Below, piece by piece: positions 1-52,222 of a stretch of DNA of 52,222 nt; position 1 is the stretch's first letter, and each line of letters opens with the position of its first letter. The position numbers and the translations under genes were made by a program. The stretch covers positions 1 through 52,222 of the forward strand of contig NZ_JAJJZG010000020.1 of the NCBI RefSeq assembly GCF_021028995.1, given 5' to 3'. The notes under the pieces were generated by a model. The model had not been told where the DNA came from. It did no database searches and saw nothing but the letters and a program-made list of their open reading frames with translations. Source of the stretch: Halobacterium sp. KA-4 (GTDB lineage: Archaea; Halobacteriota; Halobacteria; Halobacteriales; Halobacteriaceae).

Positions 1-329
1 GAAACGACCTCCACCTGCTGGGGAAGGACGTCGAGAACGTCCTTCTGAAGGAGCGCGTTTCCGACTTGCTCAAGCGTCTCAAGGTCGAATTTGGTGCGGA
101 GATGGTAGAGAACCGAATTTTCGTGGGGGGCGTCTTCACTTTTCTCACAGAGCGTTGAGACCGAGGTCCCGTCGGCGCACGCGCCGACGAGGACCTCGTA
201 GATGTCTTTAGCATCGATCTCGGCGTTTTCAGCGAGTGTGAGAGCAACTTCCTCGTCAAGAGCGTTGACGAGGAAGTTAAGCAGTTGGTCTTCGTGGATT
301 TCATCGTCTGCTTGCTGGGTTTTAGACAC
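1..329 (-). CDS. ISH3-family transposase, N-terminal part
   Basis: This would catalyse transposition of the flanking ISH3-like element. The frame runs from a GTG at 329 (VSKTQQADDEIHEDQ) off the left edge, about 109 residues. The start is supported by the right-hand copy, which has a GTG at the equivalent place and the same QAD-EIHEDQLLNFLVN segment. The catalytic DDE residues lie outside the window. The DNA contains three strong inverted repeats: 23-31/37-45, 162-178/181-198 with a small bulge, and a perfect 14-bp stem at 246-259/265-278. The same 14-bp stem recurs in the right-hand copy with a different loop. Confidence 0.8.
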   Translation of the reverse strand, partial: MSKTQQADDEIHEDQLLNFLVNALDEEVALTLAENAEIDAKDIYEVLVGACADGTSVSTLCEKSEDAPHENSVLYHLRTKFDLETLEQVGNALLQKDVLDVLPQQVEVV

Positions 330-377
330 ACCTTCTGCAAGCAGACGTCTCAACTAACCGGCTTTGTGATGTACTGA
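1..377 (-). mobile_element. ISH3-like insertion sequence, 5' part (cut by window edge)
   Basis: The outer end of this element, read on the minus strand, is nearly identical to the sequence starting at 52096: both begin TCAGTACATCACAAAGCCGG and lead within about 50 bp into the same transposase start. That makes position 377 the terminal-inverted-repeat end. The element interrupts an integrase-like gene (378-595). Only about 377 bp lie inside the window. The transposase N-terminus resembles the halobacterial ISH3 family from memory. No target duplication can be read because the other end is outside. Confidence 0.8.
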
Positions 378-595
378 GGTTCGCGATCGGCATCGTCAGG
401 AACGATCCCGGTCCAATCGTCGTCACCGCGATCGCCGGCGGCCCACTCGGCGAACCGCTCAAGCTCGCGGCCGGCGTTTCGTCGATAGTTCCCGCCGTCC
501 CCACCACGGCCTTTCCCCTTGTCCTGGAGGTATCGTTCAAACGTATTGGTGAGGGGAGTCAACTGCGTTCGGTTTGTAGATGAGTTTTGGTCCAT
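378..595 (-). pseudogene. Truncated tyrosine-recombinase N-terminus, cut by ISH3-like element
   Basis: The ATG at 595 begins MDQNSSTNRTQ, followed by a region (NTFERYLQDKGKGRGG, then YRRNAGRELERFAEW) that resembles the N-terminal SAM-like DNA-binding domain of haloarchaeal XerC/D-type integrases. About 72 genuine residues remain. The reading frame then enters the ISH3-like terminus and stops at 350, giving the IS-encoded tail QYITKPVS. The bax1 fragment at the other end of the window has the same tail. The catalytic R-K-H-R-H-Y domain is missing, so the protein cannot recombine DNA. Assignment to integrases is inferred from motif resemblance. Confidence 0.6.
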
Positions 596-625
596 TATAG
601 TTCTCACGAGGATTGCTGTCTGTAG

Positions 626-1135
626 TTAATCACAGAGGCAGACTCCGCCTTCACGGATTTGACTAACTGAGAACTGGTGGACTGCAGTTGCTAATTCAGT
701 CATCGCATCTGCTTGCTCTGCCGTCGGACGACCTCCTCCGTAATAGCTCTCCGTCCGATTTTCGCTGTAAAGAGCCTTCATCTCCTCTGCAGTATCCCGT
801 TCAAACAGCCCGATCTGATGCGCACGGTCGTAGCCGAACTGGTGATTCTGGAACTCTTGGAGCGTATCGCTGGTCATCGAGAGCGCATACGCCTCAATCG
901 ACCGCTCGATAGCCCCGAAACAAACCTCGATGACAGCGGTATAATATCCGTCCTGTACTTGGAGTGTGTCGACGACTTCGAGTAGTCTACACGCTTTCGT
1001 CAGCTGTGTCTCCCAGTCTGCATCGGCGCTAATCCCATCTTCGAATTCAGTTCGACCACGTCCAACCATCTCGAAGGCATCTTGGGCACGCTCAAGTGCT
1101 GCGAGCACAGAATCCGGGTCCGAGCCGCTACTCAT
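626..1135 (-). CDS. HEPN-family toxin of a HEPN/MNT pair
   Basis: This 169-residue protein is predominantly helical and carries N-R-T-E-S-Y-Y-G-G around residues 126-134, matching the RX4-(H/Y) signature of HEPN proteins that pair with minimal nucleotidyltransferases. In characterised HEPN/MNT systems the HEPN protein is an RNase toxin and the MNT partner inactivates it, usually by modifying the tyrosine. The chosen start (ATG at 1135) gives an 8-nt overlap with the upstream MNT gene. The longer frame back to 1339 would run inside that gene and has non-haloarchaeal composition. The Tyr instead of His in the motif is usual for this branch. Confidence 0.7.
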   Translation of the reverse strand: MSSGSDPDSVLAALERAQDAFEMVGRGRTEFEDGISADADWETQLTKACRLLEVVDTLQVQDGYYTAVIEVCFGAIERSIEAYALSMTSDTLQEFQNHQFGYDRAHQIGLFERDTAEEMKALYSENRTESYYGGGRPTAEQADAMTELATAVHQFSVSQIREGGVCLCD

Positions 1136-1823
1136 CGCCAGCACCCTCCTCCAAGAGCAGGTTTTCGACGGTTTCGAAGTCACTCGTCTTGTAGACCGGA
1201 ATTCCTGAAACGATGATTTCTCGAATATCATCGGTGTAGGCCGGAATCGCTTGGACGGCCTCAACGTCGATATCGTAGGCGTACCGGTCACCATCAAATT
1301 CCATGTCTTCGAGGTCGCGTGCAATCGTGTTCGCTTCACGTTGGCTTTCCGCCCGCCCTGACCGAGTCAGCACCCAGAGATCGATATCGCTCCGTCGATC
1401 CGCATCACCCCGGGCAACACTCCCATACAAGATGATGCCGACGACGTCACTAATTATCTCCCGGAGCTTCGTGACAGCAGTTTTGACCGGCTGGTGATAC
1501 TCCGGCTGGGGAATACGGAGGATCGGGTCATCTGGGATAGAGAGGCGTTGTCTGTTGATCTGTACGAGTCGCTGGTTGCTTTGAGGTGATTCGGTGATCA
1601 AGTCATTCGCACTGAGAACATTCACTGCCCGTCGGACGGACTGGTGTGAATGACCAATCTGCGTTGCGAGTTCTCGCAGTGAGAAGTCACTAAACCGATG
1701 GTTGGTTAAAAATAGAAGGACATCACTCGTTGCTTTGTGTTTGAATAAATCCGGGTCTGATGGAGGTATCGAAAGCGAAATAGATGCACCTGAGGAATCG
1801 GGATGCTCCGTCTCACGGTTCAT
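1128..1823 (-). CDS. MNT nucleotidyltransferase antitoxin with N-terminal winged helix
   Basis: This 231-residue protein has an N-terminal winged helix (about residues 33-85, FSLRELATQIGHSHQSVRR). It is followed by a minimal nucleotidyltransferase domain with the signature GSVARGD at about 134-140, the metal-binding DxD (SDIDLWV) and a later acidic residue in YAYDIDVE. It is the expected antitoxin for the overlapping HEPN gene. The fused DNA-binding domain suggests it represses its own promoter. The ATG at 1823 is preferred over the GTG at 1835 because a TATA element at 1846-1853 is centred about 27 bp upstream, giving a leaderless transcript. Confidence 0.75.
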   Translation of the reverse strand: MNRETEHPDSSGASISLSIPPSDPDLFKHKATSDVLLFLTNHRFSDFSLRELATQIGHSHQSVRRAVNVLSANDLITESPQSNQRLVQINRQRLSIPDDPILRIPQPEYHQPVKTAVTKLREIISDVVGIILYGSVARGDADRRSDIDLWVLTRSGRAESQREANTIARDLEDMEFDGDRYAYDIDVEAVQAIPAYTDDIREIIVSGIPVYKTSDFETVENLLLEEGAGDE

Positions 1824-1845
1824 ATGCCGTAACACGGACCATTAC

Positions 1846-1853
1846 TATATAAA
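1846..1853 (-). promoter_or_regulatory. TATA box of the HEPN/MNT operon
   Basis: TTTATATA on the minus strand is centred about 27 bp from the ATG at 1823, the usual spacing for a leaderless haloarchaeal start. The IS6-type element was inserted only about 20 bp further upstream and left this promoter intact. Confidence 0.6.
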
Positions 1854-1862
1854 ACTTATACG

Positions 1863-2566
1863 TGTATCGGAGAAGGGTGTCAACCTTAGCGTGAAGGAGG
1901 CGGCCGAGCAAGGGTAAGTTGGGTGTTGAGCAATGCTCGACCGCATGGTTGAGAAGGCTCGCCAGCAGGAAGTATTTTCCCGCGAGGACACGCCGACAGA
2001 GCGGCGTGTCCTCGCGGCGTTTTTGTACCATGCTGGCCTCTCATACCGGCGAATCGAACCGTTCGTTGATCGCTCGTATGAGGCAATCAGACAGTGGTTT
2101 CATCGGTTAAAGCACCTCTTCGAGCCCGACTGCCGGGATCGACAAGAAGTCGCCGTCGATGAGACGAAAATCGAGATCGACGGCACCGAGCACTACGTCT
2201 GGGCGGCAGTCGATTGTGACACTCTCGAAGTGCTTGCCGTTGAGGTCTCTCCCGGTCGATCGAGCCTCGATGCGCTCCTGTTTTTGAAGAATGTTCTCGA
2301 ACGGTGCCGCGGTCGCCCGGTGGTGCGGGCCGACCGCGGCCCGTGGTATGACTGGCCGCTTGAACTCTTAGACTGCGAGTACGAGCGTGAAACGTGGGGA
2401 AATCGGTCGCTTATCGAAGCGTGGTTCGGGATCTTCAAATACCGAACCAGACGTTTCTACCACCGATTTCCCATCCACAGCACCGCCAACTCCACCAGAT
2501 CGTGGCTGACAGCCTTCGCCGCCCTCCACAATGCTACGCTCTAACCTTGACACCTTTGTATCGGAG
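1863..2566 (+). mobile_element. IS6-type insertion sequence with flanking direct repeat
   Basis: The 10-bp direct repeat TGTATCGGAG occurs at 1863-1872 and 2557-2566. IS6 elements normally make 8-bp duplications, so the two extra bases may be chance. Between the repeats lie imperfect inverted ends, GGTGTCAA followed by a TTAG (about 1876-1889), and the same on the opposite strand (about 2542-2554). The single transposase gene fills the element. The intact repeat pair implies a simple, fairly recent insertion with no later rearrangement. Confidence 0.7.
1933..2544 (+). CDS. IS6-family DDE transposase
   Basis: This 203-residue transposase is of the length usual for haloarchaeal IS6 members. 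A helix-turn-helix-like N-terminus (LSYRRIEPFVDRSYEAIRQW) precedes the catalytic triad: Asp in VAVDETKIEID, Asp in VVRADRGPWYD and Glu in SLIEAWFGIFKYRTRRF. The domain looks full length, so the element may be active. The gene contains a perfect 16-bp inverted repeat (CCGCGAGGACACGCCG at 1980-1995 against 2002-2017, 6-nt loop) and a 10-bp one (2306-2315/2331-2340). These are unusual for a protein-coding sequence. Confidence 0.85.
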   Translation: MLDRMVEKARQQEVFSREDTPTERRVLAAFLYHAGLSYRRIEPFVDRSYEAIRQWFHRLKHLFEPDCRDRQEVAVDETKIEIDGTEHYVWAAVDCDTLEVLAVEVSPGRSSLDALLFLKNVLERCRGRPVVRADRGPWYDWPLELLDCEYERETWGNRSLIEAWFGIFKYRTRRFYHRFPIHSTANSTRSWLTAFAALHNATL

Positions 2567-2623
2567 GTCGCATAAATTCTTACTATAGACTCAACGTCAA
2601 CGTGTTGGTGCAGAACACATCTA

Positions 2624-3160
2624 TTAGCTGCTGGGCTCAGCTGGCTCTCTTGGGGCGAGGAAGTCCCATTCGCGGATGGCGAAGCCGACGATTTTGATGC
2701 GGCGCTGGAGATGCTCCCATTCGCGGGCAATCTCACGGCGACGGTCTTCTTCCTCGGCGTCGAGGGACTCGTCAACAAGCGTGCCGCGAAGCTGGTTCGG
2801 TGACTCAACGTCGAATTCGCCCTTCCAGTCCCGAATTTGGGTTTTCATATCCGCGAGACGGTCCGTGAGCTCCTCGACAGTGTGCCCGCTGTCTCGAAGA
2901 CGCATCGCCTCCTGCATCGCCTGACGCCGGTAATCAGGGTAATATGTGGTGTGAGTCCCGCTGTCGTCGCGATGGAGGATGCCATCGTCAACGAGCCGTT
3001 CGAGGACGCGTTTCGTCGGCTCGTGTGACCAGCCCGCTTCGGAAGCGATCCAGTTGGCCGTCCGCGGCTCCGACAGCTGCCGGGCGGTCATCCGCACGCG
3101 GTCTTCACCCGTGGTCTGGCGTTCCATCAGGCCCTCGGAGTTCGATTCGTCTTCGGTCAT
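2624..3160 (-). CDS. Winged-helix DNA-binding protein (haloarchaeal DUF7342-like)
   Basis: This 178-residue protein has a winged helix at about residues 20-85 (MTARQLSEPRTANWIASEA then KRVLERLVDDGILHRDD), followed by a helical charged C-terminal half that probably dimerises. It resembles the ArsR-like regulators often called DUF7342 on haloarchaeal plasmids; the DUF number is from memory. No ligand pocket can be recognised. The ATG at 3160 is chosen because TATATTAG (minus strand, 3183-3190) lies about 27 bp upstream; the longer frame to 3202 starts before the promoter. It could control the neighbouring partition or IS region, but no target is visible. Confidence 0.6.
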   Translation of the reverse strand: MTEDESNSEGLMERQTTGEDRVRMTARQLSEPRTANWIASEAGWSHEPTKRVLERLVDDGILHRDDSGTHTTYYPDYRRQAMQEAMRLRDSGHTVEELTDRLADMKTQIRDWKGEFDVESPNQLRGTLVDESLDAEEEDRRREIAREWEHLQRRIKIVGFAIREWDFLAPREPAEPSS

Positions 3161-3592
3161 ACAGCATCGTTCGGGCCTTGTCCTAATATAGGTTGAGGTC
3201 ATTCGTTCTATACCGAAAGGGCTCCATCGCCCATCGCTTCGACCTCAGCTGAGGAGAGCCAGAGCAAACTCGAGCCCGGTATCAGTGGCGCTACCCGGGG
3301 GAAGCGCCGTCGTGAGGCGGTTGCAGCATTCGTGCTTCACCGACGGCGGCGGGGTACTTCAAAGTGGTCGTGATTACGAGTGTAATCACGTCCAGACGCG
3401 TATTTGCCTGAAGTACCGAATTCCGGCAGTAGCAATGTTAATAGCCAAGAAACCGGACTTATAAATTATATATCGCTATACCAAAGCTGAGCCGACGGTC
3501 TCAACTGAGTCCACCGTATAGAGGCGGAATCAGACTATTCTGAGGTTGCTGCTGGGGTATTATAGAATAGTTTTCTATTTTGGAATAGTACG
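3161..3592. other. Intergenic region with nested inverted repeats
   Basis: No convincing gene is present. At about 3305-3350 there is an imperfect hairpin (GCGCCGTCG-TGA against a matching CACCGACGGCGGC). It is followed by two nested perfect repeats: GGTACTTCA at 3353-3361 pairing with 3409-3417, enclosing CGTGATTAC at 3369-3377 pairing with 3382-3390 across a 4-nt loop. Towards 3592 the sequence becomes A/T-rich and carries the first CTATTC/GAATAG iterons of the partition module. The nested structure could be a cruciform, a structured RNA or a terminator; nothing decides between them. Confidence 0.5.
3183..3190 (-). promoter_or_regulatory. TATA box of the winged-helix gene
   Basis: TATATTAG on the minus strand is centred about 27 bp before the ATG at 3160, which supports a leaderless start there. 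Confidence 0.5.
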
Positions 3593-3598
3593 CTATTC
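3534..3598. repeat. Partition-module iterons, distal cluster (CTATTC/GAATAG)
   Basis: CTATTC or its complement GAATAG occurs at 3535-3540, 3565-3570, 3583-3588 and 3593-3598. The last copy includes the stop codon of the small partner gene. The same hexamer is repeated on the other side of the operon (4873-5018). Iterons bracketing a parA-type operon are typical centromere or operator sites. Confidence 0.6.
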
Positions 3599-3994
3599 AG
3601 TCGATTCTGAAGAAGCAGACTCGCGGGCTTGTTCGAATCGTTCGGCCACTTCGTCTACGAGATCTTCCTCCACGACGGTTCGGAGAAGAGCATCAGTCAT
3701 CTCCCGAACGACGATGTTCTGGTAGCCCTGCTGGTTGAGCTCGCGTTCCAGTTCATACTTCAGCCAGGAATCGAAGTCCTCGATCGTAGCCTCCCGGGCG
3801 TAGAAAGGCCGCTGTTTGGCGGCCTCATAGCTGAACGCTGAATCGGTCATCGGGTTTCGTCGTTCGACGGGTTCCTGAGAGGGCGTCTCCTCGTCGGCTT
3901 CTGATTCAGACGCGTCATCCGTATCTTGGGGTTCGTCGTCCGGTTCATCTTCGAGTGTCTCCCCGAGGTCGGCAAACGGATCGTCGTCAGACAT
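3593..3994 (-). CDS. Small acidic ParA partner, putative centromere-binding protein
   Basis: This 133-residue protein has an acidic disordered N-terminus (about 1-50). The C-terminal half (RPFYAREATIEDFDSWLKYE, then a long helix to residue 125) is predicted to be one short strand followed by helices, which would fit a ribbon-helix-helix fold; that fold is an inference. It overlaps the parA gene by 8 nt (ATGTCTGA), so the two are translationally coupled. Position after parA and between iteron clusters is the argument for a ParB-like adaptor role. No ParB/Spo0J motif is present. The longer frame to 4156 lies within parA and is rejected. Confidence 0.55.
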   Translation of the reverse strand: MSDDDPFADLGETLEDEPDDEPQDTDDASESEADEETPSQEPVERRNPMTDSAFSYEAAKQRPFYAREATIEDFDSWLKYELERELNQQGYQNIVVREMTDALLRTVVEEDLVDEVAERFEQARESASSESTE

Positions 3995-4925
3995 GGCGGA
4001 CCACCTCACCTGCCTCGACGATGTGCGCCAACTCGTCGAAGCACTGCAACTGGTCACAATCAGGGTCGTAGTCCAGCAGGGGTTTGCGCTCGCCGTAGGC
4101 CTTCGTGATGCTGGTTCGGTCCCGGATGCCCGGTGAGGGTTTGAGATCGCCGGCATCGACAGCCTCCCAGTCCGTGATCCGCGCGAAATTCGGGATGCGA
4201 TCCTGAAGGTTATCGTGCGAGTTGAGACGTTCGAGGAGCTGTCGATCTTGAGTCTGCTGGTCGATACGGCCGCTCAACATGTTCGGAACCAGCGACAGGA
4301 CGTCGACGTCCATATGCTGCCGAAGCGGGGAGATCTGTCGCTCGATGGTTCGCTCCAAGCCGGCCATCGCCTCGTTCCCCGGGGCGAGCGGAAGCACCAA
4401 GTTAGCCGTCGCGACGAGCGCGTTGTCCGTGAGTCGGGACCGGTACGCCGGCGAATCCGTGACGATATAATCGTACGTGTCCCCAAGGAGTGGATCGACG
4501 ACTTCCCGTTTGAGCAGCGCAGAGGGTTGGAATACGTCGCCGACGACGATCTCCCGCTCGACCTGTTCTAAGTCCTCGCTGGACGGGAGGATATCGAACT
4601 CATAGCTGGTATCGTAGACAACTGAAGTCGGGTCAGCATCGTTGAAGAAGACGTCGCCGATGGTTTCCTCGGTATTGTGATACTGGTCGTCAAAACCCAG
4701 CCCAACGGACGCGTGGCCGTTCGGATCCAGATCGATGAGGAGGACATCGTGGTCGTGGGCGGCCAGCTGTCGAGCGAGGTTGACCGCAATCGTCGATTTT
4801 CCGACGCCCCCCTTCAGCATACAGACCGAAACAGCCCGAGAGTTCCCATCGGTCTGTACCGAATCATATGGGCTATTTGGGCTATTCGTTCTATCTATAC
4901 TATTCTTGCTATCTGAGCCACTCAT
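3987..4925 (-). CDS. parA: ParA-family partition ATPase (module 1)
   Basis: This 312-residue protein has the deviant Walker A KGGVGKST at about residues 38-45, the Walker A' aspartate in LLIDLDPNGHASVG and a Walker B-like YDYIVTDSPAY, so it is a MinD/ParA ATPase. It should drive plasmid segregation together with the overlapping downstream gene. The first ~30 residues are an extension rich in N-S dipeptides (KNS, TNS, PNS) encoded by CTATT(C/T) iterons with 9-bp phasing, so the DNA repeats run into the coding sequence. The ATG at 4925 is preferred. Upstream iterons (4927-5018) imply autoregulation. It is only distantly similar to the second ParA at 43625. Confidence 0.85.
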   Translation of the reverse strand: MSGSDSKNSIDRTNSPNSPYDSVQTDGNSRAVSVCMLKGGVGKSTIAVNLARQLAAHDHDVLLIDLDPNGHASVGLGFDDQYHNTEETIGDVFFNDADPTSVVYDTSYEFDILPSSEDLEQVEREIVVGDVFQPSALLKREVVDPLLGDTYDYIVTDSPAYRSRLTDNALVATANLVLPLAPGNEAMAGLERTIERQISPLRQHMDVDVLSLVPNMLSGRIDQQTQDRQLLERLNSHDNLQDRIPNFARITDWEAVDAGDLKPSPGIRDRTSITKAYGERKPLLDYDPDCDQLQCFDELAHIVEAGEVVRHV

Positions 4926-5030
4926 ACTATTCAACAGTATCAACCCCTCTCAACTTAACTCTGTGGTGAATAGTTTGAATAGTATACTATCGCCCCCTAC
5001 AAACCTATTCTAGAATAGTATTCTATTTAA
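4873..5030. repeat. Partition-module iterons, proximal array with 9-bp phasing
   Basis: CTATTC-type units start at 4873, 4882, 4891 (CTATCT), 4900, 4909 (CTATCT) and 4927. All are multiples of 9 bp apart. Complementary GAATAG units sit at 4968 and 4977 (again 9 bp), and further ones at 5005, 5013 and 5023. The array covers the parA promoter and the first 50 bp of its coding sequence. Such iterons are expected to bind the small partner protein for centromere assembly and repression. Confidence 0.75.
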
Positions 5031-5467
5031 AAATAGATTAGATAGAAGAATGGAACGTAGGGTTAGGAAACGAACTCTAACATCGACTGAAGATCATACC
5101 CCATAGCAGTCAGTTGTACTTACACCCGTCGTTGGACTCCCCTTTGTCGCAGTTTCTTGGATGGACTAAACCCTCACAGAACTATTTGCTATCTCCTCGG
5201 AGTAGACAAATACAACAATCCGGAAAGAGACGAAGTCAGAATCCGATGCCAGCTGGCTACGCAGAATCTGGATCCGTATTCAGTACCCACCCGACTCGGT
5301 CATCCTCTGGATAACACAGAGGCGAGAAATCAGCAAAAGGGGAAGACAGGCAACTAGCTCTCATCCTCTTCGTATAGACAGTCACCCGCAGTTACATAAT
5401 GGGTCAGAACTCAACTATACGGTTAAAATAGTAGCCTGGACAGATCCAAGATGGGTTTTGAATGGGA
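5031..5467. other. Intergenic region without a convincing gene
   Basis: This stretch lies between the iteron array and the mcrB promoter. A 66-codon plus-strand frame at 5157-5357 exists but has no promoter, no recognisable motif and competes with other frames. I see no inverted repeat above chance. It may be degenerate sequence. Confidence 0.4.
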
Positions 5468-5475
5468 TTTTATAT
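5468..5475 (+). promoter_or_regulatory. TATA box of the mcrBC-like operon
   Basis: TTTATATA is centred about 28 bp before the ATG at 5500. This marks a leaderless start and rules out the in-frame upstream start at 5458, which would precede the TATA element. Confidence 0.65.
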
Positions 5476-5499
5476 ACTGCGGACTACCTGTATTCGATA

Positions 5500-6729
5500 A
5501 TGAGTGACTCGTCGGACGACTATACACTTGAAGATGCGAAAGACGAAGTCGGAATTCTTCGCCGTGTAACCGACGACGTCGTCGAAGCAATCCGGAATGC
5601 AGAGAGCGAAGACGTACTGGAGTTTTTGATCGAGGACGAGAAACTCGACGTAGTCCACGACGGCGAACGTGGTCTGGGCCGGGTTCGGCGTGCTGTACTT
5701 GAGTCACCGCTGGCTTCAGACCGCCTCAAGCGCATCGTGAGTCTCCGCGGTGACGAAACGCCCGAAGAGATACTCGTTCCGAAAGATGTCGAACGCAACG
5801 CCAAAGTCGCGCTTGAAGCCGGGAAGCCCGTCGTCCTGTACGGACCGACCGGAACAGGGAAGACGACCTTTGCTAAGCAGCTCGCCCGTGAGACCGGCAT
5901 CGGGTACGCACTCAACACTGCGACTCCCTCGTGGACGCCGTCGGACATCATCGGCGGGATCAGTCCGGATTACACTGGCGACTCGCTAAGCTACCGGACG
6001 AAACTCGGCTGCGTGTCCGAAGCCGTTCAGCGTGCCCGCCGATTCGACGTCGAGTACGGCGTCATCCTCGACGAGATCACGCGAGCCGACATCTCGAAGA
6101 TCTTCGGCCCACTGTACACCGCCATCGAAAATCCCCATCAGACCATCTTCGAGACCGACGAGGGGGAGACCATCGAACTGGACGAGCGGGTGAACATCAT
6201 CTGTACGATGAACATGTCCGACCGGACGGTGAACGAACTCGACAACGCGATCACCCGCCGGTTCGCCATGATTGAGCTGGACGAGTACGAGGAGGACAAG
6301 CGCCGACAGCTGTTCAAAGACTGGATCACCACGCACGTCACCGACCACACGGACCTCGGAGAAAGCGAGATCCTCCGGCTGTTCGAGCGGGATTACCAAG
6401 GGATCAACCACGGTCACGAATCGACGTCACAAGGGTCGATCATGCGCTTCGGCCCGATGCATTATCGCGACGTCGCCGTCTTCCTTGGCGTCGGCTGTCG
6501 AGAAGGCGGAGAGTACGAGTATGACCAGAAAGATGCGGTCGGACAGGCGTTCCGGACGTACATCGTTCCGCGACTCCTGAACGCCGCCGCATTTCCGCAG
6601 ATCGAGCGAATCGCGGAACACTACCGCGCGATGAACGGCGAGTTCGAGGAGTTCGATCTAGCCCCCGCAGCTGAGCTCGCCGAACGGGAACTCGAACAGG
6701 AACGTCGCCAGATGGGCTCCTACGAGTAA
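5500..6729 (+). CDS. McrB-like AAA+ ATPase
   Basis: This 409-residue protein has Walker A GPTGTGKTTFAKQL (about 113-126), a Walker B/arm segment VILDEITRADISKIFGPLY and the McrB-type MNMSDRTVNELDNAITRRF with sensor and arginine finger. McrB normally binds modified DNA through an N-terminal domain and uses GTP to power cleavage by McrC. Here the first ~85 residues are a short helical region with no recognisable modified-base reader, so target specificity is unknown. It is followed by the McrC-like gene with a 1-nt TAATG overlap. A general MoxR-type ATPase is less likely because of the McrC neighbour. Confidence 0.8.
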   Translation: MSDSSDDYTLEDAKDEVGILRRVTDDVVEAIRNAESEDVLEFLIEDEKLDVVHDGERGLGRVRRAVLESPLASDRLKRIVSLRGDETPEEILVPKDVERNAKVALEAGKPVVLYGPTGTGKTTFAKQLARETGIGYALNTATPSWTPSDIIGGISPDYTGDSLSYRTKLGCVSEAVQRARRFDVEYGVILDEITRADISKIFGPLYTAIENPHQTIFETDEGETIELDERVNIICTMNMSDRTVNELDNAITRRFAMIELDEYEEDKRRQLFKDWITTHVTDHTDLGESEILRLFERDYQGINHGHESTSQGSIMRFGPMHYRDVAVFLGVGCREGGEYEYDQKDAVGQAFRTYIVPRLLNAAAFPQIERIAEHYRAMNGEFEEFDLAPAAELAERELEQERRQMGSYE

Positions 6730-8489
6730 TGAGCACCGTTGACGAAGTTTACGAGTACGGGCAGGACACCTTCAACGTCCCCGAACGCGGGGAGATCCGG
6801 ATAGAGGGCTGTCCGTCGTCCATCGGGGACCAGCTTCGTCGCGCATCTTTCACACAGCAGAGTCCCGGCGTCTTCACGAAGAGTCAAGCAGCACTCGACG
6901 GCGAGCAGGAGTACGAAGTCGTCACAGTTACCGTAGACGGCGACGAGAACGAGGTACTCCACGTCGAAGCGACGGACATCATCGGCGTCGTGAGCCTCAC
7001 ACCGTCGTCGAAGGTCCAGGTCGATCCGAAGATCGACTGGGAGCACATCTTCGATATGTTGCTGGCGGTCTACGACCAGAACCGTTCAATCGAATACCAC
7101 GGGATCCCGCTGCAGGACTTCCTCTCCGACGACATCCATCTCGACGATGTCTTCGTTGTGCTGGCGATCAACTACCTCGATGGGTTAGAGACGATCCACC
7201 GGCAGGGGTACATCCGCGACTTGGTTATCCGACGGCTCGACAGTCTGGACGGTCGGGGAGAGATCGACGTTGAACAGACGCTTATGAACCACGCGCGGGG
7301 GACGCTGGAGCCACACTGGATACGCAACGAGACCGAGTACGACAACGCCGCGAACTCGCTGCTTCACTACGCGGGGAAGACGCTACTTCGGCTCTTTCGA
7401 CAGAACTCTCACGAGAACGACCATCCTGCGTACGACCGTATCTTCTCAGAGGTTCACCGAGAGGTGGAGCGCCTGGAGAGTATGGGTGTTAACAGCGGGT
7501 TAGATCGGATGGACGCGTATCGACGTCTCTCGCTTAGCGACCTTCCGAAGCAGCGACGGTACTACCAGAAGGCGTTCGACGTCGCCAAGGCAGTGATGTC
7601 ATCGTCACTCGGCCAGCAACTCCGAGACGGCCCGCGAGAACTGGTCGTGGACTACGTTTTGAATATGGAGTCGCTGTTCGAGCAGTACTCCCAGGTCGTC
7701 ATTGAGCGGGAGCTCTCGTATATCAAGTCCTACGACCACCTCGGCGGCCTCGACGACGTGACGCCCGTCCGGTCACCCTCCGTGAATCCGTTCGAGGGAG
7801 AGGGTCAGATCTACCACGAACCGGACCACGCGCTACAGGAGGGCGACCAGACACTAGCTGTACTGGACTCGAAATACTACGCAGAAGGCCACGACCCGGT
7901 GAAGGAGTCTCCATCCCGATCTCGGTTGTTCAGCTACGCCTACCTTCTCCACGCTGACCGGCTTGCATTCCTGTGCCCGCTACTCGAACCGAAGCGTCGT
8001 CGAGTCGCCCAGACCGGAGCCGAACTGCAGATCGTCTCACCCGAGCAGTCGTTCACTCTAGATGGATACGGCGACGTCGTCCACAACTACCTACACGACG
8101 TCCTCGTCGAGAAATCTGCTGAACTCGAAGCCTTCCGAGCTGTCGCAGAGAATCGCCTGTGCCTCGACGGTGTCGAAGAGACTGCCCTGAGCGAAGCGAC
8201 ATCGATGAGCGGTCCGTTTACGTTCAAAGATACTCGAGATTTCTCGCTTCGCGTCCTCAAGGCCGCTGCCGACGAACACTCGTGGGAAGTTCGCAATCGG
8301 TACGACCTAGAGCAAGACGGTGACTGGACGCGAGAACAGATCGAGACGCGCTGTGAACAGCGCTACGAGCATACGACGACGTGCGTACCGGTGTTCTGTC
8401 GCGAGCACGGGCAGGAGTGGATCGACCTCTACTTCCTCCAGAACGGATCCGATGAAGTGGAGAAAGAAGGACCGCTGAAACTGCTCTAG
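6729..8489 (+). CDS. McrC-like nuclease subunit
   Basis: This 586-residue protein has an N-terminal McrC-type region followed by a PD-(D/E)xK nuclease core. The core shows HEPDHAL (about residues 365-371), the D-x-K of LAVLDSKYYAEG (about 379-390) and a downstream helix. It would be the DNA-cutting partner of the McrB-like ATPase in a type IV-like restriction system against modified DNA. The final ~100 residues (from about 485) extend beyond a usual McrC of roughly 350-450 residues and may be an extra specificity domain. The start overlaps the mcrB stop, so the genes are coupled. Confidence 0.8.
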   Translation: MSTVDEVYEYGQDTFNVPERGEIRIEGCPSSIGDQLRRASFTQQSPGVFTKSQAALDGEQEYEVVTVTVDGDENEVLHVEATDIIGVVSLTPSSKVQVDPKIDWEHIFDMLLAVYDQNRSIEYHGIPLQDFLSDDIHLDDVFVVLAINYLDGLETIHRQGYIRDLVIRRLDSLDGRGEIDVEQTLMNHARGTLEPHWIRNETEYDNAANSLLHYAGKTLLRLFRQNSHENDHPAYDRIFSEVHREVERLESMGVNSGLDRMDAYRRLSLSDLPKQRRYYQKAFDVAKAVMSSSLGQQLRDGPRELVVDYVLNMESLFEQYSQVVIERELSYIKSYDHLGGLDDVTPVRSPSVNPFEGEGQIYHEPDHALQEGDQTLAVLDSKYYAEGHDPVKESPSRSRLFSYAYLLHADRLAFLCPLLEPKRRRVAQTGAELQIVSPEQSFTLDGYGDVVHNYLHDVLVEKSAELEAFRAVAENRLCLDGVEETALSEATSMSGPFTFKDTRDFSLRVLKAAADEHSWEVRNRYDLEQDGDWTREQIETRCEQRYEHTTTCVPVFCREHGQEWIDLYFLQNGSDEVEKEGPLKLL

Positions 8490-8493
8490 CTCG

Positions 8494-8877
8494 TTAGAAC
8501 GGAGCGACGAGCCAGTCTCCCTCTTCTTTCCGTTCGAGTTGTGGGCCGAATACCTGCTGCAGAGAGTGCAGTGCATCGTTATAGCGGAGGTCGTAGGTCT
8601 TCCCGCTTCGGTGGAACGACCCTTCGACGACGAACTGAACGGTCGGGCTTTGATACTCCAGGTCATTCGCTCGTTGATCCATTGCACGGGCGAGTTCGTC
8701 TGCTACGTCACCGTCCTCGAACGCGTCACCCAGTCCGACGACGCTCACCTTGTCTGGTACGTCATCGTCCTTGAGACGCTTGATGAACTCCTCGACCGGC
8801 ATCTGGTGGTCGAACACGTTATACTCCCCTTCGACGATGATGTTGTATCGTCCGGGAATTTGGCCTGGTCCTGCCAT
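8494..8877 (-). CDS. Hypothetical 127-residue protein, convergent with mcrC
   Basis: I do not recognise a family. The chosen start (ATG at 8877, MAGPGQIPGRYNIIVEGEYN) is preferred over the in-frame 9078 because the upstream part overlaps a divergent gene. A TATA-like TTACTTAATG on the minus strand (about 8902-8911) is suitably placed. The protein is mixed alpha/beta, has no membrane segment and ends only 4 nt from the mcrC stop. An accessory role in the McrBC module is possible from position only. Confidence 0.5.
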   Translation of the reverse strand: MAGPGQIPGRYNIIVEGEYNVFDHQMPVEEFIKRLKDDDVPDKVSVVGLGDAFEDGDVADELARAMDQRANDLEYQSPTVQFVVEGSFHRSGKTYDLRYNDALHSLQQVFGPQLERKEEGDWLVAPF

Positions 8878-8977
8878 TCGTTGAAGTACGTTTCTCCTCG
8901 GCTCATTAAGTAACTGTGCTGTCAGACGCACGAACTGGGGGAGAAAGTATTCAACGTGAACTGACGTTTGTAATCGT

Positions 8978-9175
8978 ATGTCGGCAGAGCCCGAGGAACT
9001 GATTGCACTCCCGTTCATCATCGTGGTCGGCCTTGCAATCGTCGCTGCCGTCTGGATCGGCGGTAACGGCGGCGACATAAGCTGGATTTCGGACGTGGTT
9101 CAGAACCTCACCCTACCCGCAATCGTCGTCGGTCTGCTTATCGCGGCCGGTGCTGCGATCATAAACGCTCTCTGA
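8978..9175 (+). CDS. Small two-helix membrane protein
   Basis: This 65-residue protein has two hydrophobic segments, about residues 10-27 (LPFIIVVGLAIVAAVWIGG) and 45-64 (LPAIVVGLLIAAGAAIINAL), separated by a short Gly/Asp loop. No family is recognised. It is transcribed divergently from the 127-residue gene, with about 100 bp between them. Small hydrophobic proteins near defence genes are sometimes effectors, but nothing here shows that. Confidence 0.5.
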   Translation: MSAEPEELIALPFIIVVGLAIVAAVWIGGNGGDISWISDVVQNLTLPAIVVGLLIAAGAAIINAL

Positions 9176-9265
9176 CCCCCGTAGCCACACCTGTTCAATT
9201 GACGGGAGGTCGTTGGTGAAAACGGATTCAATCGAATGTGACGTCGGCGGTACCGTCTGTCTGAA

Positions 9266-9403
9266 TTACTCTTGGGCGAGTTCCTCGTAGATCTCCTCGT
9301 GGTCTTCGAGGTCCTGCCGCCCAAGGAACCGGATGAGATACCGCCGGGCCTCCTCGGCGGACATCTCGCTAGGAGACAGTCGTTGATCATCTTCTACGAT
9401 CAT
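9266..9403 (-). CDS. Small acidic 45-residue protein
   Basis: A minus-strand frame from ATG at 9403 to TAA at 9266 encodes MIVEDDQRLSPSEM then EEARRYLIRFLGRQDLEDHE. Its haloarchaeal composition (acidic, third-position G/C) contrasts with the basic antisense frames. It could be a complete small protein or the C-terminal remnant of a larger gene cut by the adjacent MITE at 9461. No function is recognised. Confidence 0.4.
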   Translation of the reverse strand: MIVEDDQRLSPSEMSAEEARRYLIRFLGRQDLEDHEEIYEELAQE

Positions 9404-9460
9404 CCTCGACGGCCGCTCTCGCTCCCATCCGGACGAGCTGTTTTGGGTTCCGATTTATCC

Positions 9461-9582
9461 GGCTCTGTTGAAACCCTATTAGTCAGATACTATTTTCGGT
9501 GAAACATCTGTTAGGTAGGTATGCCTACCTACCGGCTGATTCAGCAGGAAAGTTATCGAATTAATAGGAGTTCAACAGAGCC
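9461..9582. mobile_element. MITE-like element 1, 122 bp
   Basis: The ends are inverted repeats beginning GGCTCTGTTGAA (9461-9472 and the complement at 9571-9582), extending imperfectly to about 22 bp (CCTATTA motifs). No coding capacity is present. An internal perfect hairpin TAGGTAGG-TATG-CCTACCTA is centred near 9522. The same termini bound a second element at 14443-14551, so the pair is probably mobilised by one halobacterial transposase not seen here. No target duplication is clear. Confidence 0.65.
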
Positions 9583-9607
9583 TCTCTGGCACAAGATTAG
9601 CGATGCA

Positions 9608-10327
9608 TCACAGTGCACGTAGGTGAGATGGTTCTTCCAGTTCTAACCGGAGAGAGGGATAACAGTTGTAGTCAATACCGTTGACGTCGAGCGTTTCCAA
9701 CGCGATCTCCTCAGCGCGCTCGTTCCACTCGGGCATCTCTTTTTCTAGGAGGTCTCGCGTAACTACGATGACTACAGAGTCGGTAGGCGGGTAGCCGGTG
9801 TTGTGGTCTGCGAGTGTTTCGTCGTCGCCGCAGTCCCAGTCGGCGATTGTATCGTCTGGGAGGTTGACGACGATCAGCTCTTTTGGGTCCTCGTCTTCCT
9901 GTGGTTCGGCTTCCCGGTCGTGGACGATGTCGCCGTAGATGAATTCGAATTCATCTAGTTCGTCGTCCTCAGTGTCGTCACGTTCCTCGGAATCGGACTC
10001 TAGCTCTGAGTCTCCTTCCGCTCTCGGGTGCTCGTTCTCTTGGTCTTCCTCATCGGACTCGGCTTCTTCTTGCGGTGCGTCGTCCGGTTTGGAATCGGCT
10101 GGAACGCCAATCACGCCACCGCCTCCGCCGCCGCTCCCTCGCGTCTCATCAGTATCGTCAGCGGCATCCGGGTCGGTACTCGGTGTCTCTTCGTCGTCAC
10201 GCTCTGACTGGGTGGCGTCCCCGATTCCAGTCTGCTGAGTGTCGTCGGCCTCTGGTTGGTTCTCTGGCAGCTCCTCGTCGGCGTCCTCTCTGTACTGTTC
10301 TGGCGGACTTCCAGTTCGGTTACCCAT
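9608..10327 (-). CDS. Highly acidic protein with Gly-rich linker, unknown function
   Basis: Of 239 residues, about 1-130 are low-complexity Asp/Glu/Ser/Thr sequence interrupted by a run of glycines (GSGGGGGGVIGV near 66-77), as in a flexible tether. The C-terminal ~105 residues (from FEFIYGDIVHD) look like a small folded alpha/beta domain. No family is recognised. The ATG lies 2 nt after the stop of the DUF6610/TGT-like gene, so they form one operon. The antisense strand carries a long Ser-rich shadow frame that is not a gene. Confidence 0.55.
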   Translation of the reverse strand: MGNRTGSPPEQYREDADEELPENQPEADDTQQTGIGDATQSERDDEETPSTDPDAADDTDETRGSGGGGGGVIGVPADSKPDDAPQEEAESDEEDQENEHPRAEGDSELESDSEERDDTEDDELDEFEFIYGDIVHDREAEPQEDEDPKELIVVNLPDDTIADWDCGDDETLADHNTGYPPTDSVVIVVTRDLLEKEMPEWNERAEEIALETLDVNGIDYNCYPSLRLELEEPSHLRAL

Positions 10328-10329
10328 AG

Positions 10330-11151
10330 TTATGTCTCCGTAGGATTGCTCGTAAGACGCGTCTCGGTGCTTTCCTGAGCGAAGTCGCCGAGTTCGGCTT
10401 GGACGCTGAACAGCGCCTTGTTTGTCTCGGCGGCCCAGTCGCTGTACTTCTGACGGCTAAATCCGACTTCACTTGCCTGGCAATTCACAAGCCACTGATT
10501 GACGCCGGTGGCGGCGACGACTTCTCGCGGACAGTCTCGAAGAGTGTCCTTAGCCAGCCGCCCGATGAGCAGAACCCCGGTTGGATTGACGACATCAACG
10601 AGCCGAGTGACATCCTCGACAACCATCTCTCCAGACGGGTACTGGGTGACGTCGAACGCGCAGTACGACAGCCCAAGGTCCATGAAGATCTCGCGGCACC
10701 GCTCGAAGTGCCATTCTTCCCAGCCCTTTGCGATAGGGATGATCCGTGTCGGTAGGTCGCTCCGTGCCCGGACACGCTCGGTGACCTCGCGCGTCCACCG
10801 TAGGCACTTATCGATCTCTTCGAGTTGTTCGCGCTTGGTCATCGTGTGCTCGTACACCCACCGATCACTCGGAATGTAGAACGCGGGTTTGAGTGCTTCA
10901 ACGCGCTCAACCTCGTCGTCTGGCCGCCGGCCGTACAGCAGATCGTCGTCCTCAACGTTGGCGAGGATGAGCTTCTGCTGGGACGAGAGCATCGCGTCCA
11001 TAGCTGCTGGGCGATTCACGAACCAGGCGGCATTGGTGAAGGTTGTGAAGAGGAACGGCGCATCATCGTGGCCGCCAAAGAGCCGGCGGTGATGCTTGTC
11101 TCTCGGTTTGAACTTCGGGATGGCGCCATGGGGTAACTCGTCGGCTGGCAT
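10330..11151 (-). CDS. DUF6610-like protein, possible TGT/DpdA relative
   Basis: This 273-residue protein resembles from memory the DUF6610 family. Its core (LPTRIIPIAKGWEEWHFERC, then LSYCAFDVTQYPSGEMVV and VLLIGRLAKD) has the beta-alpha repeat pattern and Gly-rich strand expected of a tRNA-guanine transglycosylase-type barrel. TGT relatives exchange guanine for deazaguanine bases, and the DpdA branch does so in DNA. I cannot place the two catalytic aspartates with certainty, so enzymatic activity is inference. No preQ0 synthesis genes occur in the window. It is the first gene of an operon with the acidic protein downstream. Confidence 0.45.
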   Translation of the reverse strand: MPADELPHGAIPKFKPRDKHHRRLFGGHDDAPFLFTTFTNAAWFVNRPAAMDAMLSSQQKLILANVEDDDLLYGRRPDDEVERVEALKPAFYIPSDRWVYEHTMTKREQLEEIDKCLRWTREVTERVRARSDLPTRIIPIAKGWEEWHFERCREIFMDLGLSYCAFDVTQYPSGEMVVEDVTRLVDVVNPTGVLLIGRLAKDTLRDCPREVVAATGVNQWLVNCQASEVGFSRQKYSDWAAETNKALFSVQAELGDFAQESTETRLTSNPTET

Positions 11152-11269
11152 GAGTAACGGTGCGACTAGATCTTGGTCTCCAACTGGGGCGGCATTTTCA
11201 CCGCGTCAGTGCCTGAGGGCCGATTCACATCCGGAATGAGGATGGCAGCGGTATTATATATCCGTATAC

Positions 11270-11337
11270 ACACTCATTTACGAGTGTCTAAGCGTATGAC
11301 TAGAAACATTTATTGAAGCAACCTCATTTGTGGTTGC
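11270..11337. promoter_or_regulatory. Promoter and two inverted repeats before the TrmB-like gene
   Basis: A TATA-like TTTATT at 11309-11314 is centred about 27 bp before the ATG at 11339, so the transcript is leaderless. Two perfect 6-bp inverted repeats flank it: ACACTC/GAGTGT (11270-11287) upstream and GCAACC/GGTTGC (11318-11337) between TATA and start. Both sit where a regulator would block transcription, suggesting autoregulation. Confidence 0.55.
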
Positions 11338-11338
11338 T

Positions 11339-12097
11339 ATGAGTCAAGGAGAACAGTCGCTTGAGAAAGCCGATGTACCTCTTCAGGACGTCATGGGCTG
11401 GGGGAAGAATCACGCGGCTGCGTATCGGTGTCTAGTTGACAAAGGCCCCTTGGAGGCAGGTGAGGTTGTTGTACGAACGGATATCCCACGCGGCCGCATC
11501 TACGACGTGCTGGAAGACTTAGTTGAAGAAGGCGCTGCTACGTTCCGGGAGCGGAATCCGAGACGATACTACGCGCAGAATCCAGAGGGACTCATCCAAG
11601 AACGAAAAGAGGATTTTGACGACAAGGCGAGCGAACTCATCGAAACGTTGGGAAATGCTTACCAGCTCAATCTACCGGACGAATCAGGGGATTCTGCGTG
11701 GATTCTCGGTGGTCGATCTGGCACCGTTCGAAAGCTCCGGGAGCTGCTGGAGGAGGCCCAGGACAGCGTGAGAGCACTAGAGCCCGATCCTCGATGGTGC
11801 GAAACGAGCGATCATCGAGTGTTTGAGAAACTTCACAGAGAGGATGTTGAACTGAAACCCGTAATTTGGAGCGCACGCCAGGATACGTTAGAAGAGATAG
11901 CGTCGTTCAACTACCCGGTCTGGGAGCACAAGGAGCTCAACAAGATGTTCTACGTGATCGATGAGAAGCACGTCGTTTTCCAGATGGGCGGCGATACAGG
12001 GGTCGTGTTCTCGGATGCTACCATAGCAAAGGTTTTTGCCAGAGAGTTCGAAGGGATATTTAAGTACGCCGAAAAGTTCGACCGCAACAATGCATAG
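11339..12097 (+). CDS. TrmB-family transcriptional regulator
   Basis: This 252-residue protein has an N-terminal winged helix typical of TrmB regulators (about 20-85, LEAGEVVVRTDIPRGRIYDV then LVEEGAATFRERNPRRYY). A short coiled coil follows, then a C-terminal phospholipase-D-like sensor domain (AWILGGRSGTVRKLRELLEE, MFYVIDEKHVVFQM). TrmB proteins usually sense sugars, but members in mobile islands often regulate neighbouring genes. The stop overlaps the YwgA-like gene by 8 nt (ATGCATAG), tying the two together. The start at 11339 fits the TATA element; an upstream GTG at 11330 is less likely. Confidence 0.75.
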   Translation: MSQGEQSLEKADVPLQDVMGWGKNHAAAYRCLVDKGPLEAGEVVVRTDIPRGRIYDVLEDLVEEGAATFRERNPRRYYAQNPEGLIQERKEDFDDKASELIETLGNAYQLNLPDESGDSAWILGGRSGTVRKLRELLEEAQDSVRALEPDPRWCETSDHRVFEKLHREDVELKPVIWSARQDTLEEIASFNYPVWEHKELNKMFYVIDEKHVVFQMGGDTGVVFSDATIAKVFAREFEGIFKYAEKFDRNNA

Positions 12098-12542
12098 GAA
12101 ACTACTCCCACTCGCCCTGATGTATGCTGGCGATGGCGAGCCTATTGAGGGTCGGACACGTCTACAGAAGCTCGTTTTCCTGATGCAGAAGCGTCTAGAA
12201 GAAGCGGGGGAGGATCCACTTCAGTCGGACGATTATGAGTTCATTCCGTATGACTACGGCCCGTTCTCCAAGGAGCTCTACGACGATCTGGACGAGACCA
12301 TAGCACGCGGTATGGTGGAAGGCCGGGAAGAAGATCTTGGCGAGGACAAGGTAAAGTACGACTACGAGATTCAAGACCAAGGGAAGCAGTGGGTCAGGGA
12401 CCAGCTCTCGAAAGAAGAAGCGCAACGAATTCTCGAACTTGCAGAGGATATTAAAGACGAGTACGGTGATGTCTATCTCTCGGATCTGATTGATGAAGTG
12501 TACTCACGGTATCCGAAATACGCTGAGAATAGTATCTACTGA
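12090..12542 (+). CDS. YwgA/Panacea-like protein, copy 1
   Basis: This 150-residue protein starts MHRKLLPLALMYAGDG and contains the signature GRTRLQKLVFLMQKRLEEAG followed by F-P-Y-D-Y-G-P-F-S. It is a YwgA-like protein related to the Panacea/SocA-type antitoxin domain. A helical C-terminus ends YAENSIY. A clear homologue lies at 19673-20134, sharing GKTRLQKLAFLL, YDYGPFSK, LSLRDLIERVY and the TENSVY end. It overlaps the TrmB-like gene by 8 nt and is probably co-translated. Panacea proteins neutralise varied toxins, but no separate toxin is evident here, so the role is open. Confidence 0.55.
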   Translation: MHRKLLPLALMYAGDGEPIEGRTRLQKLVFLMQKRLEEAGEDPLQSDDYEFIPYDYGPFSKELYDDLDETIARGMVEGREEDLGEDKVKYDYEIQDQGKQWVRDQLSKEEAQRILELAEDIKDEYGDVYLSDLIDEVYSRYPKYAENSIY

Positions 12543-12910
12543 CCAGGTGGTCTTTAGAACAGCTGTAACCGGAGGGTCAAGTCCGCGGGCGTGTAGGTAT
12601 GGGCCAATCGACGAGCATTGTGACCAAAGACCCAGTCGAGTCAAAAGGAACTCTCAACGGCAGCATCTAGATCTCTGAGCGCCTGATTCGACGGCTCAAT
12701 AGACGGGACACAGTGATCCAGGCATTTCTGGGATTGAACGTACATCTCGACACGCGTCGCCGTCTCTGCAGCAACAGCCTGTGCGGACCAAAGGCAGCCT
12801 GATTAACCCGAGCTGCATCCTTGTCGTCATATGAACTGCCCCCGAATCGGGCAGCCGCAGAACGGATCGCTCCGTAACCGCTTTGTCGTGCGAATATCAC
12901 GACTTACGTA
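12543..12910. other. Intergenic region with a probable gene remnant on the minus strand
   Basis: The minus strand reads AAETATRVEMYVQSQKCLD... to SSF and stops at 12641. A preceding segment in another frame (from about 12900, GYGAIRSAAARFGG) also has coding-like composition. The two halves suggest a frameshifted relic of an unknown gene, with no start codon that gives one continuous frame. No promoter or repeat stands out in the rest. Confidence 0.35.
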
Positions 12911-13561
12911 ATGGCAGATATCGGGCGATGGGTCGTCTGGGGTCTCCTTCCGTCAGTAATTGGCGGACTCCTCCTTAACGCCATCTTCCCCTTTGATTCG
13001 ATCAACAGCGAAATCTTCGCAGTCGTACTGACGGATCCGATACTACGAACCGGCGCGTTAATCGTCGTACTCGTTGCTCCCGTGTACTTCGGCATGAGAT
13101 ACATCATCGGGCTTGTCTCCTCCCTGGTAAATCGGCGGCGAGAGATTCAGAAAAGCAACTCACCAAGCGTATACAGCAGCACCTCTAAACCGAGTAAGCT
13201 TACGTGGTACGGTGTCGTCCGGCACTACGGCGCGGACTGGTACGTGGCAGTGGGTGAACCACGTCGTGGGAGTGAGAAGTACGCGTACATCGAGAAAGGG
13301 CCGTGCTGTCCGAACTGTCAAACGGAGATGCTCCACCGGAATAAGACGCGACTCTTCATTCTGAAACGACGTATCTGGTTGTGCCCGGAGTGCGAAACGG
13401 TCGTTGATCGGCCGGATGAGATGCTGTTCGAAGAGAAACGTGGCGTGAAGAATGTAGTCGAGAAGCACGTAATGGCTGCTCTCTCTTCCGATGACCCGGT
13501 GGAATACATCGAGTCAGTGGATGGGTTCGATACTGGGCGGTGGGGGAAGCGACTCCCCTAA
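12911..13561 (+). CDS. Membrane protein with C-terminal zinc ribbon
   Basis: This 216-residue protein has two N-terminal membrane segments (about residues 5-25, WVVWGLLPSVIGGLLLNAI, and 47-70, GALIVVLVAPVYFGMRYIIG). After these comes a soluble domain with C-P-N-C and C-P-E-C pairs (about 137-140 and 158-161) that should bind one zinc. The family is not recognised. Membrane anchoring plus a zinc ribbon on the cytoplasmic side would suit a sensor or effector. It stands alone between a gene remnant and the convergent HEPN-like gene, with stops 35 bp apart. Confidence 0.55.
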   Translation: MADIGRWVVWGLLPSVIGGLLLNAIFPFDSINSEIFAVVLTDPILRTGALIVVLVAPVYFGMRYIIGLVSSLVNRRREIQKSNSPSVYSSTSKPSKLTWYGVVRHYGADWYVAVGEPRRGSEKYAYIEKGPCCPNCQTEMLHRNKTRLFILKRRIWLCPECETVVDRPDEMLFEEKRGVKNVVEKHVMAALSSDDPVEYIESVDGFDTGRWGKRLP

Positions 13562-13596
13562 TTAAGAAGCAGTTGACAAACTACCCAGTGTCAGGA

Positions 13597-14337
13597 CTAC
13601 TCCCGTCCGCGTTCGGTCACGTACCGGTCCTTAATCGAATCATCATCGTACGTCGCCGGGCCGTCCAACCATTCAAATCCGAATTCCTCCTCAATCACCC
13701 GGAGACAATTCTCAACAGACAACTGGTCACCGACGGTGAACTCGACTCCATACCACGAATCTGAAAGAGAGCTCAGTAACGTCTTCGCACAAACCGAAGC
13801 GTGATCGTGGACAGCGTAGCTCCACTCAGTGAAATACGCGAAATTATGAGACACATCGTTTCTGCATTGCCGGATAAACTGCGCAAGACGCACCTCCTTA
13901 CCAGACAATTCCCCGTCCTCGTACGCCTCGGTAATCAACGGAGAAAGGTCGTTATCAACTCCGAGTCGGTCCTCTAACGCGTGTTGGAGGAACGACCCAG
14001 TTCGCGTCAGGACGGACGTGACGTGATTCTGAGACAGTAACAAGTCAATTTCGTAGAGTTCGATGATGAAGAATGTGAGATTCTCGTCTGCTTCATCAAG
14101 AACTGCGATTAGTGCCGACGAGATTAACGCGACCGGGTTTCTGCGGCCGCGTTCCTTCAGTTCGGCTCCGAGGCGTTTCTTTTGTTCTTCCTCGTCAAAG
14201 ACAGTGAGGTGCTCGCCGCGATTCAGCCGGTAGTCGTCCGGGATGTCGAGCTCTTCCGGCTCGGTTTCGTACACCCACCGGAGTTTTCCTACGTACCCAT
14301 GAATCAGGTGCCATTCTCGTGCAGTGTAATTCTCCAT
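13597..14337 (-). CDS. HEPN-domain protein, putative RNase
   Basis: This 246-residue helical protein contains FIRQCRNDVSHNFAYF (about 161-176). The R-N-D-V-S-H core is an RX4H motif with the N and D that typify HEPN RNase active sites. HEPN proteins act in toxin-antitoxin, CRISPR and abortive-infection systems by cutting RNA. No MNT or other obvious antitoxin adjoins it. A TATA-like GAATATCTG lies about 29 bp upstream of the ATG at 14337. A MITE-end-like sequence (CTCTGTTGAAACA, 14380-14392) lies just outside the promoter. Function as an RNase is inferred from the motif. Confidence 0.55.
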   Translation of the reverse strand: MENYTAREWHLIHGYVGKLRWVYETEPEELDIPDDYRLNRGEHLTVFDEEEQKKRLGAELKERGRRNPVALISSALIAVLDEADENLTFFIIELYEIDLLLSQNHVTSVLTRTGSFLQHALEDRLGVDNDLSPLITEAYEDGELSGKEVRLAQFIRQCRNDVSHNFAYFTEWSYAVHDHASVCAKTLLSSLSDSWYGVEFTVGDQLSVENCLRVIEEEFGFEWLDGPATYDDDSIKDRYVTERGRE

Positions 14338-14442
14338 TCCTTACGAGTTCGCACTCCCGTACAGATATTCAACTTTCAGTTCTCTGTTGAAACACACTAG
14401 TTCGGTACAGTCTGTGATGAAACAGCCAGTATGTAGAATTAC

Positions 14443-14551
14443 GGCCCTGTTGAAATCCTATGTGGCTGACAAGTGGCAAGTGCTGAATAGAGAGGGTCTA
14501 CTTAACGACCTCCGACAGAATCTGTTGACCTATGAGGATTTCAACAGAGCC
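14443..14551. mobile_element. MITE-like element 2, 109 bp
   Basis: The ends are inverted: GGCCCTGTTGAAATCCTA on the left and, on the minus strand, GGCTCTGTTGAAATCCT on the right. These match the termini of the element at 9461-9582. The interior is non-coding and differs between the copies. An isolated extra terminus (CTCTGTTGAAACA, 14380-14392) suggests a third, decayed copy. Confidence 0.6.
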
Positions 14552-14964
14552 ATTTATCCGTGTTCGATTGATATCGAACACCGACTCCCAGTTCACATCG
14601 AGAGCAGCACCTCGACGACGTGCTCACCGTGCCCGCTCCAGAGTCTTTGGCGAAGCGGAGAGGTCGCGTTCGAAGCGGTCAGCTAAGTTATTGCTCATAC
14701 GTAGATTGTTGTACAGGTGTACAGCCCTATCTCCCTCAAAATTTCTGGGTGAGATTGGGAGGCTTGAAGACAGCTTGAGCAGCCATCCAAAGGTCTAATT
14801 TGTGGTGCGGCCAATTAACTGTCGAGCGCAACGGTGCTGCGTAGAGCCTGTGTGACTATGTCCCGGAAGCCTGGCGGTGCAAGCCAACAGGCGTCGAAGA
14901 CGGACGTGGGCACAGGAAACGCACCGATTTTTCGATTCTACGGTACGGAGAGCTGCTACCGGGC
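14552..14964. other. Intergenic region between MITE 2 and the methyltransferase
   Basis: There is no convincing gene. A perfect inverted repeat GTTCGAT-TGAT-ATCGAAC lies at about 14562-14579. A 37-codon plus-strand frame at 14858-14971 (MSRKPGGASQQASK...) overlaps the methyltransferase end but has no promoter or known motif. Composition suggests degraded mobile-element sequence. Confidence 0.4.
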
Positions 14965-17628
14965 TCAGTAACTCGTGATATCCCGGTCTCCGAGCACCCG
15001 CGTGTACGTGTCGTCACCGGTCACGTCGGCGAGCCGTCCCGCGAGTTCGCGCAGGTCATCATCGACGTCCCACTTCTCGACGTAGTTCTGGACCGCCTGG
15101 CCCTTCTCGTAGCGGTAGCGGAGGAACTGGAGCTTATCGAGATTCGAGAGGTGGTCGCCGCCGTCGCCGTTGACGCGTTCCTGGATGTACGCCTGGCGCT
15201 TCTCGTTGTCCCACGTGCCGAGTTCGAAGCCGTCGTCCTGATTGTACAGGCGCGTCTCCTTGAGGTCCTCCGGTGTGGCATTCGTCCCGCGGCAGAGCTT
15301 GTTGACGTCGTCGTAGGAGACGTCGGGCGTGTCGAGCAAGTCGATGAACACGTCTTCAACGCCGATATCGCTGGCCTCTTGGATGATGCCGTATATCTCT
15401 TGGACGACTTCCTTGGCGGACATGATCTCGCCGTCGCGCTGCACCTTCCCGTGGTGCTTGGAGTACTCACGGAAACACGCGCCCATCTCCATCACGCCAA
15501 TGTCGCCACGGGAGAGGTCACGGTTCTCTTCGAGTTGGATACGGGTACGGCGGGCCGTACGGTAGATGTCGCGGCGGAGGGAGTTCCACGAGGCTGGCTC
15601 GGTGTCGTCGATGGGTCGGGCGACGACGGTGATGTCGAATGAGACTGCTTCACCCGTGATGAATTTATTAGAGTCTGCACTAATTGGATACGTCGCTGTA
15701 ACCTCGAATCCGTTAGCACATAGCGAGGCAAGCAATTCGCCCCACGACTCTGAGTCAGAGTGGTGGTAAGTGAATGCTAGCACCCCATCGTCTTTTAACG
15801 CCCGTCGGATTACAGCGAAGGCTTGCCCAATCTCAGTTTCGAAGTCCTCGGCAGTCTTGTCCAGATACGGGTTAGTTACGATTGACTCGGCACGAGGCGT
15901 CTGGTCTTGATCGAACCCAGGGTATTCATCTTCAAGCAAAATCTTCTGCCAGACGTAAAAATAGTCTGAGACCTCCGAGTAGATGATATTGTCGTAGTAT
16001 GGTGGGTCAGTAATTACTGCGTCAAATTCGTCCTCGAAATCGAGGTTCCGCATATCGCCTTGATAAAGAGTGGACTCCTCACCAATTGGCTGTGCGAACT
16101 TTCCCGTCTCTTGAGTTTCCCCATCTTCGATGAATCGTTCTGTCGGAGAAGCCCCATACTCAACTCCTCTCAACACTTTATCGACAGAGTTTGAGAACGT
16201 ACCTCGGCCTGCTGAAGCACCCCAGACGTTATTTTCGATGGCTTCTGAAGTCGGCACGAACGAATTCATTCGAAAAACGCCCTCAATCTTGTTCGCAGGT
16301 TGGTTGTAGATACAGAACATGTTTTGGAACATAAGTGAGTCTGTTAGAGCCAAGAGAAGGTAGTCCCGCAGTGAAGGGTCTATATCTTCGATAGACCGCA
16401 TAATCTTCGCAACCGAGAGTAGCTGGCGCTCGTTGTGCATATCGGTCCAGTACTCGTATCCGTGGTCAAAGACATCATTTCCAGCCAGTTCAGATGACGC
16501 AGTAATCGCTCCTTCTGGGATTTTTTCGCCAGGAACGTACTCATGGAGGTCGTCGCTACTTTCCCACTCTTCGATTGCTTCGTCCAGAAGATCGATATCT
16601 GCCTCTTCAACACGTTTGTATCCTTTATACTCACTTCGCTCTTCACCGGCGGTCTCACAGTGTTCGCAGAAGTATTCGACCGCGTACAGACGGAGGTCTG
16701 GTGAACCCTGTTCTTGGATGGCATCCGTGATTGCGTACTTCTGTCCACAGTCAGGGCAGTTGTACTTCCCTCCTCGAGATACATTCCCGTTCTTCGGAAT
16801 GAAACTATGGCCACAAGCATCGCAAAGGCTCTCTGACTGCCAGTCGTCCACGAGAGTCACCGCCCCACAGCCCGGGCACAGAACGTTGTATTTGTCATCA
16901 TTCTCGTAGCGTCCCTTCGCCACGCGATAGTCCTTGAATAGTGGAACCGTGTGCCCGCATGAAACGCAGTCCAATTCTTTCACCCAGAAATTGTACATCA
17001 CGTCGGCGTCGTGGTCGCCGTTCGGGCAGGGCGTTTTGTAGTACTCCGTGATCTCGTCCGCGACGTCCTCCTTCACCTGCTCGAATGCTTCCTCAAGCTC
17101 TTCGACGTCGGTTTGGCCAGCTTCGAGTTCTTTCTTCGTGACGAACCACGCGACAGGGTTCAGGTCATTGCCGACGACTTCAGCGCCGAAGCGCGACGCC
17201 TCAACGAGCGACGTGCCGCCACCCATGAATGGGTCGAGAATCTTCTTGTCCTCGACGCGGACATCCTTGGGGTAGAGCTCCCAGAGGCTCTCAGGGTCTG
17301 CCATATCAACGCGGTCAAGGATGGAAGCGATATCTAACTCACTGGAACCTTCGTCATTCCAGTTCGCAAGCGTCTCTCCGTTATTACCTGGCTCAAACAC
17401 ATCCACTGTATCTGGATCGTGAAGAAGAGAGTAGAGCGAGATTGCACGGAAAACACACCCCAGGCGACGGGCCCACCACTTGTGCATTGTGTAAATAGGA
17501 CGGTAGTACATCTTCGCTCGCCCCTCTCGTTCCGCCAACTCGTTCACGCGCTCGATGGGGAACCCGCGTTCGATGGGGAGTTCCGTCCGCTCCTGCCGAC
17601 CCTGTGAAGATCCAGATTGCTCAGACAT
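14965..17628 (-). CDS. DUF1156 DNA methyltransferase (anti-phage-associated)
   Basis: This 887-residue protein starts with the DUF1156 region, including YTMHKWWARRLG near residue 50. An AdoMet motif I, DPFMGGGTSLVEASRFG (about 135-150), follows, then several zinc-knuckle pairs in the middle (CVSCGH, CPGCGA, CDACGH, CPDCGQ). The catalytic TDPPYYDNIIYSEVSDYFYV (about 540-560) identifies an N6-adenine or N4-cytosine amino-methyltransferase. DUF1156 enzymes are annotated as anti-phage-associated and occur with DUF499 ATPases and helicases, as here. It probably marks host DNA as self. The zinc-rich insert may read the target. Confidence 0.8.
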   Translation of the reverse strand: MSEQSGSSQGRQERTELPIERGFPIERVNELAEREGRAKMYYRPIYTMHKWWARRLGCVFRAISLYSLLHDPDTVDVFEPGNNGETLANWNDEGSSELDIASILDRVDMADPESLWELYPKDVRVEDKKILDPFMGGGTSLVEASRFGAEVVGNDLNPVAWFVTKKELEAGQTDVEELEEAFEQVKEDVADEITEYYKTPCPNGDHDADVMYNFWVKELDCVSCGHTVPLFKDYRVAKGRYENDDKYNVLCPGCGAVTLVDDWQSESLCDACGHSFIPKNGNVSRGGKYNCPDCGQKYAITDAIQEQGSPDLRLYAVEYFCEHCETAGEERSEYKGYKRVEEADIDLLDEAIEEWESSDDLHEYVPGEKIPEGAITASSELAGNDVFDHGYEYWTDMHNERQLLSVAKIMRSIEDIDPSLRDYLLLALTDSLMFQNMFCIYNQPANKIEGVFRMNSFVPTSEAIENNVWGASAGRGTFSNSVDKVLRGVEYGASPTERFIEDGETQETGKFAQPIGEESTLYQGDMRNLDFEDEFDAVITDPPYYDNIIYSEVSDYFYVWQKILLEDEYPGFDQDQTPRAESIVTNPYLDKTAEDFETEIGQAFAVIRRALKDDGVLAFTYHHSDSESWGELLASLCANGFEVTATYPISADSNKFITGEAVSFDITVVARPIDDTEPASWNSLRRDIYRTARRTRIQLEENRDLSRGDIGVMEMGACFREYSKHHGKVQRDGEIMSAKEVVQEIYGIIQEASDIGVEDVFIDLLDTPDVSYDDVNKLCRGTNATPEDLKETRLYNQDDGFELGTWDNEKRQAYIQERVNGDGGDHLSNLDKLQFLRYRYEKGQAVQNYVEKWDVDDDLRELAGRLADVTGDDTYTRVLGDRDITSY

Positions 17629-17781
17629 TATTCAGTATATAGAAGCGATAACGCAGGAACCCCATAAGTGTGCGTTCTTCACACCCTTTCTGTACTGTGA
17701 CGAGACCAGTACTGTGGTAGCGAACTGATTGGATACTTATAACCAGTTGTCTTATGTGCCCCGGTTTCCATCAAAACATCA

Positions 17782-18663
17782 ATGCCGTCACACACGAGTG
17801 GGACGCAACTCATTTTCTTTCTGTATCTTCTCGTGCCAGGTTATTTCGCATTTCGAACATATCTCTGGGCCAATATTGCGCTTGATGAAACCTCGAGGCT
17901 TACCAAAATCGTCCATATGTCTATGGGCGGGTTCGGGTCACTTGCGGTAGTTGCCGTTATTCGGAACTTGGGGTTGCTACACTTCGATTTTATTCCCCTT
18001 TGGCTCGCCGTTAATGAGCCGATCACATTTGAAGGAGTTTCAACTCTTACTGTTGCAGAAGCAACCAATCTGATCGTAATGCAATCATTCGTAGCAGTCT
18101 TGGGTGGAATCCTAGTAGGAAGTCTTCGTATCATCGTGTGGGAGGGGGAAACGAAGGAACGTAAGAATCTAAACAACCCTTGGGAAGAGTTCGAATATCA
18201 GGCTACGTACGATGGCACAGTGACTGTCCTCACGGAGAATGACGAGCAAATAACCGGCCAGCTACTCGAAGTTGGTAACTCTAGTACCGAAAACGACATA
18301 TTGCTAACGGAGCCCCGGGAGTCTCAGTTTTTTAATGGTGAGTTGGAGGAGGGAGAATCAAGAGGAAAGATCTCATACCACCATCAGCGCGACATCTCTC
18401 GCGTAATCCTGCATAGTGAATGGGAAGGTCACGAACGTGGCAGTATTGAACGATATCACCGTGACCTCCTGAACTCTGGATTAAAAACCCGGAGCTGGAT
18501 ACTCAGGAGATTCCAATGGGTTCAGTCCACCGTTAGTGGATTCAAAGAAGCAATATCTTCGGTATTACACAATGATGAGCAGCAAGACGGGTTAGATATC
18601 GAAGATGAGGTCTCACTATCTGATACCTCTGACGGAGAGAGCAGAGAAAGTGGCGATGAATAG
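17782..18663 (+). CDS. DUF6338-like membrane protein
   Basis: This 293-residue protein has N-terminal hydrophobic segments (about 9-25, 47-62 and 93-117, including GTQLIFFLYLLVPGYFAF and FVAVLGGILVGSLRIIVW). A P-W-E-E-F motif follows, then a soluble small-beta domain (TYDGTVTVLTENDEQITGQL). This fits the DUF6338 family as I remember it, which is frequent near defence genes and has no assigned function. The acidic tail is probably disordered. The IS1595 element was inserted exactly at its stop codon (18661-18663), leaving the protein intact. It is divergent from the methyltransferase gene. Confidence 0.55.
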   Translation: MPSHTSGTQLIFFLYLLVPGYFAFRTYLWANIALDETSRLTKIVHMSMGGFGSLAVVAVIRNLGLLHFDFIPLWLAVNEPITFEGVSTLTVAEATNLIVMQSFVAVLGGILVGSLRIIVWEGETKERKNLNNPWEEFEYQATYDGTVTVLTENDEQITGQLLEVGNSSTENDILLTEPRESQFFNGELEEGESRGKISYHHQRDISRVILHSEWEGHERGSIERYHRDLLNSGLKTRSWILRRFQWVQSTVSGFKEAISSVLHNDEQQDGLDIEDEVSLSDTSDGESRESGDE

Positions 18664-19677
18664 ACTAATCGCTCTTATGAAGCAGGTTGTTGGTCGAGGA
18701 GAGCTGTCGCTGTGAAAGCGTAGCGGGCAAGGGTGACGCGAACGCGTCACCCGATATGTTCCCATTTGAACTGCTACGCTCGGAGGCGAGCGCCGCGAAC
18801 CTGCTGGAGCAGGTTCGCTGGCGCGATGGCCTCCAGTGCCCGCACTGCCGGTCTGAATCAGTGATCAAACACGGCAGCTATCGAGAGTATCAGCGGTACC
18901 TCTGTAAGGATTGTGACCGCACGTTCAACGACAAGACCGGCACGATCTTCGCACACGCGAAGATTGGCCTTGACAAGCTCCTGTTCGCGTTCTACTCGTT
19001 CGTTCGGTTCAACACGAGTATCCACCAGTTAGACGCTGAAATCGACGTTTCCTACCGGTCGCTGCATCGGCGCGTCGAGCAGTTCGCCAGAACGCTCGAC
19101 GCGCCAGCCGTCTCCCTCGTTGGCCCGGTCGAGATTGACGAGTTCTATGTCTCTGCTGGGAAGAAAGGCCGCGAGCGCGACCAACCGTCGCGCTCGCGTG
19201 GCCTTTCGAAACGTGGGCGAGGAACGTACGCCAAGGACAAACCGCCAGTATTCACGCTCGTTGATCGCGGCAACGGTCAGCGATACACCGTGCCAGCGAA
19301 ATCCGCCGACGAAACGACCGTGCGACTCCTTCTCGAAAACAACGAGAAGGAGTCGCTGACTGTCTATACCGACGGATTTCGGGCCTACGACCCGCTAGAA
19401 GACGATGAGAACTTCCACCGGGAATCAGTGATTCACGGCGACGGTGAGTACGTCGATGGAGACGCGCACGTGAACACCTGCGAGAGCCACGCGTCGCTGG
19501 CGCGACGGTGGCTCTCGCCGCATCGAGGCGTCTCAAAAGACAACCTGACAGCGTATCTCAGACCGTTCCACCTCCGACGACGAATCCTCCGAAAACCCGG
19601 CCGAGAAGCACTCAAGGAGATCGTTCAAGCAGTTCTCTGACTCACCAACAATGTGCTTCACAAGAGCGTAGACTAAT
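18661..19677 (+). mobile_element. IS1595-type insertion sequence with 9-bp target duplication
   Basis: The direct repeat TAGACTAAT is at 18661-18669 and 19669-19677. The element between (18670-19668, 999 bp) ends in inverted repeats CGCTCTTATGAAGCAGGTTG and, on the other strand, CGCTCTTGTGAAGCACATTG. It carries one intact transposase. The duplicated target contains the stop codon of the DUF6338-like gene on the left copy and the stop of the YwgA-like gene on the right copy, so neither neighbour lost codons. Confidence 0.85.
18756..19640 (+). CDS. IS1595-family transposase
   Basis: This 294-residue protein has an N-terminal zinc ribbon (CPHC, about residue 28, and CKDC, about 52). The catalytic residues are Asp in VEIDEFYVSAGKK, Asp in TVYTDGFRAYDP and the third acid in HVNTCESHASL, followed by a conserved RGVSKDNLTAYLRPFHLRRR tail. 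This is the domain order of IS1595 transposases. The start at 18756 lies just after a perfect 10-bp hairpin (18731-18740/18743-18752) that could limit translation. At least six further long inverted repeats lie inside the coding sequence, including a perfect 14-bp stem at 19322-19335/19343-19356. Confidence 0.85.
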   Translation: MFPFELLRSEASAANLLEQVRWRDGLQCPHCRSESVIKHGSYREYQRYLCKDCDRTFNDKTGTIFAHAKIGLDKLLFAFYSFVRFNTSIHQLDAEIDVSYRSLHRRVEQFARTLDAPAVSLVGPVEIDEFYVSAGKKGRERDQPSRSRGLSKRGRGTYAKDKPPVFTLVDRGNGQRYTVPAKSADETTVRLLLENNEKESLTVYTDGFRAYDPLEDDENFHRESVIHGDGEYVDGDAHVNTCESHASLARRWLSPHRGVSKDNLTAYLRPFHLRRRILRKPGREALKEIVQAVL

Positions 19678-20134
19678 ATTGGTATACGCTATTTTCGGTG
19701 TACTCAGAGTGCCTGTCATAGACTCGTTCAATTAAATCCCGTAATGACAGGTGGCCATATTCGTTAGCAATGGCCTCGGCAGCGTTAAAGATGACATCAA
19801 TGTCTCCACCTCGGCTCGTAAGTTGCTCTACCGCTTTTCTCCCAGAATCTTCCAGTACGTAATCATATCGCGTATTCCCCCCGACCGTTTTTTCAGTCGA
19901 AATCTTCACCAGACCTTTTTCCTCCAAGTCCTCAATATCCTCCAGTAGCGATTTAGAGAACGGGCCGTAGTCGTACTTTCGGTAGGTATAGGCGTCAAAC
20001 TGGTCTCCGAGCTCTTCTTCATCGAGTAAGAAGGCAAGCTTTTGAAGGCGGGTTTTTCCCTGGATTTCACCATCCATAGCGTCCAGTAACGCTAACGGAA
20101 CCAAGCTCTCGCGGTCGATTGTGATGGATCCCAT
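19673..20134 (-). CDS. YwgA/Panacea-like protein, copy 2
   Basis: This 153-residue protein is homologous to the product of 12090-12542. Shared landmarks are LVPLALLDAMDG at the start, GKTRLQKLAFLLDEEELG, YDYGPFSKSLLEDIEDLE, HLSLRDLIERVY and the C-terminal YTENSVYQY. A TATA-like ATATGAATA sits about 27 bp upstream of the ATG at 20134, so it has its own promoter. It lies between the DUF6338-like gene (convergent) and the DUF499 ATPase gene (same strand). An antitoxin-like or regulatory role is possible from the family, but no partner toxin is identified. Confidence 0.55.
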   Translation of the reverse strand: MGSITIDRESLVPLALLDAMDGEIQGKTRLQKLAFLLDEEELGDQFDAYTYRKYDYGPFSKSLLEDIEDLEEKGLVKISTEKTVGGNTRYDYVLEDSGRKAVEQLTSRGGDIDVIFNAAEAIANEYGHLSLRDLIERVYDRHSEYTENSVYQY

Positions 20135-20250
20135 AGGGCCTACACCTTTTCCTTCGTATTCATATTTCAGTTCTGGGGGTATAGTCTTTGTCCGTTAATA
20201 CACCGAGCGTCTTCTCCTTTGGAAAGACTCAACGAGAGGTGTAGACAGAG

Positions 20251-23200
20251 CTACTTCTGGAAGCTGATCTCGATCTTCAGGCTCGACGCCTCTTCCGGCA
20301 TCCGCTCGAAGAGGTCCTGCACCTTCGTGTAGTCCTGTTCGGACCGCAACGTCAAGCTGACCTGCGTCCGCTCGACGTCGGCGGTCCCCTGAAGAGCACC
20401 GGGAACACCCTCCCTGTCGGGCAGCATGAAGGTGACGTCGCCGTACTCAACGCTCCCCGTCTGGTGGTTGTTCCGCCACTTGCTCCGCATCGCGGCGACG
20501 TCGTCGCCGTTGTACTCGAAGCGCCACGTATCAGCCTCTGTATCAGCCTTCCGGAACGGATAGCCGGGCACCCAGTCGGTGGCCTTGTCCGACCCGGTTG
20601 TGTTGACCACGTACTCCGGTTCCTCGTCCTTCCCGATGTTCTCCAGCAGGAACGTCCGCACCATATACTCGGTGACGCTGTCGTCGAAGCGGTCGGTGAC
20701 CTTGTTGACCGTGAACTGGTCACCCGGCTCCAAGTCCTCGATGTACGCCAGAATCTGGTCACCGATTCGGTCGGATACCGTCGGGACAATCTTGACGGTG
20801 GTCGGCTCGCGATCGCCGAGCGATCCGAGATACCGACCGCCGGCCTCCAGCACGTAGTCGTCGACGAGGAACTCGTTGACCGCCTCACGAGCAACCGATT
20901 CGGTCTCGTCCGGCGGCAGGAACACCGCTTCGTCCGACCGAACCTCTCCGATGATCGTGTCGAGATTCGCGTACCCGTCGTCGTTGATATGCTCCTCGAT
21001 ACGGTCCACAAGGGACGACGCACCGACAACCTTCGCACCGCCGACGTCACGGAGCGTCGCGTCGGATTGTGGCTTGTCGAGGATCTCGTTCCCTTTTACG
21101 ATGACGTACTGGTCCTCACGGGCGAGCCGGCCGATAGCCCGCATCACAACGTCGTGGCTGTCGCCGTCGATCCAGATCTCGCCGTCCTCAACGAGCTCCA
21201 GTTCGAAGTCGCCGATGTCGAGCGCAGTCGTCCCGCTCCCGAAGCGCTGGCGGAGCTCCTGCTCGGCGTCATCGACCCCCCACACGTCCACGTCATCCTG
21301 CTGAACGAGCACGGTGTCCAGCGAGCTTCCGGAAAGGTCGTCACGGAACCCACCAGTATCACGGGCGAGTACCGGCTTGCCGTCGAGCGCTTCGACGGTT
21401 GCGTTCAACACATCGTTGGCACTGCCGGGAATCGGGAGTTCCGGGTCACGGTGGAACTGCTCGTAGATGTCCTCGACCGAGATTTCCCCACGTCGATCCA
21501 GAAGGTCCTCGGCGATGTCCCAGACGTGCGACTGGAGGTCGAACGGGTCAGCTGCCGCAGAGTCCGCAATGTTCGAGGCGTCGAGTTCCGCCTCGTCGAG
21601 GACGAAGACATCGAGATCCATCGGCTCCACTTTCGCCCACTCGTCATCGTCCATCAGATTGTCGCCGTCGATCACATCGCCGTACAGGAGTTGAAGCTCT
21701 TCACGGAGCTCGTTCTCCTCCTGCTCCATCATACTACGAATCGAGGTGCGGATTTCGTCATCGAGTGACTCGTCCGCGAGTACCTGTCGCGCACCCTCAA
21801 TGTACCGCGCCTTGTCGATGTACCGTGTGCCGGACTCGATGGCCTTGTCCCCCGAGGGCTGGACGAAGACGAGTGTGTTGCGCCACTCGCGTCCGCGACC
21901 GTCGTTCGTGATGACCTTCTTCACCTCGTCCTGGGTCCACTGGCCGTCCTTCACGACGACCTTCACCTCACGGTCGTCCGGAATGTCCCGCATATCGTTC
22001 GTCCGGAACCCGACCGGGTGCGCATTCGAGCCGAAGATATCCGTGATGAAGTCCGCAATCTCGGCCTTCGCCGACGTCTCCGACACATCCACAGCTGCGT
22101 TCCGGATGAGTGCGTTCGGGTTCTGCCGGTCACGAATGGCGTACTTCCCGTTCAGCTTGTGGAGGTGCCATGCAACGCCGTGCAATCGTTCGAGGTTGAG
22201 GACGACGTCGGAGACGAGGTCACCTGTCTGGTAGGCACCCATCACGATCTCCGACACCTCCGCACCCTCGCCTTCACTCGGCTTCAACGAGTAGAGGAGA
22301 ATCGTGTTCAGGATGCGACGACCGTGGGGCACTTCATCCGTGTCAACACGACTTTTGATGTCACCGGTAGCGGCGTTCAGTCGTTCGTAGTTGATCTTCG
22401 CCAGTTCGTCCTCAAACTCGATGGCGTCGATGTCGCCGTGTGTGATCAGGTCCGTCTGATCCTGCATCTGCAAGAGAACCTTCGAGAAGAGGTAGATCAT
22501 CCCGCGCGTGTTCTGGTTGCCCTCATCGGCGTAGTAGCGTGTCTCAAGGGCATCCAGAAGCACAGGGTGGAACGGATAGAGATCGTGCATCTCCGACAGC
22601 AAGTCGTCGGGGAGATCGACGTGCCCGTCAGCTTGATCGTATGCGTCGAAGTACCCGTTGACGATCTCGCGGGCCGCACTCTCGTTTACGGAGTCGATCA
22701 GGCGGTGGCGCAGGACCTCGCGCTTGTCCACCTGGTTGTTCATATTGACCTCAACTGCCTGTTCGCGGTTCAGGATATCGTGGACTTCGGAGCCCTCCCG
22801 GAGCACCGAGACGATCGTGTAGAGTTCGAGATCCGAGAGCGCGGTCGATTCGAGCAGTGACTGGAGGAATGCCTTGTTTGCGCTCTTTCGATCACCCTGA
22901 AGCGTATCGAACCAGTCCTCCAATTCGTCCACGAAGAATGCGACAGTGGTGTCGCCGACGGCCTCCTGAATCGTCTGCATATCGGGATAGCCACCCGACT
23001 CGAACGTCCCAGGATCGTAATCAAGCGCCTCGAAGAACGGTTCCCAGAGGTACTCGTACTGTTCGTTCTGCATCGCAACCGTGATCGGCGTCGCCGACTC
23101 TGGAAGCGAAGCGTCGAACCCTTCAACCGAATCACTTGCCCACGCACCCGCGGCATCGGGATCATCGAAACAGTGGTACAGTGCCACCATCTGGTGAGAC

Positions 23201-23466
23201 TTCCCACTACCGTACGGGCCATAGAGGATGTGCGTGCCTCGCGGGTCGTCCCCAGTCAAGGAATCACGAAGAATCGAGAGGGCCTCTCGAAGGCCCTGAG
23301 TCATCAGCGTCCGTTCGAAAAAGAGTGCTGCGTCAGACTCGAACTCGTCGTCGTCGTCAACATTGTAGAGTTTTACCTGCCCATCGATCTGTCCTTCTTC
23401 CCGAAGCTCGCGGCTGAGGGTCACCGTGTCTTCGAGCGTATTTGGTAAGGATCCCGTCTGTGCCAT
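20251..23466 (-). CDS. DUF499 ATPase (anti-phage-associated)
   Basis: This 1071-residue P-loop ATPase has Walker A LYGPYGSGKSHQMVALYHCF (about 80-100) and Walker B TTVAFFVDELEDWFDTLQGD (about 170-190). The long C-terminal part is mostly alpha/beta with repeated winged-helix-like segments. DUF499 proteins are annotated as anti-phage-associated and accompany DUF1156 methyltransferases and helicases. The architecture resembles the PglY/BrxC type of ATPase. The start at 23466 (MAQTGSLPNTLEDT) is preferred over the frame start at 23499. The gene is on the same strand as the small gene at 23522-24094, 55 bp downstream of it. Confidence 0.8.
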   Translation of the reverse strand: MAQTGSLPNTLEDTVTLSRELREEGQIDGQVKLYNVDDDDEFESDAALFFERTLMTQGLREALSILRDSLTGDDPRGTHILYGPYGSGKSHQMVALYHCFDDPDAAGAWASDSVEGFDASLPESATPITVAMQNEQYEYLWEPFFEALDYDPGTFESGGYPDMQTIQEAVGDTTVAFFVDELEDWFDTLQGDRKSANKAFLQSLLESTALSDLELYTIVSVLREGSEVHDILNREQAVEVNMNNQVDKREVLRHRLIDSVNESAAREIVNGYFDAYDQADGHVDLPDDLLSEMHDLYPFHPVLLDALETRYYADEGNQNTRGMIYLFSKVLLQMQDQTDLITHGDIDAIEFEDELAKINYERLNAATGDIKSRVDTDEVPHGRRILNTILLYSLKPSEGEGAEVSEIVMGAYQTGDLVSDVVLNLERLHGVAWHLHKLNGKYAIRDRQNPNALIRNAAVDVSETSAKAEIADFITDIFGSNAHPVGFRTNDMRDIPDDREVKVVVKDGQWTQDEVKKVITNDGRGREWRNTLVFVQPSGDKAIESGTRYIDKARYIEGARQVLADESLDDEIRTSIRSMMEQEENELREELQLLYGDVIDGDNLMDDDEWAKVEPMDLDVFVLDEAELDASNIADSAAADPFDLQSHVWDIAEDLLDRRGEISVEDIYEQFHRDPELPIPGSANDVLNATVEALDGKPVLARDTGGFRDDLSGSSLDTVLVQQDDVDVWGVDDAEQELRQRFGSGTTALDIGDFELELVEDGEIWIDGDSHDVVMRAIGRLAREDQYVIVKGNEILDKPQSDATLRDVGGAKVVGASSLVDRIEEHINDDGYANLDTIIGEVRSDEAVFLPPDETESVAREAVNEFLVDDYVLEAGGRYLGSLGDREPTTVKIVPTVSDRIGDQILAYIEDLEPGDQFTVNKVTDRFDDSVTEYMVRTFLLENIGKDEEPEYVVNTTGSDKATDWVPGYPFRKADTEADTWRFEYNGDDVAAMRSKWRNNHQTGSVEYGDVTFMLPDREGVPGALQGTADVERTQVSLTLRSEQDYTKVQDLFERMPEEASSLKIEISFQK

Positions 23467-23521
23467 CTTGATACTTAAACAAACCTCAGTGGCACCCAAT
23501 AAACACTATGGTCCCGCGAAT

Positions 23522-24094
23522 TCAGCGGTATTGTGAGTCGTCTTCAGACATATCGGGGGGAATCGGCGTGTGGGTACAATTCGGCCGACTAGGGATTGTT
23601 ACGGGCGTGTCGTAGTTCTCGTTATCATACCGTTCTTTCAATCGGTTAAGTAACGGATCAATTTCCCACGTGTCGCCAGCTAGTTTCCTTGTACACTCTG
23701 ACCCTCTGTCTTCGTGTGGCGAATGTGGAATATAGCATTCTGAGTACCCGAGTTCCTTCAGCTGTAGAAATGCCCCGTGGTTGTAGAAGCGAACAGCTTG
23801 CATTCGAATCAAGGCCTCATTCCAATCGCTGCTAAACGTATTATTATCGTGTGAATGCGGCGATTCGCGCCGTGGAAGCTCCTGTAGAACACGTTCATAT
23901 GCCTCTTGATATTCAATTTCGCAGTCAAAGAAGTCGATAAGAATATCTCGTGCATTTTGTTCTCGGTCGCCACCTTCTACCCTCTTTCCATAGATTGGGC
24001 GACCAGGAATGATGTCGGCAATCTGCGTTTGAAGGGCATCGTTACTTCGGATTGCTTCGGGGATTTCTAAGTAGTGACTGGCCCACTGGGTCAT
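23522..24094 (-). CDS. 190-residue protein with possible Mu gpF-like C-terminus
   Basis: No family is certain. The C-terminal part has the spacing of a phage Mu gpF/head-morphogenesis motif: a C-Y-I-P pair, then DRGSECTRKLAGDTWEID (about 135-150), and after an insert PSRPNCTHTPIPP near 175. In gpF proteins this reads Cys-x-x-x-x-Gly followed by P-x-H/P-N-C-R. The helical N-terminus shows nothing recognisable. It stands between the DUF499 gene and the divergent helicase, where other anti-phage islands of this kind carry a DUF3780 gene of similar length, but I see no DUF3780 features. The gpF reading is tentative. Confidence 0.4.
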   Translation of the reverse strand: MTQWASHYLEIPEAIRSNDALQTQIADIIPGRPIYGKRVEGGDREQNARDILIDFFDCEIEYQEAYERVLQELPRRESPHSHDNNTFSSDWNEALIRMQAVRFYNHGAFLQLKELGYSECYIPHSPHEDRGSECTRKLAGDTWEIDPLLNRLKERYDNENYDTPVTIPSRPNCTHTPIPPDMSEDDSQYR

Positions 24095-24248
24095 CTTTGA
24101 TTACCTACCCTAATGTTATTTCACACCCACTTAGTGATTCGGTGGGAGCTCAGCTGCATATGTACACTTCCTAAATGGAGACACAGCTGCCTGGTTGCTG
24201 ATTTGTAGTCACAAAACGTATTTCACGCACACCTGCTTCTACGAACGT

Positions 24249-26003
24249 ATGAGCGGGTACGACCTCGTCGATATCGAGGTCACACACGAATCTGCTGACG
24301 ATCTTCTGGATTCACTGTCTGAGGACGGTACTGATGGGAGTCACCTGCAGAGTATCCAAGCAGTCCGTCTGCAAGCAGGCCAACCAGATTCAGAACTCCG
24401 GTCACTGAAAGAGTTGGACGAGAACGCCGTCAAACTTCTCGAACACCAAGTGGATGCAGCCTACCGGGCTCTCTTCGAAATGGACGGAAAAGCACTCCTG
24501 GCTGACGAAGTCGGCCTCGGGAAGACCATCGAGGTCGGGATGATTCTCAAAGAGATGCACTTCCGTGAAACGGACGAATCCGTCCTCATCCTCACTCCCG
24601 CACAGCTGGCCAAACAGTGGCAGGCTGAACTCCGAGAGAAATTCGGTCTCGACTTCGTCTGCAACTACGACGACGAATTCGAAGATTTCGACGCCCACAA
24701 TTACATCATTGCGAGCATCGACACTGCGAAGAGCGAGCGACATCGTCAGACGGTTCTTGATCGCGACTGGGACGTTTTGGTACTCGACGAGGCCCATTAC
24801 GTCAAAAACGAAGAGACGGACCGTTACGACCTGATTGACCGACTTTCCTACAACTACGCGTTCTTCCTGACGGCGACGCCGATTCAGAACGAACTGACTG
24901 ACCTCTACAACGTCGTCTCGCTACTCCGCCCTGGGCTATTCGGCACACGCGACGTCTTCCACCACTACTTCGTGAACAGCAATCAGGAGACACTGGTGAA
25001 TCGAGACGAGCTACAGGATCGGTTGAACAAAGTGATGATCCGGAACCGACGGGAAGACACAGATATCGATTTCACAGATCGGACTATCGACACACGAACG
25101 TTCGATCCCACCCCGAAGGAACGCGAACTCTACCAGGCAGTCTCTGACTACGTCAAAGGGGCGTACAGTCAGGACCAGGGTCAAAAGCTCGTACTGATGC
25201 TCCTTCAGAAGGAGGTCGTCAGCAGCCCGGTCGCACTCAAGAAGACCATCGAGAAGCGACTCTACGATCAGTCGGAGCTTACACACGCAGACGAACTGGA
25301 GTCTATCTTAGATCTGATCGATGAGATCGATACCGTGACCAAACAGGAACGACTCTTGGATATCGTCGAAGAAGCCCGCGACAACGTCGAGATGGGGAGA
25401 GTCATCGTCTTCACCCAGTTCCGAGCAACCCAACAGCAGATCCTCGACAGGCTTGCCTCGGAGGGATACACAGTACACGCATTCCACGGCGGGCACTCAA
25501 GCAGCGAGAAGGAGCAAATTGTCGAGGACTTCGAAGAAGAAGGAGGAATCCTTGTCTCAACTGACGCCATGAGTGAAGGCCGTAACCTACAGTTTTGCAA
25601 TATATTAGTTAATTTAGACTTGCCGTGGAATCCGATGCGTGTTGAACAACGTATCGGACGCGTACACCGGATCGGCCAGAAGCGAGACGTATTCATCTTC
25701 AACATGGCGTTGAAAGATACAGTCGAAGAGTACGTACTGGAACGGTTGTACCACAAGATCGATCTCTTCCAGCAGAGCGTCGGAGAACTGAGTTCAATCT
25801 TGAGCCGCTTGGAAGAGTCGGGAACAAGCTTCGAAGACGAGATCTTCGAACGGTTGGTGGCCGCTGATTCCGAAGTCGATCTTGAGAACGACTTCGATGC
25901 GATGGCAGTTGACCTCCAGGAACAGCGCGAACTCGCCGACAAACTTGAGGAGTTCAATAGCGGTGTGTTCGAAGGATTCGATCTGGGGGAGAGCGATGAC
26001 TGA
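24249..26003 (+). CDS. SNF2-family helicase of the defence island
   Basis: This 584-residue superfamily 2 ATPase shows motif I LLADEVGLGKTIEVGMIL (about 82-99), motif II VLVLDEAHYVKN, motif III FFLTATPIQNEL, motif V GILVSTDAMSEGRNLQFC and motif VI QRIGRVHRIGQK. It is compact, with only ~50 residues before the ATPase core, and resembles RapA/HepA- and DISARM-type helicases. It probably translocates on foreign DNA together with the DUF499 ATPase and methyltransferase. The start at 24249 (MSGYDLVDIEV) is chosen over the frame start at 24195. It overlaps the next gene by 8 nt (ATGACTGA). Confidence 0.85.
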   Translation: MSGYDLVDIEVTHESADDLLDSLSEDGTDGSHLQSIQAVRLQAGQPDSELRSLKELDENAVKLLEHQVDAAYRALFEMDGKALLADEVGLGKTIEVGMILKEMHFRETDESVLILTPAQLAKQWQAELREKFGLDFVCNYDDEFEDFDAHNYIIASIDTAKSERHRQTVLDRDWDVLVLDEAHYVKNEETDRYDLIDRLSYNYAFFLTATPIQNELTDLYNVVSLLRPGLFGTRDVFHHYFVNSNQETLVNRDELQDRLNKVMIRNRREDTDIDFTDRTIDTRTFDPTPKERELYQAVSDYVKGAYSQDQGQKLVLMLLQKEVVSSPVALKKTIEKRLYDQSELTHADELESILDLIDEIDTVTKQERLLDIVEEARDNVEMGRVIVFTQFRATQQQILDRLASEGYTVHAFHGGHSSSEKEQIVEDFEEEGGILVSTDAMSEGRNLQFCNILVNLDLPWNPMRVEQRIGRVHRIGQKRDVFIFNMALKDTVEEYVLERLYHKIDLFQQSVGELSSILSRLEESGTSFEDEIFERLVAADSEVDLENDFDAMAVDLQEQRELADKLEEFNSGVFEGFDLGESDD

Positions 26004-27159
26004 CGCTTCGATTTCTGTCACGCAATCTGTGGTAGAGCAGTTCACAGAACGGTATCTCCGATCTATCGGCTGTTCCATCGAGCGAAGTGACGATCGCTGG
26101 CTGGTGTCGGTACCCGATGACACAGACACCGAGATTACCCACGGGAGACACACACTCATCCGGGGGGAGGGTACTCCAGACGATGACGATGATAGAACGA
26201 AACGGCTGCATCCAGAGAGTGCGTTCTTTCAACAGCTACTCCGTGAGGCGGGTGAACGATCGCCGTCTGGCAAGCTGTCGATAGAGAGTGAATCTGACAT
26301 CGAGAGTCCGGAGTGGATCCAAAACGGCGCTGTCGAGGTACAGAGCGCACAGTTCACTCCGTACTACGACCGCACAGCCATCGTGGTTCTCTTTCGTGTC
26401 GGTATCGAGACCGTCAGTGAATACCAGCAAGAGCTTCTCCGCGCCGTCGCTGTAGACACGCGATCAGAGGAGAGCCTTCCAAAACTGGCGGAGACATTCC
26501 TCGACACCACCACAGTAGAGAGCGAGACGGCCACTAGTGGCACTGTACAGCTGACCAAGACAGATGTGCGACCTCTCCTCGAAACAGCCCGGGAACTGTT
26601 GCTGGAAAGCGTACAGGGGCAGCTCGACGACATTCATCGAGAAGCCTCGCGTGCGGCAGATTCAGAAGTTGAAGAGTACCGTCAGATGCAACAACAGCGT
26701 ATCCAGGAGCTACAGGAAGAACACTCGAACCTGTCGTCGAAGATCAACGATCTGAGTGAGAAGATCAACACAGGAGACGAGGATTCACGCGTCCAAGCGT
26801 TGCGAGAACGGAAAGAACTCAAATCGGAGTACGAGGAACTCGACGAGACGCTCAACGAATTACAGGAGCGCCGTGACAGTGGATTCCCCAATCGACAACG
26901 AGAAATCCGAGAGCGGCACTCACTTGACGTGCAGGTCACACCGCTTACTCTGACGGAAGTTGAGTACGAGCGAGGCGAGATTGATTTCGAACTTATCGAC
27001 GGTAGCATACATCAAACCGTTACTCTCGGATACGGGAGTGGAATCGGTGTATCCGATACTGTTCGATGTTCGTCGTGTGAACGGGAACTCACCGAACGCA
27101 ACCCGCTTCAAACGGTTTCAGATGGACTCAAATGCCAGAGTTGTATCAAAGAGCGGTGA
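25996..27159 (+). CDS. Coiled-coil protein with C-terminal zinc ribbon, helicase partner
   Basis: This 387-residue protein has an N-terminal alpha/beta domain (to about 185), a long charged coiled coil (about 200-300, EEYRQMQQQRIQELQEEHSN, then a heptad-rich stretch) and a C-terminal zinc ribbon with CSSC and CQSC pairs (about 362-385). No family is recognised. Its 8-nt overlap with the SNF2 helicase gene indicates coupled translation and probably a stable complex. The coiled coil may dimerise it and the ribbon may contact DNA. The role is inferred from context. Confidence 0.6.
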   Translation: MTDASISVTQSVVEQFTERYLRSIGCSIERSDDRWLVSVPDDTDTEITHGRHTLIRGEGTPDDDDDRTKRLHPESAFFQQLLREAGERSPSGKLSIESESDIESPEWIQNGAVEVQSAQFTPYYDRTAIVVLFRVGIETVSEYQQELLRAVAVDTRSEESLPKLAETFLDTTTVESETATSGTVQLTKTDVRPLLETARELLLESVQGQLDDIHREASRAADSEVEEYRQMQQQRIQELQEEHSNLSSKINDLSEKINTGDEDSRVQALRERKELKSEYEELDETLNELQERRDSGFPNRQREIRERHSLDVQVTPLTLTEVEYERGEIDFELIDGSIHQTVTLGYGSGIGVSDTVRCSSCERELTERNPLQTVSDGLKCQSCIKER

Positions 27160-27333
27160 TACGGCGACCCCTCGATAGTTCAATAGAGCAAAGCCGCTGA
27201 GCGAATACAGCTAGCACACTGATTCGTCAGGGAAGCCGCCGAACGAGCTGGATATCCGGAACTGAAGGCAACGCCAGGGCTACCGAAGTGAGAATTTGCT
27301 GAAAAGATTCGAAACCTCGGTGATATGGCGCTG

Positions 27334-27438
27334 TTAGTCTTGGAGGGGGGCGACTGTTCGGCCCGTTTCCTCGGCCTCTTCGCTGCGCGACATATTGTAC
27401 GTCGCGAGCGCTTCTTCAACGGCCTCATCAAGACTCAT
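27334..27438 (-). CDS. 34-residue acidic small protein
   Basis: ATG at 27438 to TAA at 27334 encodes MSLDEAVEEALATYNMSRSE and a short tail. The composition and helical N-terminus look like a genuine haloarchaeal protein, unlike the antisense frames. No ribosome-binding site or TATA is obvious, and the function is unknown. It could be the remnant of a longer gene. Confidence 0.35.
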   Translation of the reverse strand: MSLDEAVEEALATYNMSRSEEAEETGRTVAPLQD

Positions 27439-27474
27439 TGGTCGACCTGATTTTGACTCTTCTACCGTATAAAC

Positions 27475-27691
27475 GCATGCATGGCACCAGACAAGTAACA
27501 AGCACCCTCAATTCATCTCGGTCGGTGCTGAGTGCGCGGATGTTCTTCTCTGCTCTGAGGAATCCGTTGCCGCCGAACAACTTGGCCCCGAACGAATTCC
27601 GGATATGTCGAAGGAGATATCTGGATTTGCGGTACGACTACTCGAGAATGCTGGCTTCCGAACGCTGTTCTTGACTAATCAGCGCGACTAG
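27475..27691 (+). pseudogene. Possible gene remnant before the AddA-like gene
   Basis: After a stop near 27472, one plus-strand frame runs open to TAG at 27691 with coding-like composition (SVGAECADVLLCSEESVAAE then MSKEISGFAVRLLENAGF). It lacks an obvious start and overlaps the convergent AddA-like gene by about 50 bp. It may be the decayed end of an unknown gene. The rest of 27160-27637 holds only the 34-residue frame. Confidence 0.25.
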
Positions 27692-30499
27692 GTCCGCTTT
27701 CGAGAGTGGATCAATATCAACACGGACCCCTTGTGCAGTATAGAAGATCTCTGCGGTCACCTCTCGACCAGAGAACCATTCATTCAGCACGTGATAGTAC
27801 ACGCTGAGTTGCTTCCGATACTCCCCCTCGGCGTGCCGCCCGAGGTCGGTTTTGAAGTCGATGATCTCGACGGTATCGGGACGAATGTGAACGAGGTCGA
27901 TGATTCCAGAGATGGTGACCTGCTCGCCGTCGACAGTGAGTGGCAGATACGCATCCACCTCAACTCGTAGCTCACCATCGAGCGAGTCTATGAGCGACTT
28001 GAGGTGACGCTCGTCGTCGTTCGAGGGTTCGACGTCTCCTTCCAGTACGTACCGCTCAGCAAACTCGTGGGTCTGCGTTCCGAACGCTGTCCCTCTCCCG
28101 TCATCAACATCCTCGAACACATCGTCACGCATCAGCGTATGTGGCGAGTGACCGACTGGACCATCCGGCGTCGGGACAGCAATCTGCAAGTGTGCCTGCG
28201 TCGTCTCGTCGATGTCGTCTTCCTGAATGTCGGGCTCCAGTTCCTCGATGTCGACCGGGAGCTCTTCAATGAACGTGTTCGGGCTCTCGCCTGCAGCGAA
28301 CACGAGATGGCTCTCAGCTCGCGTCATCGCGACGTAGAGCAAGCGTCGTTCTTCGTCGTATCCACGCGGCAGGCACTTTCGAAGGACATCGGCCCGCCAG
28401 TTGTCGTGGATGTGAGGATACCCATGATCGTCGGCGTAGAGTTTCCGCTGGCGTAGTCCAATCGGATCGGCGAACGTGATCGCGTTACTGTTCCCGCCTG
28501 ACGGCGGGAAGCAATGGGAGTTCATGTTCGCGAGCACGACAATGGGATGCTCGAGTCCCTTGGCCGCGTGGATGGTCTGGACCGTCACCGAATTCATACC
28601 GGCGCTCGCGTGGACTTCATGGGTGCTTCCGTCCTCGATGCCGCGTTCGATGAATCGGATGAGGTCACCTCGTGTCAATGTCGTCGCGCTGTGGACGGAC
28701 TGAATCGTCGTCAGCAGCACGTCGGCATACGCCCCGACGTAGTCGTACTGGGAGAACACGCGCTGGACAACCCCACCGACCGTCTCCAGTGACGCAAGCT
28801 CCGACTTGAACGCCTGCATATTGGTGGGATACTCCTCACTATCGAGGATGTGTTTGACCTCGTCGAGCGTGTAGCCAGCTTCCTCAAGCACGACTGCCCA
28901 TCCTCGCTCCGCGTCGGATTCGAGAATTCGCAACCACGCCAAGAGAAGCTTCGCCGGGTCAGACCGGAACAACTCGATGCCTCCTTCGTATGCCATCGGC
29001 AACCCATACGCTTCGGCGACAGAGAGGAGTTCTCGGCCGAAGTCACGAGTCCGGGTGAGGACGGCGATGTCACCGTACTCTGGCAAACGAAGTTCCCCAT
29101 CCTCCTCAACCTGATACGCGTCGTTCCCGACGATCTCCTGAATCTTGGTCAGAACGGCTTCGTGTTCGTCTTCGTGTCGAATCGCCTCTATCTGGGAGTT
29201 CTCGTGCGAGGCGTTCGAGGAGAGCGAAACGATGCGGTCTCGGACGGCCGTCTCGTCGACGTCGTCCGTGCTCGCCGCGGGCGTCACCAGACTGTGCTCG
29301 GAGAAGTCGAGAATGTCCTGCGTCGACCGGTAGTTCTCGACTAGCTCAATATCGATGATCGGGCGGGTCGCCCACGACACTCGTTCGTGGTCCTCGTTGA
29401 GCTCGTCGACGAACCGATCCAGGCGGGACTCGAACTCGGTGATGTTCTCGACGGCCGCGTACTGGAACGAGTAGATGCTCTGTTTCCAGTCGCCGACGAC
29501 ACAGACGTTGTTCGTGTCCGCGAGCAAGAGAGCGAGTTTGAACTGGATCTCGCTGGAGTCCTGGAACTCGTCGATCATCACGTACTCGAACGCGACGTCG
29601 TCGCGGAGTCGGTGGTCGTCACAGAGCAGGACGAACGCAAATAGCTGGAGAAAGCTGAAGTTGAGGTAGTTCCGACTGAGCGCGAACGCAAGGTACTCGT
29701 GGTAGACGTCGTGAACGAAGTTCTTGAGGGCCTCTCGCTGTTCGTCAAACACCAGCTGTGCGACGCCATCAGGAACCTGCTTCTCACCCCATCCGCCACG
29801 GATCTCGTCCTCCTTGGGCGCGTCTGGGAGATAGCACTTGTCGTCCCCGTAGCCGCCGAGTTTCGAGCGAAGCTTCGACTGCTTGTTCCCGTCGTTTCGG
29901 GGCTGGTTCAGTTCGTCGAAGATCTCGCGGAACGCCTCGAAATCACCGTCCAGGTGCCGCTCGCCGTTCCGGTACCAGCCATCGGCCGTCGGGAAGACAC
30001 CTTTCGCCGCGAGCTGATTGATTAACCCGAGGAGTTCGACTGGTTCCTCGATAGCGCGGAAGAAGTCGTCGTACTCGGGATGGTCGTCGCTGAACCGACG
30101 GATGAACTCGCGGAATTGCGCCTTCTCGACGTTCTCGTCTTCGAGGACACGTGTGGACCCCGTGATGCGGTCGTCGATGCCGAGGAGCGTCGGTGCCTCG
30201 AAGCCGTGTTCCATGAGGATGTCGTGACAGAGGCTGTGGAACGTCTGGATCGGTGCGTCCGAGAGTTCACGCATCCCGTAGTCACAGTGGGCGACGATTC
30301 GGTCCTTCATCTCCGTCGCCGCGTTGTTGGTAAACGTCACGAGGAGGACGTCCTCAGGTTCGACGTCGTCTTGGTCGACGATTTCGGCGTAGCGACGGGT
30401 GACGGTGAACGTCTTTCCAGTCCCTGCGCCGGCGTCGACAACGTGGATGCCCTGTTTGCTGTCGATGAGGTCTTGCTGTTGGTCGTTTGGTGCAGTCAT
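27638..30499 (-). CDS. AddA/RecB-like UvrD helicase-nuclease
   Basis: This 953-residue superfamily 1 helicase has Walker A VVDAGAGTGKTFTVTRRY (about 19-36), motif II YVMIDEFQDSSEIQF, motif V VTVQTIHAAKGLEHPIVVL and motif VI ERRLLYVAMTRAESH. The C-terminal RecB-type nuclease core shows ISGIIDLVHIRPDT and EIIDFKTDLGRHAEGEY. It overlaps the AddB-like gene by 4 nt (ATGA). Together the two should process DNA ends like AddAB. Location in a defence island rather than with housekeeping repair genes suggests a role in degrading invading DNA. Haloarchaea do not use RecBCD for general repair as far as I know. Confidence 0.8.
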   Translation of the reverse strand: MTAPNDQQQDLIDSKQGIHVVDAGAGTGKTFTVTRRYAEIVDQDDVEPEDVLLVTFTNNAATEMKDRIVAHCDYGMRELSDAPIQTFHSLCHDILMEHGFEAPTLLGIDDRITGSTRVLEDENVEKAQFREFIRRFSDDHPEYDDFFRAIEEPVELLGLINQLAAKGVFPTADGWYRNGERHLDGDFEAFREIFDELNQPRNDGNKQSKLRSKLGGYGDDKCYLPDAPKEDEIRGGWGEKQVPDGVAQLVFDEQREALKNFVHDVYHEYLAFALSRNYLNFSFLQLFAFVLLCDDHRLRDDVAFEYVMIDEFQDSSEIQFKLALLLADTNNVCVVGDWKQSIYSFQYAAVENITEFESRLDRFVDELNEDHERVSWATRPIIDIELVENYRSTQDILDFSEHSLVTPAASTDDVDETAVRDRIVSLSSNASHENSQIEAIRHEDEHEAVLTKIQEIVGNDAYQVEEDGELRLPEYGDIAVLTRTRDFGRELLSVAEAYGLPMAYEGGIELFRSDPAKLLLAWLRILESDAERGWAVVLEEAGYTLDEVKHILDSEEYPTNMQAFKSELASLETVGGVVQRVFSQYDYVGAYADVLLTTIQSVHSATTLTRGDLIRFIERGIEDGSTHEVHASAGMNSVTVQTIHAAKGLEHPIVVLANMNSHCFPPSGGNSNAITFADPIGLRQRKLYADDHGYPHIHDNWRADVLRKCLPRGYDEERRLLYVAMTRAESHLVFAAGESPNTFIEELPVDIEELEPDIQEDDIDETTQAHLQIAVPTPDGPVGHSPHTLMRDDVFEDVDDGRGTAFGTQTHEFAERYVLEGDVEPSNDDERHLKSLIDSLDGELRVEVDAYLPLTVDGEQVTISGIIDLVHIRPDTVEIIDFKTDLGRHAEGEYRKQLSVYYHVLNEWFSGREVTAEIFYTAQGVRVDIDPLSKADLVALISQEQRSEASILE

Positions 30500-33084
30500 C
30501 GTGACTCACCCTCCAGGATGCAATCGCGGTTGTCCACGTACCGATAGTTTGGATCGCCACCGAGTCCCTGAACCGGGAAGCGCTCATCACCGGCACGACG
30601 GTCGTTCAACTCCGATAGGCGATCTTGGACAAACTGCTCGAATGCATCCACATCGCCGGTGAAATAGTTCTGGTTACGAATACGGAGCAAGTGTCTCAGG
30701 GCCTGCTTACAGCCGTTTTTCACGTACTTGTAGTCCCCGACATCAGCGATCAGTCGCTCTGTGAGCGCGTCGCCGAATTTTGATTCGATGAGTTCGTCGC
30801 TGTCGCTGGTGTCCGGGACCTCATACGCATCCAACACCGCTTGGTAGACCTCAAATGTCGACTTCGAGAAGGTCTTGTTACAGTCGTTCGCGGCGTCTTC
30901 CTGCAGTTCCGTGAAGACATCTGGGCTCGCGATGTATTCCTCGAAGGTGACTGGATAGTAGGTCACCGTAGTGAGGCAGTCTTCGAGAGAACCATTCCCA
31001 GTCACCACATCGTCAAGCGTTTCGAGGAAGTGGAAGAACGTGAATCGCAGTTCCTCATCCGGGTGCTCGGTCCGCTGGTGAGCGAGGTACAGCAACGCCT
31101 GGAAGTTCGGTTTGTCGCTCGGTGGATCGAGCGCCGAATGCTTTACAATCGAGTATGCTGACTTCTTTGAGCCACTCTTGTAGTCGAGGAGTCGGGTCGG
31201 GCTGTGAACGAGGTCGATCTTGCCCTTCAACCCGAGATCAGTGTTCTCGAACCAACGTTCAGTGTGCGACGCATCGATGGGGCGGTCGTAATACTCGGCG
31301 AAGAAGTTCTCTCCCCAACCACCGTCAGGCGTCACCAGGCCGTCACCGTGAGGTGAGTTTGCATTCAGGAATTCAACGATGGTCTGGAGACCGACGCGGT
31401 ACTTGGTGAGTCGAACTTCCCGGTCGACGCCCCGGAGGAACGGGTCGACTTCGTCGAGAATGGCTGCGGCTACATCGTCGAGTGTATCAGACGTGATGGC
31501 GTCCGGATGCGAGACATAGAACTCCGCGAAATCGTGGAACAGGTTCCCTTCCCTAAAGTGGTCCTTGTCCGGGTTGTCGACGAGTCGACTGAAGAAGTAA
31601 TCACGGGGGGAGTTGACGTAGGAGTTCAGACTCGACTGGCTGAGTGCGGTGACGTCCTCGTGGGAGACATCGAGTGGTTCTTTTTCGAATCCGTCCTGTG
31701 TCGTCCGAGACGCCCGTGAATGCTGCAGTGAGTCCAAATCACTGAATCGGTCGAACTCCTCGTCGAACAGTTCCTCAAAGTATAGGCACGGGGTGACAGG
31801 CGTTCCACCGGCGGTGTCCTGCACGAGGTAGTACTGGTCGACGCCGTTCTGCAGGAGAAGTTGGAACTGCCGAATGTTCCGTTCAAACTCCTGATCTCGG
31901 TCGACCCACGGGCGACGAGGCGACGAATGTGTCCAACCTTCGTCGAGGCCGAGATAGAACACGACGGCGCGGTCGACATGAGCGGCCGATTTTGCATCTG
32001 CCAATAGGACACCTTCGTTCTCCCGATCCACAGGCACTTCGTACGACTGCAAGTAGAATTCGAGACGGTCAACTGCCGGTTCGGTGACGGCGTCGTCGAG
32101 GAGGCCGACCGTCGCGAGTTCCTCTCTGAAGGCGTCGATAGAGGCATCCGTGACTGCTTCGTATTCGTCGATGGCCTCCTCGAATGTGCGGGCACGAATC
32201 TCATCACGGAACTCAAGGAGCCAGTCTACTTCCGGGTGGTCGAGGTCGTAGAGACGCTTCTCGTCGTGCTCGATGTCGACGGGCATCCCGAGCTGGGTGA
32301 GGAGTGGTCGAACGTCGCCTACTCGTGTATCTCGGCCAGCGTGAGCACTTCGAAGGAGCTGTAAGAATGCGCGGTGACGGGCATCGTCGTTGAATCCCGG
32401 ACCGCCGTAGTATGGAATCTCTGCCGCTTCCAGCGCCGACTCAATGAGCGAGGAATACTGACTGGCTGCATCGAGGACGACAGCCACGTCATCGGCGTTC
32501 TCCGGTGTGACCGTATCGAGGACCGCGTCGACGATTGCGGCCGGTGAATCGAGAATGCGGAAGGATGGATGATCGAATAACCCCTCGGTGAACGGGTCGA
32601 CCGTCTCGTAGTCTGGGGGAAGGATCGAGCGTTCGAGTTCGGTAAGCTGCTTGAAGCCGACAACAGCGACCGACGTGTCGGCTTCGATACTGTACTCAGT
32701 GAGACGGTTAGATGTCGTGTCCATCTCTGCGATACAGTCGACAGCAGTGTGCGTTGCCGTCGTCGCGAACTGCTCGTAGTCCAGAATAGCGTTAGCCGTC
32801 CCCTGATATTCCCAGCACTGGAGGATGTTCCCGACCGCATAGGACGTCTCCTTCCAGTTGAGGTCAGTTGTCTGAATGATTTCGAGGAACGCAAGTCGAT
32901 CCTCGGCCTGTTCTCGGCGTCGGGCAGCCAGGCGCCGTGGTGTGATCGCGAATGGCCCGAAGTGAGGTTGGTCAAGACGCCTGTTCAGGGCACTCGCCAT
33001 CGGCGCATCCGGCACGAGCACAAGGTCGAAATCCTTGCATTCCTCGTAGAGAGAATCGATAGACTTCGCTCGTGTAATTGACAC
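30496..33084 (-). CDS. AddB-like PD-(D/E)xK nuclease subunit
   Basis: This 862-residue protein has a degenerate helicase-like N-terminal two-thirds without a Walker A motif. The C-terminal nuclease core has SSLNSYVNSPRDYFFSRLVD (about 474-493), LGLKGKIDLVHSPTRLLDYK with the catalytic D and K, then a Q-x-x-x-Y-like QALLYLAH. AddB proteins usually carry a Cys before the Pro (C-P-x-x-F), part of an iron-sulfur cluster. Here it is Ser, so the cluster is probably absent. The GTG at 33084 is the best start. It is the upstream member of the pair and overlaps the AddA-like gene by 4 nt. Confidence 0.7.
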   Translation of the reverse strand: MSITRAKSIDSLYEECKDFDLVLVPDAPMASALNRRLDQPHFGPFAITPRRLAARRREQAEDRLAFLEIIQTTDLNWKETSYAVGNILQCWEYQGTANAILDYEQFATTATHTAVDCIAEMDTTSNRLTEYSIEADTSVAVVGFKQLTELERSILPPDYETVDPFTEGLFDHPSFRILDSPAAIVDAVLDTVTPENADDVAVVLDAASQYSSLIESALEAAEIPYYGGPGFNDDARHRAFLQLLRSAHAGRDTRVGDVRPLLTQLGMPVDIEHDEKRLYDLDHPEVDWLLEFRDEIRARTFEEAIDEYEAVTDASIDAFREELATVGLLDDAVTEPAVDRLEFYLQSYEVPVDRENEGVLLADAKSAAHVDRAVVFYLGLDEGWTHSSPRRPWVDRDQEFERNIRQFQLLLQNGVDQYYLVQDTAGGTPVTPCLYFEELFDEEFDRFSDLDSLQHSRASRTTQDGFEKEPLDVSHEDVTALSQSSLNSYVNSPRDYFFSRLVDNPDKDHFREGNLFHDFAEFYVSHPDAITSDTLDDVAAAILDEVDPFLRGVDREVRLTKYRVGLQTIVEFLNANSPHGDGLVTPDGGWGENFFAEYYDRPIDASHTERWFENTDLGLKGKIDLVHSPTRLLDYKSGSKKSAYSIVKHSALDPPSDKPNFQALLYLAHQRTEHPDEELRFTFFHFLETLDDVVTGNGSLEDCLTTVTYYPVTFEEYIASPDVFTELQEDAANDCNKTFSKSTFEVYQAVLDAYEVPDTSDSDELIESKFGDALTERLIADVGDYKYVKNGCKQALRHLLRIRNQNYFTGDVDAFEQFVQDRLSELNDRRAGDERFPVQGLGGDPNYRYVDNRDCILEGESR

Positions 33085-33135
33085 GGACTATCGGACTCAG
33101 GTGGCTTTCAAAAATGTGTCGTCAGAACAGTCCAA

Positions 33136-34968
33136 TCAGAAGTTCGGGATGATTCCGATAGATAGCGGAAGTAGGGGGTAAACGAACGAAAGAGAGATGA
33201 TGATGAGAGTGACTATTGTCGCTCCTCTGCTAAAATAGTCGTAACCACTGTGGCCGAACGGTCCATCAGTGGGAACAAAAGAAAGGGTTGCAAGCACTAC
33301 ACCAGAGACCGCTAACGCAAGTGACTGCGGTTGTCCGAACGAAAATGCAAACCCAGACCAGATTGCCAATCCACACCAGACGGTGAGTAGAGCGTAGAAA
33401 ACCCTTCGAAGTTGGGTTTGTGCCCGCTGACGTTGCGTTTCAGCTAACCCCACGTATGCTGATTTCCGGTCTTCCAGATCACCAAACCGGAATAGATCCT
33501 TGTTGAACCGGCGGATATGCTTCTCATAGAAGTCATAGTCGTTCTTCACCTCAGTGATTGTGTCGTCCAGATCCTCAATTCTTCCTTGAATGAGGGGGAG
33601 GTAGAACCCAACAATCACAATAAGAACAAAAATCGAAAACGGTGGCACCAGATCTCGGTCGCTCCATCGAAGTACCAAGAAGATGTTCGCGACGATTGCA
33701 CCAAGGAGTGTGAACGTCAATCGTTGGATATCTTGTGAGGTTTCATTGGCTGCCGACGAAAGCCTCTCAGTCAATCCAGCCATCAAAGTCTGCGTGTCTT
33801 CAAGTACATCACTTAGAGCTTCGAAATTTTCTTCGACAGCAGATACCTGGAGGTCCTGATAACTCGATTTAACGTCTTCAATGACCTCTGGGAGCATCTC
33901 GATGCCACGCTCCGTACCTCGACAATGTTCAGTTATCGCCAGCTGCCAGAGATCTCGAAATGCGTCTTTTTTCTCTTCAGCTTCAAACGATTGATGAAGG
34001 TCTCTAATCGCACAGATTCCACTCTTGCCCCACTCTGCACATTGCTCAGACAAGTCAATCCGGGGGTTGAATTCAGGTTCACTAGAGAATTGGAACTGCA
34101 TCGTCTGACCGTCACGGTCAACAGCTGCGGAAAGAACTCCTAAGAGAGAATACGCATAGAGAGGAGAAACTTGTTCACTGTCGCAGGTTTCCCAGAGGCC
34201 CTCAACTATCGATGGATGGATTGGTGAAAGATCTCCACGCCAGTGAGTGAACTTTCGGGAAGCAGACATAGAGTCAAAATATTGATCGGCAGCCTCCTCA
34301 AGTTCCTCCTTTGGGAGTGTTTCGACGCTACTCGCGGTCCACATTGGAACGGGGAAGACCTCATCTGGAGCATCCTGGAGAAAGAGAAAGACAGGGAAGG
34401 ATTCGTATTCGAAGAGCTCAGCTGCAACCTCATGTGGGCTGCGGCTTCCGATCCATTCGAATAAATCCGACGGCGTCCACCAGAGGAGAGGGTTCAAATC
34501 AAAATCAAAAATGAACTCATCGCCGAGAAGTTCAGAGGCAATTCGCCCTTTCTGAAGGCCGATTTCGATAGTGACGGTAGTACTCGCATCGGTGAGTTCT
34601 GAGGCAAATTCATAAAGCAAGCCAGCGGCGTTCCGTATTTCGTCTGGATAGTATCGGTCAAACCCTCGGCGATAAAAATCGACATCGACGGCAGGTTCCA
34701 GATCGCGGTCAGCGAGCGCCTCTAGACCTTCGTCGTTTACGCTGAGTTCTCTCCCAGACAATTCGAACAACCGCTGATCATCAGCTATCAAGCGAAAGCC
34801 GCTAAAATACGCAGGAAACGAATCCCAAGCCTCGAATAGATTTTTGAATGTGTCCTCGGACAGAGAGCTAGCCTCAGTATTTACCGAGAGATTAGAGATG
34901 GCTTCATCATTGACTGATCCGGTACTCGAAACTGCGACTATCCTTTGAATGAACTCACGAGGCGTCAT
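33136..34968 (-). CDS. Large membrane protein of the defence island, unknown family
   Basis: This 610-residue protein has a soluble N-terminal region (about 1-400). Two adjacent membrane helices follow (LTFTLLGAIVANIFLVLRW and FSIFVLIVIVGFYLPLI, about 415-460), then a charged loop and three more near the C-terminus (FYALLTVWCGLAIWSGFAF, SLALAVSGVVLATLSFV, TLIIISLSFVYPLLPLSIGI). No family is recognised. It lies 9 bp after the stop of the 362-residue gene and 51 bp before the AddB-like gene on the same strand, so it probably shares a transcript. A membrane effector or anchor is one possibility; nothing in the sequence proves it. Confidence 0.55.
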   Translation of the reverse strand: MTPREFIQRIVAVSSTGSVNDEAISNLSVNTEASSLSEDTFKNLFEAWDSFPAYFSGFRLIADDQRLFELSGRELSVNDEGLEALADRDLEPAVDVDFYRRGFDRYYPDEIRNAAGLLYEFASELTDASTTVTIEIGLQKGRIASELLGDEFIFDFDLNPLLWWTPSDLFEWIGSRSPHEVAAELFEYESFPVFLFLQDAPDEVFPVPMWTASSVETLPKEELEEAADQYFDSMSASRKFTHWRGDLSPIHPSIVEGLWETCDSEQVSPLYAYSLLGVLSAAVDRDGQTMQFQFSSEPEFNPRIDLSEQCAEWGKSGICAIRDLHQSFEAEEKKDAFRDLWQLAITEHCRGTERGIEMLPEVIEDVKSSYQDLQVSAVEENFEALSDVLEDTQTLMAGLTERLSSAANETSQDIQRLTFTLLGAIVANIFLVLRWSDRDLVPPFSIFVLIVIVGFYLPLIQGRIEDLDDTITEVKNDYDFYEKHIRRFNKDLFRFGDLEDRKSAYVGLAETQRQRAQTQLRRVFYALLTVWCGLAIWSGFAFSFGQPQSLALAVSGVVLATLSFVPTDGPFGHSGYDYFSRGATIVTLIIISLSFVYPLLPLSIGIIPNF

Positions 34969-34977
34969 TTGAATAGG

Positions 34978-36066
34978 CTAGAACAGGTCTCGGATGTCAG
35001 GAACATTAGACAGGTCATCTACTAAGGAGCGCTTCCCATTCCCACTTCCGACTGTGAGTTCTGGCTGTAGGTCAGACAGTAGCATATAGAACTGATCACC
35101 GTCTCGTGCGAGTTGGACATTATCACTTTCACGCAACTCACTTATTGATACGCGGATCGATTTCCCTGCAATTCGAACACTAACGTCTCCCTGATCAACG
35201 TCTACCTCCGTTCCATCGGCATCATCCAACGTAATTGGGCCCCCATCAGTGAAGTCCTGATACGTGGAATAAGCAGCCGAGGTTTCATTTTCGCTGGCAC
35301 GTTGCTTGATTGCAGACTCAACTAGTTCGTCCGGATGCGGAGCTGCTTTGAGATTCAGGAACCCGTACCAATACTTGGCGTAGTGTTGTGCCCCTCCCTC
35401 CTGATACAGCTGTGCACTATCTTCGTCAATTAGCTCCTCGTATTTGTCGTACTTAGGGTAGACGACGCTTTTGTCCGTCTCTTCTTGGATAACGCGCTCG
35501 TTTTCGGTGAATACTGCTTCTGTGTCTTCGTGGTCGAGGTCAATTTCGTGAGCACCTTCTAAGTAGGGAGTCTTTAGAATCGCAGCGAAGGTTTCGTCGT
35601 ACTCGCTAAATTGAGTATAAATGAGAAGATCCGATACAGAGCGTGCTTCATTAAGGTAGAGCTGGGAAAGAGACTCTCCAACACTTTCGATGTCACTCCC
35701 ATCTCGAACTCTTTCGAGTAATTCTACAGTCGTACGGTCCTCATCCTCAAGATTTACCGATGCACTACGAGCAGCATCCGTGAAGATGTGGTTGCGAGCA
35801 TTCTTCGTGTCGTCACTATTGTAACGTCGCCCGAGTGTGTCCCGCAGCATGCTTGCGACAATCCGCTCGGCTTCTGCACCAGCGTCAGTAGCTAGATCGT
35901 CCTCATCAAGCGTACCAACAAGATCTGGGGCCGGATTTTCGATTTCCTCGCCCATTTCGCAACTGAATACGGCAACAGACTCGACATCCACCATATTTTG
36001 TAATTCAATAATAGCCGTGGTCAAATGTCTATCGGAGAATATGACATGTTGTGACCTCAATTTCAA
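34978..36066 (-). CDS. Hypothetical soluble partner of the membrane protein
   Basis: This 362-residue protein is soluble and acidic, with no recognised domain. The N-terminus is uncertain: starts at 36066 or at the internal ATG 35994 (MVDVESVAVFSCEMGE) are both possible, and no TATA element decides. The C-terminal third (DVSVRIAGKSIRVSISELRE, DQFYMLLSDLQPELTVG) looks like a small beta domain. It is the first gene of the run leading to the membrane protein and AddAB-like genes. A membrane-protein/soluble-partner pair recalls two-gene systems such as Kiwa, but I could not confirm any KwaB (DUF4868) motif. Confidence 0.5.
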   Translation of the reverse strand: MKLRSQHVIFSDRHLTTAIIELQNMVDVESVAVFSCEMGEEIENPAPDLVGTLDEDDLATDAGAEAERIVASMLRDTLGRRYNSDDTKNARNHIFTDAARSASVNLEDEDRTTVELLERVRDGSDIESVGESLSQLYLNEARSVSDLLIYTQFSEYDETFAAILKTPYLEGAHEIDLDHEDTEAVFTENERVIQEETDKSVVYPKYDKYEELIDEDSAQLYQEGGAQHYAKYWYGFLNLKAAPHPDELVESAIKQRASENETSAAYSTYQDFTDGGPITLDDADGTEVDVDQGDVSVRIAGKSIRVSISELRESDNVQLARDGDQFYMLLSDLQPELTVGSGNGKRSLVDDLSNVPDIRDLF

Positions 36067-36266
36067 TCCTGACTTCGGAGTGTAACTCAGAGTTTTGCCG
36101 TCGACGTCGAGAATATCGGCGAATCGGGTACTTGGGCGCTATCGAACCCCTTGCAGATCGCGGATGAGCGAGATTCGGCGCGAAAATCCGGTCTGACTGA
36201 GGAGAATCGGTGAGTCAGCCGATAGCTGCCGCTCTGGAGTCGTCGAACTCGCCGGTGTCGCGCCCC
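36067..36266. other. Gap before the IS4-type transposase
   Basis: This 200-bp stretch probably includes the right-hand (3') end of the IS4-type element. I could not find matching terminal repeats or a target duplication. No gene is seen. Confidence 0.35.
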
Positions 36267-37982
36267 TTAATCAGGTTCGTCTTGGAGGTGAATCGCGAGC
36301 CAGTCCGCCAGCTCCCCCGCAGAAATCGCTGGCGTGTAGTCAGTAATTTCTCGCGTAACGGTGGCCTTCAGGAGGACGTCGGCGAGCCGCCAGACGTTGT
36401 ACATGAGGATACCGAACACGAAGTAGTACACTCGTAACTCGTGCTCCGTCGACGAGGTCCGCGCGAGGAACTCCTGTTTGATCGCGCGGTACTCGTTCTC
36501 GATACACCACCGATTCGCGTAGTGTTCTACCCACGCTTCCGCGTCCTCTGGAGCGATCGAACGGTTCGTGATGAACGTCTGCGTCTCCCCGTCGTTCCCG
36601 GGAACGTAGAGCAAGCGTGACTCGTGTGAGCCCCGTGCAGTATCGACTTTCGTTCTCTCCACGGCAACATCCTTCCCGTCCTGCTCCATTCGCTCGGCGA
36701 CCTCGAGCTCGCTCGAGTGCTCGATCTTCGGCAGGAGGTAGTCGACACCGAGATCATCCAGCACCTGGTAAACGTCGAGTGACTCAAACCCCCGATCGGC
36801 AAGCACCAGATCGATGTTCACGAACTCTTTGGCGCGTTTCACGAGCTCTCGAACGGTTCGGTGGTAGTGGTGGCTCGGGTTTTCGTCCCATGCCGAACTC
36901 TCGATGACCGGCGCGTACGCGAGAATCACCGGCATACTCTTCCCGACCAGCGAGAGCGTCGCGAACTTGTACGCCCGCCGCCCTGGGTCTTTCGTCCCGT
37001 TTACCTCCGAGGGGAGGTCGTCGTCGGCGTGGAACTCCCACGTCGTGATGTCTATCGCCGCCGTCACCGGACGCTGGAGGATTTGGATATCGTTGGCAAC
37101 GCTGAGCAGGTTCTCTATCGACTGCGTGAAGCCTGCCTGAATCGCGTCCCTGGAGAACTTGTTGACGGTACGCAGATGGGTGTCGCCGTGGGGTGTGTAG
37201 TCTTTGCCGAAGAAGTTCTCCATCCGTGACTGACCCGTCGGCGTTCCACACCCGCCCATTGCCATGAGCGCTTGTAGCTCGTCGAACCGGCTGTCGGGGT
37301 ACTTCACGTTCTCCGCTCGCCCAGTATCGAACGCCCCGAATACCGTGTCTCTGGCAAGTCGGACGTGCTTCCGAATCTGGTCCTTGGAGAACTCGCCGAC
37401 GTGCCGCTCACGAAGGTCGGAGTCGTTCTCTTCGACGTGTCGTGGTTGGCGAAGGTCAAGCGCGCCGTCGTTCTCGTAGGCGGCGTCGACGAGACGCTCA
37501 CTCACCGAGAGGATGCTCCGTTTAGCAGTATCGGAGAGGTGGTCGTCCCACGCGTCCGTCAGCGTCTGGCGCGTCGGAGCCGTGTTGTACTTCCCGAATT
37601 TAGCCGGGTCGAAGCCAAGGCGGACTGCCCGTGCTTCCGTCGAGAGATACTCGTAGAGCCCCTTCCAGGAGAAGCCGCCAAGTTCGCGGCAGAGGATTGC
37701 TCGCACTATCGGTTCTACGTCGTACTCCCGGTGTTCGAAGAAACTGTGGTCCTCTTTCTGGAGTATTGGTTTCGTATTCAGACCCTGTACGAGTTCGATA
37801 AGGTTTGATGCGGCTGTGAGCCCGTCGTGAGCATCGTCGGCGATCAGTTTCGGGGCAACCTGCTCAGCCACCTCAACCAACCTCGGACAATTGAAACATC
37901 CATTTCCTAGTTTGAATCGAAAGCATGTCGCACCACTCCAGGTGCTAAAACCCGTTAAACAATCCGATATGCGACACGTCAT
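36267..37982 (-). CDS. DDE transposase, IS4-superfamily type
   Basis: This protein of up to 571 residues shows the DDE core: Asp in VTAAIDITTWEFH, Asp in VLADRGFESLDVY, and the Y-2-R-3-E-6-K signature in YANRWCIENEYRAIKQEF, which defines the IS4 superfamily. The frame start at 37982 gives a Cys-rich first 35 residues that may not be translated; a GTG about 35 codons in is an alternative. The exact IS family and its ends are unresolved. It separates the defence island from the sulfur module. A 14-bp palindrome CGTTCCCGGGAACG (36593-36606) is the only strong inverted repeat I noticed inside it. Confidence 0.75.
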   Translation of the reverse strand: MTCRISDCLTGFSTWSGATCFRFKLGNGCFNCPRLVEVAEQVAPKLIADDAHDGLTAASNLIELVQGLNTKPILQKEDHSFFEHREYDVEPIVRAILCRELGGFSWKGLYEYLSTEARAVRLGFDPAKFGKYNTAPTRQTLTDAWDDHLSDTAKRSILSVSERLVDAAYENDGALDLRQPRHVEENDSDLRERHVGEFSKDQIRKHVRLARDTVFGAFDTGRAENVKYPDSRFDELQALMAMGGCGTPTGQSRMENFFGKDYTPHGDTHLRTVNKFSRDAIQAGFTQSIENLLSVANDIQILQRPVTAAIDITTWEFHADDDLPSEVNGTKDPGRRAYKFATLSLVGKSMPVILAYAPVIESSAWDENPSHHYHRTVRELVKRAKEFVNIDLVLADRGFESLDVYQVLDDLGVDYLLPKIEHSSELEVAERMEQDGKDVAVERTKVDTARGSHESRLLYVPGNDGETQTFITNRSIAPEDAEAWVEHYANRWCIENEYRAIKQEFLARTSSTEHELRVYYFVFGILMYNVWRLADVLLKATVTREITDYTPAISAGELADWLAIHLQDEPD

Positions 37983-38320
37983 TTCAATCTATCAAACTTC
38001 GCTGTCAAAGTCTTGGACAGCGTCTGAGATTTCCGTTCACCAAGTTTGAAAAACAAATTATGTTTCTAATATATTGCCGGAATAAACTGCGTAACGATGC
38101 TTCAGTAGCGTCTGTGAGAAAATCCCAGTAAGCATAGATATCTCAGTGATTGAAGCGATTTGTTTGTCATTGTCTCAGCGGGTGAGGTCAGATCGTGACC
38201 CGTTTTTAGGCGAGATATTCGATGATACGATGACTTCTCTACGCATACTCTTCCAATTATTTCAAGTCTAGTCCGTATAATCAAACGACTGGGTCCGTTC
38301 CAGAACTATTTATCCCGGTA
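37983..38320. other. A/T-rich intergenic region with one hairpin
   Basis: There is no gene. A perfect 7-bp inverted repeat CGCTGTC/GACAGCG lies at 38000-38022, probably at or near the 5' end of the IS4-type element. The remainder up to 38320 is more A/T-rich than its neighbours and has only short frames. No promoter can be tied to a gene. Confidence 0.4.
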
Positions 38321-39208
38321 TCAACGATTCGACTCTCGTTTGATCGACGCGCGCTGTCCTTTCTCGATCGGTGCGCCGACAGTGTTACCCCATTCGACCC
38401 ACGAACCGTAGTAGTTCCGGACGTCTCCGTAGCCGAGGAGTTCGTGGAGCACGAACCACGTGAGTGCGGATCGCTCGCCGATTCGACAGTACGTAATCAC
38501 CGCTTCCTCTTCGTCGATTCCGTGTTCACCGTAGATCTCGCGGAGTTTGTTCTCGGGCTTGAAACAGCCTGTTTCCTCGACGACCTGGTTCCACGGGATG
38601 TTCCGGGCACCGGGGATGTGTCCACCACGTTGGACGCCCTCGTTCCACCCGGGTGGTGCGAGTATCTCCCCTCGATACTCCTCCGGCGTTCGGACGTCCA
38701 CGAGCGTCGTCTCCCGGTCGAGCGAGGCCATCACGTCCGGTTGATCCGCGCGAATGTCGCGTCGTCGGTCAGCGACCGTGTATGACTGCGGCGTGAAATC
38801 CGGGACGTCGTCGGTGAGCGGCGCGTCGCGTTCCTTCCAGAAGTCCCGTCCACCGTCGAGGAGACGCACGTCTTCGTGGCCGTAGTACGTGAAGAGCCAG
38901 TAGGCGTGCGCTGCAAACCAGTTTCGCATATCTCCGTAGACGACCACTGTCGACTCCGGTGTGATCCCGAACCCGCCGAGCAGGTCTTCAAACGCCGCTT
39001 CGGTCGGAACGTCGAACGTCGTCGAATCTTGGAGATCTGTCTTCCAGTCGACTTTGCTCGCTCCCGGGATATGCCCGGCGTCGTAGTTACTGGGGTCGAT
39101 GTCAACCTCCAATATTCGAAGTGACGGGTCGTCTCGGCGGGCGTCGTCGAGACGGTCGACGAGCCAACCCACGGAGACGACGGCATCGGTGGTGGTGGGG
39201 GTTGTCAT
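38321..39208 (-). CDS. Thiosulfate/mercaptopyruvate sulfurtransferase (two rhodanese domains)
   Basis: This 295-residue protein is of the normal length for a tandem rhodanese. The N-terminal domain (about 12-130, ILEVDIDPSNYDAGHIPGA) is the inactive copy. The C-terminal domain carries TLVDVRTPEEYRGEILAPPG and the active loop TYCRIGERSALTWFVLHELL with the catalytic Cys (about 250). It transfers sulfane sulfur from thiosulfate or mercaptopyruvate to acceptors such as cyanide or thiols. The start at 39208 (MTTPTTTDAVVSVGW) is preferred over 39253. With the regulator and YeiH-type exporter next door it makes a sulfur module. Confidence 0.85.
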   Translation of the reverse strand: MTTPTTTDAVVSVGWLVDRLDDARRDDPSLRILEVDIDPSNYDAGHIPGASKVDWKTDLQDSTTFDVPTEAAFEDLLGGFGITPESTVVVYGDMRNWFAAHAYWLFTYYGHEDVRLLDGGRDFWKERDAPLTDDVPDFTPQSYTVADRRRDIRADQPDVMASLDRETTLVDVRTPEEYRGEILAPPGWNEGVQRGGHIPGARNIPWNQVVEETGCFKPENKLREIYGEHGIDEEEAVITYCRIGERSALTWFVLHELLGYGDVRNYYGSWVEWGNTVGAPIEKGQRASIKRESNR

Positions 39209-39262
39209 ACGAGCTAGTTCGTCGGGGAGTGCATTAATCTCCTGTTGTCGCACACCGATCGG

Positions 39263-40003
39263 TCATTCGAGCCACTGCGTCCCAGTCTCGCCGTCGACGT
39301 ACAGGTGGACGAGTTTCGACTCTGCCTGTCGGAGTCGGTAGGAGAGCGTGGACCGCGGAATCTCGAGATCGGTCGCGATCTCGTCGAGCGTCGTCTCTCG
39401 CGGTGGGTCGTAGTAGCCGGCGTTCACTGCTGCATGAAGAGCGTCCGCTTGCTCGTCGGGGAGTGCCACCCCGGTCAGTTCGTCGCGTCGCCACTCCGTC
39501 GCGTCCTGAAGGTGGCCCATTCGGAAGGAGAGGCCGTCACGGAGGCGTGCGCCGAGTTCGTCGTAGAAGATTCCGATCTTCTCGTCGGAGCGCATGAGGA
39601 CGCGCCACCAACACGTCGATTCTCGACGGCGCGTCTCGAAGATCAATCCGCCCGGAAGATGTGCGCCCGCGAGCGTGTGAACTGACTCACACTCGCAGAT
39701 ATCGGCGAGGTACGAGTAGAGAACGAGTTCGTTCGTCGTGCGCTCGACGACGTCGTGGTGGCGGGCCGCGACGCATCGACGGTCGGTGATCGCCTCCCCA
39801 CAGGCGTCATCGTCGAACCGAACCGCTTCGAGGTCGTCCAGGGCGGCCCCGGGGCCCGTCGCGTGTTCCATCCGCCAGAAGGCGTCCTCGTCGACGACGG
39901 CATCGAGTGAGTGCGCGCTCGCTCGCGGGTGCTCGATGAAAACGTCCATGACGGGGTCGGCCCCGTGTTCGTATTCGATGGCGAATGTGAGCTCCCGCAT
40001 CAT
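39263..40003 (-). CDS. Bat-type HTH-10 transcriptional regulator
   Basis: This 246-residue haloarchaeal regulator has an N-terminal sensor-like domain and a C-terminal HTH-10 (bacterio-opsin activator) helix-turn-helix, TTLDEIATDLEIPRSTLSYR (about 205-225). Cysteines in DICECESVHT and ESTCWW could sense redox or sulfur, but that is inference. The ATG at 40003 is used because the longer frame begins with a TTG inside a palindromic operator-like site (40014-40027). That site and the related repeats at 41244-41277 suggest it regulates both itself and the exporter operon. Closely spaced between the sulfurtransferase and exporter genes, same strand. Confidence 0.75.
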   Translation of the reverse strand: MMRELTFAIEYEHGADPVMDVFIEHPRASAHSLDAVVDEDAFWRMEHATGPGAALDDLEAVRFDDDACGEAITDRRCVAARHHDVVERTTNELVLYSYLADICECESVHTLAGAHLPGGLIFETRRRESTCWWRVLMRSDEKIGIFYDELGARLRDGLSFRMGHLQDATEWRRDELTGVALPDEQADALHAAVNAGYYDPPRETTLDEIATDLEIPRSTLSYRLRQAESKLVHLYVDGETGTQWLE

Positions 40004-40013
40004 CCCGGTTTCG

Positions 40014-40027
40014 TTGTCGTTCGACAA
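40014..40027. promoter_or_regulatory. Palindromic operator-like site before the Bat-type regulator
   Basis: TTGTCGTTCGACAA has perfect 6-bp arms and sits 10 bp before the ATG at 40003. The same half-site arrangement, TTGTCGAAGGACAA, occurs twice upstream of the exporter operon, making it a likely binding site shared by both promoters. Confidence 0.55.
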
Positions 40028-40045
40028 AAATTGTTCGTGATGCGG

Positions 40046-41068
40046 TCAGAAGAGTGCTTGCACGACGACGAGCATGACAGTCGCGACGACGAGGAGACCG
40101 GTGAGCACGACGAGGATCGGCTTATATCCCGTCGAACGGAGCTCGTCGACTTGGAATTCAAGGCCGAGCCCGGCGAAGGCGAGCAGGAAGGTCCAGTCGG
40201 AGAGATGTGTGAGTGAATCGATCTGTGCGCCGCTCAGGAGGCCGAGGTTCGCGACGACCATGACGACGAGGAAGCCGACGACGAACTTCGGGAAGGTGTC
40301 CCAGAGGAACCGCCAGCTGACGGTGGCCGTCCCCCCGTCGGCTGCCACACTACTCTCATTCCCATCGTCGCTCGCGCGCTTTCGGGCGTAGTAGACGGCG
40401 TAGGCGACGGCGACGAGCCCGATGAGGGCGTTTCGGGTGAGCTTGACGAGGAGCGCCCACTGGCCGGCCGACTGCGAATAGGCGAATCCGGCGGCGGTGA
40501 CGGGACCGGTGCTGAACATGGTGAGACCCGCCCAGATTCCGAAGACGGTGTTCGAGAGACCGAGGAGGTGACCTACGACGGGATAGACGAAGAGCGTCGT
40601 CGAGTCGAAGAGGAGGATCGTCGCGGCGGCGAACGCGACGTTCGAGTCGTCGGTGTGAATACTCTCAGCGATGGCGACGACGGCGGAGACGCCACAGATG
40701 CCGGAGCCGGCAGCGAGAAGCGATCCGGTCTCCTCGTCGATGGCGAAGACGAATCGTGCGACGAGTTCGACGACGAGCGTCGTCGTGATGACAGTTGCTG
40801 CGACGAGCAGGAGGATGGTGGGTCCGGCGGTGAGGACGCGGTCGAGCGCGATGCGTGCACCCATGACGACGATCCCGATTTCGAGCCAGACCTTGTGCGT
40901 GCCGACGGCGCTCCGCGCCCAGTCGGGGACCCCGTAGAGGTTCCCCACGAGAAGGCCGAGGAGGATGGTGAGAATCAGGTGATTGACGGGGATGACGGTC
41001 GCGATGAGACGGCCGGCGAGCCCGATAGCGAGCAGTAACAGGAGTCCCGGGATGAGCGTTCGCTTCAT
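40046..41068 (-). CDS. YeiH/UPF0324-family membrane exporter
   Basis: This 340-residue protein with about ten membrane helices has the family signature GSGICGVSAVVAIAESI (about 122-138). It also has paired hydrophobic halves (LIPGLLLLLAIGLAGRLIAT at the start; YKPILVVLTGLLVVATVMLV at the end). YeiH proteins are predicted exporters of sulfur compounds such as sulfate, sulfite or sulfonates; the substrate here is inferred from the neighbouring rhodanese. The ATG at 41068 begins MKRTLIPG, 4 bp after the stop of a 43-residue membrane protein, so they form an operon. Confidence 0.8.
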   Translation of the reverse strand: MKRTLIPGLLLLLAIGLAGRLIATVIPVNHLILTILLGLLVGNLYGVPDWARSAVGTHKVWLEIGIVVMGARIALDRVLTAGPTILLLVAATVITTTLVVELVARFVFAIDEETGSLLAAGSGICGVSAVVAIAESIHTDDSNVAFAAATILLFDSTTLFVYPVVGHLLGLSNTVFGIWAGLTMFSTGPVTAAGFAYSQSAGQWALLVKLTRNALIGLVAVAYAVYYARKRASDDGNESSVAADGGTATVSWRFLWDTFPKFVVGFLVVMVVANLGLLSGAQIDSLTHLSDWTFLLAFAGLGLEFQVDELRSTGYKPILVVLTGLLVVATVMLVVVQALF

Positions 41069-41072
41069 CTGC

Positions 41073-41204
41073 TCACCACGGGATTGTAACGCCAGCATAG
41101 ACGAGTGTGAGCGCTAAGAGGCCGAGAATCACCGCTTGCCAGCCGCTTTCAAGTTTCATCCACCACTGCGTGAGTCCAGCATAGATGTCCGTAGTATCGT
41201 TCAC
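41073..41204 (-). CDS. 43-residue single-helix membrane protein upstream of YeiH
   Basis: GTG at 41204 (VNDTTDIYAGLTQWWMKLES) to TGA at 41073; an internal ATG would give 28 residues. The C-terminal half, WQAVILGLLALTLVYAGVTI, is one membrane helix. It ends 4 bp before the exporter start, so it is probably co-translated and may be a small subunit or stabiliser of the exporter. It is too short for most gene finders. Confidence 0.55.
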   Translation of the reverse strand: MNDTTDIYAGLTQWWMKLESGWQAVILGLLALTLVYAGVTIPW

Positions 41205-41243
41205 TGTACCATCTCTCGGACTGCGATTAGAATGAATCCTTGT

Positions 41244-41277
41244 TTGTCGAAGGACAATATTTGTCGAAGGACAATAT
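41244..41277. promoter_or_regulatory. Tandem 17-bp operator-like repeat before the YeiH operon
   Basis: TTGTCGAAGGACAATAT is present twice in direct, abutting copies (41244-41260 and 41261-41277). Each copy contains the imperfect palindrome TTGTC-GAAG-GACAA, also found as TTGTCG-TT-CGACAA at 40014-40027. The pair starts about 40 bp before the GTG at 41204, where an activator would sit next to the basal promoter. Confidence 0.65.
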
Positions 41278-41871
41278 TTGGTGGAGAATGCATGGGAAGA
41301 CGAATTATGATGTCTCTCCGTAATTCGTGTTCTAGATTAGAAATTCGACAGGTTTCGATCGAGAGACTCCATTAATCCAGCAAGACCACTCTCGGTAAAC
41401 GACTGAGATCGCGGCGAGAGAACGTCGTTCAACCGTATCCTCTAATTAGACCGGGTTGGGTTATTTTCAGTGTCCCAAATAATTGAATATGGTTATATAA
41501 TTGGATTTCAATCTTCAGTAACACTCCAGAAGAACGTTCGTGTTGCCTAATTCCGCGGTTATAACGACCCAGATGGTGGGAGGTTATCGTTTACAGAAAC
41601 CCACCCTCCGAAGTTGGGTTCAATCCCCCCGAGATATGTGTATAGCGGCATATAGTTTATTCCCACTGCTCATTTCATCGCACAATTTTGCGTGGGTTTA
41701 GCAGACTGAATTGGTCTGCCTAACCCACAAACTGATAAGGAATCCGATTGAAACGCTGAACGACTCGAATATGCCACTCTTAGAATCGCCATACTGGGCC
41801 GCGACCAGGTTTCTAACCGAATTCTGCACCAATCCAATTTCGGACGGTCAAGTCCCCCAGAGATCGGTACA
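41278..41871. other. Intergenic region before the tyrosine recombinase
   Basis: No gene is seen. A long hairpin lies at 41692-41728: GTGGGTTTAGCAGAC pairs with GTCTGCCTAACCCAC across a 7-nt loop, with one or two mismatches. A GGGTTCAATCCCC segment near 41617-41630 resembles a tRNA T-arm, but no other tRNA parts surround it. It could be an attachment-site remnant for the adjacent recombinase. An A/T-rich stretch lies around 41460-41520. Confidence 0.4.
41692..41728. repeat. 15-bp hairpin upstream of the recombinase gene
   Basis: Arms GTGGGTTTAGCAGAC (41692-41706) and GTCTGCCTAACCCAC (41714-41728) are complementary at 13 of 15 positions. It is followed by no T-run, so it is not a typical terminator. 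A recombinase binding site or a MITE relic is possible. Confidence 0.5.
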
Positions 41872-43179
41872 ATGAGTCGGTCGGATGCCGAGCAGGAGGG
41901 CAAGACCGACGCTGAGCGGGTGCCATCATTCGATGGCGTCCGATGGACCTCGTGCTCGCTCGAGGACTTCACGGACCTGTACTGGGACGAGATTGCCCCC
42001 TGCGTTGAAGCAGAGGGTATCGATCCGAGAGGCGAGAAGCCGACCCACCAGTGGTTTCGGGATCACGATGCGCGGTCATTCCTCGCGGCTCTCCGCCGCC
42101 ATCACGATCGCTCATTCGGGGAGTTCTGGAACGAGGACCTCGAGCTCGGTGGTGATGAAGAGGGCTACACATGGGCAACGACGGATGATGCAACATTGGA
42201 CGCCCTTGAACAGTTCCTCAACCGGCGGAAATCACGATACAGCCTTGCGACGTCGTCCGTCGACGCGCTGCGAACGCGACTGAATCTCTACGTCCGTGCT
42301 TATCGAGAGGCAAACGGGACAGATGACCTCCTTACACCGATTCAACGAGATCAAGAGAATCCAGACTACGAAGCCGTTGACGCGTGCTATGCAGCATTCG
42401 ACTGGTTGAACGAGGGAACTAAACGCGAATACAGTGCCCAGACTCTCCAGCGTGTGCGGCGCGTCGTCGACGCCTGGTATCAGCATCTAGTCGGTCGACG
42501 GGTTGCCTCGATGAACCCTGCGAGCGGCCTCTACGACGAATTCAAGTGGGAAGTCGAAGATTCACCCACACCTTCGCTTTCAGCGAATCAGATTCGGAAA
42601 CTGATGCAGGCGTCGGAGACAACGCGAGAACAGCTGCTCGTGGTGGCGTTAGCTGGCTGGGGACTTCGTGCAAGTGAGGTCGCCGCACTCCATGTATCGC
42701 AGTTCCACCGTGACGTTCCCGAAGACGACATCCCCTTCATTACGTTCGAGAGTCGCAAGAACGGGCCCGGTGAGGTGTCTCTCCTGTACGGAATGGACGT
42801 TCTCGACTCCCGAATCGACGAGCTAGCGGAAGACGATACGTGGACTGGATACCTGTTCCCCTCCTCTCAGGGTGAAACGCCGTACGTGACCCGAGATACA
42901 ATCCGGAATTGGTTCCAAAATCTTGCATTGGAAGCAGATCTCCCCGAGCGGATCGAGGGTGAACGACCGAGTCCACAGCTCTGTCGTCGATTCTGGTACG
43001 ACACCTATACAGCAGTCCTCGAAGGCGTTCTCGAAGGTCTTGACGAAATCGCTGCAGAGCAAGGTAGTAGCGATCCTCGGGTAGTGATGCAAAATTACCT
43101 GTCTGACTCGCGTGCTCGCCGAGTCCGACGAGAATTCATGCGAGACCAACTTAACGCAGCCTTCGGAGAGAGAACGTAA
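41872..43179 (+). CDS. Tyrosine recombinase/integrase
   Basis: This 435-residue protein has a SAM-like N-terminal region (about 155-225) and a phage-integrase catalytic domain. The first Arg is in AGWGLRASEVAALHVSQF (about 267). A Lys follows in ESRKNGPGE, the second Arg in SPQLCRRFWYD (the usual His of H-x-x-R is replaced) and the Tyr nucleophile in VVMQNYLSDSRARR near 410. The degenerate box II is common in archaeal members. It probably integrates or resolves the plasmid. It lies directly upstream of the second partition array, on the same strand as parA2. It differs from the truncated integrase at 378-595. Confidence 0.75.
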   Translation: MSRSDAEQEGKTDAERVPSFDGVRWTSCSLEDFTDLYWDEIAPCVEAEGIDPRGEKPTHQWFRDHDARSFLAALRRHHDRSFGEFWNEDLELGGDEEGYTWATTDDATLDALEQFLNRRKSRYSLATSSVDALRTRLNLYVRAYREANGTDDLLTPIQRDQENPDYEAVDACYAAFDWLNEGTKREYSAQTLQRVRRVVDAWYQHLVGRRVASMNPASGLYDEFKWEVEDSPTPSLSANQIRKLMQASETTREQLLVVALAGWGLRASEVAALHVSQFHRDVPEDDIPFITFESRKNGPGEVSLLYGMDVLDSRIDELAEDDTWTGYLFPSSQGETPYVTRDTIRNWFQNLALEADLPERIEGERPSPQLCRRFWYDTYTAVLEGVLEGLDEIAAEQGSSDPRVVMQNYLSDSRARRVRREFMRDQLNAAFGERT

Positions 43180-43230
43180 CATCAACCCATCTGTCGAGCT
43201 ATTCCAAATGTCTGTCCTCGGTTGGTGACT

Positions 43231-43623
43231 GAATCAATGAGTCACAGAGTCAATGAAGTATTGACTTCTGGAAGTTAAGAATCAAAGAGTCCATGATCTA
43301 TAGCGTCATTTGCCATCATGGAGAGAGTCAATTCACCGACTCATAGAATCATTGAATCACTGAATCAGTGAGTGTCTGAAGCATTGAATCGAGGATTCAG
43401 GAACACCAGACCCGCATCACGAAATCACTGAATCAATGAATCAATGAAATTTTGACGTTGTGAATCATTGAGTTTGTGAGTCAATGATTCAAAGACAGTG
43501 CTCGGGGAAGAGGCAATCATAGCTCTTAGGCCCTCAAGCGCTGATATCCGACAGAATCGCATTGAGAGAGATACAACTGAGTGTCTGACATGGATTTATG
43601 AGTCATTGAATCAATGATCGAAC
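43231..43623. repeat. Partition iterons of module 2, GA(A/G)TCANT arrays with 8-bp phasing
   Basis: Units starting with GA recur every 8 bp. The first run is 43231-43302 (GAATCAAT, GAGTCACA, GAGTCAAT and degenerate units). The second is 43346-43401 (GAATCATT, GAATCACT, GAATCAGT and more). The third is 43430-43500, and the last 43600-43623 ends one base before the parA start. The core is GAATCAAT or GAGTCAAT. More than 20 units are countable. The phase and the position before a parA gene mark a centromere/operator, not a CRISPR. Confidence 0.85.
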
Positions 43624-43624
43624 T

Positions 43625-44536
43625 ATGACCGAGACACCTCGTGGATGGGGCGTCACACCATCGACTGGCATCCCCACGATCGCCTTCGGCAACCAGAAAG
43701 GCGGGACAGGAAAGACAACGGCGACGATCAACAGTGCCGCGGCGCTGGCCACTCGCGACCACGATGTTCTTGCAATCGATATGGACCCACAGGCCGACAT
43801 GACGAAAGGGCTTGGACTGGGTCCGGGCGACGACAACGATCCATCAAGCCCGAAGAACGAACTCCCCAACACACTAGTCACCGATGACGAGAACCTACTC
43901 GACGTACTCGTCGACAATCCGCGCACGCACGATACTAGTCTTTCAGAAATCGTGATCGAAGCCGATGAGTACGACCATCTGAACTTCGACTTGATTCCCA
44001 GTCACAAGGACATGGGCCTTGCTCGAGATTGGATGGACGATGCGAATGCTCGTCTCTCGCTGAAACTCGCCCTCGAAGAGATGGTTGACGACGGATACAA
44101 CTACGATTTTATCGTAGTCGATTGCCCTCCCGACCTCTCAGTCCTGACGGACGCGGCCTTCATCGCGGCTCAGAACGTCTTCCTGGCTGCACAGACCCAA
44201 GCAACATCACGGGATGCACTTGACGATCTGTGGGACCAGCTGGAGTCCATCGAGGACAACCAGCAGATTGAGATCGCAATCGTTGGACTCCTGGCGAACA
44301 TGTACCGGGACGACGGTCAGTCGCAAAAGTTCCTCAACTCCTTCGACGAGTCCTTCGCATCGATGGCACCGATTTTCAAACTCCCGATGCGAGTAGCAAT
44401 CCAGCGTGCGTGGGACAACGGACGAGATATTTTCGGATGGGAAGACGCGAACGACCAGCAAGTAGAGCGCGACCTCTTCCTGGAGGTTGCGGAGACGATG
44501 GAACGAGCGTTTGACAAAACGCAGGTGGAGGCGTAA
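43625..44536 (+). CDS. parA: ParA-family partition ATPase (module 2)
   Basis: This 303-residue protein has the deviant Walker A NQKGGTGKTTATINSAAALA (about 23-42), Walker A' LAIDMDPQADMTKGLG and Walker B FIVVDCPPDLSVLTDA. This is a classical ParA/Soj plasmid-partition ATPase. Its promoter lies within the last iterons (TTTATG at about 43595-43600), so binding of the partner should repress it. The small partner gene starts 2 nt after its stop. It differs from the ParA at 3987 in Walker A sequence and iteron type, so the two systems should be independent. Confidence 0.9.
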   Translation: MTETPRGWGVTPSTGIPTIAFGNQKGGTGKTTATINSAAALATRDHDVLAIDMDPQADMTKGLGLGPGDDNDPSSPKNELPNTLVTDDENLLDVLVDNPRTHDTSLSEIVIEADEYDHLNFDLIPSHKDMGLARDWMDDANARLSLKLALEEMVDDGYNYDFIVVDCPPDLSVLTDAAFIAAQNVFLAAQTQATSRDALDDLWDQLESIEDNQQIEIAIVGLLANMYRDDGQSQKFLNSFDESFASMAPIFKLPMRVAIQRAWDNGRDIFGWEDANDQQVERDLFLEVAETMERAFDKTQVEA

Positions 44537-44538
44537 GA

Positions 44539-44991
44539 ATGCCCCGGGGAATGGACGAGCGGTTCGAGGATCCCTCAGACGAGGTGGATGAGGAGAACGC
44601 GGTCGCAGACGAGGAGACCACAGAGACGTCGGAGGAATCGGAAGAACAGGATCGTGAAACTGCGGCAGCAACCGAGGATCGATCAGATCAGCAGAGAGCC
44701 ACATCCACGACCGATACTGATTCGTCGACCAGTGAGGCAGGAGAAACAGATGACGAACCGCTGAACATCCGCGAAGATTGGGATTCAGCCACGATATACG
44801 TTGAACCGGAGCAAAGCGAGGACATCGAGATCACGTTCACTCGCCTGAAAAAGCAGCTCAAACGCGAGGACATCACGCTGGAGAAAAACAAGCACTTCTA
44901 CCGCGGTGTTTTCGAGGTGGCGTTCGGCGAGCACCAGGAGGAAACGAAGGAGATGATTCGCGAACTCGCCAAGGAAGACGCCGATCAGTGA
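44539..44991 (+). CDS. Small acidic ParA partner of module 2, putative centromere-binding protein
   Basis: This 150-residue protein has an acidic Ser/Thr/Glu-rich N-terminus (about 1-70). The C-terminal domain starts with a strand (SATIYVEPEQ, about 82-91) followed by two helices (ITFTRLKKQLKRE and FYRGVFEVAFGEHQEETKEM), compatible with a ribbon-helix-helix protein. It begins 2 nt after parA. Iterons GAATCACT and GATTCACA overlap its stop codon and continue to about 45020. It has no sequence similarity that I can see to the module 1 partner beyond the shared layout. Role as adaptor is inferred. Confidence 0.6.
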   Translation: MPRGMDERFEDPSDEVDEENAVADEETTETSEESEEQDRETAAATEDRSDQQRATSTTDTDSSTSEAGETDDEPLNIREDWDSATIYVEPEQSEDIEITFTRLKKQLKREDITLEKNKHFYRGVFEVAFGEHQEETKEMIRELAKEDADQ

Positions 44992-45020
44992 ATCACTGAT
45001 TCACAGAATCTTGAATGATG
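44990..45020. repeat. Distal iterons of partition module 2
   Basis: GAATCACT (44990), GATTCACA (44998), GAATCTT (45006) and GAATGATG (45013) continue the pattern seen upstream of parA2. As in module 1, the partition operon is bracketed by its repeats on both sides, and the first unit overlaps the partner's stop codon. Confidence 0.6.
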
Positions 45021-45091
45021 TGAGGACTTTCCAGCATCAATATCCGAGAGGGTAACTGGATTACCGATCGAGACAGAAACCCTACGACAGC

Positions 45092-45484
45092 TTACGAATA
45101 AGCGTCGTTGAACTCGCGTTCACGGCGCATCAGTTCCTCGACACCGTGCTCAAGGATGCCGCGGCCCATTGCGGTCGGCCGATAGTATGTATAGAAGCCC
45201 TGGCTGTCGGCGGTCCGTCGCTGGCGCTTGTCGACAAGCCCAACATCGACCAGTTCGTCGAGGTGGTAGTGAAAATTGTGGGATTCGACATCGACCGTGG
45301 CCTTGAGATCGGCAGCACTCAGTTCGTCGTTGGCGACGAGCGTGCGGAGGATCCGGAACCGCGTCGGGTGGCCGATCGCCTGTTGCATCGCGAGGTACTC
45401 CTCGAGTGTCAGCCCGCTATCCTCGGGAAGGGGCGGCTCCGGCTGACAAACCTCCTCTGTTGGCTGGCGATCGGTTTCGGACAT
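45092..45484 (-). CDS. ArsR-like winged-helix regulator
   Basis: This 130-residue protein has a winged helix at about 30-105 (AIGHPTRFRILRTLVANDEL, LSAADLKATV, HNFHYHLDELVDVGLVDKRQ). That is the standard haloarchaeal ArsR/GntR-like layout with the FHYHLDELVD recognition region. No metal-binding cysteine cluster is present. It is divergent from the DUF7509-like gene, sharing a roughly 110-bp control region, and may regulate it. Confidence 0.7.
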   Translation of the reverse strand: MSETDRQPTEEVCQPEPPLPEDSGLTLEEYLAMQQAIGHPTRFRILRTLVANDELSAADLKATVDVESHNFHYHLDELVDVGLVDKRQRRTADSQGFYTYYRPTAMGRGILEHGVEELMRREREFNDAYS

Positions 45485-45563
45485 TTGAGGGTGCCTCAGG
45501 TCTTACGTTGGGACGCCACGTACTTAGTCGTTCTCGACTAGAATATTCCTGAAAGCACCGATA

Positions 45564-45571
45564 TTTATATA
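45564..45571 (+). promoter_or_regulatory. TATA box of the deoxyribosyltransferase-like gene
   Basis: TTTATATA is centred about 29 bp before the ATG at 45597, giving a nearly leaderless transcript. Confidence 0.55.
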
Positions 45572-45596
45572 CTACCGTTCCGAATCGACGAGTCGA

Positions 45597-46265
45597 ATGC
45601 GGCAACGGATTATCAACAATCTCGCCCGTGCCGCCGGTGATTCAGATGCGCTCGCTCCAGTCCGGCGGGAACAGTTTCTCGTCTATCTGATGGGCCCATA
45701 CCGGACATTCGACGTCGACGCGCTGCTGCCGGCGGATGCCGATGTCGAAACCGATGCCCCGTCATTTGCGACGTGGGACGAGACTAGCGGCGAGTACGCC
45801 GAAGACGAGGTCTTGCGGCTCCTCCAGGAGACGCGGGACTGCCTCCGCGACCGCGGGTTTAATGCCTTTCTCGCAATCGACGTCGGGATTCCGCTCGACG
45901 AGATGGATGCCGCCACACAGAGTATCGCCTTTGCGCAGGCGAGTAATGCAACGATCTTCATCGCTCCACAGGTCGGCGATAATCTCGGTGTCGGGATCGA
46001 GATCGGGAGCGTCCTCGAGGATATTCTATCAACAGCTGGAATGCAGGGGCCGGCAGCCGATGCAACGCCACCTACGCGTGCACGACGGGTTATGGTCGCA
46101 ACCGAACCATCGGTTCGAAGTGCGATGCTTGGCGCCGTCCACGCGCGCTGGGACGCCAGTGTTCGGACGTTCACCGATGCCGCGGACTGCTGTCGGCTCT
46201 GCGCACAGTTCTGTACCCACATTCAGAACGAGGAGCTCTATGGCTCGCTCGACCGTCTGGATTGA
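45597..46265 (+). CDS. DUF7509-like protein with nucleoside-deoxyribosyltransferase-type fold
   Basis: This 222-residue protein shows YLMGPYRTFDVDA at about 30-42 and ASNATIFIAPQVGDNLGVGI followed by EIGSVLED (about 115-143). The motif pair of an M/S-G-P-Y turn and a Gly-x-Gly-x-E-x-Gly helix is typical of nucleoside 2-deoxyribosyltransferase and SLOG-type nucleotide-binding folds. The DUF number is from memory. A role in nucleotide signalling or hydrolysis is conceivable but inferred. A C-terminal Cys pair (CCRLCAQFC) is unexplained. It stands alone with its own promoter, divergent from the ArsR-like regulator. Confidence 0.5.
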   Translation: MRQRIINNLARAAGDSDALAPVRREQFLVYLMGPYRTFDVDALLPADADVETDAPSFATWDETSGEYAEDEVLRLLQETRDCLRDRGFNAFLAIDVGIPLDEMDAATQSIAFAQASNATIFIAPQVGDNLGVGIEIGSVLEDILSTAGMQGPAADATPPTRARRVMVATEPSVRSAMLGAVHARWDASVRTFTDAADCCRLCAQFCTHIQNEELYGSLDRLD

Positions 46266-46333
46266 TCGGACTCGTGGTCACCCCGAGAAGACTTCTTCGC
46301 CGGAGCTGCTGCGAGAGTCACCCGAGAGCGATC

Positions 46334-47296
46334 TCATTGTACCTCGGAACCAGTTCGAAAGCTCGTGAGTTCGTCGATTCGATCTTCCAAGTCTTCGATC
46401 TCGCTGCGGAGGACATCTGCTTCCTCGCTGTCAGTGGCCGCGAGTCGGTCTTTTAATCCCTGCAATCGCGTCTCTTTCACGTCTTCGTTGACGTCGGCTT
46501 TCCTAACGTATGCCCGCTCGTCGATATCATAGACGTCCTGCTCGTGGAGGTCAGTCACGTCAAGTGCGTCATCAACCTTGTCCGGGTCTACGCCGAGGAC
46601 ACGATCCCGATCGATACCAGCGTCCTCCAACGCAGCGAGGACCTCTGTCTCGTCCTTCAGTGACTTCGAGCGTCGCGAAGTTCGCTGGACGGAGCCGTAC
46701 TGGGCATGAACTGGCTGGTCGTGATGCACTCGATCAAGGAGGGTATCGGCGATGTCTTTCCGAAGGTCGTTCGCGCCACGTTGCACGTCCGAGAGCAGCG
46801 TGTAAAGGTCGATGAGTGTCTCCGTATCCAGGGTGTCCATGCTGGTCAGATCGTGGCGTTCTAATTCATCGATCAACAGGAGCGCATCAGCATAGACGCC
46901 GACATCCGGCTCAGTTCTATCGTCAGTCTCGGTAGGCCCCTCACCAATCACCTGGGTTGCAGTCGGGGCGTCTGTTTCGACGAGGATCCCAGCGTCCTCG
47001 TCAATCTCGAATTGCGGATGAAGCGTTAGTACGGCAGCATAGGGTTCGGCATCCGGCGGAAGGCGGTCAAGCTCAAAGCCGCCACTCGCATCCTGGACTC
47101 GGCGATAGAGCGTTTCGAACTGGTCGCGCTGGAGCGGCTGAGAATCGTCCGAATCCAGAATTTCGATGATGATGCGGTGTTCCTGTATATCGGTGATACG
47201 AAACTGCGTGTGTGAAAGCGGTGTGATGAGAGTGGCCTCCGGAGAAAGCTCCTCGGCCGCTTCGAGGAGTGTGTGCCAGTTCCCGCTGAACGACAT
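46334..47296 (-). CDS. Hypothetical 320-residue acidic protein with C-terminal coiled coil
   Basis: The family is not recognised. The N-terminal half looks alpha/beta (HRIIIEILDSDD, GGFELDRLPPDAEPYAAVLT) and the C-terminal ~50 residues are a charged coiled coil (TRLQGLKDRLAATDSEEADV, then EIEDLEDRIDEL). The middle has a helical stretch (DLYTLLSDVQRGANDLRKDI). No catalytic motif is seen. It is opposite in strand to the surrounding cargo genes, with no neighbour overlapping its real ends. Confidence 0.5.
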   Translation of the reverse strand: MSFSGNWHTLLEAAEELSPEATLITPLSHTQFRITDIQEHRIIIEILDSDDSQPLQRDQFETLYRRVQDASGGFELDRLPPDAEPYAAVLTLHPQFEIDEDAGILVETDAPTATQVIGEGPTETDDRTEPDVGVYADALLLIDELERHDLTSMDTLDTETLIDLYTLLSDVQRGANDLRKDIADTLLDRVHHDQPVHAQYGSVQRTSRRSKSLKDETEVLAALEDAGIDRDRVLGVDPDKVDDALDVTDLHEQDVYDIDERAYVRKADVNEDVKETRLQGLKDRLAATDSEEADVLRSEIEDLEDRIDELTSFRTGSEVQ

Positions 47297-47521
47297 ATCT
47301 ATACTCTCGCTGCTGAGAGCTTAAAATCCCCAGTTCCTCCAGATTGCAGGGTGGACAGAGCTGGCGACAGGGATCCACGAACTGGCGTACATCCCGATAG
47401 CGATCCACTCTCTGAGCAACTCATCAATACTGTCGGTGCGCATACCCGCATCAACAGCGAAGCGGACGAGCTGTCGCCGAAGCCACGCGCATACTTGTAC
47501 GAACGGGTAGTAAAATCGGCT

Positions 47522-47830
47522 ATGACGGATGAGAATGAGCCGGTCCAGCATTGCACGGTGGATGAGCCGGTGAATCTCCCGACAGCACTCGAGGCAGCCG
47601 CAATCGAATATCTCGACGTCGACGACCAGCGGACGATCGCGATCTATCAGCACGCGATTCTGATGGTTATCGCCAGTAAGGGACAGGCAACGGAAGCGTG
47701 GGAATTTACAGTCGAACTCTGGGAAGAGCCACCAGACGGCCTTCCTCGCGACCCGGATGATCTCATCACAGCATTCCTCAATGAACTGCTGGCGACTACC
47801 AATGCAGTTCGCACTGGAGACCATGACTGA
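47522..47830 (+). CDS. Small acidic hypothetical protein, coupled to the pRiA4b ORF-3-like gene
   Basis: This 102-residue protein starts MTDENEPVQHCTVDEPVNLP; the longer frame from 47273 overlaps the neighbouring gene and is rejected. The core (LPTALEAAAIEYLDVDDQRT, ILMVIASKGQATEAWEFTVE) is helical. No family is recognised. It overlaps the next gene by 8 nt (ATGACTGA), so the pair is translationally coupled. Confidence 0.55.
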   Translation: MTDENEPVQHCTVDEPVNLPTALEAAAIEYLDVDDQRTIAIYQHAILMVIASKGQATEAWEFTVELWEEPPDGLPRDPDDLITAFLNELLATTNAVRTGDHD

Positions 47831-48608
47831 GACAGCCACCACAGACCGCTTCGTCATTGAGGTGAGCCGTGTCGGGACCGTCGATCACATCGTCGATCTG
47901 GAAGCCGACCCAGCAAGCGGACCGTCGTATTCATCTCGACGGGAGTTACCGGGCGAGAAGCTGTGTAATCGAAGCACGCGCTCACCCACAAGCGAGTATA
48001 TCACACTTCGAGACTACGCCGACTGGAAAGGTTTCGACAAGACGGCATTCGAAGGTGATGCGCCTGACCAGGTATGTTCGTATTGCTGGACAGCGGTAGT
48101 AGAGCACGCTGAGCGAGGAGAACAGCACGAATGCGATGACGTCGACGAACGCATCGGGACAGTCGGCTACCGTCTCCGGTGGAAGCAGAAGGGCCGGGCC
48201 CGCGAAGAGTGGTACGACATTGTCGTCCGACCCGAAACGACGATGGCAGAACTCGATGCACTTGTCTGCCGGTTCACGACGCTCGATGACCTCCATCTTC
48301 GCATGTACGGCCTCGAAGACGAGTATATGGATTCGACACTCAACGTCATCCCGGATCAGCAGTTTACCGAGGTCAGAGACCCCTCATACACGACCGCAAG
48401 CGAGGTAACGATTGCTGACGTCGCCGAACGTGCGACACTCTGGGACGGCGACAGACTCAGCATGGTCTACGATTTCGGGACTCCCTCACACTACTACTGC
48501 ATCGTCAAGGAGGTGTACAGTGGAGACGAGATTGAGAATTTCCTCAAGGAACGTGAGCCGATCGCTACGACCGAGACAGCCGCGATCATCGACGAGAAAC
48601 GACCCTAG
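47823..48608 (+). CDS. Plasmid pRiA4b ORF-3-like protein
   Basis: In this 261-residue protein the C-terminal half (from YRLRWKQKGRAREEWYDIVV, about residue 118) matches the pRiA4b ORF-3 family pattern: a W/Y-rich strand, then TTMAELDALVCRFTTLDDLH and later LWDGDRLSMVYDFG with HYYCIVKE. This family is widespread on plasmids and mobile elements and has no firm function. The N-terminal part carries a CSYCW pair and an HECDD motif that may bind zinc. The upstream small gene overlaps it by 8 nt. Confidence 0.6.
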   Translation: MTETATTDRFVIEVSRVGTVDHIVDLEADPASGPSYSSRRELPGEKLCNRSTRSPTSEYITLRDYADWKGFDKTAFEGDAPDQVCSYCWTAVVEHAERGEQHECDDVDERIGTVGYRLRWKQKGRAREEWYDIVVRPETTMAELDALVCRFTTLDDLHLRMYGLEDEYMDSTLNVIPDQQFTEVRDPSYTTASEVTIADVAERATLWDGDRLSMVYDFGTPSHYYCIVKEVYSGDEIENFLKEREPIATTETAAIIDEKRP

Positions 48609-48670
48609 TAATGGCCACGAGCGGTCAGTTGTCCCGCTCTTTTTCACCCGACTCCTCAAACACGTAGTCA

Positions 48671-49762
48671 ATGCCCAACTGTCCGTACTGTGAGCGATCC
48701 TTCGCGGACGAATCCGAGATCCGCAAGCATCTCTACGAAGACCACGAGTCCGACGAACTCGGTCGGATCGACACCAAGCGGGTTGAGCAGTATATCGACG
48801 ATCACGACCTCGAAGAAAACAAAGACGATACCACCCGTGCCCAGCAAGACACAGAGGAAGCGGTAGGCATGACCGCGGCGACCGACCGCCAGTCGGATGA
48901 TCGGTGGGAGTTACATGACGTGCAGGCCCTGTCGACGGAGGAAATTCGGGACAAGCTTGCCGAGCACGGTATCGATACGACTGAGGAGTCGTTCCGTGAC
49001 CGTGCGGCCGAGGTTGACTCCGCGATAGCACTTGCTGACCAGTGGGAAGACGATCACGATATCGACGCGTCGGGGTACGATCAGGATTTCATCTGGATGG
49101 CGGCTGAAGTGCTCTGGAGCCGGTGGGCACCCGATCTCCCCTATCGGGAACGGATCTACGACCTGGTACAGGAAGGCCGAGACCTCCGTGAGCAGGGCAG
49201 CGACGCCGAAGCTTGCCAGCGGTGGCTGACTGCCTGGGAGACCATTATCGCCGTCACGCCGGACGACATCACGACACTCGAGGGGGCTGACGATCACCTC
49301 CCGAATGTGCTCTCGCTCGAAGCATTCCTGCGGTCGGTCAACAACGACCTTGCTACCCTGGCAGCGGACGATCCGACCTATCACGAGCGACGCCTCGAAT
49401 TCTGTCGGGAGGTCTGTACCCGGTTTCCGGATGCACCTGCCGAGCTACTCCTTGATTTCCGCCACTTCATCGCGGACTCGCTGACAGAGCTAGGACGACT
49501 GGACGAAAGCAGAAATGAGTTCGAGACGCTCATTCGAGACTATCCCGAAGATCCCTGGGCGTACAAGAAACTCGCGGATAGCTACTGGCAGGATGAAGTT
49601 GACGGGCTAACAGCCGAAGAGCTGAAACACGCCGTAAAATTGTACGAACAGGCCCTAAACGCCGAAGGTTCCCTCGAACAGCCATCAGCCGCCTCTGACC
49701 GGATCGACGAACTCGAACGCCGATTGGCTGACGTGGACTCGTCCGAGGCACAAGAGGAATAG
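48671..49762 (+). CDS. C2H2 zinc-finger protein with TPR-like repeats
   Basis: This 363-residue protein begins with a C2H2 finger (CPYCERSFADESEIRKHLYE with a following His, about residues 4-24). An acidic linker follows, then helical repeats (about 150-350, including LPNVLSLEAFLRSVNNDLAT and AYKKLADSYWQDEVDG) resembling TPR units used for protein binding. The finger probably binds nucleic acid or protein. It starts 62 bp after the pRiA4b-like gene on the same strand and could share its transcript. A hairpin follows its stop at 49772-49801. Confidence 0.6.
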   Translation: MPNCPYCERSFADESEIRKHLYEDHESDELGRIDTKRVEQYIDDHDLEENKDDTTRAQQDTEEAVGMTAATDRQSDDRWELHDVQALSTEEIRDKLAEHGIDTTEESFRDRAAEVDSAIALADQWEDDHDIDASGYDQDFIWMAAEVLWSRWAPDLPYRERIYDLVQEGRDLREQGSDAEACQRWLTAWETIIAVTPDDITTLEGADDHLPNVLSLEAFLRSVNNDLATLAADDPTYHERRLEFCREVCTRFPDAPAELLLDFRHFIADSLTELGRLDESRNEFETLIRDYPEDPWAYKKLADSYWQDEVDGLTAEELKHAVKLYEQALNAEGSLEQPSAASDRIDELERRLADVDSSEAQEE

Positions 49763-49771
49763 GTGGTCTCT

Positions 49772-49801
49772 GTCGACTGACTTACGCCGTAAGCCGTCGA
49801 C
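49772..49801. terminator. Possible hairpin terminator after the zinc-finger/TPR gene
   Basis: GTCGAC at 49772-49777 pairs with 49796-49801, and CTTACG at 49781-49786 pairs with CGTAAG at 49788-49793, giving a bulged stem 10 bp after the stop. A T-run is lacking, so termination is a guess. Confidence 0.35.
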
Positions 49802-49831
49802 GTTCGTCATCAGACAATCCTATCCTCCAGC

Positions 49832-49960
49832 TTAACCAACAGTGTACAGATCCATCGGGCATTCGTTGGTTAACTTCGTCCAGCGACTTGGATCTGTTCT
49901 ACGGCCAGGATTGAGCGCGTCCTGCATCGGTCGATAGGTGGTTTCGGCCTCCCCGAACAT
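49832..49960 (-). CDS. 42-residue frame overlapping interleaved inverted repeats
   Basis: ATG at 49960 encodes MFGEAETTYRPMQDALNPGR and ends MDLYTVG at 49832. Coding-like composition extends further upstream in the same frame (HADQYASRLK), so this may be the remnant of a longer gene. The same DNA holds two interleaved 9-bp inverted repeats: TTAACCAAC at 49832-49840 with 49865-49873, and ACAGATCCA at 49846-49854 with 49889-49897. Coding versus structured-RNA function cannot be decided here. Confidence 0.3.
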   Translation of the reverse strand: MFGEAETTYRPMQDALNPGRRTDPSRWTKLTNECPMDLYTVG

Positions 49961-49987
49961 CTTGAGTCGGGATGCGTATTGGTCAGC

Positions 49988-50344
49988 ATGACGCGGGTCG
50001 AGAAGGACGAGGACCGGGAAGAGCGCATCAAGATGCGGATCATCGTCGATACTTACAGCCCTGAAGAGCAAGCGTGGGGATGGTACGCGTATCTGGACGA
50101 CACGATGGACTTCGCGTTCGAAGCACGCTGTGTCACCGAGCGAGAGGAGTCACCCCTAGAGGAAGGCGAAACAGTACGCGTAGTTGGGATGTCCCCGACA
50201 GATCCGACTCTCAGCCAGATGTTCGTGACGATAGAGTGGATGGACAGAGAACTTGGCGTGCCACTGGAGCAACTGGAGTCGATCGAAGCCAGTAGTAACA
50301 CGGACCAAGCGATCGCAGACTGGCAGTACTGGCTCGATCGCTGA
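49988..50344 (+). CDS. CcbP-like calcium-binding protein
   Basis: This 118-residue acidic protein has the CcbP-family pattern: WGWYAYLDDTMDFAFEARCV (about 31-50), then a SPLEEGETVRVVGMS strand, MFVTIEWMDRELGVPLEQLE and the C-terminal AIADWQYWLDR. CcbP proteins bind calcium and were described in cyanobacteria; here the ligand is inferred. The ATG at 49988 is used; an internal ATG at 50033 is possible. It stands alone between the remnant at 49832 and xpb. Confidence 0.65.
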   Translation: MTRVEKDEDREERIKMRIIVDTYSPEEQAWGWYAYLDDTMDFAFEARCVTEREESPLEEGETVRVVGMSPTDPTLSQMFVTIEWMDRELGVPLEQLESIEASSNTDQAIADWQYWLDR

Positions 50345-50463
50345 CAACCGTAACTCCGGAACAATAGAACCACCCGCATCCGCAGAAGGACGGACCTACG
50401 CCTCCATGGAACTCGAGGAACCCACATATTGAATCCGGTCGGGGATCTCTGTACCAACATCGA

Positions 50464-51876
50464 ATGCGAATCGAATTCGACGACGGCACGCTCCTGCTCC
50501 GTAATGCTCCCGACGATGTGCCCTATGCGGAGTGGGACGACCGCGTCGACGAGTACCGCACCCAAGCGTATCGATATCGATCCCTGCTCGAATGGGCCGG
50601 CAAGTGGACGGACGGAAACGAGCAGGCAACGTTACAAGAGGGCTTCGCTCACACTCTCGAAGACGCCGCCCGTGCCTATCCCGATCTCGATCTCACGCCA
50701 GCGCTCCACATCGAACCGCGCGACTACCAGCAGGCCGCACTCAACGCCTGGATCGACTACGATCGGCGAGGGAGTGTCGTACTCCCCACGGGCAGCGGGA
50801 AGACGTTCCTCGGGCTGCAGGCCATCGCCGACGCTGGCGTCAGTACGCTCGTCGTGACGCCGACGATTGACCTGATGAACCAGTGGCACGCCACGCTCAC
50901 CAACGCCTTCGGCGACCAACTCACGGAACCGGTCGGCGTCCTCGGCGGCGGCAGCCACGACGTCACCGCGATCACCGTCACCACCTACGACAGCGCCTAC
51001 CGCTACGTCAACGAGTACGGCGACCGGTTCGGCCTGCTCGTCGTCGACGAGGAACACCACCTACCGGCCCCGACCTACCGGCAGATCCCCGAGATGATGA
51101 TCGCGCCGTACCGCCTCGGCCTGACCGCCACGTACGAGCGGCCCGACGGCAAGCACGAACTCCTCGAGGAGCTCCTCGGCCCGGTCGTCTACCGCGAGGA
51201 GGTCGACGAACTCGCCGGTGAATATCTCAGCGAGTACGAAACGATCCACATGTCGGTCGATCTCACGGCCGACGAGCGCGAGCAGTACGACGAAGAGTAT
51301 CAGATCTATCGGGACTACGTCGACAGCCACGAGTTCGACCTCTGGAAAGAGGACGGCTACCAGGAGTTCCTCAAGCGCACGTCCTACGATCCACAGGGCC
51401 GGCGGGCGCTCATCGCCAAGCAACGGGCCGAACGAATCGCCCGAACAGCGGAGAAGAAACTCGACACGCTCGACAATCTCATCAAGCGCCATCACGACGA
51501 CCGCGCGATTATCTTCACCGCCAACAACGACTTCGCCTACGACATTTCTCGGGAGTTCATCGTCCCCTGCATCACCCACCAGACCAAGACCGACGAACGC
51601 ACCGAGATCCTCGAGCGGTTCCAGACCGGCGAATACTCGATGCTCGTGACCTCGCAGGTCCTCGACGAGGGGATCGATGTCCCGGCGGCAAACGTTGGGA
51701 TCATCCTCTCGGGGAGCGCCTCAAAACGCCAGTACGCACAACGGCTCGGCCGCATTCTTCGACCGACGGACAACCGCCAGCCCGCCCGTCTCTACGAAAT
51801 CATCACCGAGGATACGATAGAGACCTACGTTTCGCAACGCCGCCGGGAGGGGGTGAGTGCCAGTGCTGACAGCTGA
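50464..51876 (+). CDS. XPB/Rad25-like DNA helicase
   Basis: This 470-residue superfamily 2 helicase shows Q-motif-like LHIEPRDYQQAALNAWIDYD (about 80-99), Walker A VVLPTGSGKTFLGLQAI, the DEEHH motif II (LLVVDEEHHLPAPTYRQI, about 192-209) and motif V/VI LDEGIDVPAANVGIILSG with YAQRLGRILRPT. Archaeal XPB works with the nuclease Bax1 in DNA unwinding and incision, a repair or defence-related activity. Bax1 begins within its last codons, as is usual for the pair. The helicase is intact but its partner is truncated by the ISH3-like element, so the pair is broken. Confidence 0.85.
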   Translation: MRIEFDDGTLLLRNAPDDVPYAEWDDRVDEYRTQAYRYRSLLEWAGKWTDGNEQATLQEGFAHTLEDAARAYPDLDLTPALHIEPRDYQQAALNAWIDYDRRGSVVLPTGSGKTFLGLQAIADAGVSTLVVTPTIDLMNQWHATLTNAFGDQLTEPVGVLGGGSHDVTAITVTTYDSAYRYVNEYGDRFGLLVVDEEHHLPAPTYRQIPEMMIAPYRLGLTATYERPDGKHELLEELLGPVVYREEVDELAGEYLSEYETIHMSVDLTADEREQYDEEYQIYRDYVDSHEFDLWKEDGYQEFLKRTSYDPQGRRALIAKQRAERIARTAEKKLDTLDNLIKRHHDDRAIIFTANNDFAYDISREFIVPCITHQTKTDERTEILERFQTGEYSMLVTSQVLDEGIDVPAANVGIILSGSASKRQYAQRLGRILRPTDNRQPARLYEIITEDTIETYVSQRRREGVSASADS

Positions 51877-52095
51877 CCTCGCTCGCTCGCGAACGACCGA
51901 CGAGACGATCACGCCGCTGTTCATCGATCCCGACGAGGAGCGCTACCGACAGACCGCGCGAGAACTCATCCAGCTGTTTGAGAACCACCTTGGCGAGCCG
52001 AAAGGGGACCTCGAGGACGCGATTGACGAGCTGACCGTCGCAGATACCGACTACAAGATCGTTCAGGGACTCGCAAAACTCCTCAAAGACGAGTG
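51863..52095 (+). pseudogene. bax1: bax1 (DUF790), truncated by ISH3-like element
   Basis: The N-terminus (GTG at 51863, MLTADLARSRTTDETITPLF) continues with PDEERYRQTARELIQLFENH, the start typical of Bax1/DUF790 proteins. These are normally several hundred residues long with a C-terminal PD-(D/E)xK nuclease domain. Only about 78 residues remain before the IS junction at 52096. The frame then reads the IS end and stops at 52123 with QYITKPVS. The nuclease domain is missing from this copy. An in-frame GTG at 51857 is an alternative start. It overlaps the xpb gene by 14 nt. Confidence 0.8.
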
Positions 52096-52222
52096 TCAGT
52101 ACATCACAAAGCCGGTTAGTTAGAACGTCTGCTTGCTGAGGATGTGCACTCCAACAAGCAAGCAGACAGTGAAATCCACGAGGACCAGCTCCTTAACTTC
52201 CTCGTCAACCGACTTGACGAGG
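52096..52222 (+). mobile_element. ISH3-like insertion sequence, 5' part (right copy, inverted relative to left copy)
   Basis: It begins TCAGTACATCACAAAGCCGG and is nearly identical to the left copy over its first ~45 bp before diverging. The orientation is opposite to the left copy, so the 51.7-kb interval is bounded by inverted elements whose 5' ends face inward. The rest lies outside the window. Confidence 0.8.
52144..52222 (+). CDS. ISH3-family transposase, N-terminus (right copy)
   Basis: GTG at 52144 starts VHSNKQADSEIHEDQLLNFL and runs off the window edge. It aligns with the left copy (VSKTQQADDEIHEDQLLNFL). The codons after NFLVN again contain the CTTCCTCGTCAA/TTGACGAGG stem, with loop CCGAC instead of CGCTC. 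The ATG at 52142 is in a different frame and is not the start. Confidence 0.75.
   Translation, partial: MHSNKQADSEIHEDQLLNFLVNRLDE

Follow-up and report, generated by a model that had tools for sequence, protein, structure and literature searches.

The window analysed here is a stretch of 52,222 nucleotides from Halobacterium sp. KA-4, and it contains a complete insertion sequence (IS) of 999 bp, the terminal inverted repeats (TIRs) and target duplication of which can be read directly. The TIRs are 25 bp long, imperfect, and begin with CGCTCTT. The sole gene of the element encodes a transposase with an N-terminal zinc ribbon (PF12760, E 1.9e-9) and a DDE_Tnp_IS1595 domain (PF12762, E 1.2e-19). 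The nearest named relative is ISNph2 from Natronomonas pharaonis (89% DNA identity, 100% coverage), followed by ISHja1 and ISH4 (76% and 73%, both at 100% coverage); homologs cover positions 1-1002 of the query, and four further copies with 67-75% identity are found in the host genome (3.34 Mb). By its domains, its full-length named relatives, and its TIRs with their duplication, the element belongs to the ISH4 group of the IS1595 family. This agrees with an earlier, sequence-only reading, which had called it an IS1595-type element and had set its limits correctly at 18670-19668.

18661-18669: target duplication, 9 bp, TAGACTAAT, left copy
18670-19668, plus strand: complete insertion sequence, 999 bp, IS1595 family, ISH4 group
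18670-18694, plus strand: left terminal inverted repeat, CGCTCTTATGAAGCAGGTTGTTGGT
18756-19640, plus strand: transposase coding sequence (CDS), 294 amino acids
19644-19668, minus strand: right terminal inverted repeat, reverse complement CGCTCTTGTGAAGCACATTGTTGGT
19669-19677: target duplication, 9 bp, TAGACTAAT, right copy

The element lies between two convergent genes, a DUF6338-like gene (17782-18663), the TAG stop of which overlaps the left target duplication, and a SocA/Panacea-like gene (19673-20134, minus strand), which ends within the right copy. Because these gene ends fall in the target duplications, the insertion seems harmless to both neighbors. The element is enclosed by a probable defence island. 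It is flanked by genes at 14965-17628 and 20251-23499 (both minus strand) for a DUF1156/HmaB-like methylase and a DUF499/HmaC-like ATPase (PADLOC), and the same island holds a GajB/UvrD-like helicase gene at 27638-30499 and a pair consisting of an AAA ATPase and an McrBC-like gene at 5458-8489.

Hairpins of the element and their conservation in the ISH4 group

The sequence-only reading had counted seven stems in the element, most of them within the coding sequence. All seven are present and fold as described, six in the CDS and the first in the leader, where it ends 3 nt ahead of the ATG. One entry required correction: CDS hairpin 4, given as 18 bp at 19164-19206 with a 2-nt bulge, exists and is 19 bp long at 19163-19207.

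18731-18752, plus strand: leader hairpin, perfect palindromic arms of 10 bp, folding as 9 bp with a 4-nt loop
18795-18818 (cds 40-63), plus strand: CDS hairpin 1, 11 bp, folding as 10 bp with a tetraloop
18943-18966 (cds 188-211), plus strand: CDS hairpin 2, 8 bp perfect (18945-18964), 10 bp with wobble
19069-19105 (cds 314-350), plus strand: CDS hairpin 3, 12 bp, 1-nt bulge and 4 bp
19163-19207 (core cds 415-443), plus strand: CDS hairpin 4, 19 bp with a 2-nt bulge
19322-19356 (cds 567-601), plus strand: CDS hairpin 5, 14 bp perfect
19480-19518 (cds 725-763), plus strand: CDS hairpin 6, 11 bp, 1-nt bulge and 6 bp

Folded alone as RNA, each stem reaches -13 to -35 kcal/mol (z -5.3 to -8.5 versus dinucleotide shuffles). 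The CDS was further compared with 300 synonymous shuffles that preserve the protein and its codon usage. Perfect stems of at least 8 bp sum to 68 bp in the real CDS versus 10.2±8.9 bp in the shuffles (maximum 39), and there are five stems of at least 10 bp versus 0.22. No shuffle matched the CDS in either measure, and the minimum free energy of the whole CDS as RNA has a z of -9.0. The stems exceed chance expectation by far, and the comparison with codon-shuffled versions, on which the sequence-only reading had staked its claim, is decided in its favor. Rfam gave no match above the gathering score for 18400-20000, only sub-threshold matches.

Among the 34 window genes tested, only two departed clearly from the rest in stems as well as in folding, and both are transposases: the gene of the IS1595 element (stem z 6.9) and an IS6/IS240-type gene at 1933-2544 (plus strand; TIRs 1873-1896/2534-2557; stem z 5.0), with hairpins at 1980-2017 (perfect, 16 bp) and 2306-2340. 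A ParA-type gene (43625-44536) had a stem z of 3.6 and no folding signal in this first test, which is scaled differently from later ones. It was the second hairpin-rich transposase that prompted the survey across families reported below.

The ISH4-group alignment, which is free of gaps, comprises 88 non-redundant homologs taken from genomes of haloarchaea (mean pairwise DNA identity 78%, minimum 69%). CDS hairpins 3, 4, 5 and 6 are centered on the same codons (cds 332, 429, 584 and 744) in 81, 84, 80 and 85 of the relatives, respectively; further stem centers lie at cds ~106 (66/88) and elsewhere (26-34/88). CDS hairpins 1 and 2 occur as perfect stems of at least 8 bp in 32/88 and 26/88, with 95% and 91% of cells paired, and the core of CDS hairpin 4 is paired in 98.8% of cells. 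Compensated pairs are seen in CDS hairpin 3 at cds 319/345 (G-C to A-U) and 322/342 (G-C to C-G). Four pairs of CDS hairpin 5 have changed on both sides, pair cds 576/592 occurring as U-A, G-C and C-G, and the inner helix of CDS hairpin 6 has a compensated C-G to G-C change in eight sequences (cds 737/752). With the structure held fixed, 94.8% of cells are paired, versus 32-45% when partners are slid by 1-3 columns, and 117 cells have changed on both sides, versus 38±7 in shuffled and 12-30 in slid controls. Where two sequences have the same residue, they share its codon in 87% of cases at third positions of stems and in 62% outside stems (p 8e-13). Outside the CDS, the leader hairpin is present in 87/87 elements of the group and ends 2-9 nt ahead of the ATG; its arms differ widely, yet are fully compensated (GGGTGACGCG/CGCGTCACCC, GGGCACCGC/GCGGTGCCC, GGACACCGC/GCGGTGTCC).

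The earlier proposal that the stems constrain codon choice is thus borne out; a loss of pairing in related copies without compensation, which that reading had named as refuting it, is not what the relatives show. The roles listed there, namely blocking host read-through translation, slowing ribosomes, and recombination or single-strand DNA structures, are candidates taken up below. The element combines two hallmarks of a structured functional RNA, stability beyond codon-preserving shuffles and compensatory substitutions. The named ISH4-group elements ISNph2, ISH4, ISHja1 and ISHti15 share the transposase family and the hairpins; in the open-access full text searched, we found no published description of these elements that reports them.

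Distribution across transposase families and hosts

Annotated CDSs of adequate length in haloarchaeal plasmid stretches were surveyed with the codon-shuffle stem statistic at z > 3. Of 36 DDE/DEDD transposase genes, 31 exceeded this threshold, some being copies of one IS (17/19, 3/5 and 11/12 in the three samples pooled). They represent nine families, namely IS1595, ISH3, IS4 (ISH8), IS5 (ISH11, ISH28 and others), IS66 (ISH10), ISH6, IS630, IS110 and IS6, with about 36-137 bp of perfect stems per gene. None of the 243 other genes in the same stretches did so, which rules out a general property of haloarchaeal genes, and neither did any of five haloarchaeal TnpB-type genes, two of them incomplete. 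The transposases below this threshold were two IS5-type genes at z 2.5-2.8 and those of ISH7A/B (L146:1905-3719 and L147:36883-38697 in our numbering of stretches) and ISNma1 (L190:25244-26074), the ISH7 and ISNma1 genes being free of hairpin excess. The ISH7 and ISNma1 genes indicate that hairpins are not obligatory for haloarchaeal transposases.

Two further families were followed in depth. In ISH3 (30 elements, 82% identity), 12-13 hairpins are conserved, with ~100 stem bp per kb. ISH8 (32 elements, 85% identity) has 8-9 and, in addition, a leader hairpin in 31/32 elements, located ~-45 to -10 upstream of the CDS copies (L228-L257). In several of these copies, the 5´ arm of the leader carries a GGAGG-like Shine-Dalgarno sequence (GAATGAGGAGG) paired with CCTCCTCAT. 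Mean folding z is about -7 to -9 in ISH3, ISH8 and ISH4, and hairpins are spaced at a median of ~130 nt from center to center. Their positions are unlike between families, which implies that they probably had separate origins. No class of tetraloop was prominent among the loops, which are slightly G-richer than background.

Samples outside haloarchaea were small. In Deinococcus, 11/17 transposases had z > 3 (IS630, ISDra1, ISDra7-like IS4 and others), several being copies of one IS, and 0/66 other genes; the hairpin-rich ones of the IS630 and IS4 families reside on plasmids (L152, L188, L261, L197 and L262). In other bacteria, 0/43 IS genes reached z > 3 (E. coli, Marinobacter, Mesorhizobium, Azotobacter, Thermus, Leptolyngbya, Nostoc, Pseudonocardia, Sinorhizobium, Burkholderia, Priestia and Salinibacter), and in non-haloarchaeal Halobacteriota, 1/23 transposases did. 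The latter (L173) is an AT-rich IS4/5-type gene with z 3.1 and four stems of 9-10 bp. The two counts rule out a general property of transposases. Salt is an unlikely cause as well: the extreme halophile Salinibacter was negative (0/4 IS genes with z > 3, one gene a fragment) while Deinococcus was positive, so that neither salt nor GC content alone accounts for the trait.

Selection and strand symmetry

For ISH3, ISH8 and ISH4, substitution rates inside and outside stems were compared on trees made from the sites that lie outside stems. In these groups, third-position transitions are slowed in stems to 0.2-0.5 of their rate elsewhere. Of ~430 stem changes, 24 were double changes from one Watson-Crick pair to another; slid controls gave 17 of ~1960, which makes such changes about six-fold enriched. 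Pairs joining two third codon positions are almost invariant, even though a double synonymous change would be free there. These near-invariant pairs and the slow rates speak for purifying selection on stable G-C stems, and it is well supported that selection acts on the hairpins.

The constraint is nearly strand-symmetric. Changes that create G-U and those that create A-C are equally suppressed in stems (0.21-0.33 of background), distinct versions of the untranslated leader hairpin contain 4 GU versus 9 AC, and the folding excess is alike on sense and antisense strands (−84/−81, −49/−47 and −74/−69 kcal per kb). One measure points the opposite way, with A-C mismatches restored to Watson-Crick pairs at a higher frequency (48/130) than G-U (8/147), a difference that depends on rooting. 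Selection on the sense RNA only is unsupported by the G-U and A-C comparisons and by the equal folding of both strands. The constraint accordingly bears on DNA, on RNA from both strands, or on sense RNA if a G·U pair, too, lacks the strength needed there.

Proposed function, alternatives and relation to known systems

The reading we prefer, and to which we would give close to an even chance, is that the hairpins act as RNA structure restraining transposase expression. Transposase mRNA, whether produced from the IS or by read-through, would fold into very stable hairpins. The leader hairpin of the ISH4 group, and the comparable one in ISH8, would impede initiation, and the CDS hairpins would impede elongation or expose the mRNA to processing, with abundant transcript and almost no transposase as the outcome. 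Such low output may be favorable to IS and host alike, which could have led to convergent evolution in several families. Since both strands are transcribed in haloarchaeal IS, antisense RNA would form the same hairpins, and this could explain the strand symmetry, which otherwise counts against an RNA structure because a purely sense-mRNA function would favor G-U.

We infer restraint at the RNA level for three reasons. The trait tracks the transposase gene rather than the mobile element as such, being absent from the TnpB genes tested, which do not encode transposase. Two families have a hairpin just ahead of the start codon. Finally, data from H. salinarum show abundant mRNA and almost no protein, a 5´ ribosome pile-up, and dense antisense transcription. 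In H. salinarum, only 4 of 33 mobilome proteins could be detected although their mRNA was high, and Ribo-seq reads piled up at the 5´ end of an ISH3-family mRNA (PMC10134880); 58 of 846 antisense RNAs (asRNAs) in this species overlap transposase genes (PMC6523106), and in Hfx. volcanii transposases are enriched among asRNA targets (PMC5892119). The published account explains the missing transposase protein by SmAP1 and antisense RNA rather than hairpins, and the passages found in these papers make no mention of conserved hairpins.

A broader reading is that of a previously undescribed, lineage-wide form of transposon control, to which unrelated IS families have come by convergence, once in haloarchaea and separately in Deinococcus. 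Dense, strand-symmetric hairpin arrays over the transposase CDS would be advantageous there owing to some factor or process that is particular to the hosts. This is a real possibility, if a somewhat doubtful one; the factor would act on structured RNA from both strands or on hairpin DNA.

A function at the DNA level strikes us as rather unlikely, though far from negligible. The palindromes would extrude as single-stranded hairpins or cruciforms and affect how the IS recombines, replicates or binds proteins; in hosts that recombine very actively, they might for instance keep IS copies from recombining ectopically with one another. Strand-symmetric constraint is what selection on DNA instead of one RNA strand should produce, the untranslated leader has hairpins too, and the two kinds of host, haloarchaea and Deinococcus, have polyploidy and proficient recombination in common. 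However, 8-16 bp is a short arm length for a stable cruciform, the few transposases tested from cyanobacteria, also polyploid, were without hairpins, and so are the haloarchaeal TnpB-type IS genes, mobile and repeated as they are, where transposition as a single strand may forbid them.

By analogy with copy-number control in plasmids and IS10, stems and loops might alternatively let antisense RNA find the transposase mRNA, such that structure would be selected in both RNAs. This we consider distinctly unlikely. The model accounts for strand symmetry, but up to 13 hairpins over 1.2 kb far exceed what antisense systems are known to need, and conservation does not evidently peak in the loops. In its favor, asRNAs cover haloarchaeal transposases (PMC6523106, PMC5892119).

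A functionless origin, in which intrastrand template switching perfects imperfect palindromes, has very little left to recommend it. Several of the double changes appear to have been simultaneous, but host genes on the same replicons are clean (0/243), the trait is missing from the other bacteria sampled, and correction alone should leave the divergence of third-position pairs unlowered, whereas these are nearly invariant and stem rates lie several-fold under background. That amino-acid motifs and GC-rich codon usage generate the stems by coincidence is practically out of the question: CDS hairpins 4 and 6 do overlap conserved protein motifs, but bacterial IS1595 transposases of similar GC lack stems, and shuffles that keep protein and codon usage lose them.

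Control of transposase genes by RNA structure at the start site is already known from IS200, ISPpu9 and IS10/IS50. In IS200, the structure works at the start of the gene, whereas the hairpins described here run through the whole CDS in many unrelated DDE/DEDD families; haloarchaeal IS200/605-type elements have TnpB genes without hairpins. IS10 and IS50 are protected from impinging transcription by a leader hairpin, and the leader hairpin at 18731-18752 could likewise occlude the start site in read-through transcripts; theirs is a single structure at the element end, however, without CDS arrays. The IS200 transposase is controlled by mRNA secondary structure, Hfq and antisense RNA (Ellis et al. 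2015, cited in PMC10134880), and in this respect it resembles the restraint by RNA secondary structure proposed here. The ISPpu9 transposase is under the control of a 5´-UTR structure and two small RNAs (PMC8450116), a likeness in the leader structure ahead of the open reading frame; the title and abstract of that paper mention no conserved array of hairpins in the CDS. The sotRNAs or omega RNAs of IS1341-type elements are likewise structured RNAs overlapping a haloarchaeal IS gene, but belong to TnpB genes rather than DDE transposases and derive from the gene end (PMC8303175). Hairpin arrays in the CDS, their conservation across IS families and their restriction to certain hosts were found in no earlier report in open-access full text. 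This suggests that transposase genes are restrained in a way not described before, and there is a substantial chance that the arrays are more than a variant of the known control by RNA structure.

In conclusion, a single trait sets most haloarchaeal transposase genes apart from every other haloarchaeal gene surveyed. It spans families without a common ancestry or transposition mechanism (several DDE families and IS110), which argues for strong common selection on IS elements in haloarchaeal hosts. Hairpin excess can serve as a marker, readable from sequence only, for transposase genes under such a regime, and ISH7A/B and ISNma1 provide natural controls for expression tests. The hairpins are a concrete candidate answer to the puzzle of abundant transposase mRNA and missing protein in haloarchaea (PMC10134880).

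Follow-up and report, generated by a model that had tools for sequence, protein, structure and literature searches.

An 8-bp iteron array as the probable centromere and operator of a ParA/acidic-partner cassette in haloarchaea

The nature of archaeal centromeres, whether chromosomal or plasmid-borne, figures among the outstanding questions in a review of segregation in archaea (PMC5120986), and random partitioning has been presumed to serve haloarchaeal replicons (PMC6063281). The window analyzed here, that is, the whole stretch of 52,222 bp, is contig C12 of a 3.3-Mb draft haloarchaeal genome in 55 contigs; its ends display no terminal overlap that would prove circularity. It bears two parA genes, and directly before the second of these lies an array of 8-bp repeats, which raises the question of what such repeats might do and which protein might read them. 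No description of iterons at a haloarchaeal parA gene was found in the open-access literature that we searched, and within that literature haloarchaeal iteron centromeres are apparently undescribed. Elsewhere, the window contains an McrBC-like pair (5458-8489) and a gene cluster comprising a DUF1156 methylase, DUF499, an SNF2 helicase, a UvrD helicase and a PD-(D/E)XK nuclease (14965-33084), both of which look like phage-defense cargo.

The iteron array and the par genes

The locus is organized as follows:

41872 to 43179, plus strand: tyrosine recombinase upstream of the array, with a weak Phage_integrase/XerA match
43230 to 43309, plus strand: iteron block I, TGANTCAN units in phase 6 (mod 8), of whose ten positions about nine have two mismatches or fewer
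43337 to 43400, plus strand: iteron block II, phase 1, eight units, 7 of 8 with at most one mismatch
43413 to 43492, plus strand: iteron block III, phase 5, ten positions, five exact units
43595 to 43600, plus strand: TTTATG, TATA-box-like, about 28 bp before the parA ATG
43599 to 43622, plus strand: iteron block IV, promoter-proximal, two exact units at -26 and -18 bp from the ATG and a degenerate third; predicted operator
43625 to 44536, plus strand: parA (second of the contig), 303 aa, AAA_31/CbiA family (AAA_31, 3.2e-35)
44539 to 44991, plus strand: partner (ParB-like adaptor), 150 aa; residues 1-74 are acidic and probably disordered, and the C-terminal domain (~76-150) is conserved
44989 to 45012, plus strand: iteron block V, spanning the partner stop codon

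The 8-bp iteron array is real and occupies ~400 bp (43230-43622). The best form of its unit is the near-palindromic TGANTCAN, and half-sites TGA and TCA alternate at 4-bp steps within it. This interval holds 11 exact copies of TGANTCA, and 20 copies if one mismatch is tolerated, where the remainder of the window predicts 0.15 and 1.9, respectively; the longest in-register run, allowing two mismatches per unit, comprises nine units, as against a maximum of four in 1,000 shuffles. The first-pass annotation had proposed a periodicity analysis of the region near 43200-43625, in which the 8-bp period indeed stays strong: lag-8 identity across 43225-43624 is 0.462 against 0.263 expected (z 8.7), a value reached in 0 of 500 dinucleotide shuffles. 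Lags 16 and 24 (the harmonics) and lag 4 rank after lag 8, and lag 7 is at chance level; the smaller autocorrelation peaks at lags 4 and 12 are there because the unit is near-palindromic, with half-sites 4 bp apart. The top lag-8 windows of the full 52 kb all fall within the array region, and 146 random 400-bp pieces drawn from the window gave a z of 3.2 at most when seven lags were considered.

More than 20 iterons in strict register had been claimed at the outset. This count stands if up to two mismatches are allowed, but a single continuous register does not, as the register holds only inside blocks and the phase differs among the four blocks upstream of parA. Similarly, the last unit was said to reach almost to parA, which is true of a degenerate unit, TGATCGAA, extending to 43622, whereas the last exact 8-mer ends at 43614, with the parA ATG at 43625. 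The repeats placed across the partner stop are found there, with units at 44989-45004 and the stop codon TGA constituting the opening three bases of a block V unit. Within block II, four contiguous units (43337-43368) with at most one mismatch each reach the pSM19035 minimum of at least four repeats. By simple arithmetic, an 8-bp step at 10.5 bp per turn rotates each site by ~274 degrees, and after four units the sites come back almost to the starting face of the helix. The position of TTTATG would fit the TATA box of a leaderless transcript, a reading that rests on the general structure of haloarchaeal promoters; a sigma-70 and terminator scan was uninformative, as expected for an archaeon.

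Residues 25-32 of the 303-residue ParA protein are KGGTGKTT, a deviant Walker A motif, and the protein has no N-terminal HTH extension. The gene for the partner starts after a 2-bp gap from the parA stop, and the two are predicted to constitute an operon. The N-terminal half of the partner is acidic and of low complexity; the protein has no curated Pfam or NCBIfam assignment and, being a 150-aa protein with an acidic tail, showed no ParB-family match in these two databases that would place it with the HTH/CTPase ParBs (Spo0J, P1/F type). Its C-terminal domain is predicted to adopt a strand-helix-helix arrangement with a third helix (pLDDT 71): in the model, an extended segment, ATIYVE, leads into three helices, of which the first two are ordered as in the ribbon-helix-helix (RHH) fold, which the partner may have. 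In RHH proteins the strand pairs across the dimer. Foldseek searches with the C-terminal model (pLDDT 71), in which such cross-dimer pairing is absent, gave a best E of 2.7, all values being above 1, with the VapBC complex 3zvk at E 7.8, and VIA-align with the same model gave Z of at most 4.1 to mixed folds, with no RHH family prominent. The full-length model (pLDDT 52) returned no fold matches, PDB sequence and profile searches with the partner no RHH match, and hhalign comparisons with single omega and ParG sequences no signal.

A proposed function for the array and its partner

The locus has a type Ib-like anatomy: its ParA is short, the next gene downstream encodes a small adaptor, and a short-repeat array overlaps the predicted promoter. 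We consider it likely that 43230-43622, together with the satellite at 44989-45012, represents the parS centromere and operator of a haloarchaeal type Ib-like par operon and is bound by the 150-residue partner. Reasoning by analogy, we infer that the partner and the array function through protein-DNA binding, dimerization, contact with ParA, repression and segregation. Thus envisaged, the partner would dimerize via its C-terminal domain and bind TGANTCA units side by side in 8-bp steps, and its cooperative winding along blocks I-III would give rise to the partition complex. The acidic disordered N-terminal tail would then reach the ParA ATPase on chromosomal DNA, and ParA cycling would move and separate the plasmid copies. 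Bound to block IV, which separates the TATA-like box from the start codon, the partner would turn off transcription of the parA-partner genes, amounting to autoregulation.

One could posit that the repeats do only the last of these things, i.e. autoregulate the parA-partner operon, with the centromere lying elsewhere. Such a role would agree with the overlap of units and predicted promoter seen in every lineage, but blocks I-III extend 130-395 bp upstream of the promoter, beyond what repression needs, block V lies at the operon end, one plasmid has orphan arrays (see below), and no other candidate centromere site was seen. As a purely operator role leaves blocks I-III and V unexplained, it is disfavored, and we consider it unlikely. 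Alternatively, the array might be a plasmid origin whose iterons are bound by a Rep or Orc1/Cdc6 protein. In support of this, orc1/cdc6 genes occur near some related loci, and ori and parS are combined upstream of parAB in cisII/cisMP of Deinococcus radiodurans (PMC7671480); against it, a scan of the contig's main ORFs revealed neither an Orc/Cdc6 nor a Rep domain, and orc1/cdc6 is missing from most neighborhoods of the closely related (clade A) loci, in which parA and the partner are constant. An origin in this sense appears decidedly unlikely, while a combined ori/parS role, as in Deinococcus, is possible by analogy.

A centromere beside parA is the best-supported reading of the array, in that the latter follows the par cassette over dozens of plasmids and is otherwise absent on most of them, with distant cassettes having arrays of their own. 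Among the considerations against it, haloarchaea are polyploid and some authors hold that random partitioning suffices in Haloferax (PMC6063281), the partner model has no significant fold match, and one Haladaptatus plasmid has orphan arrays without parA.

Conservation and diversification of haloarchaeal cassettes

Using tblastn we recovered the partner in 27 haloarchaeal plasmids, and a scan of a genome collection for it yielded 49 loci from many genera, 36 of them close. In a genome-wide scan, the array was present upstream of parA in 33/33 clade A loci with an intact parA, and in all 33 of these 33 the top period of the 450 bp upstream of parA is 8 bp. Exact units occur at both -26 and -18 bp from the parA ATG in 31 of 34 clade A loci, with TTTATG directly before them in all listed clade A loci, and a unit at the partner stop is likewise found in 31/34. 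The blocks farther upstream differ in number and place among these loci, with unit and pitch remaining constant. Two plasmids with a truncated parA (L017, L030) are missing the array; the upstream part of L017 has been replaced, and hence the observation is descriptive only. Part of this conservation reflects descent, since the clade A loci share ancestry. Slippage can generate short-period repeats, but the notion that the array is a neutral tandem repeat of such origin, which we regard as barely credible, is already contradicted by conservation: diverged loci keep the unit, the period and the promoter-proximal positions. Moreover, the copies are imperfect and arranged in several phased blocks, and there is no similar array elsewhere in the 52 kb.

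At the level of whole replicons, nine of 11 complete plasmids have the tandem pattern TGANTCANTGANTCA at the par locus alone; of the other two, one has a single stray match, and that of Haladaptatus sp. QDMS2 has two extra arrays and two stray matches. Across the genome to which the window belongs, the pattern GARTCANTGARTCANTGA is restricted to this contig. The Haladaptatus plasmid NZ_CP119793.1, which also has a full par locus, bears near-identical orphan 8-bp arrays at L137:1603-1870 and L138:3551-3818, each immediately following a tyrosine recombinase gene that is not related to the one in the window, and with no parA there.

The adjacency of two orphan arrays to another recombinase, and the recombinase directly upstream of the array both in the window and at many other loci, might point to the repeats being accessory sites of the neighboring tyrosine recombinase in dimer resolution. 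Yet an upstream tyrosine recombinase is found at many but not all clade A loci, the array being kept at loci without one (e.g. L024-L028, L101-L103) and beside unrelated recombinases, and the unit type tracks the ParA/partner lineage rather than the recombinase. The recombinase is linked to the array but not required. Because it is absent or replaced at many array-bearing loci, recombination sites are unlikely as the primary role of the repeats, and we assign this explanation very little probability; a link of the array to dimer resolution is possible.

The conservation of the candidate centromere within clade A is matched by diversification outside it. Our survey of 392 genomes of the order detected the partner in 131, of which ~45 have close relatives and the rest mostly a distant form, clade B, with an identity to the window pair of ~30% for ParA and ~28-33% for the partner. 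Close and distant partners are homologous (hhalign E 4.5e-13) and the gene order is common to both forms, parA-partner being kept in all clade A and B loci that have both genes. Autocorrelation of the array before the clade B parA genes identified AACGAANNN at a 9-bp step; 18/18 clade B loci tested have a top lag of 9 or 18, with lag 8 at chance, and 10 of 12 in a named set of such loci agree with the 9-bp pitch. PHROG families 26668 and 29165, both without function annotation, match distant partners. A scan of viral contigs with ParA found nothing, and one with the partner alignment found two contigs, with distant cassettes. On an IMG/VR contig (L140, ~1870-1930), 9-bp repeats of the GTGAAACGA type extend into the 5' part of a distant parA coding sequence, and these iterons may be partly coding. 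Two 38-kb plasmids of Halobacterium salinarum (L029, L032) combine an intact distant-type ParA/partner pair with a broken window-type partner relic and no array, as if one par system had replaced another. We also noted this haloarchaeal cassette in MAGs labelled Thermoplasmata and Spirochaetaceae (L116, L118), which are probably mis-binned plasmid contigs from one metagenome.

The window's own genome encodes six further ParA/acidic-partner cassettes, each with a private array: the pitch is 9 bp at the first parA of the contig, at C10, C13, C26 and weakly at C5, and 13 bp at C6. The first cassette of the contig comprises:

3593 to 3994, minus strand: acidic-tail partner of the first parA (MSDDDPFADL...)
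3987 to 4871, minus strand: first parA of the contig, of a lineage distinct from the second and with a 9-bp iteron array
4866 to 5010, minus strand: 9-bp iterons before the first parA, AATAGNNNN / inverted TATTC, AATAG units (lag 9 z 3.5)

The presence of two par systems within its 52 kb hints that the contig is a fused or cointegrate replicon. The array on C6 (L084, C6:45500-48700; positions ~850-1370) consists of ~40 units of 13 bp, approximately GNNNCTGNNNCAT (lag 13 z 12.8), and sits 260-780 bp upstream of its ParA/acidic-partner cassette. The array before the second parA had been described as an unusually long centromere; its identity as a centromere is favored above, but for haloarchaea its length is not unusual, the other arrays of this genome being of comparable or greater length (e.g. 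the ~40 units of 13 bp on C6). ParA genes of the first-parA lineage occur in 257 of 392 genomes, and 16 of 20 divergent loci of this lineage have a top upstream period of 9, 18 or 27. Because 9-bp arrays recur across the surveyed ParA lineages, a pitch of 9 bp appears to be the usual one in haloarchaea, with the 8-bp palindromic array as a distinct variant.

On balance, we lean toward the view that haloarchaeal plasmids harbor a large, diversified and undescribed class of ParA plus acidic-tailed adaptor cassettes, each lineage with its own iteron centromere, and that the unit and pitch (8, 9 and 13 bp), in changing with the adaptor, would act as an archaeal plasmid incompatibility code by which one cell can maintain seven such cassettes together; the change of unit and pitch with partner lineage is a correlation, with counts uncorrected for phylogeny. 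The arrays represent defined candidate centromeres, and the partner a defined candidate for the protein that binds them, in hosts that can be cultured and are genetically tractable. Should partner and pitch indeed co-diverge, the family would provide a natural series for how an adaptor reads sites spaced by 8, 9 or 13 bp, and also a means of sequence-based typing of haloarchaeal plasmid incompatibility.

Comparison with known partition systems

The palindromic TCTAGA-S-TCTAGA sites of the SegB type (motif: PMC12284271) are not the window unit, which is TGANTCAN every 8 bp. The SegAB system of the Sulfolobales differs further in being chromosomal, with its sites scattered on the chromosome, only two of them before segA, and no long iteron array. 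The ParB of Deinococcus is of the HTH type. In D. radiodurans, the cisII/cisMP elements resemble the present locus in being direct-repeat arrays immediately upstream of parAB with parS function (PMC7671480), but differ in their 18-bp iterons, DnaA boxes and ori activity.

The first-pass annotation likened the array to the 7-bp heptads bound by omega, which is sound as a functional ("works like") analogy. Like the window locus, the delta-omega/parS system of pSM19035 pairs a ParA with a small adaptor, has contiguous short direct repeats over its par promoters, and shows a similar unit core (WATCACW heptads there versus GAATCACT here). Its 7-bp repeats overlap the par promoters, and activation of ParA needs at least four contiguous repeats (PMC9499535). 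It differs in stepping by 7 bp and in having its heptads distributed over six separate parS sites, each with 7-10 of them (PMC9499535), whereas the near-palindromic 8-bp units of the window lie in a single large region upstream, plus one 3' block. Unlike omega, with which it has no detectable sequence similarity, the window partner has a long acidic tail.

The ParF-ParG-parH system of TP228 likewise combines a ParA-type ATPase with a tailed adaptor that acts on an array of short boxes and represses its operon. According to Wu et al. 2011, the parH boxes are reportedly of 4 bp with 4-bp spacers, which amounts to an 8-bp step. TP228 differs in its tetramer sequence, AT spacers and separate operator, and ParG has no detectable similarity to the window partner. 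ParG, whose N-terminal tail is flexible, coats the array of boxes and doubles as repressor of its own operon (PMC7308502). For the 8-bp step, TP228 parH, with its tetramer boxes and AT-rich spacers, is by analogy likely the closer precedent.
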